From: Hysterangium stoloniferum
Taxonomy: Eukaryota; Basidiomycota; Agaricomycetes; Hysterangiales; Hysterangiaceae
DNA length: 64,000 bases
NCBI GenBank assembly: GCA_015178975.1
Contig: WHVD01000117.1
Span: forward strand, 124,001-188,000
Direction of reading: 5' to 3'
A model generated the notes under the pieces. The model did no database searches and was not told where the DNA came from. It worked only from the letters and a program-made list of their open reading frames with translations. Each line of letters begins with the position of its first letter. Positions within the stretch are counted from its first letter, which is position 1. The position numbers were made by a program, and so were the translations under genes. Shown here piece by piece: positions 1 to 64,000 of the stretch.

Positions 1-1292
1 TGAAACCAGGTGTCCATTTGCTCGTCTATGACCTTCCTGTTGGCAGGGGAAGTTTGAAACATCGGTACAGACACTGGTTGCGCATCGGCTTTCAGCAGGA
101 TAGTGGCCTTACTGTCTACTTGGCCCAGTCTTCCATCAACTCCAAATGCTTGCACGTTCTTAGTCAATATTGAGCTAAGGTGAGGCATAACGCCAGGAGG
201 GACATCAGGTCCTAAATTGACCAATTTATGCAGATCCTCTGAGGAAAGCTTCTCCAAGGAAGGAACTTCTGAAGTCTTTGGGCCTGTGGGATCAAAGTCA
301 TCTACTGCCTCGTTCCCTAAGGATACCATAGATGGTTGAGGACTGGAGGTATTGTCTTCTTCTAGCTTGGAGATGCTTTCTATGAAGTGGGTGATCTTCG
401 AGCTTGCGACTCGCATCGATTCCTCTTCTGCTTGGGAACGAGGCTTTTGGGCCCAGGCTCGGGCATCGTGAATTAGACCTATGATCTCTCCTCTTCTAAT
501 AGTTTGAGGAGTTAAGGTCGGATTAGCCAGTGGCACCATACTTTTTTCTTTAGAGATAGCAGTTGTGGGAGCAGTGAGGATAGTCCCATCTTCGTTCTGT
601 AGAACTATGCCCTCCACAATCCATTCCCTGTCCTCCAGGTCCCCGGTAAAGATGGGTATTAACCTAACCGACTCGGATTCTATCGTGCAATCTTCTAGGG
701 CTCTTGTGACTCTCTCAGCATGCATGCCCTTATCGGGTTTGGACGTTAAATTAGTCGGTGGGATTCGCTCGTCTTCCAGTGAGATCTTGTTAACTGAAAA
801 GGCCAACGGGACAGGTTCGTTGGAGGAGCTGGCAGGAACGAATCCTGCTCTCCCAGGGAAGATTAGTCTTGATCCCAGGGGTTGATCTCGCAATGTTCCT
901 ATCTCATAGTTGATATGGAAGTCTTCTCCTAAGAGGATAGGTACGGTCATCCCTCGTACTACGTAGGTTTCCATGTTAAATCACAGCAGGGTTCCTTTGT
1001 CGTCCTTAAGGTAGATGGGAACGTTAATATAACCCAGTACTCGGGCACTCCCAGTAAGCTGTATTAATTGCAGCTTAAGTCCTTGCTTCAGTTTAGGCTG
1101 ATCCTTCAGTTCCTGGTAGAATTCCTCTGACATGAGGGACAAATCAGCTCCGGTATCCAGTCTAATTTTAATTAGTTCTTCCCAATTGGGACTTCCTACT
1201 CCTCCGAGTATATGTAGTGCTGAAATGCCAACACTAGAATATCCTCCCGGTGGTTCCCTCTTTCGGTATATGATTGAGGCGTCTTCTTTCAT
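1..1292 (-). pseudogene. Degenerate Ty3/gypsy protease and RT-proximal pol (runs off window edge)
   Basis: Minus-strand reading frame with an aspartic protease core (D-T-G-A around 1150, followed by LSLM) typical of retroelement proteases, then a long linker that reaches the segment preceding reverse transcriptase (QPVSVPMFQTSPAN near position 60) before leaving the window. The frame is open from 1292 to 1 except for one in-frame TGA at 981-983, probably derived from TGG. It continues in frame from the upstream Gag-like segment through another TGA at 1326-1328. The catalytic RT domain would lie outside the window. The family differs from the DSGST-type protease of the chromoviruses elsewhere here. 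A decayed gypsy-type element is well supported; the exact lineage is not. Confidence 0.75.
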
Positions 1293-1325
1293 TAGCTTAC
1301 TGGATCGGGGATATTGTATTCTAGG

Positions 1326-1990
1326 TCATTTTGCTTCCTTTCTAAGGGCTAATTCAGCATCCCGACGGAGTCGTCTGCTCAAGACAGTCACGCCTGTTTC
1401 CCCCTCTGTTTCCCCCTCAGAGTCCGATTTGTCACCGATCAAGAGGTCAGGAAGTCCAGGGTCAAAAGGAAAGGTTTCCTCCTCCATATCATTTCTTATG
1501 TCCTCCATCAGATGTTGCTCATTAAGGCAGGCAACCCGATCGATAAACATTTCCTCATCCACGATTTCTTCAATCGATGGTGGTTTGTTGTTGGAAGAGT
1601 TCTTAAATCCTGACAGACCTTCGCAGTGCTGACAGTGTGCTTCCAAACAATCTCCCTTTTCAACAAAATCCTCATGAGATATAGAAATGTATACTTCCCC
1701 ACGCTGGAGTTCCTCGTCTCCGGGTGGCCTCTCAATTATTTCGTGATTTTCAGGGGTAGCATTATAAGCGGGAATGAAAATTGATTCAGTTTGGACATTA
1801 TATACTCGTGTTCCTGTACTTAGTCCATAAACCGCCTCATATAGTCTTTGCTCCTCCACTTCCTCTGAAGGATTCTGCCCGGAGCATAGATTCAATGAGA
1901 CATAGTGAGCCATTTTACCTGAGTGAGGACAGTCAATTTTGAAGTGTTCTGCACTCCCACAAATACAACACTCCTTGGGGGGTCTAGTGC
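1326..1990 (-). pseudogene. Gag C-terminal zinc knuckle and spacer of the minus-strand gypsy element
   Basis: Just upstream of the open stretch that starts at 1913, the minus strand encodes a perfect CCHC zinc knuckle (C-x2-C-x4-H-x4-C, beginning CCICGS) at about 1930-1975, followed by an acidic spacer (KSDSEGETEGE) leading to the protease. The knuckle binds RNA in Gag nucleocapsids. The knuckle frame is separated from the preceding Gag frame by small indels between about 1980 and 2050. It ends at TGA 1326-1328, after which the same frame continues into the protease. This is the nucleocapsid part of the same broken element. Confidence 0.65.
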
Positions 1991-2030
1991 TACTCCTTTT
2001 GTCGCTCCTCTCGAAGAAGAGCTTCCCGTG

Positions 2031-4379
2031 TCATTTCCCTCGCATAGGGTCGGTCCTTCCTGCTCTGGAAATCTTCATCATGCCCTTGTCGTCTACTTCG
2101 CTGGTGAGGACCTGATGAGGGTGGAAGGAATTGGGGGAAGTTGGGGTATGCTCCGAGGTTTCTATTTCTAATTTGTTTTTTTCCACGACCATGACCCGAG
2201 GTCTAATGGGGAGAAATCTATCTCTATGCATCTGATTCCAAGCATTAATTAGAGCTTCCTGTAAGTTATTGGCGTGTGCTTGGAGGCTCATGACGTCCTC
2301 GATGGCTTGCCCTTGTATTAAGTATAACCATTCCGTGGGCAGGGTAAGTATTAACCGGCGAGTCTCCTCTTCCTTTTCTTGGTAGAATCTGTATAGAAAT
2401 CTGTAGAGCTTAACTCTTCTTTGAATATATTGCACAGGGGTTTCACGGTTGTGGTGGGGCTGGCGAAACCTCATTTCTTCCCATTCTAAGGACAAGGATT
2501 CACACCATCGTGTACCCAATAACCCTTCGACTATGCTCCAAAGGAAGGACCTGTGTGATTGACTGAATTCAGTGCGGTGCTCATGATCCAAAGTAGTTCA
2601 CCAGACTTTCACATTTCCTTTGAGTCGTCTGGGAAGAGCAATGCCTAGGATCGTTGTCATGGATTCTGAGATTTCCGACAAACTCATAATGTCCATTATA
2701 TAGTCCAGTGCCTTAGATTGCGAGCCGTCATATTCTGGGAGATCTGACCATTTGATTTTGAGATCATTGGTGTTCAAGGTCAGCTTCCCAGTGTCGGTCT
2801 CGGGAGCAGCGCTCCTAGTGTTCTTATTAGCACCTGTTGGGCCTCCTGGGTTTCTTGGGTTTCGCCTTCTCTCGTCCCAGTCTCTTCTGTGGTCTGAATC
2901 GCTGGATCCATCAGAAGAATCTCCAGGCAGTCCTCCTGGGGGAAAGAAGGGGGCCCGCGAAATTGGTAAAGGTGGGAGAGTGTTGTTCAGGTAAGAAGTT
3001 CCCCTCCTGGGTATTTGTCCAGTGATTCCTTCAATGAAGGTGGTAGCAAAGGAAGAATGGTTTCGATTTGCGACGGATCTAATAGGGACATTGGAGTGAC
3101 TAACCGTCGTAAATGGGGAAGCTACTTCAGACCCGAAAGCAACTCGACGGCGGGGGGTATCCGGCTCTTCTTTCCTTTGTGGTCTGTCTGAAGTTCCTGG
3201 TCTGCAGTCGTCCTGAGGTGACACACCGAGAGTCTTGCTTCCACTGGTCAGAAGGATGGGTGCAATAGATTTCTCATGAAGTCTTCCCAAGATCTCCTCC
3301 CTCATATCCTGGGGAAAACTCTCGAGGATAGATTTACAGTTGAGAGAGTGCAGAAAGCTAGTGCTGGGGGATCCTTGGAGATCTCAAATGAAGGTTTCGG
3401 ACATGTGAGCCAGGGAAGCGGGTACTTGGGTACTATCGTCATACTAGTGGAGAACTTCCATGAACAACTTGTCTCGTTTCTCACGACAGTGAATGAGCCT
3501 ATGTTGCAGGCTGTGGTAGGCGAATGGGAGGTTCGGAGAGGCTTCATATAGGGATCTTTCCAGTGTACACATATAAAGATACTGGTAATCCACCTTAGGT
3601 ACCATTCCACCCTGATCTAGGATCACATGTAAGATCTGTAACGTGTCATTGTGCATGGCCACTAGGTCAAGAATCCGTTCGAATAATGCTAGCCTTATAC
3701 ATCCCCTTCCGGCGATGTCAATGGTGACTAGTTCCTCAGACCACTCGGGGAGTTGCTCCGCCAGCTGATCTAGAGTACCAGTTTGGGAAAAGAAAGAATT
3801 GGCGATCACAATGCTATTCAACCTGCCTAACCAGACGGATACCTCTTTAGGCATGTTGGGGTATCTGTCTAAGTAGTCCACAGCTACTGCGTCAACCTCC
3901 TTCTCTTCAATTTGTTCCGAGTAGTATTTATCCCACTTGTCATTTGCTGGCTCAGCAAAATATACCTGACCCCTAAAGGGATTCTGCAGCATTACTTGAG
4001 GTGGTGGAAATTTTAGACCGGTGTCATTTCTGTTTGCTCGAGTGGTAAGGAGTCCAAGAGTTTCCGACGACTTAAAATAAGAGTTATCCTTGCTCATTCC
4101 AGCAGAATTACTTGCGGGAGGCCCGCGTTCACCTTGTGAAGGCTCCAAAACGGTATCGGCTTCTTGAGTCATTAGAGATGACTTTCGTGTCGTGACATTA
4201 CTGGGTAGCCCTAAGCCAGGATATTCCTTTATAGTCCGAGGGGCACCTACAGGTGTAGGGATTTGGGTGGTTCCGCTGCTGGTTAAGGTCATAATACTAC
4301 TAGCTGATTGTTCGTGTGGATCGCAGTGAATGAGGGTCTGGCCCGGATCACCACTGTAAAGGGTCGAGTAGTTTACCAC
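2031..4379 (-). pseudogene. Degenerate gypsy-type Gag (capsid) of the minus-strand element
   Basis: One continuous minus-strand frame runs from 4379 (a more natural start is the Met near 4291) to 2031, interrupted by stops at 3444-3446, near 3386 and at 2598-2600. The N-terminal half is Ser/Thr/Pro-rich. The C-terminal half, about 2031-2700, has the helical, aromatic-rich pattern of retrotransposon capsid domains, with an ETPVQYIQRR segment. A frameshift follows near 2045. No intact protein can be made. The capsid assignment rests on composition and position before a zinc knuckle and protease, so it is good at the level of Gag and weak for subfamily. Confidence 0.65.
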
Positions 4380-5000
4380 TCAATGTACAATTGTTATCGA
4401 CTAACGATAGTACAAAATACAATCAACTAGTAGTTAAGATGTAGATTACGATCGACCTTTAAGGTACGATCGGTAGATAATTACAAGACGGATCGACCTT
4501 ACGGTACGATTCGATTGTGTAGCTAGCTGGGTCGATGACTGAGTAGATAAGAGAAGGTATATATAGTGCGAAAGAGATAGAATATCCTAAGAAAATGAGA
4601 TACGATGGATATTCTTACTGCACTAGGCAAGAGCTTGAAGTCGAGTTGAATAATAGTAACTGACTTCAACTGTTTCAGTGCAAAGTGTAGTTACTGTAAT
4701 TCTATGAAGAGAAATAGAGTAGAGGTTTGTTTTAGACAAGACCCCGAACCAGTACTTGCGTGTGCAGGTGATGGTTGTCGGGATTGAAAGGTGTCTGAGT
4801 TTTTGTCATGTGACTACTACTGTGACATACACATACTTCTTGTGGGCGAGAGTGCCCACAAGCATACATGGACTCTCGAACTAATAAAAGTGTATTTATG
4901 AGTGATAAAGAGAGAAATAAAAATATAAAATGAAAAGGAAATAATAGCATTATAAAGCGGCTTAAGGTCTAAGGCTTAAAGCCTTTAGTCGCGCCTCCTA
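4380..5000 (-). repeat. Probable 5' LTR/leader of the minus-strand gypsy element
   Basis: This non-coding stretch lies directly upstream of the minus-strand gag. Read on the minus strand it has a TATA-like ACTATATATACC near 4556-4568 and ends at the gag leader. The right boundary is about 5000, where homology to the pol gene of chromovirus A begins abruptly. A partly self-complementary AT-rich stretch lies at 4953-4990. No clean TG...CA ends or target duplication were found, so the LTR call is positional. Confidence 0.4.
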
Positions 5001-5002
5001 TG

Positions 5003-5795
5003 TGACCTATCCTTCACAGGCACCCATGGCTTCCCCGGAACCCATGGCACCTCTGTCTATTTCTCTGATTAATGCTGCAGCTTTTATTAGGGCTACAAAA
5101 ATGGACAGGTCCCAGGTGTTCACTATCAATTTAAAAATTGATGAAGCAACTGGCCATTTTTCAACCCCAGTATCTGAATCTGAGCAAACTTCCAATCTAG
5201 AAGGCATCCTGGAGAAATATCATGACTTCATGGATGTTTTTAGTAAGTGGAAAGCTGACTGGCTTCTGCCCCACAGAGAGTATGACTTAAAAATCAACCC
5301 CGAAGAAGGTGCCCAGCCACTCCTAGGACATATTTACCAGCTCTCATCCACGGAACTTTCTGCAATCTGCGATTTCCTGGATGAACATTTGTCCATAGGC
5401 TTTATCAGACCCTCTAAGTCTCCTTTTGGAGTACCTGTTTTGTTTGTCAAGAAAAAGGATGGATCCCTTAGACTATGTGTTGATTTCAGAGGACTCAATG
5501 CTGTCACAAAAAAGGATAAGTATCCACTTCCACTTATATCTGACCTCCTCGATGCTCCACGGAATGCCCAGATTTACACCAAAATAGACCTTAAACATGC
5601 CTATCATCTGGTCCAAATCTCTGTGGGTGATGAATGGAAAACCACTTTTAGAACCCATTATGGGGCCTTTGAGTGGTTGGTGATGCCCTTTGGACTCACC
5701 AATGCTCTGTCTGTTTTTCAGCATTTTATCAACAACATTTTCTCCAACATGATCAATGTATGCATCATTGTTTACTTGGACAACATTCTTATCTA
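5003..5795 (+). pseudogene. Chromovirus B pol fragment: N-terminal reverse transcriptase
   Basis: An open frame matches A, C and D pol from the protease-RT linker (SLINAAAF, then EKYHDF near 5215) through the RT fingers ([17 protein letters not shown] near 5450) to the catalytic box. The box reads YLDN rather than YLDD near 5775, so an RT aspartate is lost. The frame stops at TAG 5794-5796, created exactly at the junction with an AT-rich insert. The coding sequence resumes at 7319 after that insert. Confidence 0.85.
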
Positions 5796-7318
5796 GGAGG
5801 ATATCTGAAAACTATTAAGTATACCAAATTCTAATATACTCTAAAGGTCATTTAAACATCTGGGATGTGATTCAAACATAATTTGGTTTGTAAAACTTTC
5901 AAAAAGTTTTAAACTCTCTCATACATTACAAACTAAAGAATCTTTCCGGACATGAGTAGACAATGAAAAAAATTAGTAGTTTGAAACACTAATACCTTTA
6001 AAAAATAGATACCTTTAGATAGTCCATTCCATGCATATGTGTTACGACTGGACAATCCCGCCGGACTCTGGGCACTAACCCGTACGCCCCCACACGCTAC
6101 AAGCACCAATCATCTGTTTATAGGATTTCCCGCCCGGACTCCGTTATGTCAAGACTCGTTACGTTCGACCTCATTACGACACATATCAGTCACCGGACTT
6201 CCCCCAGACTCCGTCTCTGTCTATGTCCATCTTCGTCCCATGCATCAGTCACCGGTCCCCACTTAGAATCCCATCACCGCTCTAATCGAGCCCCGTTCCC
6301 GTTTTAGTCAAATGACCTGTCACGATTTAGGACTCCGCTCCCGCTCCATTTCCCGCTATGGGTTATGCTTTGTCACGATTCGGACTCCGCTCCGTTCCGT
6401 CCCGTTCCTAACACCAATTTGGTGTTTACTATTCCCGTTTCATGTTTTGTTAGTTTCGTTTCATTATTACTGGATTTGGTATGTCATGCATTCCACGGTC
6501 TATATAAACTGGCAGATGTTGTACATACAATCCAGTCAGAAAATTAGCTTAGATTCCCCCCAGTAATCTAATAATATTTTCTGCTCTAAAAACCTTACTT
6601 GATTCACATTGCTCGCACTAGTCAGAGCCCACGGGCTCCAGCGCATCTATCTCTCTCAACCAACTCGACTCATGACCCACGACCTCTGACTTATGACCCA
6701 TGACCCGACTTACGACCTACGACCCACAAACCCCACCTGGACTCCCCGGGATCCCCGTCCGTCCGTTTGAAATTGGACAACACGATCTAGCGAGGGTGCA
6801 GCCTATAAGCTGAAGCCAAGTCCTACCGGATATCCCGCGGGTTTCTCTGGAGACCCGGCCTGTGTGTGTATCCTAACAATATGTATGTATATCATTGGCA
6901 CCTCTAAATACATATGTATTACTTCGGAATAGATCTGTCAATCTGAACAGATTTCTACTTGATTCAACACATCTAGAATATATAGGTAATTTCACTTAAT
7001 AAAGAAGGTCATAGGATGAAAAATTTCCAATGACATCTCATATATTTTACTAGGAAATAACTACAGTTTAGTTTTTAAAAAACAAATTAACAACAAAAGT
7101 ATTAGCAAGTATTTATATAAATTGGAAAACTATATACAATAGGTTCTATTAATTGACTCTGAATTATTTAAGATGTAATATGAAGAATTGTTTCTTATGA
7201 TTGGTGGTTAACAATATAATACTCTCAGAGGATATGTCACTATTTAAAGATGGATTTTTGTAGCAATTTTGCTTTTATTAGTAAACATTTGATATTATAA
7301 TGATTATGGACAACCTCC
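5796..7318. mobile_element. AT-rich TIR-flanked insert (possible non-autonomous DNA transposon) in B pol
   Basis: The RT coding sequence is interrupted precisely between 5795 and 7319. The insert starts GGAGG and ends CCTCC; the first 30 bases and the reverse complement of the last 30 agree at about half of positions, suggesting decayed terminal inverted repeats. It is flanked by CTA (5793-5795 and 7319-7321), a possible 3-bp target duplication. Without the nested solo LTR (6040-6878) plus one copy of its duplication, it is about 680 bp, AT-rich and non-coding. A MITE of a TA-targeting superfamily is a reasonable reading, but TIR similarity is modest. Confidence 0.5.
6040..6878 (+). repeat. 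Solo LTR of chromovirus family A
   Basis: This 839-bp LTR has the same length as, and high similarity to, the LTRs of chromovirus A. It starts TGTTACGACTGG, ends CCTAACA and is flanked by a perfect 5-bp duplication ATATG (6035-6039 and 6879-6883). No gag or primer site follows, so it is the product of LTR-LTR recombination. It retains the TATA box and the putative transcription start AGTCAGAAAAT near 6534. Confidence 0.92.
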
Positions 7319-9701
7319 CTACTCCAAGAATCCCACAGAACATGACAAACAGGTCTGTGAAGTGCTCCGGAGACTCAGACAACATGGTTTCATGAATGGT
7401 AAAAATGTACTTTTGACACAGACTCTGTGGAATACCTGGGCTTCATAATGGGACCCGACGGACTCCACATGGATGAAACTAAAGTAAAAGTCATTAAAGA
7501 TTGGCCAGAACCCTGAAAAGTCAAAGACATACAATCTTTCCTCGGCTTTGCCAATTTTTACCAATGGTTTATCTATGGATATTCTGACATCACTGTTCCC
7601 CTTACCCATCTTATGTGTAAGGATACTCTGTGGAATTTTAATGATAAGTATTGAAAAGCTTTCAATCTTTTAAAAAATTCTTTTTCTTCAGCTCCTATCC
7701 TGTCGCATTGGAAACCAGACTTCCCACTCATTGTTGAAATGGATGCCTCAGACTGTGCACTTGGAGCCATTCTGTCTATCCAGGACTCCAACAGAGAAGT
7801 CCACCCCATGGCTTGTCTGTCCCGGACTTTCACTGGACCAGAGCTCAATTATGATGTTCATGATAAGGAACTCCTGGCAATTTTTTCAGTTTTCAAAACA
7901 TGGTGACACCATTTGGAAGGCTCAGGAACTCCAATTGACATTGTAACAGATCACAAAAACCTGAAATACTTTTCTACTACAAAACTTTTGACCCACCAGC
8001 AGGCCCACTGGTCTGAATACCTATCCACTTTCAATATGATTATCCACTTTCAACCTGGCCATCTCAGCAGCAAACCCAATGCTTTACCTAGACGATGGGA
8101 CGTCAACTATGCCATGGTAAACCCACACAACTTGAAACCCATTTTCATGAATCAGCAACTTACTGCATCAGTCCACGCAACTTTCCTCATCCATCCCATT
8201 GTCCATGGAATTATCATTATGGATATTGAGAAGTTACATCAAGATATTCTATCAGCAATTCCACTAGACCCAATAACTAAATCACATCTTGACAATCCCG
8301 TGGACCCTGGTCAACCCCAGTGGTCTCTCGACCAGCATGGTTTCATTAGACTTGATGATCGCATCTATGTACCAGACTCCAATGGCCTCTGCCTCAGGAT
8401 CCTTCAGTACAAACATGATCATCCACTCTCCAGACATTTTGGGTTCAACAAGACTCTATCATTAATAAGAAGAGAATATACTTGGCCCAGACTCCGTGGA
8501 TTCGTTAAGCACTATTGTAATCTTGCACTACTTATCCATGCTCTAAATCTCAGTGACACAAGCCATATGGCCTTTTGAAACAACTCCTGGTACTGGAACA
8601 CCTGTGGAATTCTATCTCTATCAATTTCATTGAACACCTACTGGACTCTGAAGGCTTTTCTGCCATTCTAGTCATTGTTGACAGATTCTCAAAACAAGGT
8701 ATATTCATTCCTACATATGATACCATTACATCCGTGCAGTTAGTGGAACTTTTTATTATCCACATATTTTCCAAGCATGGAGTTCCATCCCATGTAACTT
8801 CCAATTGAGGATCAGAGTTCATATCTCACTTCTTTAGATCCCTCAGGAAATCCTTGGACATGAAATTACATTTCACATCCAGACATCACCCAGAAGGTGA
8901 CAGACAAACCGAATACGTCAATCAGACATTGGAACAATATCTCTGTGTATATTGCAACTATCAACAGGACAATTGGAAATCCTTATTACCACTTGCAGAA
9001 TTTGCTTACAACAATGCACCCTCGGCCACTACTGGTGTTTCCCCAGTCTTTGCAAATAAAGGATATAATCCAAATATTACAGTACATCCAGAATGAACTC
9101 TCACCTCTGCCTGTCCTCAAGAGTTCACCACAGACCTCCACGAGCTCCACAAGGAACTCCAGACTGCAATAAAGTCCACCCAAGAGCAATACCAACATTC
9201 AGTGGACAAACACTGGATTCTGCCACCCAACTTCAAGATTGGCGATCGTGTTTTTGTCAAAGCTCAATTCTTTTGGACTACCCATCATCAAAAAAGCTTG
9301 CTGAAAAATATTTAGGTCCATTTGAAATAATACCACAAGTAGGTTCAGTCTCTTGGACCCTACAGCTTCCAGATAGCATGCGCACAGTACACCCGGTATT
9401 TCATGTTTCTATGTTAGAACCTTGTACTGCTAACACTATCCTGGATCACGTGCAATCTCCACCTCCTCCAGTCATTATTGACAGAGAACCCAAGTTTGAA
9501 ATCTCACAAATTTTAGATTCAAAAATTGACAAGCATCGACACACTTGTAAACTGCTTTACTTGGTCAAGTGGGTGGGTTACGAGGGCACCAATGAAGAGA
9601 CTTCATGGATTTTGGCCACAGAACTCAGTAATGCCATGGAAATCGTTACTGACTTTCATACAGCTTACCTGCTCAAACCTGGACCACTATCTTCTCTTTG
9701 A
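7319..9701 (+). pseudogene. Chromovirus B pol remainder: RT, RNase H, integrase, chromodomain
   Basis: Similar to A pol throughout but in at least four broken frames (7319-7900 with several stops, 7913-8578, 8575-9096, 9093-9701). Recognisable parts are the RT palm after YLDD (FDTDSVEYLGF near 7415), RNase H (EMDASDCA near 7738), integrase zinc region (YKHDHPLS near 8410), catalytic core (INFIEH near 8620), the GPF/Y module (YLGPFEI near 9310) and a chromodomain (LLYLVKWVGYEG near 9555-9590). The RRWDV-to-NYA join near 8100 lacks about seven codons present in A, C and D. Non-functional. Confidence 0.85.
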
Positions 9702-9886
9702 CCACACTCCACAGACCCTGTGTTACATTTGGACTCATTCTCATTATTCCCTGTCGCCCTATGTCTCTCTTTGCTTTTACAGGTTCTGACATGTTTTCAA
9801 GTCCTTAAGCAGATTTTCCGTGGACTTTGATTTTAATGGTTTTTCTTTTATTTTCAACAAAAAAAAATTATTAAACTTTTATTATT

Positions 9887-10852
9887 TTATTCATCTACAT
9901 TTATGGGGCTGTGTTTTTTCTCCGCCTCAGCCATCTCCTCAGGGAGCTCCACTATCTCTGTGGGAACCCTGTCCTCATCTGACCTGGCATCCTTGGAACT
10001 CCTGATTTGCAGCTCTTCATACACATAGCCACCATACTCCACCAGGAACTTCCAAAATTCCTCACAGAGCCCGCAAAATTCCCTAGCCACCACTACCTGC
10101 ACCTTGCTGCTCTTCCTAAGCAACTTGTTCTGGGCCTCTATGCCCTCAGTGATCCACCCCAAAACCTCATCTAAACCCAAAAACCCATCCAACCTGCTTG
10201 TTTCCCATGCCACAGACCTCATGGGCTGCTTGTGCACAAGCGAGCACCTCACTTTGAGGTGCGTGCACTGAAAGCACCCCAGTCCCCACCCAGACTTCTG
10301 ATTGCAATCTGTGTTCCAGTCATTACAATCGGAACACCGCGGGTCATTCCTAGTTTGTAGGTGGACTGGTGCCACTTTCCTTGCCTTCTGTTGATGTGGT
10401 TAGTTTCCTGGAACATCTGTGGACCCAAGACTTACCTTTTGGGAGCTCTCCAGCTCCCCCTTGGACTCTGACTCGACCTCTGTCACCTTGCACTGAAAAT
10501 ACTAAGTCAGCTATGTAAGTCGACATATTGTAACTACAGGACTTACCTTTCCCATGGCAACTGCAGCCCTATCTGCAGCTGCCCGGGCTTTCTCCGTGGT
10601 GACCCATGCAGCCTCCTCCTCATCCTTCTTCCTCTGCTCCTCAGCCACTTTCTCCATGGTCAGTGCCACCTGTTACTCCCTATCCAGCTGTTCCTCAGCC
10701 TCCTTGGCCCCTCTCTCTGCCTCCTCTCATTGTCGACACTGTTCCTCCCACTGTGCCAAGATTTGGGCAGCAGTGAGAGGCGCCTGATATTGATTGCCTG
10801 TGGAGGGCCCGGTGGTCAGCATTGGTTTGCATGGTGTTGGTTTGGGACCCAT
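9887..10852 (-). pseudogene. Antisense accessory gene of chromovirus B (three exons, one nonsense mutation)
   Basis: Model on the minus strand: exon 1 10852-10547, exon 2 10492-10436, exon 3 10387-9887, with GTAAGT donors and CAG acceptors. Exon 1 begins MGPKPTP and encodes an E/A/R/K-rich coiled coil; exon 2 is acidic and ends SSQK; exon 3 carries the six-cysteine cluster C-x2-C-x6-C-x9-C-x2-C-x6-C (starting CSDCND near 10345), then a helical C-terminal part ending INVDE. A TGA in the middle of exon 1 (near 10725) breaks it. A minus-strand TATA box (CTATATAAAA, 10901-10910) lies about 50 bp upstream. Same structure as the copies in F, A, C and D; function unknown. Confidence 0.7.
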
Positions 10853-11058
10853 GTCAATGATGGGGGTAATAATGAAGAAGAAAAATTCATTTTTTCAATT
10901 TTTTATATAGGCTCGTCACGTCTGAACCTTACCTTCCAGATCATGTGACTCTTTGACACATATGTGTAACCGACATGACTTTTGACACATGTGCGTAGCT
11001 GACAAAACCTTATCAAGGTCTAGAGCCTCTTTGGGACTTTGGCATAAAGGGAGGGTAC

Positions 11059-11889
11059 TGTTATGATGGGAATTCCCCCCAGACTCCGGACACTAATCTA
11101 TATGCACCCACACCCTATATGCACCAATTGTCAGTTTACAAGAATTCCCACTGGATTCCATACGTCAGACTTGTCCATGCTCGACTTTCGTTACTTCATG
11201 TATCAGAATACCCGCTGGACTCCATCCCTGTCTATGTCTGACTCTGTCCCATGCATCAGTCACTGGACCCCACTTGGAAAACCCATCATCCCTCTAACTG
11301 AGCACCATTCCTGTTATAGTCAAATAACCTGTCATGATTCAGACTCCACTCCCACTCTGTTCCCATTATGGTTTTATGACCTGTCACAATTTGGACTCTG
11401 CTCTGTTCCATCCCATTCCTAACACGAAATTTGGTGTTTACTTATCTCGTTTTATGTTTGTTAGTTTCATTTTCATTATTACTGGATTTGGTATGTTATT
11501 CATTCCACAGTCTATATAGTCTGGCAGATGGTGTACATACAATCCAGTCAGAAAATCAGCTTAGATTCTCCCCAGTAATCTTAGTACATTTTCCGCTCTA
11601 AATTCCTCTTTGAATTACACTGCTCTCACTAGTCAGAGCCCACGGGCTCCGACACATCTATCATTCGACCTCTGACTTATCTATCTCAACTCCCGACCTC
11701 TCAACCCATGACCTCTCAACCCACGACCTCTCAACCCATGAACTCCACCCAGACTCCCTGGGATTCCCATCTGCCCATTTGAAATTGGACAAGATGATCT
11801 CGTGAGGGTGCAGCCTATAAGCTGAAGCCAAGTCCTACTGGATTTCCTGCAGGTTTCTCTGGAAACCCTCCATGTATGCACCTTTAACA
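11059..11889 (+). repeat. 3' LTR of chromovirus B
   Basis: An 831-bp LTR starts TGTTATGATGGG directly after the polypurine tract AAAGGGAGGGTAC and ends TTTAACA. It is homologous to the family A LTR but has lost most CpG sites. It contains a TATA box (TCTATATAG near 11509), the start-like CAGTCAGAAAAT near 11544, and the conserved U5 motif CAGCCTATAAGCTGAAGCC at 11811-11829. Confidence 0.88.
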
Positions 11890-12711
11890 GAGATATCCAA
11901 AGTATATTAGGGAGCTAATACATAGGTACAGGATGAAAAACTACTCACCTAGCAGAGGGATATCCAAAGAGAAAAGGATAAAGGGGGGGGGGCCTCTGCT
12001 AGGTGCTTCAAGATATGGGGTCTCTAAAAATAGAATGACAGCTTACCCCATATATCCACTAACTATTTACTTTACCTTAGATTATTCCTAGATGGTGGAA
12101 TAGCTATTGGAAAAATATGAGAAAATGGCAAGAAATACTACTAATTAATCTACTAGGAGTAGTCAGTCAGGGAAACTCCTGAAGGAGCAGACAACTTGAA
12201 AATGAAAAATATAAGAAATAGAATGACCCCTTATAGATAGCAGCAATTTCAAAGCATCAGATTCAACAATGAGGAAAACATTGGGTTTCCAATGGGAAAG
12301 GAGGCAGAGCTAAACACATCTTTCAAGGTCTGACAACCTGTATGACATTTATCATCAAAATCCAAGGGGAATCCTTGCAAGATGTGTAATGGGAACAGTA
12401 ATATCTGAATAATTTTAGATAAATTGCCAGTATAAATTGGCAAACACTAGGAAAGATTGAATATCCTTGACCTTGTGAGGTTTTGGCCAAACCCAGATAA
12501 CTTGAACTTTAGGTTCATCCATGTGAAGACCAGTGGGTCCAACAATGAAACCTCAATAGTATCCATGTCAAAATAACATTTTTCACCATTCATGAAATGA
12601 CTGTGCTTTTGAGAACTTCATGGACTTGTTCATCATGCATAATGGGTTCAGAGAGCAGTCATCCACTCATCACCTTCAACAATCTGGACTAAGTGATAGG
12701 CATATTTGAGG
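11890..12711 (-). pseudogene. Minus-strand gypsy pol relic (RT to RNase H) with leader repeat
   Basis: The minus strand carries RT and RNase H fragments: [16 protein letters not shown] near 12700, a thumb/connection region, then CHTGCQTLKDVFSSA and a remnant of the RNase H start near 12250-12360, interrupted by many stops. Its lower part (11945-12060) is a G-rich and AT-rich segment also found at 18541-18644, and 12050-12711 is also found at 36102-36780. The whole is therefore a second copy of the relic into which the Tc1 element later inserted. Non-functional. Confidence 0.7.
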
Positions 12712-13098
12712 TCTATCTTTGAAATTATAGTACAAGCCAGCTCTGTATCATGGACCTTGCAGCTTCCAGATAGCATGCACATGGTACACCTGGTATTTCA
12801 TGTCACTATGTTAGAACCATGTACTGCTAACACTGTCCAGGACCACATGCAACCTCCATCCCCTCCAGTTGTCATAGATGGAGAACCTGAGTTTGAAATC
12901 TCACAAATTTTAGACTCAAAAATAGATAATCATCAATGCACTTGTAAACTGCTTTACTTGGTCAAGTGGGTAGGTTATGAGGGCACAGATGAAGAGACAT
13001 CTTGGATTTTGGCCATGGAACTCAGGAATGCCACAGAGATCATTACTGATTTTCACACAGCTTACCCAGTCAAACCAGGGCCATTATCATCTCTCTGA
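12706..13098 (+). pseudogene. Chromovirus F pol C-terminus with chromodomain
   Basis: About 130 codons remain open: the end of the GPF/Y region (TLQLPDSM), FHVTMLEPC, a Pro-rich linker, then a chromodomain (FEISQILDSKID near 12895, LVKWVGYEGTDEETSW near 12960-13005) and the terminal PVKPGPLSSL shared by A, B and C/D relatives. In chromoviruses this domain guides integration to modified histones. The upstream integrase is missing, so this is a fragment. Confidence 0.85.
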
Positions 13099-13266
13099 CC
13101 ACATTATCTGCAGACCCTGTACATATCTTGGACTCATCTCATTCTTCTTTGTCACCCTATGTCTCTCTTGCTTTTACAGATTTTGACTTGTTTTGATTTT
13201 GACTTAAGGTGGATATTCTGTGGGTCTTTCTAAGTTTTTCACACATAAAAAGAAAAACAATTATTA

Positions 13267-14248
13267 TTAGTCATTTAGTATTATAATGGGCCCTGGCTGT
13301 CCTGCCTCCACAAACTCCTTATGCAAGTCTTCGACCTCCTCAGGCCCCACAGATATGTCCATCTCCTTGGATCCCTCAGAATCCCCAGCCTCAGACTCCT
13401 CATAGTCCTTGTAGTCTTTCAGAAATTCCCAGAATAATCTGAGGAAGTCCAGAGTGCAACCTACCAAAGTCCTCCACACATTGTTGCCATCATGCAACAA
13501 AACATTTTGGGCCTCAATGCCCACTGCAATCCACCCCAAAACCTCCTCCAAGGCCCCAGCCTTTCCATGTGACCACCTACTTCCTGGCAACTGGAACCCA
13601 AGGCATCCTGCACCAGTGTGCACTTGGCTTTCAAGTGTGCACATGGCCAACAGCCTGGGCCTCAACTGGTCTTCTGGAAACAATCCACATTCCAGTCATT
13701 ACAACCAGAACACTGCAGCTCATTCTTGGTCTCCAGCCAGGCTGGAGCATTTTCCTGGGCCTTCTGCCATCCATAAGTCAGTTGTACATATATCCATTGA
13801 GGACTGCACACTTACCTTCTGGGGACTACCCTGTTCCCCTTCAGACTCTGTCTTGACATCCACAGCTTTGTGCTATCAGTACTATTAGTAAGGACTTGGA
13901 CCATAAAAATACTTGACTCATCTTTACCACAGCCACCATGGATGCCTTGGTGCACTCCACAGTGACCCAGGCTGCCTCCTTCTCTGCCTCTGCCTTCTTG
14001 GCAGCCACCTCTTCCCCTTCCTTTTTCCTCTGCTCCTTCACCTCTTTTTCCACAGCCAATGCAACCTGGTACTCCCTCTCCAGTACTGCCTCCTCCTCCT
14101 TGGCCTTTCTCTCCTCTTCTTCCCATTGTTGCTGCTGTTCCTCACACTGCACAAGTATCTGTGCAGCTGTGAGTGGAGCCCAGTATGTGGACCCTGTGGG
14201 AGTCCCAGCATTGGTGGTAGTTTTCCACACTGTGGGTTTTGGTCCCAT
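13267..14248 (-). pseudogene. Antisense accessory gene of chromovirus F (three exons, one stop)
   Basis: Model: exon 1 14248-13928 (MGPKPTV start, Glu/Lys/Ala coiled coil), exon 2 13872-13816 (acidic, ending SPQK), exon 3 13763-13267. Introns start GTAAAG and GTAAGT and end ATAG and GCAG. Exon 3 has the six cysteines (CSGCND..., C-x2-C-x6-C ... C-x2-C-x6-C), but an in-frame TGA lies between the third and fourth cysteine near 13673, so the copy is dead. TATA box TATATAAAAA on the minus strand at 14301-14310. Confidence 0.7.
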
Positions 14249-14429
14249 TTCCTAGATGTTGATGGAGGTATGAAAAAAGAAGAAATTTTATTATTTTCAA
14301 TTTTTATATAGGCTCCCTGCATTTGAACCTTACCTTCCAGATCACCTGATGTCTTGACACATACATGTAACTGACAAACTCTAATGAGTTCTAGGGCCTC
14401 TATGGGATTTTGGCCTTAAAGGGAGGTAC

Positions 14430-15389
14430 TGTTAGGACCAGGAAACCAGCTGGGACCTGGAATGCACCCTATAAGTATTTGACTCTCTATATCATGCAAA
14501 CTCACCACCAGACTCCACCCAGACATCCCAGACCACTTGTTCCCAATCCATCTTTACCCATTTGACATCTGTTTCCCTGTCCTGAATCCATTTGACACCT
14601 GGTTTATTGTTTTATTGTACTCTTGATATGTCTTTTTGTATGTCTAAGTTAGTAGTAAAATAATCTACTAGTGCCATGAATGTACAAGCTCAAATTTCAA
14701 TAATATTCAATTGAACATTCCTTTGACTTTCCTTTGACTTTCCAACTCAATTTCCAACTTGACTTCTGACTTGACTTCTGACTCAACTATTCTTCAACTA
14801 TCTCAAATATCTTTGACTTGTCTCAGTTTGACATCATTGATGATTTCACTTTGATATCATATTATCATCATAGGTAAATGATATATAGTATAAAAGGGCA
14901 ATGATAGGAATGAATAAAGTCAGTCAGAAAACCTGTATCTTAATCTGTATTATTACTATTATATTATTAATTCAACTTCTATCTGAGATATCTTCAATAT
15001 AATTATTTGTGAGCCTCTATGTCCTATCTTTGCCTCACACTTTATCAACAGGATGAGTTAATACTTTGTCAAATGAGGCATCTGTATTTGATATTGTTGA
15101 ATATTCTTTGATTGTTTATTCAAATTATTGAGTAAAATTTGATTCATGTCAACTGTAGTCTATATAATCCAGTAGTTATTTGTACATACAATCTGATCAG
15201 AAAATCAACTTAGTTTCTACTTGTCTCTTGCACCTTGCATATTCTTGGAACCCACAGGTTTCCCATCTGCCCCTGTTTGAAATTGGACAACATGATCTGC
15301 AAAGGCGCAGCACATAAGCTGAAGCCATATCCTTCCTGGAACTTCCACAGGTTTCCCCAGAGACCCACCTGTGAGCCCTGTGCTTAACA
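14430..15389 (+). repeat. 3' LTR of chromovirus F
   Basis: A 960-bp LTR runs from TGTTAGGACC, directly after the polypurine tract, to GCTTAACA. It includes a TATA box (TCTATATAATCC near 15161) and the U5 motif GCAGCACATAAGCTGAAGCC at 15307-15326. Most of it is not alignable to LTRs A, C or D. Confidence 0.8.
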
Positions 15390-15819
15390 ACAGGGATGAT
15401 CAAGTGAAGGTTGGGTCATGGATTAAAGATGTATATAGAACAAACATGAGAAGTTTGGGTGGAGTCTGGGTTGGGAAATGACCAAGAAACACTCAGAGAT
15501 GCTACATATCTGGAAAGGGCAGAGTCCAATGGGTTCCAGGTCATAACAGGAAGTGTCTAGTCAAGGGCAGAATACCAGAACGGGATTTGAGTTGAAGGGT
15601 ACTTGAGGGTCAGGTTCCAGTAGATTCCAGATCTTGATACTAGTCCAGAAGATGGTTTGGAACCAGATAAGATGGTTTGGAACCAGATATGATGTCTGGT
15701 AAATACTCCATGGAGTCTCTGGGAATGGATCTTCACATTGGGGGGTACCAATAGTGGGATGCCAGAGGGTGGGGAGGGTAAAACAATGTTGCAGGGGGCC
15801 AAATTACTGGGATCCTAAC
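15390..15819 (-). repeat. Partial LTR, minus orientation, inserted in pol relic
   Basis: On the minus strand it begins TGTTAGGATCCCAGT at 15819, exactly where the integrase reading frame (FAYNNAP...NKGY) is cut. Its first ~95 bases resemble the start of the solo LTR at 17210. It has no recognisable TAACA end before the F LTR at 15389, so it is truncated. Confidence 0.55.
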
Positions 15820-16200
15820 AGGTAACCTTTATTCACAAAGAAAGGGGAAATGCCTGTGGCAGCATTTGGGGCATTATTGTAGGCAAATTCAGCTAGAGGC
15901 AGGAGGTCTAACCAATTGTCCTGTTGATAATTGCAATAGATACATAAGCATTGTTCCAATGTTTGATTGACTCAGATGGTGTCCCAAAGTGAGGTGTAGT
16001 TTCATGTCCAGGGCAGTTCCGAGTGAATAATGAATAATTTTGCAAGCTCTTGAGAGGGTCTGGCAAGAGGCCAGAAGGTCTGGGAAAGGGATGGCAAGAC
16101 TTGAAAGGCAAGGGGTTGGACTGTGGACTCAGGGACTTCAATAAGATGAGGAACCATGGTTTAGAAGAAATGACAGTCTTTTGGGGGGAATTAGGGCTCA

Positions 16201-17046
16201 TGTTAAGTTCCGATGGATCTCAAGCTGCAGATTTTCCAGTAAGATTCCAAACACTTTCCAGGAATGTCCTGTGGAGTCCCCAGGTAATAGTCTGGGGAGT
16301 TTCCAGGGATTAGTACAAGGAGTATCAGAATAATTACCAGAGTACTGGGATGGACTTGGCTTCAGCTTATGTGCTGCACCCTCATACACTCATTCAGGTG
16401 TCCATATTTCAAGCTGACAGAACACCTACAAGGAAGGTGTAGATTCCAGAGTTCCCATGGGAGTTCTGGGAATCAAGTGTGCAGACAGACAAGAGGAGTA
16501 GAGACTGGATCAGGATGTATTCGGGATGTAACTAGTTTGAGATTCAAACTGGATTGTAAGTACATGAGTATGGGAGACTATATAGACTTTGAAAACTAAT
16601 CTATTACAAATCCAGCAGAAAAAGGATAAATTAATAAACATAAATCGAGGCAGGCAAAAAGCATACTGGGAGTTAGGGATGGAACAGAACAGAAGTGGAG
16701 GATGAATCATAACAGGTCATTTGACCATAATGGGAGCAGGGTTCTATGCTCTGTTAGAGGGGTTCCAGGAGTCTGGTCAGAGTCCAGTGATGGGCACAGA
16801 GAGTTGGGTATAAACAGGTTGACATGTAGGTCCAGCAGAGTCCAACAACTGGTACATGAGACACAGTGTCAGATATACATAGACAGGTTGATGTGTGGGT
16901 CTGGCAGAGTCTGATGACTGGTGCATATAGGGTGATGTGTGGGTCCTGGCGGGTACGCTGGTTGTAACTGTACCTTTGGTACAATATAGAGATTTGGGTG
17001 CATATAGGGTGGGGTCCAGGTCCTGGCAGGTTTTCCAGTCCTAACA
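16201..17046 (-). repeat. Solo LTR (family H), minus orientation
   Basis: An 846-bp LTR: minus-strand start TGTTAGGACTGG at 17046, end AACTTAACA at 16201, flanked by a perfect duplication GCTCA (16196-16200 and 17047-17051). The U5 motif GCACATAAGCTGAAGCC lies on the minus strand at 16358-16374, with upstream GCA to 16377. It is inserted in the integrase region of the pol relic. Confidence 0.88.
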
Positions 17047-17209
17047 GCTCACAACAGTGCTCCCAGGGGTCTGTGACAGAGGGTTCCCTTACAGGAGCTC
17101 TGGTAACAAAGAGCTGTTTCAGTAAACCATAGGGTTTGTGTCTTTGGGCTTTGGATCACATACAAGTAGTGCAAGACTTGGAATAGATTTTTACAAGTGT
17201 GTGGAGGGC

Positions 17210-17929
17210 TGTTAGGATCCCAGTCATTCAGCCTCCACAACCTTGTCTTACTCTCCCCACCCTCCAGCATCCTGCTATTGGTACCCCTGACTACAGTATC
17301 ACCACCTGTGGTTCCCCAACACTTGGTTCACTATGGTTTTCCCTTTTTGTCATTCCATCCTGTCTCCATTGCAATGCTCTCCCATCACCCATCCTACATG
17401 TAAATGTTATTTTCCACCTCGTAGCCCTCTAGAATACCTTTGTTACATCATATTTAGTTTTAGTCTGATCCCTACCCCTTCCCATGCTTCCTTAACCTGT
17501 CACTACTTCTCACTTCCTTGATTGGATCTCCACTCATCCATTACACCTTTGTATAAAGTCCCTACCATGTATACTACTACTCCTCAGTTCTATTATCAAC
17601 TTAGATTACCCCATTTAGTTTTCAGCCACCTTACTCCCTCCCTAATATCTGTGAAGGTGTCACCGGCAAGCCACAACCCTTTACCCCACAACTCTTAGCA
17701 TTTTGGCCCTCCAGTCAAATGAACTAAGCGTTGTCTTTAGTTCTTATCATACTATCTGCTCTGTCTGAAATACCAGAGCACCCTAACAGTTTGTATAAGG
17801 GTGCAACACATAATTTGAAGCCAAGATCCACTCATTTTGTAGAATTGGACCTCCCAACTAGTACAATCTCTATTGTTGGCCCTCCAACATAAAGCCTCCT
17901 TTACCCCTCTGCTTATGTATATCTTAACA
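17210..17929 (+). repeat. Solo LTR (family G), plus orientation
   Basis: A 720-bp LTR from TGTTAGGATCCC to ATCTTAACA, flanked by a perfect 5-bp duplication AGGGC (17205-17209 and 17930-17934). It carries a degenerate U5 motif (GCAACACATAATTTGAAGCC, 17803-17822). It splits the integrase zinc module of the minus-strand relic. Confidence 0.9.
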
Positions 17930-18540
17930 AGGGCTGGCCAAGTGCATTCTCACCAAATAATGCTAAGGCCTTTGTTAGATCCATAGTGGCCAGAGCTAGA
18001 ATGGTCATTAACAAACAGCCCATGCTTTTGGAGGTGCTGAAACACTTTATGAATATGTTTGTCATGTTGTGCTGGGTCTTCCAAATAAATGAGGATGTCA
18101 TTGACATATATGATAACAACAAACATTGAGGAGGTTGCCAAGAATGTCATTCATAAAAAATGTTGGAAGGCTGCTGGTGCATTAGTGAGTCCAAAGGGCA
18201 TGACCAACCATTCAAAAGAAACATAATGTGTCCATAATGCTGTCTTCCATTTGTCTCCTTCAACAATCTGTACCAAATGATAAGCATGGTGCAAATCAAT
18301 TTTGGTATAAATCCAGGCTCTCTGAGGAGCATCAAGGAGGTTTGTAATGAGTGGAAGCAGGTACCTATCCTTCTTTGTAACTCTATTGAGTCCTCTAAAA
18401 TGTACATAAGGTGTAATGAGCCATCCTTCTTTCTAATGGATGGAATTGGTGCACCATAAGAAGATGTGGAGGCTGTATGAAGACTATAAGAAGGTGTTCA
18501 TGTAAGGGCCACCTCAAACAGGGCCTGTGGACTCACACAA

Positions 18541-18644
18541 GGCTAGCAGAGGGGTATCCAAAGAGAAAGAATAAAGGGGGGGCCTCTGCTAGGTGCTTTG
18601 AGATATGGGGCCTCTAAAAATAGAATGACAGCTTACCCCATATA
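18541..18644. repeat. Copy of the 11.95-12.05 kb repeat, left flank of the Tc1 insertion
   Basis: About 100 bp, including a G-run followed by CCTCTGCTAGGTGCTT, is nearly identical to 11945-12050. The sequence that follows in the 12-kb copy continues here only at 36102, after the Tc1 element. This shows the relic was contiguous before the Tc1 insertion. Confidence 0.8.
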
Positions 18645-18992
18645 CAGTGACTCTCAAAACCTTTTCAATGTTTGACATTTGCATATTGGCAGGCTACTAC
18701 CAGGGGAGATAAAATAGTAAAAAATCTCAAACAAATACAGTATATAGCTAAACATGTGTAGAATCAGTGTTTAAAATATTATTATGTAATATCCATTTTT
18801 GGGTATGCTAAAAATAGTTTATTCAGGCCTGCTCATTGAAAAGGTTTTGATGCTGATGATTATGATGCAATATATCTATATTAACTAACCAAATCACATG
18901 AGTTTGTTGATTGTATTCAACATGGTCATGTGACTTGTTGATTTATAGTCAATTCTGACATTCCTAGCTCTTTTCATTACCAGCAATCCATC

Positions 18993-20009
18993 ATGCACTC
19001 CATCACACCTGATCAGTAACAATACATTATCTCCCAGCTTGAAGATGGCCATTCCACTCCATACATTGCCTCGATAACTGGTATTAGCATTAGTACTATC
19101 TCCAGACTTCACTCTAAATACCTTCCTACCCTCCCAAAATCAACTGGAGGTCATCCCAAGAAGCTCTCTCCCACCAACATCCTTCATGCAGTCCACTTGA
19201 TCACCTCTGGAAAGGCTGAAACTGCAGTTGACATAGCCAAAACACTTCAGACCATCACCAACAACTCTATCTCAGCTCATACAGTTCGGAGGAGCTTGAA
19301 GAGTGTAGGGATGAAAGCAGTTGTGAAGAAGAAGAAGCCACTTTTGTCCAAGAGATACATGAAGGAGAGGCTTGACTTTGCTTTGGCCCACCAGTATTGG
19401 ACTTTAGATGACTGGAGGAGGGTTATATGGTCTGATGAGACTAAAATAAATCACCTTGGATCAGATGGGAGGAAGTGGGCATGGAAAAAGACTGGGGAAG
19501 GCCTGAATGAGAGGCTAGTTCAAGGAACAATGAAGTTTGGTGGAGGGTCTATCATGGTTTGGGGGTGCTTCATGTGAGAGGGTGTGGGATATGCCACCAG
19601 GATTGAGGGTAGAATGGATGGGGAACTTTACAGGAGCATCTTGGATGAAGACCTCCAAAACAGCATCAAGTATTACCAGTTGGACCCTGCTAAAATCATC
19701 TTTCAGCAGGATAATGATCCAAAACATACCTGCAAAAAGGCAAAGGAATGGTTTGAATATAATGGAATGACTGTCCTACCATGGCCTGCCCAATCTCCAG
19801 ACCTCAATCCAATTGAGCATCTATGGGATTACTTGAAGAGAAAGCTGGGACAGTATGCCACTGCACCAAGTGGGATTCTGGAGTTGTGGGAGAGGATAGA
19901 GAAGGAGTGGGAAGATATACCAGCTTCTGAGTGTCAAAAGTTAATTGAAAGCATGCCAAGAAGGATTGAGACCGTCATAAAGGCCAAGGGAGGGTATACC
20001 AAGTATTGA
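18993..20009 (+). pseudogene. Tc1-family transposase, two in-frame stops
   Basis: Frame from ATG 18993 to 20009, about 339 codons, typical for Tc1 transposases. The N-terminal helix-turn-helix region (SITGISISTISRLHSKY near 19065-19115) is followed by a second DNA-binding part (HTVRRSLKSVGMKAV near 19280). The catalytic triad is visible as D in SDETKI (near 19434), D in QQDNDPKHT (near 19708) and E in SPDLNPIEHLWDYLK (near 19815), i.e. DD34E. A TAA at 19017-19019 and a TGA at 19575-19577 (where TGG would fit GCFMW) inactivate it; otherwise the frame is clean, suggesting a fairly recent element. Confidence 0.9.
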
Positions 20010-20149
20010 AATATAGTATATATTGCATCATAATCATCAGCATCAAAACCTTTTCAATGAGTAAGCCTGAATAAACTATTTTTAGCATACCCAAAAATGG
20101 ATATTACATAATAATATTCTAGACACTGATTCTACATATGTTTAGCTAT

Positions 20150-20871
20150 TGTTACGACCGTGTCGCAACCCTATCGGTCCCGAGGTTATCGCCACTTGTC
20201 AACGTTTCAAGTCATCCTCTCAGAAACCATCGGCCCCGAAGCTGACAAATGTTTTCGCAAAGATCAAACTCCGTTTACGCCCACTTCAAAATAACTCGTA
20301 TTGTCTGGTCAAACTTTGATACGTCCCCTTTATTATGTTGATCCGTCCAATCTTATGTTTCGCATATGTCTATCTATATTTGTAGTCCTTGAACTATTTC
20401 CTTTTATCGTAATCCCGCTCTCAGTTATCATCGGCCTCCGAACTAATCATAAACTTCCCATTCCTAGTCAAGCTTATTGTTAATACTGTGTTCCGCCCTT
20501 CTCCCCATTAGTATTTTCCAGACGCCTGTTACTTGTATATGAACCCGCTGTAGTTGTAGTCACTAGGCAATCAGAATATCGACTGAGAATACCCTCATAC
20601 ACCTGTATCAGTCTCATACTAAGAATCCCCCCATCCACCTTCGCATGTGCTCGCCCACTCCCGGCCCCGACCCCTTGGCCCGACGCTCGACTTGTCCTTC
20701 GATTCCGATCGGTATCACGCTGAAAGGTACTCATTAGGATTAGTCTTCACCCGCCCGAAATTTAAGGACATCCTACGGATATTTGCGAGGGCGCAGCACA
20801 TAAGCTGAAGCCAAGTCCTTCCGATCGGTCCCTGTCGGCCACCGACATTAGTCAGTTTTCAGTTCTTAACA
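20150..20871 (+). repeat. 5' LTR of chromovirus C
   Basis: TGTTACGACCG...TTAACA, 722 bp. A TATA-like GTATATGAA near 20535 lies about 33 bp before AATCAGAATAT (20569-20579), the putative mRNA 5' end. U5 motif GCAGCACATAAGCTGAAGCC at 20793-20812. Confidence 0.92.
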
Positions 20872-20873
20872 GT

Positions 20874-20884
20874 ATATTCTGATT
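20874..20884 (+). other. Self-priming primer binding site, chromovirus C
   Basis: ATATTCTGATT starts 2 nt after the LTR end and is the exact 11-nt reverse complement of AATCAGAATAT at 20569-20579 in the LTR. This matches the Tf1-type mechanism, where the folded-back mRNA 5' end primes minus-strand synthesis. The 2-nt gap fits integrase end processing. Confidence 0.75.
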
Positions 20885-20908
20885 TCACACTCGCATTTTC
20901 CGTTAATC

Positions 20909-22206
20909 ATGCCTCCGAGAAGAAATGCCAAGCCTAGCGGCGAAGCAGAATCTTCCACTCTCAAGTCTCCTTTTCTGTATACAGCCTGAGCTACTCAGAG
21001 AACTCCGCTACCAGAAACCTCCGAAGAATCTCGCTTTGTGGAGATTACCGGCGATGCTGAAGAAGTAACTGAAGCAACCGATCCCAAAGCAACTGAGGAG
21101 ATTAACAATCAACCAGTTTCGGAACACAAACCGAGGATGGCAACCAACCTCAGGCTAGTGGCTCCAAGAAGTCCGCAAAAAAGAAACCGGCTCTCGACCC
21201 TGAAGAAACATGGGAATTGTTTTCAGGTACTCTAGGATCCCTTAACGAATTCCTTAAAAGCAATATCAAGGAAAAGGAACCTGGGCAAACCTGAGTCAAC
21301 AAACCCAAGCCATTCACTGGCTCAAACCCGAAGAAATTGCCGACATTTCTTATGCAATGTCGATTCAACTTTCGGGACCGCCCGGCTGCATTCGCAACGG
21401 ATGACCAAAGGGTAAACTTCGCACTCTCATACCTTAAGGATTCCGCAGCAGCCTGGTTTGAACCCGCATTCTCTGGCCTCACCTCTGAAGACCCCGATTG
21501 GCTTCACGATTGGGAAGCCTTTGTCGAGGAACTCGAAACTAACTTCAGTCTCTACGACCAAACCGGCGATGCCGAAACCACGCTTTCTAATCTCAAAATG
21601 AAAGACACTCAGCGCATCACCGATTACATCGTCCAGTTCAACAACCTCGCCGCGCGTTGCGACTGGGGCAATTCGGCCCTCTGTTACCAGTTTTACTCCG
21701 CCCTTCCATCTCGCCTCAAAGATGAAGTCTCCAAAGGAGAGACTGGCAAGCCGAAGACCCTCTCTCTCATGCATCTGAAAGCCCAAAATGCAGACGCCCG
21801 ATACTGGGAACGACATTCGGAAATTAGTCGCGAAAACCCCTCGGACAAAAAATCATCGGACAATAAGAACGCCAACAAGTCTGGTAATCAAAACACCAAC
21901 AACAATGGCAACTCGACCTCCGATAAGAAGTCCGAAAACAAAGGGGCTAACGACAAAAAAGGCAAGGGAAAACAGTCGAATAAGTCTCAAGACAAAGACA
22001 AACCCGACTTAACTGGCAAACTCGGCTCCGATGGCAAGCTCCTACCACAGGAAAAGCAACGCCGAATGGACAACAACCTTTGTTTGTTGTGCGCAGATCC
22101 CAGACACCGAGTTGCTGCTTGCCCAAAAGCCACAAAAGCCCGATCGGCTAATACAGCCACGACCTCACAACCGGCCAAGCCGGCTGTCAAGTCGAAAAAA
22201 GATTAA
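20909..22206 (+). pseudogene. gag of chromovirus C (two stops and a frameshift)
   Basis: Starts ATG 20909 (MPPRRNAKPSGEAE). TGA at 20987-20989 and at 21292-21294, plus a frame change near 21170-21240, break the first third. From 21295 to 22206 the frame is open: capsid-like region (KPFTGSNPKKL, FALSYLKDSAAAWFEP, then DTQRITDYIVQFN), an Asn/Lys/Ser-rich low-complexity stretch (about 21830-22000) and a CCHC-like knuckle (CLLCADPRHRVAAC near 22083-22125; the residue before the His is Arg). It is homologous to A and D Gag and ends TAA 22204-22206 inside the frameshift signal. Confidence 0.85.
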
Positions 22207-22241
22207 GCAACTCTCTGGATTCCGTGCGTTTGGAGAGTTGC
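22194..22241 (+). promoter_or_regulatory. Probable -1 ribosomal frameshift signal between gag and pol (C)
   Basis: GAAAAAA (22194-22200), a 6-nt spacer that contains the gag stop, then a 9-bp stem GCAACTCTC (22207-22215) / GAGAGTTGC (22233-22241) with a 17-nt loop. The pol frame is -1 relative to gag and open across the site. The same layout with compensatory base changes occurs in D and A. Confidence 0.65.
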
Positions 22242-25200
22242 GTTGAATCTCCTCACACACCGGAAAATTGTCACCTTAATGCATCCGCCTTGTATGATCC
22301 TAATTCCTTGTTCATAAATCTTACCTCGGAACCTCTCGGGACCCTCACATTTCGAGCTCTCATAGATTCAGGTTCAACCCATTGTTTTATAGATACAAGT
22401 TTTTCCAGAAAAAATCAGTTAAAAACCTACGCAATAGATCCGATTCCGCTCCGACTCTTTGATGGTACCTCAAACTCCGTAATCTCGCAAGCCTGCGAAC
22501 TCCAACTTCGGTTCCCGTGTGGAACCTTTCAGACAGTTACATTTTTTGTAACACAGTTGGACCCGAGCTGCTCTGTGGTTCTAGGACATAACTGGCTCAC
22601 CCGCTACAATCAGTTGATTGATTGGGTATTGGGCAGTATCCATTTCCAAACCCCATCGGCGCCCGTTACGACTGGTCCGTTTCTGCCTGTCTTGGCAAAT
22701 ATGGCCTCTACAGCACCTCCGGCCCCCGTGGCAAATCCGAGCTCTCCGCCGCCCATCTCTCTAATAAATGCCGCAGCTTTTATGAGAGCCATCAAGTTGG
22801 ACGGCTCCCGAGCATTTACAGTCAATCTTAAAGTTGACGAAGTCACCGGTCGCTTTGCATCCCCGGTGACCGAACCAATCGCAGATTTAGAAGGTGTTCC
22901 CGAAAAATACCATGAATTTGCAGATGTCTTCAGTAAACAAAAAGCCAATCGACTTGCCCCTCACAGGCCTTACGATTTGAAAATTGATATTGAAGATGGT
23001 TCACATCCGCCCCTAGGCCCGGTTTATCCTCTCTCACAGTCCGAATTATTGGCTATCTGAGATTTCTTGGACGAACATTTGGCTATAGGTTTTATCCGAC
23101 CCTCAAAGTCTCCTTATGGAGCCCCCGTCCTATTCGTTCGGAAAAAAGACGGTTCCCTTCGACTTTGTGTTGATTTTCGAGGACTAAATGTGATCACTCG
23201 AAAAGACAAGTACCCATTACCATTAATCTCCAATTTATTCGATGCCCCTCGGAAGGCCCGAATCTATACAAAGATAGATCTCAAGCATGCCTATCATTTG
23301 GTTCAGATCGCCGAAGGCGACGAATGGAAAACGGCTTTTTGCACTCGCTATGGCTCCTTTGAATGGTTAGTAATGCCTTTCGGCCTCACCAACGCTCCGT
23401 CGGTCTTTCAACGTTTTATCAACAACGTCTTTTCCGACCTCCTCGACGTCTTTGTCATTGTGTATTTAGACGACATCCTCATATTCTCCAAAGATCCTAC
23501 ACTTCATGATGGACACGTTCGTGAAGTTCTCCGAAGACTCCGAAAACATGGTCTTTTTGCAAATGGTAAAAAATGTTCTTTTGATGTCGACACAGTTGAA
23601 TATTTAGGGTTTATAATGGGACCTGACGGTCTCCGCATGGACGACTCTAAAATTCAAGTCATTCAAGATTGGCCGGAACCCCGGAAGGTTAAGGATATTC
23701 AATCCTTTCTAGGCTTCGCCAATTTTTATCGTCGTTTCATTCACAACTACTCAAAAATTACCGTCCCGCTCACCCATCTTACTCGTAAAGACGCCCCATG
23801 GAATTTCTCCGAAGAATGCCGATCGGCATTCCAGGAATTGAAAAGTGCGTTTACATCCACCCCTATTTTGTCGCACTGGAAGCCCGACATTCAACTCATC
23901 ATGGAAACTGATGCTTCGGACTATGCGCTTGCCGCGATATTGTCCATTCTGGACACCGATGGTGAAGTACACCCAGTAGCTTTTCTGTCTCGCACATTTT
24001 CGGTGCCCGAACTCAACTATGACGTTCACGATAAGGAATTACTCGCAATATTTGAAGCTTTCAAGACATGGCGACATTATTTGGAAGGCTCAGCCCACCC
24101 GGTAGATGTTATTACAGACCACAAAAATTTAGTTTACTTTTCAACCACAAAACTTCTCACCCGTCGACAAGCTCGATGGTCCAAATACCTCTCTGCTTTC
24201 AACATGGTAATTCGTTTCCGCCCCGGCCGCCTTGGTGGAAAACCCGATGCTATGACTAGACGATGGGACGTCTATCCTAAAGAGGGGAGTAGCGACTACG
24301 CCACAGTTAACCTGCATAATTTCAAGCCTATGTTTTCATCGGAACAACTGTCCACGTCTATCCGAGCCACTTACCTCATTCATCCAGTCTTGCGAAGTGT
24401 TATCCTTATGGATACCGAAAAGTTACATCAAGATATACTATCGGCAATTCCATTAGACCCAGTCACCAAAGCACACCTCGATAACCCGTCCGACCCCGAT
24501 CAACCCCGATGGTCATTAGACTCACAAGGTTTCATTAGACTTGACAATCGCATTTATGTACCAGATTCCGACACCCTTCGGCTGCGAATCCTACAACATA
24601 AGCACGACCACCCAATCTCGGGACATTTCGGCCTCAATAAGACCCTCTCACTCATTAGAAGAGAATATACATGGCCCGGCATCCGAGATTTTGTTAAGCA
24701 CTATTGTAAATCCTGTACTACATGTTTACGCTCTAAATCACAGCGACACAAACCATATGGCCTACTCAAACAATTACCGATACCGGAAAAACCTTGGAAC
24801 TCGATTTCTATGGATTTTATCGAGCACCTACTGGCATCCGAAGGTCACACAGCAATCCTAGTTGTTGTGGATCGGCTCTCAAAGCAAAGTATTTTCATTC
24901 CAACATATGACACGATAACATCTGTACAGTTAGCTGAATTATTCATCACCCACATATTCTCCAAGCATGGTGTTCCGTCGCATGTCACATCCGATCGCGG
25001 ATCCAAGTTTGTTTCTCACTTCTTTAGGTCACTCGGAAAAGCACTAGACATGAAGCTACATTTCACTTCAGGCTATCACCCAGAAGACGATGGACAAACC
25101 AAACGCATGAATCAAACCTTGGAACAATACATCTGTGTCTATTGCAACTATCAACAAGACAATTGGAAATCACTACTACCGCTAGCTGAATTCGCATATA

Positions 25201-25580
25201 ACAACACACCAAATGCCACTACCAGCATTTCGCCTTTCTTCGCAAATAAAGGCTACAACCCCAACATCGCAATCCACCCGGAACGCGATCTCGCATCCGC
25301 CCGTGCTCAAGACTTCGTTACCAACCTTGACGAGCTACATCAAGAACTTCGTAAAACTATCGCAACGGCCCAAGAACGATACCAACGGTCTGCGGATAAA
25401 AACCGACTTCCACCTCCTGATTTCAAGATCGGAGATCGAGTATTCATTAAAGCCGAGTTTTTCTGAACTACTAGACCTTCTAAGAAGCTCTCTGAAAAAT
25501 ATTTAGGTCCGTTTGAAGTTATAGCACAAGCCGGCACGCTTTCATGGACGCTTCGGCTCCCCAACAACATGCGTGCAGTG

Positions 25581-26419
25581 TGTTACGACCGGACAATCCC
25601 GCCGGACTCCGGGCACTAACCCGTACACCCCCACGCGCTACAAGCACCAATCGTCTGTTTATAGGATTTCCCGCCCAGACTCCGTTATGTCAAGACTCGT
25701 TACGTTCAACCTCATTACGATACATATCAGTCACCAGACTTCCCCCAGACTCCGTCTCTGTCTATGTCCGTCTTCTTCCCACGCATCAGTCACTGGTCCC
25801 CGCTTAGAATCCCGTCACCGCTCTAATCGAGCCCCATTCCCGTTTTAGTCAAATGACCTGTCACGATTTAGGACTCCGCTCCCACTCCATTTCCCGTTAT
25901 GGGTTATGCTTTGTCACGATTTGGACTCCGCTCCGTTCTGTTCCGTTCCTAACACCAATTTGGTGTTTACTATTCCCGTTTCATGTTTTGTTAGTTTTCG
26001 TTTCATTATTACTGGATTTGGTATGTCATGCATTCCACGGTCTATATAAACTGGCAGATGTTGTACATACAATCCAGTCAGAAAATTAGCTTAGATTCCC
26101 CCCAGTAATCTAATAATATTTTCCGCTCTAAAACCTTACTCAATTCACATCGCTCGCACTAGTCGGAGCCCACAGGCTCTGGCGCATCTATCTCTCTCAA
26201 CCAGCTCGACTCATGACCCACGACCTCTGACTTACGACCCACGACCCGACTTACGACCTACGACCCATGAACCCCGCCCGGACTCCCCGGGATCCCCGTC
26301 CGTCCGTTTGAAATTGGACAACACGATCTAGCGAGGGCACAGCCTATAAGCTGAAGCCAAGTCCTACCGGATATCCCGCGGGTTTCTCCGGAAACCTGGC
26401 CTGTGTGTGTATCCTAACA
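25581..26419 (+). repeat. 5' LTR of chromovirus A
   Basis: TGTTACGACC...CCTAACA. TATA box TATATAA at 26043-26049, 33 bp before AGTCAGAAAAT (26076-26086), the putative mRNA start. U5 hairpin motif CAGCCTATAAGCTGAAGCC ends at 26358. Confidence 0.93.
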
Positions 26420-26421
26420 GT

Positions 26422-26432
26422 ATTTTCTGACT
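26422..26432 (+). other. Self-priming primer binding site, chromovirus A
   Basis: ATTTTCTGACT, 2 nt after the LTR, is an exact 11-nt reverse complement of AGTCAGAAAAT (26076-26086) at the expected transcript 5' end. Confidence 0.78.
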
Positions 26433-26455
26433 AATACTCGCAGATTGTTTTCATT

Positions 26456-27748
26456 ATGCCACCAAGAAGAAGTACACGCGCACAGTCATCAATACCTGGA
26501 CCGTTGACTCTTCATTCCCCGTTAACTCTGTATACCAGTCAGACGCTTGCGAACCAGTCGGAACCCATGGAAGAAGCCCGCATCGAAGAAGTCCTGGAAG
26601 ACCTGGACGAATCCGAGCGCGAGGACGATTCCGTGGCCCCCGACAAGGGCAAAGGTGTCGAAATCCCTCCTGAAAATCCTCCGCCTGTTCAATGACCGCA
26701 TTTGGGGGATTCTACTTCTGAATTTTTAGCAGGTACCATAGATAAATTCATGATGCACCTGCTCGAAGAACGAAAGAAAAAGGAACAAGAACCTCCACGG
26801 TCAAAAGTCAATGCTCCGGAACCCTTCACGGGTTCCAACCCAAACAAACTCTCTACTTTCCTCATGCAATGTCGCTTCAACTTCCATGATCGTGCCGCTG
26901 CATTCTCCACGGACTCCCAAAAAGTCAACTACGCACTGTCATATTTGTCGGGATCCGCGTTGAAATGGTTCGAACTGGCTTTTAGCAGAATATCCGAGGA
27001 AGAGCCACTCTGGCTTGAAAATTGGGAGGTGTTTGTTGAGGAGCTTGAAACCAACTTCGGCCCATATGACCCGACAGGAGAAGCCGAGAATAGTCTCACA
27101 AATCTTCGTATGAAGGACACGCAGCGCATCACAGACTACATCGTCCAATTCAATACTCTTGCAGCTCGTTGTCAGTGGGGCGATCCCGCTCTCTGCCACC
27201 AATTCTACACCGGTCTGCCATCCCGCCTTAAAGATGAAGTCTCAAAAGGAGAAGATGGCAAGCCAAAAACCCTGTCCCGTATGCGCCTCAAAGCTCAAAA
27301 CGCGGACGCACGCTATTGGGAACGTCACACGGAAGTTGCCTGCGAGACATCCGCGGACAAAGTAAACAAGTCCAAGGACAAAAACAATAACAACAATTCG
27401 TCAACCAGCAACCAGAACTCCACACAATCCGACAAGAAGAACGATAAAAAGTCTTCAAACAACAACAACAACAATAAGGACAATAAGGACAACAACAAGG
27501 GTCAACAGTCTGGCAAGCAAGCCGGAAAACCCGACCTCTCAGGCAAACTCGGACCTGATGGCAAATTGACTCCACAAGAAAGACAATGTCGTATGGACAA
27601 CAACCTCTGTCTCTTGTGTGGGAAACCCGGTCATCGAGTCCCGGAATGTCCGCTGGCAAAAGCAAACTCTTCAAAGGGTCGATCAGCCAAGGCCTCCACG
27701 GAAACCCCATCGAAGGACAAACCGGCTGCCGATTCGAAAAAAGAGTAA
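26456..27748 (+). pseudogene. gag of chromovirus A (single in-frame TGA)
   Basis: ATG 26456 (MPPRRSTRAQSS) to TAA 27746-27748, 431 codon positions. One TGA at 26693-26695 after PPPVQ interrupts it; the rest is open. N-terminal acidic low-complexity region, capsid-like helical domain (about 26810-27320; EPFTGSNPNKL, RITDYIVQFNTLAARC), an Asn/Lys/Ser-rich linker (27360-27520) and a perfect CCHC knuckle (CLLCGKPGHRVPEC, about 27610-27650). The stop probably arose from CGA. Homologous to Gag of C and D. Confidence 0.88.
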
Positions 27749-27783
27749 GCAACCCCGCGGACTCCGCGCGGGTTAGGGGTTGC
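27736..27783 (+). promoter_or_regulatory. Probable -1 ribosomal frameshift signal between gag and pol (A)
   Basis: GAAAAAA (27736-27742), spacer GAGTAA including the gag stop, then an 8-bp stem GCAACCCC (27749-27756) / GGGGTTGC (27776-27783). Pol is in the -1 frame. The equivalent stems in C and D differ in sequence but keep pairing. Confidence 0.62.
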
Positions 27784-30700
27784 ATTGCCTCTCCATGCAT
27801 TCAAGAGTTCACTCGCCTCAACGCATCCACTCTTTCACATTCTGATTCATTTTTCGTTAAACTTATGTCTAATATGATTCCAAAATTCGTTTTTTCAGCT
27901 CTCATAGATTCCGGCTCGACTCATTGTTTTTTAGATACAAAATTCACGCAAAAAAATTCTTTGTCAACTTATTCGATAAATCCCATCGCTCTCCACCTCT
28001 TCAATGGCACAAGTAATTCGGTTGTTACCCAAGCTTGTGATTTACCCATCAATTTCCCTTGTGGAACATCTCAATTGGTCACTTTCTATGTGACCCAGTT
28101 AGACTCAAGTTGCTCGGTGGTCCTAGGACATAACTGGCTTACCCGCTACAATCCGTTGATTGACTGGATAGCTAACAGTATAACATTCCGGACTCCCGTG
28201 GCGACCGAGGAAACTGCGCCTGTCTCGGCCTCCACGGCACCCATGGCCTTCCCGGCACCTGCAGTCTCGAGGACTCCTGTGATCCCTACGGCACCTATAG
28301 CTTCCCCGGAACCCACGGCACCTCCGTCCATTTCTCTGATTAATGCTGCAGCTTTTATTAGGGCTTCAAAAATGGATGGGTCCCAGGTGTTCACTATCAA
28401 CTTAAAAATTGATGAAGCAACTGGACGTTTTTCAACCCCGGTATCTGAATCTGAGCAAGCCGCTGACCTAGAAGGCGTCCCGGAGAAATATCATGACTTC
28501 GCGGATGTTTTTAGCAAGCGAAAAGCTGACCGGCTTCCGCCTCATAGAGAATACGACTTAAAAATTGATCTTGAAGATGGCGCCCAGCCACCCCTAGGAC
28601 ATATTTACCTGCTCTCGTCCATGGAACTATCCGCAATCCGTGATTTCCTGGATGAACATTTGTCCATAGGTTTTATCAGACCCTCAAAGTCTCCTTTTGG
28701 AGCACCTGTTCTGTTTGTCAGAAAAAAGGATGGATCCCTTCGACTATGTGTTGATTTTAGAGGACTCAATGCTGTCACCAAAAAGGACAAATATCCACTC
28801 CCACTTATATCTGACCTGCTCGATGCTCCGCGGAATGCCTGGATTTACACCAAAATAGATCTCAAGCACGCCTATCATTTGGTCTGGATTGCCACGGGCG
28901 ACAAATGGAAAACCACTTTTAGAACCCGCTATGGGGCCTTCGAGTGGTTGGTCATCCCTTTTGGACTCACTAATGCCCCGTCTGTTTTTCAGCATTTTAT
29001 CAATGACATTTTCTCCGACATGCTTGATGTATGCGTCATTGTTTACTTGGACGACATTGTATCTACTCCGAGAATCCCGTGGAACACGACAAACAAGTCC
29101 GTGAAGTTCTCCGGAGGCTCAGGCAACATGGTTTATTCGCAAATGGTAAAAAATGTACTTTTGACACAGACTCCGTGGAATACCTAGGTTTCATGATGGG
29201 ACCCGATGGACTCCGCATGGACGAAACTAAAGTGCAAGTCATCAAAGACTGGCCCGAACCCCGAAAAGTTAAAGATATACAATCCTTCCTCAGCTTTGCC
29301 AATTTTTACAGACGTTTTATCCGTGGATATTCCGACATCACGGTACCCCTTACCCATCTTACGCGTAAGGGTACTCCGTCGAACTTTAATGATAAGTGTC
29401 AAAAAGCTTTCAATCTTTTAAAAAATTCTTTTTCTACAGCTCCTATTCTGTTGCATTGGAAACCGGACTTCCCACTCATTGTTGAAACGGACGCCTCCGA
29501 CTATGCACTTGGAGCCATTCTCTCTATCCAGGACTCCGACGGAGAAGTTCACCCCGTGGCTTTTCTGTCCCGGACTTTTACCGGAGCAGAGCTCAACTAC
29601 GATGTTCATGATAAAGAACTTCTGGCAATCTTTTCAGCTTTCAAAGCATGGCGACACTATTTGGAAGGTTCAGGAGCTCCTATTGACGTTGTAACAGATC
29701 ACAAAAACCTGGAATATTTTTCTACCACAAAACTCTTGACCCACCGGCAGGCCCGCTGGTCTGAATATCTCTCCACCTTCAACATGATTATCTGCTTTCG
29801 ACCCGGCCGTCTCGGTGGCAAACCCGACGCTTTAACTAGACGATGGGACGTCTATCCTAAAGAGGGGAGCAACGACTATGCAACGGTAAATCCGCACAAC
29901 CTGAAACCTATTTTCACAAATCAACAACTTACCGCATCGGTCCACACAACTTTCCTCGTCAATCCCATTGTCCGTGGAATTATCATTATGGATATCGAGA
30001 AGTTACATCAAGATATTCTATCGGCAATTCCGCTAGACCCAGTTACTAAAGCTCATCTGGACAATCCCATGGACCCCGATCAACCTCAGTGGTCTCTTGA
30101 TCAACATGGTTTCATTAGACTTGACGATAGGATCTATGTACCGGACTCCGACGGCCTCCGCCTCAGGATCCTTCAATACAAACATGATCATCCACTCTCA
30201 GGACATTTCGGGTACAACAAAACTCTATCATTAATAAGAAGAGAATATACTTGGCCCGGACTCCGTGGATTCGTTAAGCACTATTGTAAATCTTGCACTA
30301 CTTGTCCCCGCTCGAAATCTCAGTGACACAAGCCATACGGCCTTTTGAAACAACTCCCGGTACCGGAACACCCGTGGAATTCTATATCTATGGATTTCAT
30401 TGAACACCTACCAGATTCCGAAGACTTTTCTGCTATTCTAGTCGTTGTTGACAGATTCTCAAAACAAGGTATATTCATCCCTACTTATGATACAATTACG
30501 TCCGTGCAGTTAGCGGAACTTTTCATTATCCACGTATTTTCCAAGCACGGAGTTCCGTCCCACGTGACTTCCAATAGAGGATCAGAGTTCGTGTCTCACT
30601 TCTTTAGATCCCTCGGAAAATCCTTGGACATGACATTACATTTCACGTCCGGACATCACCCAGAAGGTGATGGACAAACCGAACGCGTCAACCAGACATT

Positions 30701-31472
30701 GGAACAATACCTCCGCGTATATTGCAACTACCAACAGGACAATTGGAAAACCTTGTTACCACTTGCAGAGTTTGCTTACAACAATGCACCCTCGGCCACT
30801 ACTGGCATTTCCCCGTTCTTTGCAAATAAAGGATATAATCCAAATATTACAGTACATCCAGAACAAAATCTCGCCTCTGTTCGTGCTCAAGAGTTCACCA
30901 CGGACCTCCACGAGCTCCACGAGGAACTCCGGACTGCAATATTGTCCGCCCAAGAGCAATACCAACATTCAGCGGACAAACACCGGATCCCGCCACCCAA
31001 CTTCAAGATTGGCGACCGTGTTTATGTCAAAGCTCAATTCTTCCGGACTACCCGTCCATCAAAGAAGCTTGCTGAAAAATATTTAGGTCCGTTTGAAATT
31101 ATCACACAAGTAGGTTCAGTTTCTTGGACCCTACAGCTTCTGGATAGCATGTGTGCGGTACACCCAGTATTTCATGTTTCTATGCTTGAACCTTGTACTG
31201 CTAACACTATCCCGGATCGCATGCAATCTCCGCCTCCTCCTGTCATCATTGATGGAGAACCCGAGTTTGAAATCTCACAGATTTTAGATTCAAAAATAGA
31301 CAAGCGTCGACACACTTGTAAACTGCTTTACTTGGTCAAGTGGGCGGGTTACAAGGGCACCGATGAAGAAACCTCATGGATTTTGGCCACGGAACTCGGT
31401 AATGCCACGGAAATCGTTACTGACTTTCATACAGCTTACCCACTCAAACCTGGACCATTATCTTCTCTCTGA
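27745..31472 (+). pseudogene. pol of chromovirus A (one frameshift, one TGA)
   Basis: Protease (DSGSTHCFLD near 27909), RT ([16 protein letters not shown] near 28725; YLDDI near 29046), RNase H (ETDASDYA near 29485), integrase zinc region (YKHDHPLS near 30177; CKSCTTC near 30288), integrase core (MDFIEH near 30390, then a site reading SNRGSEF where C and D have SDRGSKF, so the second catalytic aspartate appears to be Asn; E in QTERVNQTLE near 30680), GPF/Y (YLGPFEI near 31080), chromodomain (about 31260-31450). A 1-nt loss just after YLDDI (about 29056) shifts frame and TGA 30324-30326 replaces the arginine of SQRHKPYG. Inactive for several independent reasons. Confidence 0.88.
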
Positions 31473-31681
31473 CCACACTCCACGGACCCCGTGTTACGTT
31501 TGGACTCATTTTCATTATTCCCTGTCGCCCTATGTCTCTCTTTGCTTTTACAGGTTCTGACATGTCTTGTCAAGTCTTTAAGCGGACTCTCTGTGGACTT
31601 TGCTTTGACTTTTATTTTTTTATGTTTTCACACTTTACTTTTATGTTCAAATTATTATCAAGTTTTATTATTTCTATTGTA

Positions 31682-32664
31682 TTATTCATCTACTTCTTTG
31701 GGGCTGTCCTTTTTCCCCGCCGCCTCAGCTACTTCCTCAGGAAGCTCCGCGACCTCCGCGTCAACCCCGCCCTCATCTGATCCGGCATCCTCGGAACTCC
31801 CGATTTGTGGCTTCTCATAAACATAGCCACCATACTCCACCAGGAACTTCCAAAATTCCTCGCGGAGTCCGCACAGCTCCTTCGCCACCACTATGTGGAC
31901 CTTGTTGCTCTTCCGGAGCAACTCGTTTTGGGCCTCAATGCCCTCGGCGATCCGTCCAAGGACCTCGTCCAACCCGGACAACCCGTCCGTTCCACTTATG
32001 TCTCGCGTCCCGGACCCCGTGGCCTGCTCGTGCACAAGCGAGCACCTCGCCTTGAGGTGCGCGCATTGGTAACATCCCGGCCCCCGGCCGGCCTTTCGGT
32101 TGCATTCCGTGTTCTGGTCGTTGCAACCGGAACACTGCGGCTCGTTCCGCGTCGGAAGACGGACTGGCGCCGCCTTGCCTTCTGTTGATATGGTCAGTCT
32201 CCGCGGGTATTCCACGGACATGAGGCCTACCTTTTGGGGGCTCTCTGGCTCCCCCTCGGACTCGGACTCCACCTCTGTCACTTTGCACTGAAAATCACAA
32301 GTCAGTAAAAGTTCGACAAGTGAAGTTTGGGACTTACTTTTCCCGCAACAATGGCGGCCCTCTCCGCGGCCAACCGGGCTTTCTCTGCAGCCACCCGGGC
32401 ATTCTCCGCGGCCACTTGCACAGCCTCCTCCGCCTCACGTTCCCTCTCCCTTGCGGCCTCTTCCTCCACGGCCAACGCTTCCTGGTACTCTCTGTCCAGG
32501 GCCTCCTCAGCCTCCCTCGCCTCTCTCTCTGCTGCTTCACGAAGCTGGCACTGCTCTTCTCGCCACGCCAACAATTGGGCCGTGGTCCAAGGTGCCCGAT
32601 ACGGAGTGCCCATGGAGGGCCCTGCTATAGGCATTGGCTTGCGTGGTGTTGGTTTTGGTCCCAT
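31682..32664 (-). pseudogene. Antisense accessory gene of chromovirus A (three exons, small indel)
   Basis: Exon 1 32664-32338 (109 codons, MGPKPTPRK then an E/A/R-rich coiled coil ending AGK), intron GTAAGT...TTTTCAG, exon 2 32287-32231 (acidic, ending SPQK), intron GTAGGC...CAACAG, exon 3 32181-31682 with the six-cysteine cluster (CSGCND, C-x2-C-x6-C-x9-C-x2-C-x6-C, about 32040-32135) and a C-terminal helical/acidic part ending KEVDE. Relative to B there is a 4-nt deletion at the start of exon 3, so the spliced frame is disturbed; the reading frame stays open only if intron 2 is kept. TATA-like CCTATATAAAAA on the minus strand at 32715-32726. Role unknown. Confidence 0.7.
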
Positions 32665-32874
32665 AGTGACGAAGATGGGGGTAATGAAGAAGAAGAAATT
32701 TCTATTTTTTCAAATTTTTATATAGGCTCATCGTGTTTGAACCTTACCTTCCAGATCACATGACTCTTTGACACATATGTGTAACCGACATGACTTTTGA
32801 CACATGCGCGTAGCCGACAAGAACCTTATTTAGGTCTAGAGCCTCTTTGGGACTTCGGCATAAAGGGAGGATAC

Positions 32875-33713
32875 TGTTACGACCGGACAATCCCGCCGGA
32901 CTCCGGGCACTAACCCGTACGCCCCCACGCGCTACAAGCACCAATCGTCTGTTTATAGGATTTCCCGCCCGGACTCCGTTATGTCAAGACTCGTTACGTT
33001 CGACCTCATTACGATACATATCAGTCACCGGACTTCCCCCGGACTCCGTCTCTGTCTATGTCCGTCTTCGTCCCACGCATCAGTCACCGGTCCCCGCTTA
33101 GAATCCCGTCACCGCTCTAATCGAGCCCTGTTCCCATTTTAGTCAAATGACCTGTCACGATTTAGGACTCCGCTCCCGCTCCATTTCCCGTTATGGGTTA
33201 TGCTTTGTCACGATTCGGACTCCGCTCCGTTCCGTTCCATTCCTAACACCAATTTGGTGTTTACTATTCCCGTTTCATGTTTTGTTAGTTTTCGTTTCGT
33301 TATTACTGGATTTGGTATGTCATGCATTCCACGGTCTATATAAACTGGCAGATGTTGTACATACAATCCAGTCAGAAAATTAGCTTAGATTCCCCCCAGT
33401 AATCTAATAATATTTTCCGCTCTAAAACCTTACTCGATTCACATCGCTCGCACTAGTCGGAGCCCACAGGCTCTGGCGCATCTATCTCTCTCAACCAGCT
33501 CGACTCATGACCCACGACCTCTGACTTACAACCCACGACCCGACTTACGACCTACGACCCACGAACCCCGCCCAGACTCCCCAGGATCCCCGTCCGTCCG
33601 TTTGAAATTGGACAACACGATCTAGCGAGGGTGCAGCCTATAAGCTGAAGCCAAGTCCTACCAGATATCCCACGGGTTTCTCCGGAAACCTGGCCTGTGT
33701 GTGTATCCTAACA
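32875..33713 (+). repeat. 3' LTR of chromovirus A
   Basis: 839 bp, TGTTACGACC...CCTAACA, preceded by the polypurine tract and followed by the duplicated CAGTG. U5 motif at 33633-33652. It keeps CpGs at several sites where the 5' LTR has CpA or TpG. Confidence 0.93.
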
Positions 33714-34126
33714 CAGTGCACCCGGTATTTCATGTATCTATGTTAGAACCTTGTGTTCCTAACAGTATACCCGATCGCATACAACCACCACCTCCACCCG
33801 TGATTATTGATGGGGAACCCGAATTCGAGATATCAGAGATCCTAGACTCAAAAATCGACAATCGCCGACGCTCATGCAAATTACTTTATTTGGTCAAATG
33901 GGCTGGCTATGAAGGTACAGATGAAGAAACTTCATGGATCCTAGCTACAGAGCTCGGTAATGCCTCGGAAATCGTTTTAGGGTTTCACCAAGCTTATCTG
34001 AACAAACCCGGTCCTCTCAATTCTTTATAAGTCTATCACGCGGTACCCGACCTTTTTCCGACTATGCCTTATGTTTTCACGCTATGATTTGTTTGTTTTA
34101 AAGAAAAACCGATATAATTTCATTAT

Positions 34127-35047
34127 CTAAGTTTCTCCCTCTACAACTTCTCCCTCCTCTCCGGCCTCCGAACCCTCCTCCGCACCGACAGCCACCGATA
34201 CCACACCACCGACCTTCTCCGAAACCCCAATTTCATGCCCATCACAACTCGAGACTTCCAAATACTGCTCAAGTTGACCACCGAGAGACTCGATAACACT
34301 GGTCTGTTTCTCCAGCCCGACGCCCAAGAGTCGCAATTGCTCAGTTATGAGCCCTTGTTGTCGCAACGTCTCATATCGGAACCGACTCGTCTCCAAGAAG
34401 TAGGTCTGCATGAGGCAGTTTTGCTCTTCTAGAGCATCGGCCTGTCGCTCCTGGAATGAACCATCGGCCCCCGGGAAAACACACCCAAGCTTCTGATTGG
34501 CGCACTCTTGACAAGTGCGGCCCCGACCATTGGTCCGGGGATGACAGGTTCGACCCCGTTTCGTGCACTGATTGCACTTGGGGTCATTTTCGGGCCCCGC
34601 CTTGGGGGCCTGCTTTTGTTTCTATAGGAAAAATTAGGGAAGTTTTATTTAAGGAAATCGAACCCACCTTGGGGCTCGACGGCCCCAGTGCATCCTCCTC
34701 GTCCTCCTCTCCCTCTTCATCATCAGACTCCGAAGGCGTTGCAGCCTTGCGCTAACAAACATTGTCAGTAAGGTTCGCAAAAGAAACCAGAGCCGACTTA
34801 CCTTTCCCTCCCGCTTCTTTTTCGCCACCTCCTCCCATGCCCAATCGGCCTCCTGCTGCTTGTTCTTTGCAAGCACTGCTTCCCAGTGCTTGCGCGCAGC
34901 CTCTTCTGCCGCCTGTTTCTTCTCCTCGGCCTCGATGGCCGCCAACTCCTCCTTCTCCTTCCGCTCCTCCTCTTCACGCACCTTTTTCTTCTGCTCGAGT
35001 ATACGCCGACGCTCCTTCGCGTTCGCCGTACCACTCGGCACCGACAT
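34127..35047 (-). CDS. Antisense accessory gene of chromovirus C: coiled coil plus six-cysteine (Zn2Cys6-like) protein, intact
   Basis: Exons 35047-34802, 34751-34668 and 34621-34127 join in frame to give about 274 residues with no stop. The start is taken at MSVPSG because MTIGSG (35101) lies farther from the shared plan. Residues ~15-80 form a very charged coiled coil (E/K/A/Q); exon 2 is acidic (SESDDEEGEEDEED) and ends SSPK; exon 3 opens KQKQAPKAG, followed by six cysteines spaced C-x2-C-x6-C-x10-C-x2-C-x6-C (about 34485-34590), then a helical tail and an acidic end. The spacing equals fungal Zn(II)2Cys6 clusters, though few basic residues follow the first Cys pair. It lies antisense between pol and the polypurine tract with TATA-like CATATAAAAG at 35151-35160. 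Likely nucleic-acid or partner binding; function inferred only. Confidence 0.72.
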
Positions 35048-35274
35048 GGGCGCAACTGTTAACCTAACCGGGAAGGGTTTTGACCCCGAGCCTATGGTCA
35101 TGGTGGTTAAAGGAAGGGAAGTAAAATTTCAAGCGCCAGGAACCCTCAAACTTTTATATGCAAAATTTTGCCGAGTCACATGATGTTTTGACACACCCAG
35201 CCATACCCGACAGGTTTTACGTACGGGATCTAGATTTTCGGCCTCCTTGGGATTTCGGCCAAAAGGGGAGATAC

Positions 35275-35996
35275 TGTTACGACCGTGTCGCAACCCTATC
35301 GGTCCCGAAGTTATCGCCACTTGTCAACGTTTCAAGTCATCCTCTCAGAAACCATCGGCCCCGAAGCTGACAAATGTTTTCGCAAAGATCAAACTCCATT
35401 TACGCGCACTTCAAAATAACTCGTATTGTCTGGTCAAACTTTGATACGTCCCCTTTATTATGTTGATCCGTCCAATCTTATGTTTCGCATATGTCTATCT
35501 ATATTTGTAGTCCTTGAACTATTTCCTTTTATCGTAATCCCGCTCTCGGTTATCATCGGCCTCCGAACTAATCATAAACTTCCCGTTCCTAGTCAAGCTT
35601 ATTGTTAATACCGTGTTCCGCCCTTCTCCCCATTAGTATTTTCCAGACGCCTGTTACTTGTATATGAACCCGCTGTAGTTGTAGTCACTAGGCAATCAGA
35701 ATATCGACTCAGAATACCCTCATATGCCTGTATCAGTCTCATACTAAGAATCCCCCCATCTGCCTTCGCGTGCGCTCGCCCACTCCCGGCCCCGACCCCT
35801 TGGCCCGACGCTCGACTTGTCCTTCGATTCCGATCGGTATCACGCCGAAAGGTACTCATTAGGATTAGTCTTCGCCCGCCCGAAATTTAAGGACATCCTA
35901 CGGATATTTGCGAGGGCGCAGCACATAAGCTGAAGCCAAGTCCTTCCGATCGGTCCCTGTCGGCCACCGACATTAGTCAGTTTTCAGTTCTTAACA
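35275..35996 (+). repeat. 3' LTR of chromovirus C
   Basis: 722 bp, preceded by polypurine tract AAAAGGGGAGATAC (35261-35274) and followed by the duplicated GCTAT. It differs from the 5' LTR at roughly 2% of positions by eye. Confidence 0.93.
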
Positions 35997-36101
35997 GCTA
36001 TATACTGTATTTTCTTGAGATATTTTGCCATTTTTTCTCCCTGGTAGTGGCCTGCCAATATGCAAATGTCAAACATTGAAAAGGTTTTGAGAGTCACTGT
36101 A

Positions 36102-37276
36102 TACACTAACTATTTACTTCACCTTAGAATATTCCTAGAGGGTGGAATAGCTATTGGAAAAATATGAGAAAATACTACTAATTAGTCTACTAGGAGTAGG
36201 CCAGTCAGGGAAACTCCTGGATGAGCAGACAACTTGAAAATGAAAAATATAAGAAATAGAATGTCCCCTTACAGATAGCAGCAATTGCAAAGTTGGAAGC
36301 ATCAGATTCAACAATGAGGAAAACATTGGGTTTCCAATTGGAAAGGACTGAAGCAGAGTGAAACACATCTTTCAAGGTCTGACAACCTGTGTGACATTTA
36401 TGTATCATCAAAACACAAGGGGAATCCTTGCAAGATGAGGAAGGGGAACAGTAATATCTGAATAATTTCAGATAAATTGCCAGTAAAAATTGGCAAACAC
36501 TAGGAAAGGTTGAGTTTCCTTGACCTTGTGAGGTTTGGGCCAATCCCAGATAACTTGAACTTTAGGTTCATCCATGTGAAGACCATCAGGTCCAACAATG
36601 AAACCTCAATAGTATCCATGTCAAAAAACATCTTTCACCATTCATGAAATGACTGTGCTTTTGAGAACTTCGTGGACTTGTTCATCATGCATAATGGGTT
36701 CAGAGAACAGTCATCCACTCATCACCTTCAACAATCTGGACTAAGTGATAGGCATATTTGAGGTCTATCTTAGTATGAATCCAGGCTATTCAAAAGGCAT
36801 CAAGTAGGTCTGTAATGAGTGGAGTGGGTACTTATCCTTCCAGGATATGGCATTGAGGCCTTGGAAATCAACATAGAGGTGAAGGGATCCATCCTTTTTT
36901 ATGATGAAAAGGATGGGTGCTTCAAACAGAGACTTTGAGGGTCCTATTGACACATGTTCATTAGGAAATATCAGAGAGCAGAGAGTTCTGATTAGGAAAG
37001 AGGACAGATAGGTCCAAGAGGAGGGTTTGGACTGGGTTCAAGGTTGATTTTCAAATGGTAAGGGCCATGAGTGGCAAGCTAATCAGCTTTCTGTTTACTC
37101 AAAGCATTTGCAAAATTGTAATATTTTTTGGGGTCTCCTTCCAGGTCAACATCAGGCTTGGGATGTGCCGAAGTTGTAACAATCTTATAGCAGTATTTTT
37201 GTATTGCTATTCCTGAATTAGACATTTGGGTATTATTAAGCTGCATATATTCTGAAGCCCTTGCATTTTGTTCCAA
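36102..37276 (-). pseudogene. Minus-strand chromovirus pol relic, right flank of the Tc1 insertion
   Basis: Read downward from 37276: DLEGDPKKYYNFANALSKQKAD (protease-RT linker, near 37085-37150), RT fingers (KKDGSL, VDFQGLNA near 36860-36905), RT palm (KIDLKYAYH near 36770), then connection and RNase H fragments to about 36200. Stops throughout. 36102-36780 is a second copy of 12050-12711. It continues leftwards at 18644 across the Tc1 element. Confidence 0.75.
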
Positions 37277-37679
37277 AAAATTAATTTCTAATATAGTGAC
37301 ATAACTAGATCATGCCCCGCCATTCTCAACTCAAAGTCGTTCTTGCGAGACGGGACCCATAACAATCGCCCCTCAAATTATATATTGCACGGGTCACATA
37401 CGTACTTTCATATGGTCGCCCGAATAACGCTGCCCAGTTTCCATCGATAGTTGGAATAGAGCGCGACGCGTCTGCATCACGTGTTTGTTTGGTCCACGAC
37501 GGTCCACAACCTCCGCATACATTTGGGTATGCGACGTCAAAAGCATTATATATGCTGTAAGTCTGAGTTAGAAAGTTTTCCCTCATTCTCGTTTACATTC
37601 TACTGAGTTTTGTTGTTATAGGTTAGCCATTATAGAATTCAGTTTTCGTTTACATTCCACAAGACTGAGTATTGTTGTT

Positions 37680-40225
37680 ATGGCTTCGTATCCCAACACG
37701 GTTTACATCGATAAACTGCTCAACTCGGTCAACGCGTCCATCGCATTGGTCCTAGACCGGCTCTACCGTCTCGATATCCTTTTCATAGCACCTTAATTTT
37801 GAATATTTATCTATGTGTGTCTGGCCACAGGCGTCACTGAATAGAAGAATGGCTGAAGTCGGAATATGAATAATTCCAATAGTTTTGACAGGTGTGGGAA
37901 CCTCGCTTCGGGGCAGGGTTAAAACACCAACTATATTTTTCAACCTTCCCCCATATTTGTCTCATGGATATCTGGGAGCTACTCCAGCATGCGCCGCAAT
38001 ACCTTGACCATCATGACGGGTCTACAAGGAACCCAACTACACCCCCCCACTTCACCTACATTCACCCAGATGTGAAGTGTGTATTTTCCATTTGACCGAT
38101 ACTTTACTCGATCTCGGATGACTGATGGCACGCTTGATAGTGGCGCTGGGTCTTCAAGTGAGGACGCAAATCGAGTACAAGTGATAGATAATCAGACGTG
38201 AGATGCTTCATATCAGAGATTGTGCGAATTTCGAAGCATACTCAATCCTGTTGAAGTCGCAGATTGGAGGAGGGACATGCGGTCCTGAGGCGCACATCAG
38301 GGAGTTATATTCCACACTCGGGCAGCGTGGGGACATCCGTTGGGAACGGCTCATCTTTTCTCACCCTGTTTACACATGGTTCCAACGGGCGATTGACACT
38401 TCCGCCCCCGAATGGGTTCAAGTACGGAAATAGGTAATATTGGCAATATTTCGGGAACAAATCCGTGTTAACTTGAAACAATTCTTTCCTAACGTCCCTT
38501 TAGTGCTGGCCAACGCTCGCATAGCTCGAGCGGGCATGGTTCGACAGCGATGCCTGCATGCTCAAATCCGCAGGGGACATCAGGTTTGTCCCGTGATCGT
38601 TATTCTCATTTTCAGTCAGGAATTTAGAATAGAAATAAAACTAAATTTGTTATTGTTCTTGTAGATCATGAATACCTTGACGATCATGGGGGGTCTACAA
38701 GGAACTCAACTTCAACCCCCCATCCAATGAACATCTCGTGGCTGATCCACCATCAAACGCACCCTCGTGATGTGACGTGTGTATTTTCCATTTGACTGAT
38801 ACTTTACTCGATCTCGGGTGACTGATGGCCTGTTTGGTAGTGGCACTGGGTCTTCAAGTGGTAACCCAAATGGAGGACATATCTCGTGGGTTTTTCTTTC
38901 CTATCAAGCATACGCCACACATTTTCTTACTGATGTCCCTTAGTTCTGGCCACCAGTGGCAGAGATCAGGCATCCATTGTGTGGCGGTCGCTCCACCGGC
39001 AGAGCCTTCATACTCAAATCCGCTGATGCAATCAGGTTTGTTTCATGCGCATTAAAATCAAGTTCTGTTAGAAATTCACAAATAAATAAAAATGAAATAG
39101 ATTATGGAAATCATTATGACTTTGACCATCAGCACAAGTGCGTGAACTTTCAAACGACGCAAGTTTACTTGCGTACAATCAATTATGTTTATGTTTATTG
39201 ACGAGAATACAGCACCTTCCGCCAGTATCCGATGGACAATCCCCACAGTGGTAGGTCACAAGCTGTACCCCCCACATCGCGCAGTCCGGAGCATCTCGAG
39301 GATCCATCCGAAGGAAACACATTCGCACACCGGGGGAGTTTTACACAGTGAGCATTGTCATGTTTTCATATATATATATATGCACTGGCTAACAAATTTA
39401 TTATCAAACTCAAACCTCTACCCCAGCTTCCCCGAACTTCAAATCATAGAACACGATCCATCCATGGTGTCGAAGACCGGTCCCATGGAATATGATCTGT
39501 ATAGGGATCTAGCCAGGGAGCCGGAAGAGGCATTCTCAAATATGTCTGCACTTGTACGGCCCCCATCCCCCCCACCCGCCCGCCCCACCAAGCGTAAACG
39601 TGATAGCAAGCCCACAGGGAGAAAAGCAAAACCCGCTGGCGTGCACACCCGTGCTTTCACGGTGAGCACGTCGCTCATTGAAGCCGCCACTAAAACTGTG
39701 GTATTTCCCACCCCATCCGGGAAAACGCCGGACGCCATGAGTTTCATCCAGACCGTTTCAGTTCGGGGATGGAAAAAGTGCAAACGGTGTCATGCTGACT
39801 TCAAGTGTAATCAACAATTGACCAGACATTGGCTCCAAGTGCACGTTTATCTAGACCTCGAAGCCGCTATCAATTTTCCGGAAGGTGATCACACCATGTC
39901 GATAATTAATTCAACGCAGAGGAGGGATATTTTACTGGCCGCGGTGTATACTTGTCCCTTGGACCCGTGTCGCGCTGTCGAGTCTCCTTCACGGGTTGCG
40001 GTCTTCGTCACCGAGCCAAGCCTGGACACACATGTGAAAACTCACTATGAATGCCTCAAAGCCTGGGGCAAGGAAGTGGGACAAGACATGACGCTCGAGT
40101 TACGACAAATGCGAAAGCGGGTATCAACGTACGTGAATCAACATCCCTTTTGGCCAAAGACAGTCCAACAACCTCCACAATTTACCTCTCGTAACAAGAA
40201 GTTGGTTTGGATGTTGAACCAATAG
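37680..40225 (+). CDS. Spliced gene with C-terminal C2H2 zinc finger (5' exons uncertain)
   Basis: Well-supported exons: 38944-39035, 39213-39347 and 39427-40225, joined with matching phases (AG/C and CA/C) and canonical GT..AG ends, stop TAG 40223-40225. The last exon has a Pro- and Lys/Arg-rich basic stretch (KRKRDSK near 39590) suggesting a nuclear signal, then a C2H2 finger (CKRCHADF...H-x4-H, about 39778-39845) and a second Cys/His set (C-x4-C...H-x3-H, about 39955-40045). Upstream exons are guesses: ATG 37680 (MASYPNTVYID) is a candidate start, and duplicated exon-intron modules occur at 37990-38590 and 38660-39035. A DNA-binding protein is likely; family not recognised. A continuous unspliced reading from 39185 is possible but less consistent. 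Confidence 0.5.
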
Positions 40226-42268
40226 GATGGTGTAACAGCGGTGTATGGATACTCACTTTGAATATGGCTACAATGTTATACCCCTTGTTAGCGCGGGTGT
40301 TAATCCGAGTCATGTGATAGATCTACGATAAGCTGCGCCTCATCAGGTATCGTAACACTTGGCTTAATGCGGCTCTTAGATAGTTATTTCTCAAATATCA
40401 CTTTATCCAACGCTTTGGTATGACAAAAGGAGCATGTCGGAAAAATCGATATTTGAATATGTATACAGCTACAAACATATCAACACATCAGGCCGTCAGC
40501 TATCCGACCCATATATATACTTTAAATTAAAAATTGCCCATATCATACTATCAGAATGACCAATGATGAGGATGATCATTGCTGATAAGCATCGCTCATA
40601 TGGATCATCACCACTGACGAAGATGGACGATGAACAGCTTAATTTGTTAGATATCACACGCCTTCCTTTAATAGTAGCTAAATCCCAAATTTCAATGTCC
40701 CATATAATGATCCGTCAGATTTTGAATGAATACATATTCTTGTGCCCTGCCCAACGATCACATGATCTGCAATATGAATATCGGAATATCGTCAGCTTCG
40801 GCTGGCTTTTGGTCTAATGGATGGATAGCTTTAGTGATTTCAGTAGATGGACAGCTTCATAGTGGAGTCGTGGATAACGACATGCTATCAAGTGCCTGAT
40901 GTATCCGAGTTAGCGACCCACACCTCGGATTGAACCAGCCCAGTGTCTGATACACTCAGATTATTGATCTCACACCTAGATTTCAGCATTAGCCGAGAGT
41001 GGAATTTCCATGTTGTGGATCAGCGGATAAACAGCTACTTAATAATGGGTCGGTACTTGATGGAGAATGCGTCTCGGAATTGTTAGCTGGGAAGGATTGG
41101 CGAGGTGGAGTGTTATTTCCATGTCGTGGATCAGTGCCGCGTAGATGAACCGCTCCTTATGGGGTACTTGGCAATACGCCGACATATTACTCACGACATA
41201 AATTTCAGCATTAGCCGATCAAGTGGGATTCCCATGTGGTTCGGAGGTAGAAGCATCCATTCTATTTGGTGCCTGTGTCCGAGCTATTTGAAGTTTAAAC
41301 TCTGATCTAACCGAGAGGAGAGGACCAGACGGCTATAGCAATGCACACCCGTGGCACCTATATAGGAAGCCAACCCGACGGCTGGCCCCAGGAAACGATC
41401 AAGTAATATTTTGATCGAGGTCACATAGTATCAAGACATGATGTCTAGATCATTCCGAAACTAATATTTATGTCGCAAATATAGACTTTTAAACTATAAG
41501 TAATGTTCTCGCTGCGATCGGGGCCTAACTTTGATATGAATACTTGATTATAGTGGATTATAAGTGTAAATATGCATTGTTTACTTGTGTTATAAAATGC
41601 TTCACGTTTCAGTGTGAACAATTATCTGTTATGCATATATATATATACATGTTTCTGGTGGATGTGTATAAAAAAAAGGAACATATGTAGGAATAGTAGA
41701 TACACATAAACTATCTCAGGGATCAATAAGTAATTGCGAGAAAAAGACCCTCCATCCATATATACACTTTGTACTCATATAAATAAGTACCGTTCATTCA
41801 TGTCAACACCTGTCATTTCTATTATAAAGTAAAAGGGCAATATGTGGATATTGAGCAGTCATACAGATAGCATTATGTAGGTTTCTGTAGTGAGAGGGCT
41901 GCACCATATAGAAAGTTGACAAAGAGAGAGGTGGTGGACATGGTATGTCGCTTTTATTAGGAGGCGTGCCTAATACATGACGTTACAAAGCAATACATAG
42001 GAAATTTGTGACCTAGAGCACAGCCTTTAAATGTCTTAGGACAAGGTACAAGACTAGCGAGGGCCAATGAAATTTTAAGGGCAGTTTATATCACCCCTCT
42101 TTTGGCTTGATTTTGCTCGATATGGTGCTTTGAGATCCGTTACTATGCCATTTTTGGACACCTCGATTGCCACTCTTGTCGGTGCCTATTTTTCATCGTC
42201 CGACCCTCAATGTCTTATAAGCGTGACCAGCTTCGCTGTCCATCTCATATCTCGCTTTCCTATCCAAC
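40226..42268. other. Intergenic region, no gene recognised
   Basis: About 2 kb of AT-rich sequence with only short frames. It has a short AT microsatellite near 41634-41647. No tRNA, LTR or conserved coding sequence was seen. Confidence 0.5.
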
Positions 42269-45200
42269 ATGGGTGTTTTGAGTAGAGACATCTCTGAAGT
42301 CGTTGAATACTTCAAGCGAGCAGCTCCTAGTCAGGTAAAATGCTGTACTAATGACGAGAATTGAAGTTCAATTCTAACCCTTCTTTAGGCAGGCAGTACG
42401 TCTTAACAGCGCCTAGAACTGAATACACTCATAGTTAATGGTCTAGTTATTTCGGGTGCCAATCCCAGTGTATATAATGCAGCAGATCCGTTTCCGCTAT
42501 GGGTTATCCAGGTGTCCATTATCATATGCTTTACCCAGTTGCTAGGCCTCGCGCTGGCAAGAGTGCGCCAACCTCGCGTTATCGCCGAAGTCCTCGGTGG
42601 GATCATACTCGGGCCAACTGTTATGGGGAGGATTCCAGGCTTTACCAATGCCATTTTCCCACCTCAATCTGTCTCTCTACTTACCCTCACCTCGACGATC
42701 GGACTTGTTCTCTTCCTTTTCCTGATTGGCTTGGAAGTCGACGTTAGAGTCCTCCGGCGCAATGCTAAGTACTCTCTAACCATCTCCGCTGCCGGCATGA
42801 TTCTGCCATTTGCATTGGGAGTGGGCCTGGCTGTTGCTCTTTATCACAAGTTTGTAGCACCAGGCGTAGAGTTCGGGCACTTTCTTCTATTTATCGGTGT
42901 TGCCATCGCCATTACTGCGTTTCCCGTGCTTTGTCGTACGTCCGGGTTCTCTTTTAGATTAACTCCGAATTCTTCATGATTTTAAAACCTTTCTTTCAGG
43001 CATTCTCACCGACCTTAACCTTCTCGAGGACCACGTAGGTGTCATTGTTTTGAGCGCTGGGGTAGGAAACGATGTTGTTGGCTGGGTGAGCTCTTCGTAA
43101 TGCACTTATTGTTGCATTCGCCTAACAAACTCAACCTTCAGATTCTTCTTGCGCTTGCCGTAGCCCTGACAAACGCATCCTCAGGCCTCGCAGCGCTTTG
43201 GATTCTTCTAACGAGCGTCGCCTTCGTCCTTTTTATGGTATATCCGGGCCGTTGGGCATTTGTCTGGCTTGCAAGACGCACGGGTTCTTTGGAAAATGGG
43301 ACTCCCAATCCACTAATGATGACGGTGACGTTACTTGTAATCCTGGGCTCGGCCTTCTTCACCGATGTCATAGGTGAGACATTTTCAATCTGCCGACAGA
43401 GACTAAGCCCTGACCAACAATTTACAGGGATCCATGCAATCTTTGGAGGGTTTATTGCAGGCCTGATCATCCCGCACGAGGGGGGGTTTGCGATCGCTCT
43501 GGTTGAAAAACTTGAAGACCTTGTCTGCATCGTTTTCTTACCTCTCGTAAGCTCCATTATATTTCTTTCCGTATAAGTTTAGAAATAAGCGTCTCATTAG
43601 TATTTCGCTCTTTCTGGACTGAGAACTAACCTGGGGCTGTTAAACGACGGTATAACATGGGCATACATCGTCCTTATCTGTGTCATCGCATTTTTCGGAA
43701 AATTCGTAGGATGTGCGTTGACCGCTAAGCTTATGGGTTTCAGCAACAGGGAGTCTAGCGCGATTGGTACTCTCATGAGTTGTAAAGGGTAAGTCTTACC
43801 TTTCCGGTGCTACAGTTAACTACCATACTTATTTTTCTCTCCCGTTAGCCTGGTAGAACTAATTGTGTTGAACGTTGGGCTTCAAGCTCAGATCCTGGAC
43901 ACAAGGCTTTTCTCGATGTTTGTTGTTCACGCTATTGTCCTCACTGTTATGACTACCCCTTTAACTTTGTGGTGCTATCCCCCACAACACCGCCACGGCC
44001 GCAGTCCCCGAGTGGCCATTGAAAAAAAGACGATCGATGGTCAGGATCGGATCGAAAGTCAAGATCGCCCCCTCGAAGACACGTTCAAATCCAAGTTCTT
44101 AGTCGTGCTCAATAAAATCGAGCATCTGCCAGCCATCATGACTATAATGCAACTATTGCAAACCACACCCAAATCGCCATCGATTATCTCTGGTAGGAGC
44201 ACGTCAACGGAAAAGGATCTGAAGGGCGATGATTCTCGGGATATTACTCAGGACAGAGATCTTCCGGAGTCCCCCAACTCCAAACCCCGTCCTGAAAACA
44301 TCCACCGGCCCGTCACGATTAATGCGCTCCGTCTGATGGAGTTAACGGACCGTACATCCACGGTGATGAAATCTTCTGAGGCTGACGATCTAATCTTGCG
44401 AGACCCCCTTGTATCTGTTTTCTTCGCCTTTGGGAGGCTTCTTAACATTGCTATTGCGAGCACTATGTCAATCGGACATCAAGACTCGTTGGCAACGACC
44501 GTTGCTGGCCATGCGCGAGACAATGGCTCACAAATGGTCATTGTTCCGTGGCAGGTCGCCAAATCAAACGTCTTGCCCGAGGAGCTAGCACACGGACCTT
44601 CGATACCTCCTGAGACTACGTACAATCCTTTTGAGGGAATGTTCGGGAAGGCATCGGGATCGGAACGAGGGACTTCTGTCGTATACGAGAATTTTATTCG
44701 TAAAATTTTTGCAGAATCTCCCGTGGATGTTGGACTATTTGTGGATCGAGGCACGCCTGCCTCTGGGCATCAGCACGTATTTTTCCCATTTTTTGGCGGC
44801 CCAGACGATCGTCTAGCGTTGCGATTTGTGGTGCAGCTTTGCGCGAATGACAATGTGACTGCTACCATCGTCAGGGTAACGAAGTCAGTTAATTCACAAG
44901 GGGCGAATACGGAGACTGTAGCTAGCACTGAGACCCCAGAGAATTCAAAGGTGGGCGTGAGTACCCCGTTTGCATCTTACCTCACGTTGCATTAATAAAT
45001 TACTTTAATTGCGTAGGCGGCGGCGTTTGCGGATACGATATATGCCCCGCAGAATACCCAGACCCGTATTGCCTCGGACACTGCGGACAACATCGTGTGG
45101 CTACGGTATGCTAAACATGCGACGGCGCCGCACAGCCAGCTCTCGCCTCAGGCCCGTTCTGCGATGCGGCGTATAACCTTTTCAGAGACATCGTCGCCGC

Positions 45201-45466
45201 TTCCGCTCCGATCCACCCTTGAACTTGCTGCTAAGGAAGCGAGTGGTGTAGCGAATGCAAGCAAGTCACTTCTGCTCGTCTCTGGGAGGGGCAGAAGATT
45301 TACGCCCGAATCTCACCGTGCGGAACTCGATAGTATTCTAGCCGAGCAGTCATCGGTTAACGCTGATGTAGCGAAGACTGTTGGTGAGGTTGGTGCAGGG
45401 TTCATGGCAGCGGGAACCAAATCAAATGGCATTTTGGTGTTACAGGCGGTCAATGGCGTGTGGTAG
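42269..45466 (+). CDS. KHA1: K+/H+ antiporter, Kha1-like (CPA2 family), eight exons
   Basis: Exons 42269-42334, 42410-42935, 43000-43085, 43142-43373, 43428-43546, 43601-43788, 43849-44956 and 45017-45466; all junctions GT..AG and phases agree, giving about 924 residues (yeast Kha1 is 873). The N-terminal ~430 residues form a Na+/H+-exchanger membrane domain: [38 protein letters not shown], the ion-site-like [20 protein letters not shown] and [13 protein letters not shown] are family hallmarks. The C-terminal half is cytosolic and matches the long regulatory tail of fungal Kha1. In yeast this protein exchanges K+ for H+ in Golgi membranes and supports pH and cation homeostasis. Single-copy with unmutated CpGs, unlike the flanking repeats. 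The exon 7 donor (GTGAGT at 44957) could alternatively be at 44951. Confidence 0.88.
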
Positions 45467-47513
45467 ACACTTTCTATGAATGGTGTCCACGGCTTTGTAT
45501 TGGTATTAATTTTGTCGTCGCCCAAAGTGGCCAATTTGCCTTAGTTCTTTCTCGTCTACATTATAAGAAATAATATGTGAATGTGGCTGAATTTTGCCCT
45601 AAGGATGACTGAGGGACGTTAACTTGCCAAGGCTATTGTTAAATGGAAAGTTTGACACTGATATCACATGACGTGTGAGATGTGATCGACACAATCATGA
45701 TAAGATGCATCGTGATCCTCTAGGAAGCTTATGTCAAACAGTGCTGCTGGCCTAGTCCAGTTTGAAGGTCAAAGAGGCGTGAATATATGCAAGAGTACTC
45801 TGGGTCGTTATATGTAGTGAACCAATATAGATATGCAATGCTGAAGGCGATTCATTATTGGCACATGTAGATACCCGTTTATGCCGAGATACATGTGCAA
45901 GTGTCTCGGAAGAATACTACATAGGAAACATAAATAAGTAGTAAAAAGAGGAATATTGCCAAGTACGGGCTCATTATACATCATGTACAGGCCCTCCCAA
46001 TATGCATGTAGATCATCGGGCCCGGAACATAGCGCAGGCTTAATATTCTAACAAGATCATGGGCCTCATCATGGGTTATAGGACAGCAAAATGAGGGATT
46101 TAAGCAGTTTCTTCAGAGGGTATGTTGGTGCGAATGAACGATCTGAGAGGTAGTCAGGCGTCTTGCCAACCCGGAAAGTGAGCCTGATAGGTGGACTGTG
46201 ATGTTGTGAATAAACATATTTCACCTAATGTCGTTCCCAGAATCAAACCAGGCTATTCACGAGCATCGTTAGCAAATGAGGGTAATATAGCTTGTTGGAC
46301 AGCCCAGCCGCATGGCGGCAGCCAATCCTCATTTTGACAGAGTCCTTGTAGAAAAAGTAGTGCATTTCAGCTGCGGATTTCTAAGAAAATAATTGAAATG
46401 TACATGAAAACACTTGTCAGGTATACGACATACCTTATGAGACTTCAATTGGAGCCGTCGTGCTCAATCCACGGTTCGAGCAGAAAACTAGAAAGATAAT
46501 ATCTAATGATACTATTCAGTATAGTAAATATCTGATTCAAACCAATACTCACATCTCAGTCTATTGGACTGAGATGTTTGTCTGTCATTTTCTGTCCTAT
46601 ATACTATGTACCAATAATGGTACGTTTCCCGGATCCATACGGATTCGTAATCCTTCTTTACTCATGCTGTGATCTATTTACTATTACGACTGCGCTCGGA
46701 CTTATTCCATGTCTGACTTCCGACTTCAACTCTGACAATCTCAACACTCTCAACACTAAATTCAAAGGGGGTCAACAGATAAGTAACTGGCAACTCCAGT
46801 TGCTTATGACAGATGCAGCTTGTACTCAACATATGTGTTGTGCCCTCAGATAACTGTCCAAATGCTCCAGCATTTTTAAGCCAAGTAGCAGACACAAGAA
46901 CACAACACCCAGGGGAATCACCAGATGCTCTGGATACTAAGAGTTATGAAGAACTAAATCACACCAGGGGCAAAAACTGTTAAAAAAGTAACCCTAATAG
47001 CAATATAACTAATGAGTGGCTATTAGTTACATTGTGTGTGAATACATAATGATCTTAACTCACTCATATGTCATATAATGGACTGAGGTGATATTACTAT
47101 GGCCCTCCGGTTTATATATGATGCTACTAGGCACCATCAAAGGCGCATTGGTGGTACCGGGCCCGAGGATTAAAGTTAGGTGGTCTTGGGTCGGTCTATT
47201 TTTGCCGGGTGGATTTCGATGGTGTTATTTAACAATAACAAAAACTAAGGCAACATATATAGCCATACTGTTAAGAATTGACTATTTCTACTTATATTTT
47301 CTTCTCGCATTTATCACGGGTTTTGTATGTGAATAAATAATCTTTTCCTGAAATAGATTGTTCGATTCAGGACATTCGCCTTTTCGGCATGACACGTGAC
47401 ATATGTGAGCTCCGCTCGTAGCCGGTATCTATATTGCTCCGTCAACGACTCTATGCGACCACGACGGCCTTAGTCAGCAACAGACATGCCAAGATTTTTT
47501 CAAACTGCATTCG
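45467..47513. other. Intergenic region with a perfect 11-bp hairpin
   Basis: No convincing gene. An inverted repeat ACATCTCAGTC (46551-46561) / GACTGAGATGT (46567-46577) with a 5-nt loop is present. Short frames at 46460-46900 have no recognisable similarity. Confidence 0.5.
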
Positions 47514-48060
47514 ATGCCTCAAAAGCATTCGGAAAATATTGATATAGTGTACTATGTCATGGGTGGTTTGGAGTGGATTGAACGAAGATTGAGCGAGATG
47601 TATGATATGGACGGAGGGTGAGTTTGTCTGGTGGGCCAATGTATATACTCGGTGGAACAAGTGTAATCTAACAAACATGACGCGTTTAACTGTCTTCTTT
47701 TGGCGGTAGAGGTGGTGACAGAATTAAGGAGAAAGACAGAGGAGTTGAAAGGGTTGTAAGACTGTTTTCTGGGCAAAAGGCAGTGTCAGGAGTGTCATGG
47801 GAGGTAAGCCCCGGTCTTACGCTGTACTACATACCCTCATTTTCACTTTAGCACGTACTGTTTAAAGTGCAGACACTCTCTGAAGAATCAGATGCGCTGC
47901 GAACCATGCGCCGTTATGTCATATATCCCGTCGGGTACGCCAACGACGGCCACTCGCCACGCTTTTTCATCGAACGGCAATTGCATATATCCTCGTCAGA
48001 ACCGGAGCTACTGCACCACACTCCAGAAAGGCCGCATTGGCGCAAATTATATCTTGTGGA
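47514..48060 (+). CDS. Hypothetical spliced gene fragment (low confidence)
   Basis: Three plus-strand segments join in frame: ATG 47514 to about 47609, an exon starting near 47710 (GGDRIKEKDRG) to about 47801, and an exon starting near 47853 (HVLFKVQTLSEESDALRTM) to about 48060. Introns begin GTGAGT and GTAAGC and end GGTAG and TTTAG. The product has no domain I recognise. A minus-strand open frame (47964-48230, with a hydrophobic stretch TPTCGIIVFVCSPWP) overlaps the last exon, so the coding strand is not settled. Confidence 0.3.
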
Positions 48061-48735
48061 GGTATCCTGGCGTTCGTTTTCATATTTCTGTTGTTGGGGC
48101 CGGCTTCGTGTTTCCGAATATTCGTAGTTTGCCACCAGTCGTCCGTTAATCGCTCGATGGAGGAGAGATTGGGCCACGGACTGCAGACGAAAACAATTAT
48201 GCCGCAGGTAGGGGTAAGTACACATCCCAAGGTGGAAACTATTGAGCTTATGTGTGCGATAGCCGATGCATCCGCCTTCTGCGAAAGGTAATCAATGCCA
48301 ATCAGGTTGGGGTCACATAACAGCCATGCTAGAGAGAGAGGTGAGCATACAGAATGGAGGACATGGGAAAGTCGTTATACTTACCTGGTGATATAGCTAG
48401 CGTTGTCTAATAGGGCACCAGAGGCACCTCCCCGAGTGAGGGTTCCAGTTAAGGACCCGCGTGTCTTCAGCCTGGCGCATGCTTGCTCTACCGGTGTTGA
48501 TGATATATATCTTGCAACCACAACGCAACACAGAACGCAAATTAACCTCGAAACTTATCATCCAAGTCTAGATCAGCACTTCAAAATACCGGCGACGTGT
48601 GCAAAGACAGGTGGGGTGGGGTGCTGGGTTATTTGCTTTCCCTTTGGTCCACCCATCTGGTATGAGTCTCAGCGGAAGCCTGGAGCGCTAGAGAGAGAGG
48701 TAGGTACATGCGCCATACTATAGGCTGAGAAGTCG

Positions 48736-49935
48736 TTGTGCTTACATTATCTTGAAAAGTCAATGATGTTGGACGGGTCAGCCAAGGATGACGGTCCTGG
48801 AGTGCCAGTCGCCACCAGAGGGGAAACGGACATGCGTTCAGTACTACTTCACAATCTTGAAATAGAACATGCGGTCGGGCGTAACAGCGGCGAAGGGTGT
48901 ATGCCCACAGTAAGATGTAGTTGGTACCATCGGATGTGGATGATGGAGATCCTTATCCCCGCGACACTTCCCGCAAAAGAACATCCGCAGCTTCATGCTG
49001 GCCCGCATTTCCACAACACCATACATGTTCCTGGTCTCGGGATCTCTGTGTCACCAATTCCTTTACACCGCTTTGAGAAACAATCATGCATGTTGGTGGT
49101 GGGGAACGTATCCCGACCCATACTCGTCAGACCACGAGACTTGGATGGATTACCCTTTGTTGGTGATTTTCGTCAAGCGGTGGCAGGAGAGACTGCCTTC
49201 TTCACTCTAGCAGTTCGCGAGCTTTCCGATAAGCAGGTCTTGCATGAAACATCGGAATCCAATATAAATCTGTTTATGCATTCTTCGGGCGCCTATTCAC
49301 GACCGGACGCTGGCGCATTTGGGAATCTACTTGGCCCATTCTTGCAAGCTCTCATCGAAATACGGGGCGGATGGGCTCGTTCTGGTTTTGGTTCCGGTTT
49401 CGCTTTGATAAAACAGAGGTGTTGTCTGGTGGCTACATGGACAGATCTCCCACTTAGTCATTTTGATTACTGGCTTAGGTCGGCGACGCGTAATTGTGTG
49501 GGTCAAACTGGAATTCCTCGGATATCGATGGATGTGGTGGAAGAAACTATGCGCATGGCTAGTGGCAAGTTCCTGCCGTCGTCGAAGCGTCATATTGCTG
49601 GCTGCGGCTGCGCAGTTTTTATGTCGGCCAGATGCAATTCATTCAAGAACGCAACCATTCATTGTACACATTGCGTTAGATTCAAGGAGGCGCCTCTATC
49701 CGATGACCGAAGCCAGGTCGGAGCTGTGATACTTGAGCACTCCACGACATTGGACATATTCGCAAAAACGCAATTATATAGGACGTCGACAAGGTTGTGG
49801 CTGCCACTGCCGCTGAGAAACTCTTTGGGAATCGTACAGTTGCCTGTGAAACTGCACTTTACAGAGGCAGCTGTACTAAACTTGGCATCATCTTTTCCGT
49901 TTGCTGACGTGTTGAATGGGCTTCCTTCATGGTGA
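48736..49935 (+). CDS. Long uncharacterised open frame; coding strand uncertain
   Basis: 399 codons, no stop, on the plus strand. It has no signal peptide, membrane segment or known motif, but is long for chance at this base composition. Against it, the minus strand of the same region has intron-like signals (GTAAGY...CTCTCTCTAG at about 48330-48388 and 48690-48746) and open segments (49327-49593, 49659-49949), so it may be the shadow of a spliced minus-strand gene. In another plus frame, 49782-49907 and 50130-50220 look protein-like (KLFGNRTVACE..., HPVVLDDEGCGFGF). Unresolved. Confidence 0.3.
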   Translation: MCLHYLEKSMMLDGSAKDDGPGVPVATRGETDMRSVLLHNLEIEHAVGRNSGEGCMPTVRCSWYHRMWMMEILIPATLPAKEHPQLHAGPHFHNTIHVPGLGISVSPIPLHRFEKQSCMLVVGNVSRPILVRPRDLDGLPFVGDFRQAVAGETAFFTLAVRELSDKQVLHETSESNINLFMHSSGAYSRPDAGAFGNLLGPFLQALIEIRGGWARSGFGSGFALIKQRCCLVATWTDLPLSHFDYWLRSATRNCVGQTGIPRISMDVVEETMRMASGKFLPSSKRHIAGCGCAVFMSARCNSFKNATIHCTHCVRFKEAPLSDDRSQVGAVILEHSTTLDIFAKTQLYRTSTRLWLPLPLRNSLGIVQLPVKLHFTEAAVLNLASSFPFADVLNGLPSW

Positions 49936-50593
49936 GTACGCAGCCCCATTGTGCTCGTCTAAAGCCTGATCTATGCATATCCAGCCTTGGACACAGCCCG
50001 GACTTCCCAGACGCCTTACTGGTCATTCGAGTAGTCAACTGCCTGGGGATGAGGTGTCACCCATACCGACAATATGTTTGAAATTGACCCGTCTTAAGAC
50101 GATGAACCATGACGACTGTTTTTCCGGTAGATCTCTATTTTCCTTCCTCAACATTAGAACATCCCGTTGTCCTCGACGACGAGGGATGTGGTTTCGGGTT
50201 CCAGTACAATTTTCACGACCAAGTATAGGGTGCGTGGAGTGGGGCAGAGGAAAGAAAGAAAGAAGCATCGCATTGCGTGTATATCACTTGGCAAGGATGT
50301 CGTTGCGCGGAGGGCGTCATCGTGGGTGTGGATGTAGAGGTAGTGGGATGATACACGGAAGTACGTGGATGACCACTTCCATATATGTGTTGCCGTGATT
50401 ATACTGTTTATTTGACTTTGGTTCAATAAAATGACAATTTAAAAAACTTCTATTGACTGACACGAAGGCAAGACTACAAAAGGGTAAGATAATGTTCCTT
50501 TCTTTTTAACGAAGACTTCCCGATGCACTTGCTGGTGTAAAATGTAACGGATTCTTAACAGCAAGTCCTCAATTCGGCAACGCTTCTTCATCG

Positions 50594-50733
50594 TTAAGGC
50601 AGTGCACGCACAATTTAAGGCAGTGCACGCACAATTTAAGGCAGTGCACGCACAATTTAAGGCAGTGCACGCACAATTTAAGGCAGTGCACGCACAATTT
50701 AAGGCAGTGCACGCACAATTTAAGGCAGTGCAA
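50594..50733. repeat. 21-bp minisatellite, about 6.7 copies
   Basis: Unit TTAAGGCAGTGCACGCACAA plus T, repeated nearly perfectly from 50594 to 50733. As 21 is a multiple of three, a minus-strand frame through it reads a 7-residue repeat (CTALNCA), but nothing else supports coding. Confidence 0.93.
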
Positions 50734-51014
50734 CCACAGACAGGCGCCAAACAGGCGCCAACATCTAGGTTACTCTATTAATAGCTAATTAGAATCTAAG
50801 TGAACACCCACTAAAGAAATACAACCGCCAGAATACAACTACGAAATTGTTACGAAACCACATTTTTTGAGAAATCCAGATCTCCAAGTTCTTCAACGCT
50901 GAACGGACTCTTCCGCTTTCACTTTCTGCAACAAAGGCTCTAAAATCCTGCTCATAAAACCTCAACAAACTGCTTTCAAAACCTAACCAAGATTCTAACC
51001 GTAGTGATAATAGC

Positions 51015-51666
51015 ATGTCATTACCCGGAAATGACGACAGAAATAGCGTACCAGGCAGCTCGACCACTATCCATGCAAACGGAAAGTCTCAGAACGCGGC
51101 AGTCCCTCAAAAGCACCAGTACAGGGCCGAACAACCCAAGCTTCCAGATCTATTAAAACAATATGACTCGCACCAAAGGCAAAGACGACGGGCAATGCAT
51201 GGAAATGCAACACTCTGTGGATGTTTATACAGGAAAGGTCATTGTAGGCGTGTGTATAATAATTGTCCTATCCGCCCTCACCACGCAAATGTCATGACCA
51301 TTGCATTCGCAGGACGTTCTCAATGTCATCAACGTCATTGTTCAGTCTAAGAAATATAAAGAATCTTTTTCCGTCGATAATATATGCCAACCCTACGCGC
51401 CTCAAGGAAATCGCATCGAGCTTGCTTGGCAGTTTCATGCTAAATCGAACAATCCAACCGACAACCTTCCCAAATTTTTGAGGACTTCAGGAACGACCCA
51501 GCTTAAGAGGTCCGAGGGTGGTTTTGTACTAGCGATAGAGGTAAGTGAAAGCGGCGTAGGGGTCAATCTAAGCTGATGTATATAACAGTCGGCGTTGTCC
51601 AATGATGAAGGCCATGGTGGACGTTCCGGAGAAGTGTGGCTCGATCCAGGCACAGGTTACGAATGA
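51015..51666 (+). CDS. Hypothetical two-or-more-exon gene
   Basis: Best-supported part: an open segment from about 51302 (DVLNVINVIVQSKKYKES) to 51540, intron 51541-51588 (GTAAGT...AACAG, branch-like GCTGATG), final exon 51589-51666 ending TGA 51664-51666 (SALSNDEGHGGRSGE...GTGYE). An upstream open frame from ATG 51015 (MSLPGNDDRNSV) is a possible first exon, but the connecting splice is unclear. No recognised domain. Confidence 0.35.
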
Positions 51667-51739
51667 GATTGGATACAACCAGAATTTTCCGTCCGCCGTA
51701 AGGCACAAAGCCGACCATGCTTCTGACGAAGCGGAGACT

Positions 51740-51919
51740 AGTAAGAGTGCCGCACGATCCCTGGCATGCCGGGAGAAGTTCGGCACTCAACGTCCAGCCG
51801 AGCGTACGAAGGATTCTCACGCCTTTTGTTTTCTGCGACGACTCTGTCGCTCTAGTCTTTAAAAATTTTACGTTCAATTGATGCATTATCATTTTTTAAA
51901 AACATTTCTAATTATTTAG
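51740..51919. repeat. 180-bp dispersed repeat, copy 1
   Basis: Nearly identical to 63001-63180, including the short inverted repeat CGACGACTCTGTCG and the AT-rich end. Its left edge falls at GTAAGAGTGCC and its right edge at CTAATTATTT. Confidence 0.85.
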
Positions 51920-52317
51920 ATCTCACACCATAAGGTCTAGATCCTTGCCACAATGGGTCTTTGTGCACTTGGGTGGAGAGAGGCACCCACCTCATGCAGA
52001 GGCGGGGTTTGGGGCCATAACACCTGGGGATCCCAGATCATTCAGTAGTACCACCAACAAGGCTGTTAGAAATGGTGGGGAGATAGCCTGGTTGATGGCA
52101 CACAGGCACCAGTTACTAAATGGCAGTAACTATGAGGAACAAGAGGGGAGACCTATGGCAGATGCTTCACCAGGCAAAATGAATTTGTTCACAAACCCAG
52201 AAACACCACAAGGGGTCAACGCTGCAACATCACCAACTGAAGAAACCTGGGGCAATAGAAGACTCCAATCCCTGAAATTATACCAGGGTTTAAGGCAAAC
52301 TCCTGAGAAATCCACAG

Positions 52318-52556
52318 TTTAGCTGCATTGTGGAATGCATGCAGCTCATTACAGATGGTTTGGCTGTGTTGTGGAATGCGCGCAGCTCAACACAGACAGT
52401 GTAGCTGCGTTGTGGAATGCATGCAGCTCAGTACAGACCGTTTCGCTACATTGCGGAATGCACGCAGCTCAATACAGACAGTGTAACTATGTTGCAGAAT
52501 GTGTGCAGCTCAGTACAGACAGTTTAGCTGCATTGTGGAATGCATGCCAGACAGTT
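52318..52556. repeat. 41-bp minisatellite, about 5.8 copies
   Basis: Imperfect tandem units of 41 bp of the form TTTAGCTGCATTGTGGAATG followed by CATGCAGCTCATTACAGATGG (split here for length), varying mostly by C/T and A/G transitions. Confidence 0.85.
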
Positions 52557-52859
52557 GAAGTTGGTGGTGCTGCAGGCATCCAGAACCACTATGATTTACT
52601 CTGCAGTGCAGCTGGGTACAGCACCATGTTACAGTCTGAAGGCACAAGGTGTTGGGTGGCACACCACACACACTGTCTTTGTCGCACCATACTTGTCTGA
52701 CTGTCAGATTTACACGGCCCTTGCCCAGCTATTCCATGGGAAGTGAAAGTGGCCTTTAAGAGCCTCTGCCTTTTCCTTTAGATCTCACTCACCACTGAAG
52801 CATGACAGAAGGCAATGAGGGGTACATAGGAAATTTTTCTTTTTTTTTGCCAACTAGTG

Positions 52860-55212
52860 GTATCGTGGCTGTGGCAGCAGCAGTCCACCGCACCAGGATT
52901 TTATGGTGGTAATACAGGAGGTTTCCACAGACTATGATGTTCAACAACGGATAGCAACCGCCCGTAACTTATCTCATGACCCAAGCTGCTAGGGTGTGGA
53001 GTGCAGGGACACTTTCCCACTAAGTGGAAGTTGAGGCCCCCGATGACAGGAAAGAAGGCTGTTCCAGTTGCACACTGTGCCAAAGTTGGGCACTCAGATT
53101 GCAGTGCAGATGGGGTGACAGCTGCATCGACACCCATGCATGCAGCATCTGCTTTGATAAGAACCACAGAGCAGGAGCCTGCAGGGACTCCGACCCATGC
53201 TAGTATATTAAGCGCCAGATTGGGGCACCTTTGTGGATGTGGCATCCAATTTAGCCGCTTCAGGCAGCTGCTCAAGTGTAGTTGACTTCCTGGACATGCA
53301 CTTGCTGGGAGAGGTTTGGACAGAAGTCAATTCCATTGCCTTGACAGCACAGTTTGGCATACCACGGGGCAAGAACATAACAAGACCTTTTCACTGGCAC
53401 AGAAGCAAGTAGGCTGCATATGGAATTTGAATACCAAGAGTGTAGCAGTGCTGGATGAGACGCTCAAAGTGACCCTAAAGCTAGTCAAGCAGCGGGCAGT
53501 AGTGGCCAGCCATTTCTCAGGGAATGATGCAGAGAGGCTGCAGGAGAAACTGGTGCACACATTGTCCGTCATTCCATGGATGGGGACTTTCCTATGCTCC
53601 ATTGTCATGTTTGCAATCAGCTCCAAAATCACGAGGAGTGTCACCCCCCCAACTTGGCGGTCTGGGCAGACATATGTATGCTGGATTTGGTTAATACTCC
53701 AGCACCTCCCAAATGAGCTGCCTAGTGCATCATCAGAAGCGTTAGACATAGGATGGTGTGGGGATGCCAGTCCACATTACCAGTGCGATATTAGTGGGGC
53801 AGAGGCAGTTGCCGCAGAAATGGGTCTGGGGTGGCATTGCAGAGCGATTTGATTCACTGGTGGAACCTATAGAATTAGTCTTGTTGGTACAATTGGACAA
53901 CAGCGGCATACTGGCCATGTTGAACAAGGGCCGATCATACAGCAAGGAAGTGAACATGACGCTAAAGAGGTTTACAAGTTATTAGCCACAAATTGAATAC
54001 AACTGAGAGCCGAATACATACCGTTAAGGGACAATGCATCAGATGCCCTCTGATGTAGGCGCATTACCAGTTTCCTTAAGGGTTTTCTGAAGGCACAGAC
54101 CCAGGCCATGATATATATTCCTGGACATTCGGTACATTGGGTCCATTCACTGTAATGCCAGCCAGGGTTCCAGTGCAATTTACCGCATCATTGCGAACAC
54201 CACCATTGAACCAATTCCATCTATCTCCGTCAATGTGTAGACCACCAGGGAAAGCAGGAGAGAGACCTTTCAAAGGAGAGGAATCAATGCACAACTGCCG
54301 ACCACCATACACCATCCAGTCTTGCAATCAATTGCATCTGTAGCCTCTGAGGTGCAGCTACTGGAGGCATAGGGCTACGGAGCTGGACTACACAACATCT
54401 TCTGCGACATCTTCTATGTGGCAGAGTCTGACAGGCTGCCAGCATCCCTTTCGACCTTACACTCATTTGCTCTAGGGGTGGTGGTGAACCTGTCATTTCT
54501 GGGATAAGAACCAACTGCTGGAACTGCATTTGAGACAATTTCATTAACAAGGTACTCTCAGGTAGGCGCACACAACAGCTACTACAACCCCCCTCGATTT
54601 TTCATCTGCTACCATCTCTCAAGACTGGCCGTGGACTCGCCAGCTATATCTTTATTATGAGGAAATCAAAGGAAAGTCACTAGCATGGCTTCTCATTTTC
54701 CAGAAATAGATGCTAAGTTTGAGCAAATTTTACACCGGCTTCAGGGCAATCTTCTGGCAGCTCTTCATTACCCTACCATTTCCACAGTTAGAGGGGTCAC
54801 TGAGAGGACTAGAAAACTTACAAGAATGTCCTTGGATTTAGAGGATGCCAGCATTTGGGATGTGCCAGCATGTCCATTTTGATGGGTTTATGCATTTTAG
54901 GGATGTCGCAGTACCATCCAAGTCACAGTTTGACACCAGTAGACACCTAAAATAAAAGAAGCCCTGATTAGTTGAAATGAGGATGGATAACAATAGGGTA
55001 TTTAAACTTACCTTCGGCAAGACCGCCAGGGCTGGAGAAACCCAATCAGATTTTCTTAGCAGACCAACAAAGGGCTTACCTGATCGAAGCGCTGATCAAT
55101 CTATCAAAGGTAGTCCCAACTGGGCCCAATGATCCACTGTTTTGCTAGTGAGATGGCAAAGGGCATGTAGATAAGGAACAACATTCTGGCATTCATCCTG
55201 TATCAGCGGCAC
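52860..55212 (+). pseudogene. DIRS-like retrotransposon relic, part 1: RT end, RNase H, tyrosine recombinase
   Basis: Plus-strand fragments in several frames. 53400-53460: QVGCIWNLNTKSVAVLDE, the segment after RT in Agaricomycete DIRS-type proteins. 53540-53640: KLVHTLSVIPWMGTFLCS. 53740-53830: DIGWCGDASPHY...AEAVAAEMGL. 53890-54030: LDNSGILAMLNKGRSYSKEVN and LRAEYIPLRDNASDAL, matching the RNase H-like domain. 54370-54480: YGAGLHNIFCDIFYV...LPASLSTLHSFAL, the core-binding domain of the tyrosine recombinase. 55120-55145: PTGPNDPLFC from its catalytic part. It is cut at 55212 by chromovirus D and resumes at 62694. The 52860-53300 part is only tentatively included. Confidence 0.7.
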
Positions 55213-55775
55213 TGTTACGACCCGTTCCCGGATGTTTCAATATCCGACTTCCGATCTCCCACTTTCGATATCCGATATCCGACTACGGAACATCATAGTT
55301 ACCGTATCATCCGTGTTCTTCGTTTGTTCCGCATTTGGTAATTTGTCCGTTGACAAGTATTCACTCGTTTGTTGTTGTATTCCCGTCTCGGAATATTGTC
55401 TTCCTAATATGTCTTATTGTATTTCCGTTTTAAGAATACTTCCGTTTCCATCTTATTATGGTCTCAGTTTGTAGTACAATAACGAGTAGACTTATATTAG
55501 TTTCCGCGAATTTGTACTTTACTTTAGATCTGATATCGACTTAGTTTCTTATTCCTCCTCCCGTCTTTCTGTACGCTCGATATTTGGAACTCTTCAGAAC
55601 TCTGAATATCCATATCTTCCGTCGTTAGTTCACTTCCGAAATTAAGGACATTGAGCGTTTGTGTAGAGGTGCAGCACATAAGCTGAAGCCGACGTCCTGA
55701 CCCTATCCACGAGTTTCCGACTTCCTGGTGACTTCCCGATAGTTCCGGAATAAGTTCCCGACACGGCACTTAACA
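55213..55775 (+). repeat. 5' LTR of chromovirus D
   Basis: TGTTACGACCCG...CTTAACA, 563 bp. A TATA-like TTATATTA at 55492-55499 lies 34 bp before AGATCTGATAT (55526-55536), the putative mRNA 5' end. U5 motif GCAGCACATAAGCTGAAGCC at 55671-55690. Confidence 0.93.
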
Positions 55776-55777
55776 GT

Positions 55778-55788
55778 ATATCAGATCT
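55778..55788 (+). other. Self-priming primer binding site, chromovirus D
   Basis: ATATCAGATCT, 2 nt after the LTR end, is the exact reverse complement of AGATCTGATAT at 55526-55536. Confidence 0.77.
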
Positions 55789-55809
55789 CAACTCTGCGAC
55801 TCGCTCATC

Positions 55810-57036
55810 ATGGGTCCCAAACGCAAAGCTGCCGAAGGACCATCCCAACTTCAATCCCCGTTGCAACTTTACACCACCCAACCCGAAACCCCAATTCAGC
55901 CGACAACATCAGCTTCAATCGAAGAAGTTACTGAGGAGGTTACCGAGGTAATGAAGGATCCCAATGATCCCCATACTTCCGACAACGAAGCAGAAGATCA
56001 GCCGGAGACATCAAAAAAGAAATCTCCCGACGAACCGACTGAAATGTTGTTTATCAACTCCATTGTGAAATTCGCTGACTATTTGAAATCCGCTGAGGAT
56101 AGCAAAGAATCATCCCGCACCGGAGTCAAAGAACCCGAACCATTTACCGGCAAGGATCCGAAAAAATTGAAGAATTTCCTTCTTCAATGCCGTTTCAGTT
56201 TCCGTGATCAACCCAATGCTTTTAAATCCGACAGTCGAAAAGTCAATTTTGCGCTCTCATATCTCAAGGATACCGCTCAGGATTGGTTCGAACCCGGACT
56301 ATCCGGAATATCCGACGAGACACCCGTATGGCTCGACGACTGGGATGCTTTCGTGGAAGAACTGGAAACTAATTTCGGACCTTACGATCAATCCGGCGAA
56401 GCAGAAAACGAACTAATGACGCTCAAGATGAAGGACAATCAACGAGTTTCCGATTATCTCATCAAGTTCAATACCCTCGCCGCACGATGTGGATGGGACG
56501 ATTCCGCCCTCAGGCACCATTTCTATATGGGACTTCCGTCACACCTTAAAGATGAAATCTGCAAAGATGGGAAGCCAAAAACTCTCCAACTCATGCGGAT
56601 GAAAGCTCAAACATCCGATGCCCGTTATTGGGAACGAAAAGCCGAGGTTTCTCGAGAGAACCTGACGGAACATTCTCAGAACAACAAGGCATCAACTAGC
56701 AAGTCTTCCGGCAACAACTCAGGCAATAATACCGGCTCTGGCACTAATACTGGCAAATCAAATTCCGACCGGAAGAAAGACAAGAAATCCAATAAGGAAA
56801 AACAGTCAACTTCCGACAAACCCGACATTTCCCATTTGTTGGGTACCGACGGTAAACTCACCCCGAAGGAGAAACAACGACGTATGGACAACAACCTCTG
56901 CCTTTTCTGCGGGAAAGGCGGACACAAGGTTTCCGACTGTACCGTTAAATCCAGCTCTTCCAAGGCTCGTGCGGCAACTTCCACTACGACTACGACGTCT
57001 AAGGAAAAACCCGCCACGGAGTCAAAAAAAGAGTAA
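55810..57036 (+). CDS. gag: Gag polyprotein of chromovirus D
   Basis: 408 residues from ATG 55810 (MGPKRKAAEGPS), 22 nt after the primer site, to TAA 57034-57036. The N-terminal ~100 residues are acidic and low-complexity. A capsid-like helical domain spans roughly residues 105-280 (EPFTGKDPKKL, NFALSYLKDTAQDWFEPG, RVSDYLIKFNTLAARCGW). A Ser/Asn/Lys-rich linker follows, then a perfect CCHC zinc knuckle (CLFCGKGGHKVSDC, about 56899-56940). It would assemble the virus-like particle and bind genomic RNA in the cytoplasm. The only uninterrupted gag in the window. It ends inside a probable -1 frameshift signal leading to pol. Confidence 0.93.
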   Translation: MGPKRKAAEGPSQLQSPLQLYTTQPETPIQPTTSASIEEVTEEVTEVMKDPNDPHTSDNEAEDQPETSKKKSPDEPTEMLFINSIVKFADYLKSAEDSKESSRTGVKEPEPFTGKDPKKLKNFLLQCRFSFRDQPNAFKSDSRKVNFALSYLKDTAQDWFEPGLSGISDETPVWLDDWDAFVEELETNFGPYDQSGEAENELMTLKMKDNQRVSDYLIKFNTLAARCGWDDSALRHHFYMGLPSHLKDEICKDGKPKTLQLMRMKAQTSDARYWERKAEVSRENLTEHSQNNKASTSKSSGNNSGNNTGSGTNTGKSNSDRKKDKKSNKEKQSTSDKPDISHLLGTDGKLTPKEKQRRMDNNLCLFCGKGGHKVSDCTVKSSSSKARAATSTTTTTSKEKPATESKKE

Positions 57037-57071
57037 GCAACCCTCCGGAATCTGCACGGACAGAGGGTTGC
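57024..57071 (+). promoter_or_regulatory. Probable -1 ribosomal frameshift signal between gag and pol (D)
   Basis: Canonical heptamer A AAA AAA in the gag frame (57024-57030), spacer GAGTAA (the gag stop) of 6 nt, then a 9-bp stem GCAACCCTC (57037-57045) / GAGGGTTGC (57063-57071) with a 17-nt loop. The pol frame is -1 and has no ATG between here and the protease active site. Confidence 0.72.
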
Positions 57072-60000
57072 GTTGACTCTCTCCGTGTTTCCGAGGTTGT
57101 CCGTCTCAATGCGTCTGCTCTCTCTAATCCCGATTCATTATTTGTAAAACTCGTCTCTGACTTTCTTGGAAATTTAGTGTTCCGAGCTCTAATAGATTCC
57201 GGCTCCACACACTGTTTTGTAGATACCACCTTTGCCACGAAACATAATCTGAAACTCCATTCTGTTCCCGCAATTTCCTTGCGTTTGTTTGACGGCACTA
57301 GCAATACGGCAATTACTCAAGCCTGCGACATGTCTATCTGGTTCCCTTGTGGAACATCCCAGACTGTTACATTTTTCATAACACAGTTGGACTCTAGCTG
57401 TTCGGCAGTTCTTGGATACAACTGGCTCACCCGATATAATCCGTTGATTGACTGGGTATTGGGCAGTATTACTTTCCGGACTCCCGACACTTCCGTTCCT
57501 CCTGCAGCGTCTTTTCCGGCCAACGCCTTTTCGGCATCAACGGCATCTCCGGCTTCTATCGAAACTTCCGAGCCCCCAAAAATCTCTCTCATCAACGCTT
57601 CAGCATTTGTTAGGGCAAGTAAACTGGATGGCTCGCAATGTTTTTCGATCAGCTTAAAAGTTGATGAAGCATCTGGACGTTTTGCGACTCCAGAATTATC
57701 CGAGCTAAAAGCCGATCTGGAAGGAGTTCCCGAAAAATACCATGATTTCGCGGACATTTTCAGTAAGCAAAAAGCTGACAGGCTTGCACCACATAGGCCT
57801 TACGACTTAAAAATCGATATTGAGCCTGGTTCAAACCCTCCGTTAGGACCTATTTACCCATTATCCCAATTGGAACTTTCGTCTATTCGGGAGTTCCTGG
57901 ATGAACATCTGTCGATAGGTTTTATCCGTCCCTCAAAGTCTCCGTATGGAGCACCCGTCCTTTTTGTCCGAAAAAAGGACGGCTCTCTTCGACTCTGTGT
58001 CGATTTCAGAGGGTTAAATTCCATCACATGGAAAGATAAGTATCCACTCCCACTCGTTACCGACTTACTCGACGCCCCACGGAAAGCTCAAATTTACACC
58101 AAAATAGACCTCAAACACGCCTATCATTTGGTCCGAATTGCCAAGGGTGACAAATGGAAAACTGCTTTTCGGACTCGCTATGGATCCTTTGAATGGTTGG
58201 TTATGCCATTCGGCCTTACCAACGCCCCTTCCGCTTTTCAACGTTTTGTTAATGATATATTTTCCGACATGCTTGACGTATGTGTTATAGTCTATTTGGA
58301 CGACATTTTGGTATTTTCCGAGGATCTTGCTCTTCATGATGAACAGGTCCGTGAAGTCTTCCGAAGACTCCGTAAAAACGGTCTTTTTGCCAACGGTAAA
58401 AAATGTTATTTCGACATGGATTCTATTGAATACTTAGGTTTCATCATCGGCCCTGATGGTCTCCGTATGGATGAAACCAAGGTTCAAGTTGTCCGTGACT
58501 GGCCCGAACCACGGAAGGTCAAGGACATTCAATCATTTTTAGGTTTCACCAACTTTTACCGTCGTTTTATTCGGAACTACTCGGATATTACAGTACCGCT
58601 CACTCATCTTACCCGTAAAACTCAACCATGGGTTTTTGACGACAAATGCCGCTCCGCCTTCCAGACTTTAAAAAATGCTTTCACTTCTGCCCCAATCCTT
58701 TCCCATTGGAAACCTGATTTTCCGATTATTGTGGAAACCGATGCTTCCGATTATGCAATTGCCGCGATTCTTTCCATTCAAGAGTCCGACGGTGAAATTC
58801 ATCCGGTCGCATTTCTTTCTCGGACACTTTCAGTATCCGAACTCAATTACGACGTTCATGATAAGGAACTTTTGGCAATTTTTGAAGCTTTCAAACATTG
58901 GCACCATTATCTCGAAGGTTTCGCAACTCCCGTTGACGTCGTTACCGATCACAAAAATCTCGAATATTTTTCTACCACTAAACTTTTAACCCGCCAGCAG
59001 GCCCGTTGGTCTGAATTTCTTTCCGCTTTCAACATGATTATCCATTTCCGACCCGGACGTCTTGGTGGAAAACCAGATGCCATGACTCGACGATGGGACG
59101 TCTATCCTAAAGAGGGGGAAAGTAACTATGCTGTTGTTAATCCACATAACCTGAAACCGGTTTTTACAACGCAACAACTTTCCGCATCTATCTGAGCAAC
59201 TTCCCTTTACTATCCAATTATGCGTAGCGTCATGATTATGGACATTGAGCAATTACATCAAGATATCCTTTCCGCACTCACTTCCGACCCGGCCCTCAAG
59301 CCACATTTAGAAGTTCCCGACAATCCCAACCAACCCCGATGGTCACAAGACTCTCAAGGTTTTATCCGTCTCGATGGACGTATCTACGTTCCAGATTCCA
59401 ACAATCTCCAACTCCACATACTTCAGTATAAACATGATCATCCAATCTCCAGACATTATGGCATCAACAATACTCTTGGTTTAATCCGTAGAGAATACAC
59501 TTGGCCCAACCTCCGAGATTTCGTAACTCAGTTCTGTAAGTCATGCACCACCTGCTTACGCTCCAAAACCCAGAGGCATATGCCGTACGGCCTTCTCAAG
59601 CAACTCCTGATACCAGAAAAACCTTGGAATTCAATTTCCATGGATTTCATCGAACAACTCCCGACTTCCGAAGGCTTTACATCCATTCTAGTCGTTGTGG
59701 ACCGATTCTCGAAACAAGGCATTTTCATACCCACTCATGATACAATCACGTCCTTACAATTAGCGGAACTTTTCATTATTCACGTATTTTCCAAACACGG
59801 AGTTCCATCTCACGTAACTTCCGATCGAGGCTCCAAGTTCGTCTCCCATTTCTTCCAGGCCCTCGGAAAAGCCCTCGACATGAAACTACACTTCACCTCG
59901 GGATATCACCCGGAAGGTGATGGACAAATGGAACGTGTTAATCAAACATTGGAACAATATCTCCGCATCTATTGTAATTATCAACAGGACAACTGGAAAT

Positions 60001-60722
60001 CCCTTCTTCCGATCGCGGAATTCGCCTACAATAACTCTCCGAATGCAACCACCGGCATATCTCCCTTCTTCGCCAATAAAGGCTATAATCCGAATCTCAC
60101 AGTACATTCCGAACGAGATTTGGCTTCTGTCCGTGCTCAAGAATTTATTACTGACCTCGACGAATTACATCAAGAACTTCGGAAAGCTATTTCTTCCGCA
60201 CAGGAACATTATCAACGCTCCGCGGACAAAAACAGGATCCCGCCTCCTAATTTTAAAGTTGGTGATCAGGTTTTTGTAAAAGCTCAATTCTTCCGTATTA
60301 CCCGACCTTCTAAAAAACTCGCTGAGAAATTCTTAGGACCTTTCGAAATTATAGCACAAGCCGGCTCACTTTCATGGACTCTCCGTCTTCCCGACAGTAT
60401 GCGAGCAGTCCACCCCGTTTTCCACGTTTCCATGTTAGAACCTTGTGTTCCTAACTCATTCCCGGAACGTATTCAACCTCCGTCCCCTCCGGTCATCATT
60501 GATGGAGAACCTGAATTCGAAGTTTCCGAAATTTTGGATTCTAAAATCGACAATCGCCGACGTACTTGTAAATTGCTCTATTTAGTCAAATGGGCAGGTT
60601 ATGAAGGTACCGACGAGGAAACTTCATGGATATTGGCCACGGAACTTGGACATGCTATGGAAATTGTTACTGACTTCCACACAGCTTATCCAGGCAAACC
60701 CGGATCTTTATCATCACTTTAA
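57030..60722 (+). pseudogene. pol of chromovirus D: PR-RT-RNase H-integrase-chromodomain, single TGA
   Basis: The frame is open from the frameshift site to TAA near 60722 except TGA 59193-59195, where relative C has an arginine (SIRAT). Protease DSGSTHCFVD near 57195; [18 protein letters not shown] near 57975 and YLDD at 58293-58304; RNase H ETDASDYA near 58735; integrase zinc region (YKHDHPIS near 59430, CKSCTTC near 59537); integrase D-D-E (MDFIEQ near 59641, SDRGSKF near 59820, E of MERVNQTLE near 59930); GPF/Y (FLGPFEI near 60333); chromodomain (FEVSEILDSKID near 60515 to ETSWILATEL). All catalytic residues I checked are present, so one base change separates it from an open frame. Normally made as a Gag-Pol fusion. 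Confidence 0.9.
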
Positions 60723-60807
60723 TCTTTCTGTTCCTTTTCTGATCAACTTCCGACACTTCCGTTTTCACACTCATTTTAGGTTTTGCAAGTCAAAAATATT
60801 ATTAAAT

Positions 60808-61941
60808 CTATCTCAAAGTCTCTGACACCCCAAATCCGCCTTCCACTTCATCTCCTGCAACCTCCGCACTTTCCACCATATCCTGTACCTCCTCATCTTC
60901 ACTCTCCTCTTTTCCCGACCCCCATCTCTGCTCCACACACTCCGCCAATGGATTGTTCGGCTGGTTTTTTGCCTTATCGGCAAATCGTTCGGATACCGCG
61001 ATTACACCGATACTAACCATCATCTTCTCCAGGAAATCGTTTTGCCTCCGGAAATTCCGGACCAACAAACGGAAACCCTTCTCCTGGATCTCATTATGGC
61101 GATCCAGTGTTTCCCGCATTTCCCGCATCTCAACCCCGATGAAGACCATTGTATTGACCAATTCCTTAAGGAGCTCAACACCCATACCATCCGTACTCGG
61201 CACCTTAGTTTCCGCAGTTTTGGTCGCTCCTGAACCTTCCGCGATGGTAGGTTTTTGAGCCTTTTCACTTTTCGGAACCCTTTTCGCAGCAAGAGTGCAC
61301 GGAAGTTTGAGGACCGCGCAAGGATAACAAGTTCCACCCCATTTTACCTTCTGTTTCCAACAAGTTATATTCCGTACGGAACATCGAGCACATGGAGTGT
61401 CATGGGCAATTTCCATCCGTTCCGGAGCCTTGACCTTTTGTTTCTGTTTCGAAAGATTAGTCAATTACCGACCTTTTGTAGATGCACTTACTTTAGGACT
61501 CGAAGGCCCAGCTTCTCCCTCTACTTCCACCTCCACGGCTTTTCGCTGTACGCAACAGTTATCGGTTGGAACCACGGAAATCTATGGAATCGGACTCACC
61601 TTTCCTTCCCTTACCTCCTTACGTTTTTCCGCCGCCTCAGCTTCTTGTTGTTTCTTCACTTCTTCTTCCTTCAACCTCCAATCCTCCATCACTTTCCGCA
61701 ACCTCGCCAACTCTTTTTCTTTTTCTGCCTTCGCCCGCTCCAATTCCCGTTTTTCCGCCTCCTCCGCATCCTTCAACTCCTGCATCAACGCTCTTTCCTC
61801 CTCCTCCTGTCGTCGCTTCAACTCCTCCATTTTCTGGCGTTTTTGTTGAAGTTCTGCGACCTTCGACATCTTTTGAAGTACAGATATTTCAGTATCTGAG
61901 TCTTCCGGGGTAGTGATGAATAACGGCCGACGAATCGACAT
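60808..61941 (-). CDS. Antisense accessory gene of chromovirus D: coiled coil plus six-cysteine (Zn2Cys6-like) protein, intact
   Basis: Exons 61941-61600 (114 codons), 61545-61492 and 61443-60808 join in phase 0 to about 343 residues. Donors GTGAGT and GTAAGT, acceptors TACAG and ACAG, with a CTAAT branch-like site in intron 2. Exon 1 begins MSIRRPLFIT and contains an almost uninterrupted E/K/R/Q/A coiled coil (residues ~30-110). Exon 2 is acidic and ends SSPK. Exon 3 starts KQKVKAP and carries C-x2-C-x6-C-x10-C-x2-C-x6-C (CARCSV..., about 61300-61390), then helical segments (VELLKELVNTMVFIGVEMREM) and an acidic tail. Convergent with pol (stop 60722) and driven, by position, from TATA-like GAGTATAAAAACC at 61988-62000. 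Not Env: no signal peptide or membrane segment. Function unknown; a regulatory or nucleic-acid-binding role is inference. Confidence 0.75.
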
Positions 61942-62125
61942 ACAAGTCGTGGATAAAGAAACAAAAACGTTAATTCGAATATTTGGAGGTTTTTATACTC
62001 AGAATAATAACCGAAACTCTCACCTCCATAATTGCGTAAATTTCACGACACATAACAGTCAGCCGTCGCTTCAAACACTCAGTACCTAATCGCCTCTATG
62101 GGATTTCGGCCTAACAGGGGGGTAC

Positions 62126-62688
62126 TGTTACGACCCGTTCCCGGATGTTTCAATATCCGACTTCCGATCTCCCACTTTCGATATCCGATATCCAACTACG
62201 GAACATCATAGTTACCGTATCATCTGCGTTCTTCGTTTGTTCCGCATTTGGTAATTTGTCCGTTGACAAGTATTCACTCGTTTGTTGTTGTATTCCCGTC
62301 TCGGAATATTGTCTTCCTAATATGTCTTATTGTATTTCTGTTTTAAGAATACTTCCGTTTCTGTCTTATTATGGTCTCAGTTTGTAGTACAATAACGAGT
62401 AGACTTATATTAGTTTCCGTGAATTTGTACTTTACTTTAGATCTGATATCGACTTAGTTTCTTATTCCTCCTCCCGTCGTTCTGTATGCTCGATATTCGG
62501 AACTCTTCGGAACTCTGAATATCCATATCTTCCGTCATTAGTTCACTTCCGAAATTAAGGACATTGAGCGTTTGCGTAGAGGCGCAGCACATAAGCTGAA
62601 GCTGACGTCCTGACCCTATCCACGAGTTTCCGACTTCCCAGTGACTTCCCGATAGTTCCGGAATAAGTTCCCGACACGGCACTTAACA
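62126..62688 (+). repeat. 3' LTR of chromovirus D
   Basis: 563 bp, preceded by the polypurine tract (ACAGGGGGGTAC, about 62114-62125) and followed by the duplicated GGCAC. Confidence 0.94.
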
Positions 62689-62693
62689 GGCAC

Positions 62694-62840
62694 CTGCTTT
62701 TCCTGGCACAAGGAGTCAATCCCAAAATAATGAGATTAGCAGGCAGATGGAAATCATTAGCGTACAAAGCTTACATTATGGCCTTCAGACAGATCATGCC
62801 ACGGCATATAAGGAACCATTTCAGTCGGAAATGTAGCTGC
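62694..62840 (+). pseudogene. DIRS-like relic, part 2: tyrosine recombinase C-terminus
   Basis: Directly after D and its duplication, the frame LLFLAQGVNPKIMRLAGRWKSLAYKAYI continues the frame that reads ILAFILYQRH before D. The G-R-W and the tyrosine of YKAYI correspond to the catalytic C-terminal region of fungal tyrosine recombinases. This shows D inserted into this gene. Confidence 0.72.
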
Positions 62841-62894
62841 TTATGGTTGGGTAGGTGGCGCAGCCTCGCCGCATTGGTAGGCAGGCTTTGGTGG

Positions 62895-63413
62895 GTGAGC
62901 GGTGAGTCTTCCCACACATACGCAGAGAGCTAACGCTCTCCCCCTACCCAACCATACAACTGCTCGTACAGTATACATGACATAGTAGATGAAGCTGGAT
63001 AGTAAGAGTGCCACACGATCCCTGGCATGCCGGGAGAAGTTCGGCACTCAACGTCCAGCCGAGCGTACGAAGGATTCTCACACCTTTTGTTTTCTGCGAC
63101 GACTCTGTCGCTCTAGTCTTTAAAAATTTTACGTTCAATTGATGCATTGTCATTTTTTAAAAACATTTCTAATTATTTTACCCACCCACCCTCGCCCTTT
63201 AAGCTGAGGACAGTAGTGTTAAATCAGTTATCATTCCCAGAATTATTATATTGGATAATAATGGATTAATAATGCGAGAGTTGTAACGTATGAGGAGACC
63301 CGCCCTCCCGAGCGGCGAGTCTTCCCACGCATACGTGGAGAGCTAATGCTCTCCCCCTACCCAACCATACAACTGCTCGTACAGTAGACATGATGTAGTA
63401 GATGAAGCTGGAC
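62895..63413. repeat. Direct repeat pair (about 105 bp each) flanking dispersed repeat copy 2
   Basis: 62895-63000 and 63308-63413 are about 90% identical, each with a palindromic GAGAGCTAAYGCTCTC and the run CCTACCCAACCATACAACTG. Between them lies 63001-63180, the second copy of the 180-bp repeat at 51740, then an AT-rich unique stretch. Confidence 0.8.
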
Positions 63414-64000
63414 AGCCCCCCCGGCGTCTGAAAGTGGGATATCATCTATGCCAGATTCCTCTGCGAAAAAAAATATGCATATTTTTTTTTGCCGATGAAT
63501 CTGACATTGATGACACCCCGATTGCTCCCGCTTCCAGACCCTGGGGGGCAGTGTCCCTTGGGACACCAATAGTGATGACTCTGACAACATGTCACTTGTA
63601 GAGCAGTCAGTATTAGAGTGTATATATGATACGATGAAGCTGATCATTTTTTTCCCTTAATAGTGTAGCAATATTCCCAAGTGGTTCAGGACAGTATCTG
63701 TCAGCAAGCTGCAACACAGCACCCATCGGATCTCCCCCTTGGATAATCACTCGACTCCTAGCACTGATGCTGACCATCAAGATAGTATTCCTGAGGTGTG
63801 GAACCCCCTGAATTTTCAGATTCGTCTGCAAAGAAAATACACGCGTGTGACCAATCCTTGAAAGAAAAGGAGAGGTGGATTCTGAAGGCTTAGTGTCGTG
63901 ATGGCTATCCGATGGTCCAATCTCACATTCATAGGATGGCTAGTTCAATTAAAGCACTGGAGCTGCTGAGGCATGTTCAAAGTTGAGACTAGTACCAACC
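63414..64000. other. Right end of the window, no gene recognised
   Basis: AT-rich sequence with an A/T palindrome centred on ATGCAT near 63478 (A-run and T-run arms). Short frames with acidic SDIDD-like content near 63500 may be a transposon remnant but cannot be assigned. Confidence 0.4.

Follow-up and report, generated by a model that had tools for sequence, protein, structure and literature searches.

Antisense genes that lie between pol and the 3' LTR (the aORF-3R position) have been described in plant Ty3/gypsy elements, namely gene23 of Grande and those of RIRE2, Retand and PvRetro13 (PMC7264820). The Grande gene is driven by a promoter of its own and its product is nuclear (PMC7264820), and the Retand antisense protein is predicted to bind DNA (PMC11963269). 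The proteins of aORFs are described as lacking clear similarity to other proteins, save for an SMC domain (PvRetro13) and TRP28 (Retand) (PMC7264820). In fungi, the Boty element of Botrytis cinerea, the gag-pol of which includes a CHROMO domain (PMC8365987, PMC4227169), carries the antisense gene brtn, which is credited to Zhao et al. 2011 and is also recorded in Sclerotinia (PMC7264820, PMC8365987, PMC4227169). Outside these elements, HBZ of HTLV-1 and APH-2 of HTLV-2 are antisense-encoded nuclear proteins, and the HTLV antisense promoter is located in the 3' LTR (PMC11963269, PMC7264820).

We analysed a window of 64,000 nucleotides (the whole stretch of DNA under study), in which five chromovirus 3' ends, here called D, C, A, B and F, carry an antisense gene at the aORF-3R position. 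The preliminary description of this DNA knew of no fungal chromovirus gene of this sort. This is not supported, since Boty already has brtn. Like the genes of the window, brtn is an extra antisense gene in a fungal Ty3/gypsy element with a CHROMO domain; it differs in its ascomycete host, and the comparison is one by description only, taken from citations. Retand, in contrast to D, A and C, is described as a non-chromovirus, and its proteins contain a TRP28 domain (PMC11963269), whereas Pfam TRP28 (PF04195) was absent among the matches of the antisense proteins at E up to 1 (D) or up to 10 (18 members). The word 'intron' does not occur in the main text of the Retand paper (PMC11963269). HBZ and APH-2 resemble the products discussed here in being antisense-encoded proteins of LTR elements, nuclear in HTLV and predicted to be nuclear in the window, but they are unrelated proteins of a different element class. 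HBZ is a bZIP factor, and no Pfam bZIP match was obtained with the antisense proteins.

Antisense genes at the same place are already known, then, in plant Ty3/gypsy elements and in the fungal chromovirus Boty. What seems to be new is that such a gene occurs in a basidiomycete chromovirus and combines two conserved introns, a fixed TATA box and a Zn2Cys6-like cluster with cassette exchange. Among the literature matches listed (including PMC11963269, PMC2864245, PMC7264820, PMC5408684, PMC8365987 and PMC4227169), we saw no account of a basidiomycete chromovirus whose antisense gene is spliced or encodes a zinc cluster.

Chromoviruses of the window and their antisense genes

Element D contains gag, the protease-RT-RNase H-integrase order and a C-terminal chromodomain, and LTRs with 5-bp target duplications are found in A, C and D. 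A chromodomain above the Pfam cut-off is also present in the pol of A and C. The features of D, and the antisense genes of the other elements, are as follows.

55213..55775, plus strand: D 5' LTR, TGTTAC...TAACA, 563 bp, flank GGCAC
55774..57036, plus strand: D gag open frame; above the Pfam cut-off for gag and capsid, below it for a CCHC finger
57003..60722, plus strand: D pol; protease, RT, RNase H, integrase and chromodomain, all above the Pfam cut-off
60808..61941, minus strand: D antisense gene; three exons, ATG at 61941, 343 aa, stop-free
61600..61941, minus strand: D exon 1, 114 codons; charged N-terminal stretch resembling a coiled coil, with ...VREGK at its end
61546..61599, minus strand: D intron 1, 54 nt, GTGAGT...ACAG, phase 0
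61492..61545, minus strand: D exon 2, 18 codons, RKA...SSPK, part of a likely bipartite nuclear signal
61444..61491, minus strand: D intron 2, 48 nt, GTAAGT...ACAG, phase 0
60808..61443, minus strand: D exon 3; cysteine cluster, linker, coiled coil, acidic tail
61297..61392, minus strand: D six-cysteine cluster, C-x2-C-x6-C-x10-C-x2-C-x6-C
60964..61191, minus strand: D long helix towards the C terminus (exon-3 residues 85-160), probably a coiled coil
61992..61997, minus strand: D TATAAA, 56 nt before the ATG
62126..62688, plus strand: D 3' LTR, 563 bp, 96.8% identity to the 5' LTR over the aligned stretch, flank GGCAC
34127..35101, minus strand: C antisense gene; exons 35101-34802, 34751-34668 and 34621-34127; introns of 50 and 46 nt; 292 aa, intact
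35158-35153, minus strand: C TATAAA, before the C ATG
31682..32664, minus strand: A antisense gene; all splice sites in place, reading frame disrupted close to where exon 3 begins
9887..10852, minus strand: B antisense gene; same exon layout, two in-frame stops in exon 1
13267..14248, minus strand: F antisense gene; decayed, stop inside the cysteine motif

Element D is bounded by the 5-bp target duplication GGCAC, and its pol in the window copy has one in-frame stop between the open stretches 57003-59195 and 59196-60722. Element C has 722-bp LTRs (20150-20871 and 35275-35996; 97.3% identity, duplication GCTAT) and element A has 839-bp LTRs (25581-26419 and 32875-33713; 97.1% identity). A (25581-33713) is nested in C (20150-35996) with the 5-bp target duplication CAGTG. 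The pol at 21295-25466 is therefore C's own 5' part, and C pol is split by A into 21295-25466 and about 33714-34030. The LTRs of A, C and D, which had been called largely unalignable, indeed gave short alignments only (the best spanning 59 bp with 81% identity, 53 bp with 75% and 38 bp with 89%), and yet the three families share the same gene architecture.

Several further features lie in the window. A Tc1/mariner-like element at 18744-20149, with 132-nt terminal inverted repeats (96%), abuts the 5' LTR of C; its transposase consists of two open stretches (HTH_Tnp_Tc3_2 and DDE_3) with one stop between them. Outside the elements there are tandem repeats (a perfect 21-bp unit x6.6 at 50594-50732 and a 41-bp unit x5.7 at 52314-52547). 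A pair of 179-nt repeats, 98% identical, lies at 51739-51917 and 63000-63178. A Na+/H+ exchanger domain (Pfam PF00999) at 42407-42976 is probably part of a host antiporter gene running on downstream.

The minus-strand gene between pol and the 3' LTR is present in all five 3' ends, as the preliminary description had claimed, and its three exons with phase-0 introns after xGK and after SPK/SQK were found at the positions given there. The gene is intact in C and D only (2 of the 5), so that the claim for every surviving 3' region holds for presence and not for intactness. The C start proposed at 35047 is an inner ATG; the conserved start is at 35101, where the ATG is kept in 34 of 35 other copies. 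In D, 85 nt separate the gene stop from the pol stop and 184 nt the ATG from the 3' LTR. Since the gene does not overlap with pol, coding constraint on pol cannot account for its conservation. Reading through D intron 1 hits a stop, and the D introns, if retained, cut the frame off early. By eye, donor 1 of F reads ATGAGT where the other copies have GTAAGT, and sequences like CTGAC/CTAAY, which we take to match the branch-site consensus, precede both acceptors in A, B and C and, in D, that of intron 2.

The survey of the genome (111,116,353 bases, 554 contigs) allowed these signals to be scored against the reference of each family, copies without letters at a site being left out there. In the D type (38 other copies) the ATG was kept in 38/38, donor 1 in 37/38, acceptor 1 in 38/38, donor 2 in 38/38, acceptor 2 in 37/38 and TATAAA at -56 in 37/38. 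The corresponding values for the C type (35 other copies) were 34/35, 34/35, 34/34, 34/34, 32/33 and, for TATAAA at -57, 34/35; those for the A type (7 copies including A, B and F of the window) were 6/6, 5/6, 6/6, 6/7, 7/7 and, for TATAAA at -58, 6/6. Such conservation in 38 D, 35 C and up to 7 A/B-type copies shows that the gene is not a product of chance. With the references counted, 24 of 39 D copies have their full spliced frame intact, as do 17 of 36 C copies and 2 of 8 of the A type.

Searches of the genome with exon 3 were evaluated for the best 150 of 987 (D type), 453 (C type) and 1352 (B type) candidates, and a chromodomain survey for the best 150 of 2649 candidate matches, 135 of which were checked. 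The gene, whole or partial, lies downstream of 134 of these 135. An exon-3 match was found downstream in at least 120 of the 150 best chromodomain matches, a lower bound obtained by comparing the D-type rows and 27 of the 150 C-type rows; all 120 are on the opposite strand, at a distance of 84-184 nt in 119 and 782 nt in one. Fifteen of the 30 chromodomain copies without an exon-3 match were read: the gene is present at least in part in 14 of them and absent from one (L094). Being present in most copies, the gene has the prevalence that goes with an aORF-3R.

Neither the spliced D protein nor the exon-3 alignment of the three families matched the protein collection at E up to 0.001, in a search that requires shared 5-residue words and for a protein that differs more between families than pol does. 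D pol gave 4442 matches in the same collection, and those of the 120 listed matches that have a name belong to Trametes, Pisolithus, Paxillus, Scleroderma and Armillaria; the search thus covers basidiomycete elements. Among viral contigs, no relatives were found by the exon-3 alignment or by pol.

The predicted protein and selection on its frame

The A, C and D proteins have the domain order proposed earlier and match one another (hhalign probability 95.5-98.2%). All three families share GK-RKA...SP(K/QK)-K, in which the hyphens mark the splice junctions, and this is likely to be a nuclear signal. The six cysteines of exon 3 follow the spacing of Gal4-type Zn2Cys6 regulators (PF00172), which is C-x2-C-x6-C-x(5-12)-C-x2-C-x(6-8)-C, in 18 of 18 aligned sequences with a middle x9 or x10, although the genome loci among these 18 had been chosen for the cysteine motif. 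In alignments not picked by motif, the cluster cysteine codons were kept in 227/228 cases in D (38 other copies), 209/210 in C and 42/42 in the A type, 478/480 in total, whereas the other exon-3 codons were kept at 0.87, 0.91 and 0.72, respectively.

The likeness to Gal4-type regulators consists of the spacing of the six cysteines, the coiled coil that follows and weak fold matches. PF00172 was matched weakly in 12 of the 18 members (best E 0.0098), below the curated Pfam cut-off (D, 10.4 of 21 bits). One of two structure models gave no support for the fold: the model of the isolated cluster was of low confidence and had no Zn2Cys6 match. A sequence search of solved structures returned five matches, none meaningful (best E 2.9). 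The antisense proteins also differ from Gal4-type regulators in being encoded by a retrotransposon and in having the cluster in the middle of the protein, behind another coiled-coil-like stretch. Gal4-type clusters are usually basic between the second and third cysteine, and these basic residues are partly missing here. The order of cluster, coiled coil and acidic tail is nevertheless a Gal4-like layout, and the product looks like a DNA-binding regulator.

Selection on an antisense product, for which the preliminary description had argued from the shared architecture, is borne out by dN/dS values of 0.20-0.23 in exon 3 at dS >0.5 between subfamilies, which are not near 1. The set comprised 34 D, 24 C and 6 A/B exon-3 frames. 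Sequences that had no open frame of >100 codons with the cysteine motif, or in which the exon start could not be placed, were left out: five of the 39 loci in D, twelve of the 36 in C and one of the seven A/B sequences. Loci L001-L008 duplicate L009-L016. With rising dS, pairwise dN/dS was 0.80 (dS <0.03), 0.43, 0.47, 0.33, 0.21 and 0.20 (dS 0.8-1.5) in D, 0.73, 0.42, 0.28, 0.30 and 0.22 in C, and 0.23, 0.26, 0.23 and 0.20 in A/B. We read this fall with distance as near-neutral decay after insertion, the source lineages being under purifying selection. The A, C and D exons 3 share 20-32% protein identity and are too diverged from one another for dN/dS. At the pol end of the same copies, pairs with dS >0.5 gave 0.22 (D) and 0.14 (C) against 0.21 and 0.22 for exon 3.

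A six-frame control at high divergence gave 0.20-0.21 for the gene's own exon-3 frame. The mirror frame on the gag-pol strand gave 0.28-0.41, with 2.4-5.3 stops per sequence on average, and the remaining four frames gave 0.94-1.68; over the five non-gene frames the average ranged from 1.8 to 13.4 stops per sequence. The absence of stops in the gene's frame is a consequence of how frames were selected, and some downward bias of dN/dS is likely because copies were picked by protein similarity. The introns of the same loci serve as a partial yardstick only. In the A type, identity to the reference was 0.65-0.70 in the inner introns, 0.66 at exon-3 third positions and 0.84-0.86 at first and second positions; in the C type, the introns (0.90 and 0.91) were close to the third positions (0.90-0.92). 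In the D type, intron 2 was least kept (0.82) and intron 1 (0.94) was better kept than exon-1 third positions (0.89).

In-frame stops were also seen in exon 3 of 80 aligned genome copies. TGA accounts for 12 of the 14, as expected from CpG decay, which would suggest methylation of the elements.

A diverged cassette in family D

Among D copies with near-identical LTR and pol, divergence was 0-6% in most 75-nt steps. Between L009 (type a, CARCSV) and L034 (type b, CYRCSI), however, divergence was 13, 13, 25 and 36% over the first ~300 nt of exon 3 and about 30% in the step that holds intron 2. D intron 2 occurs in two unlike types, about 60% identical, between similar exons. Lesser peaks, which do not track the exon-3 type, were seen near the end of exon 3 (12-13% at step 1050, L009 against the others tested), around the pol stop (up to 11%) and, in some pairs, in one LTR step near -300 (12-14%). 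Where exon-3 dS was >0.25, it was 2.6 to 5.1 times the dS of the adjoining pol end (for example, 0.335 against 0.066 in D), a ratio exaggerated by the binning of pairs by exon-3 dS; in the low exon-3 dS bin the ratio was 1.0-1.3. Between types a and b (132 pairs), the cluster part of the island had a dN/dS of 0.17, against 0.61 in the linker and start of the coil.

In family D, then, elements that are otherwise near-identical differ in an old, diverged island made up of the cluster-plus-linker part. Each intron-2 type is found with either exon-3 type (L009, L018, L033 and L034), and this mosaic points to recombination between elements. The simplest reading is that recombination, for example template switching, moves an old recognition cassette among young D elements, and that type a and type b cassettes would both be kept functional. 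In Gal4-type proteins the DNA target is set by the cluster, linker and coil, so that an exchange of the cassette may be an exchange of specificity. A correlation of LTR divergence with exon-3 divergence was discarded, as it was driven by one outlier (L013), and only the per-copy identities were retained.

Possible roles of the antisense product

We give about an even chance to the reading that the gene encodes a nuclear Zn2Cys6-like DNA-binding regulator, which would most likely tune the transcription of its own element. Transcription in vivo would begin at an antisense promoter located between the 3' LTR and the ATG, with the TATAAA at -56 to -58 as its candidate TATA box, and the two short introns would then be removed from the pre-mRNA. 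Nuclear entry of the protein would depend on the basic patch that arises at both splice junctions (GK-RKA...SP(Q)K-K), and the protein would dimerise through its coiled coils and bind DNA in the Gal4-type manner through the Zn2Cys6-like cluster, presumably with zinc. The acidic tail could recruit the transcription machinery. The most likely target would be the element's own LTR or antisense promoter, at which transcription might be activated or repressed.

Counts of CGG/CCG in the LTRs as candidate binding sites were mixed and are taken as no more than a lead. The A-family LTR (32875-33713) contains CGGN3CCG five times, four of them as CGGACTCCG, a pattern that Zn2Cys6-type factors may recognise; 18 of 1000 shuffles reach five CGG/CCG pairs at any one spacing.

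A protein that binds the DNA of its own element might instead lift host methylation or heterochromatin, in the way of the VANC proteins that plant VANDAL transposons encode. Such an anti-silencing factor would be equally compatible with sequence-specific DNA binding and with cassette exchange, and the excess of TGA among the exon-3 stops, together with motif changes that, judged by eye, frequently turn R into W or Q, fits decay of methylated CpG in a host that may methylate. Pfam, however, found no chromatin or enzyme domain, only stray weak matches, each confined to one or two members (for example DUF5380, E 0.0037, and Glyco_transf_18, E 0.086, each in 1 of 18), and we regard this role as rather unlikely. 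Somewhat less likely again is an accessory of integration that escorts the pre-integration complex into the nucleus or tethers it to chromatin. The chromodomain is a known type of integration tether and pol already has one, and the product of a separate antisense mRNA would not be packaged by default; the likely nuclear signal and the candidate DNA-binding motif would suit this role, which has also been proposed for plant antisense ORFs (PMC7264820).

It is very improbable that the antisense RNA alone matters, for example as dsRNA with the gag-pol transcript in copy-number control, the frame being incidental. Convergent transcription would yield complementary RNA, and some elements are regulated by antisense RNAs (PMC7264820), but the codon-level constraint in the gene's own frame and the near-invariant splice sites and cysteine codons disfavour this account. 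Recent capture of a host gene by one lineage has hardly any probability: intron positions and domains are common to three families with largely unalignable LTRs, and the gene stands beside nearly all the chromodomain copies checked. Zn2Cys6 regulators are common among fungal host genes, and the ultimate origin of the gene may still be a host gene.

Returning to the regulator of the element's own transcription, it is worth noting that the genomic RNA is the other strand of an antisense gene, so that splicing would never strip the introns from the copied template. A more far-reaching version is a tentative possibility that we favour considerably less: each element would use its own Gal4-like factor on its own LTRs, the recognition cassette would be swapped between elements, families would compete by switching specificity, and the introns would survive because they are antisense.

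For years, LTR elements have been known to carry antisense accessory genes, but their function has not been established. A candidate zinc-cluster motif, a TATA and introns in hundreds of copies of one genome make function directly testable here. In genome annotation, genes of this kind could be filed as repeats or as zinc-cluster genes of the host. For the biology of these chromoviruses, the finding means that introns are kept inside a retroelement, plausibly because the gene is antisense, and that a regulator domain is seemingly exchanged between elements as a cassette.
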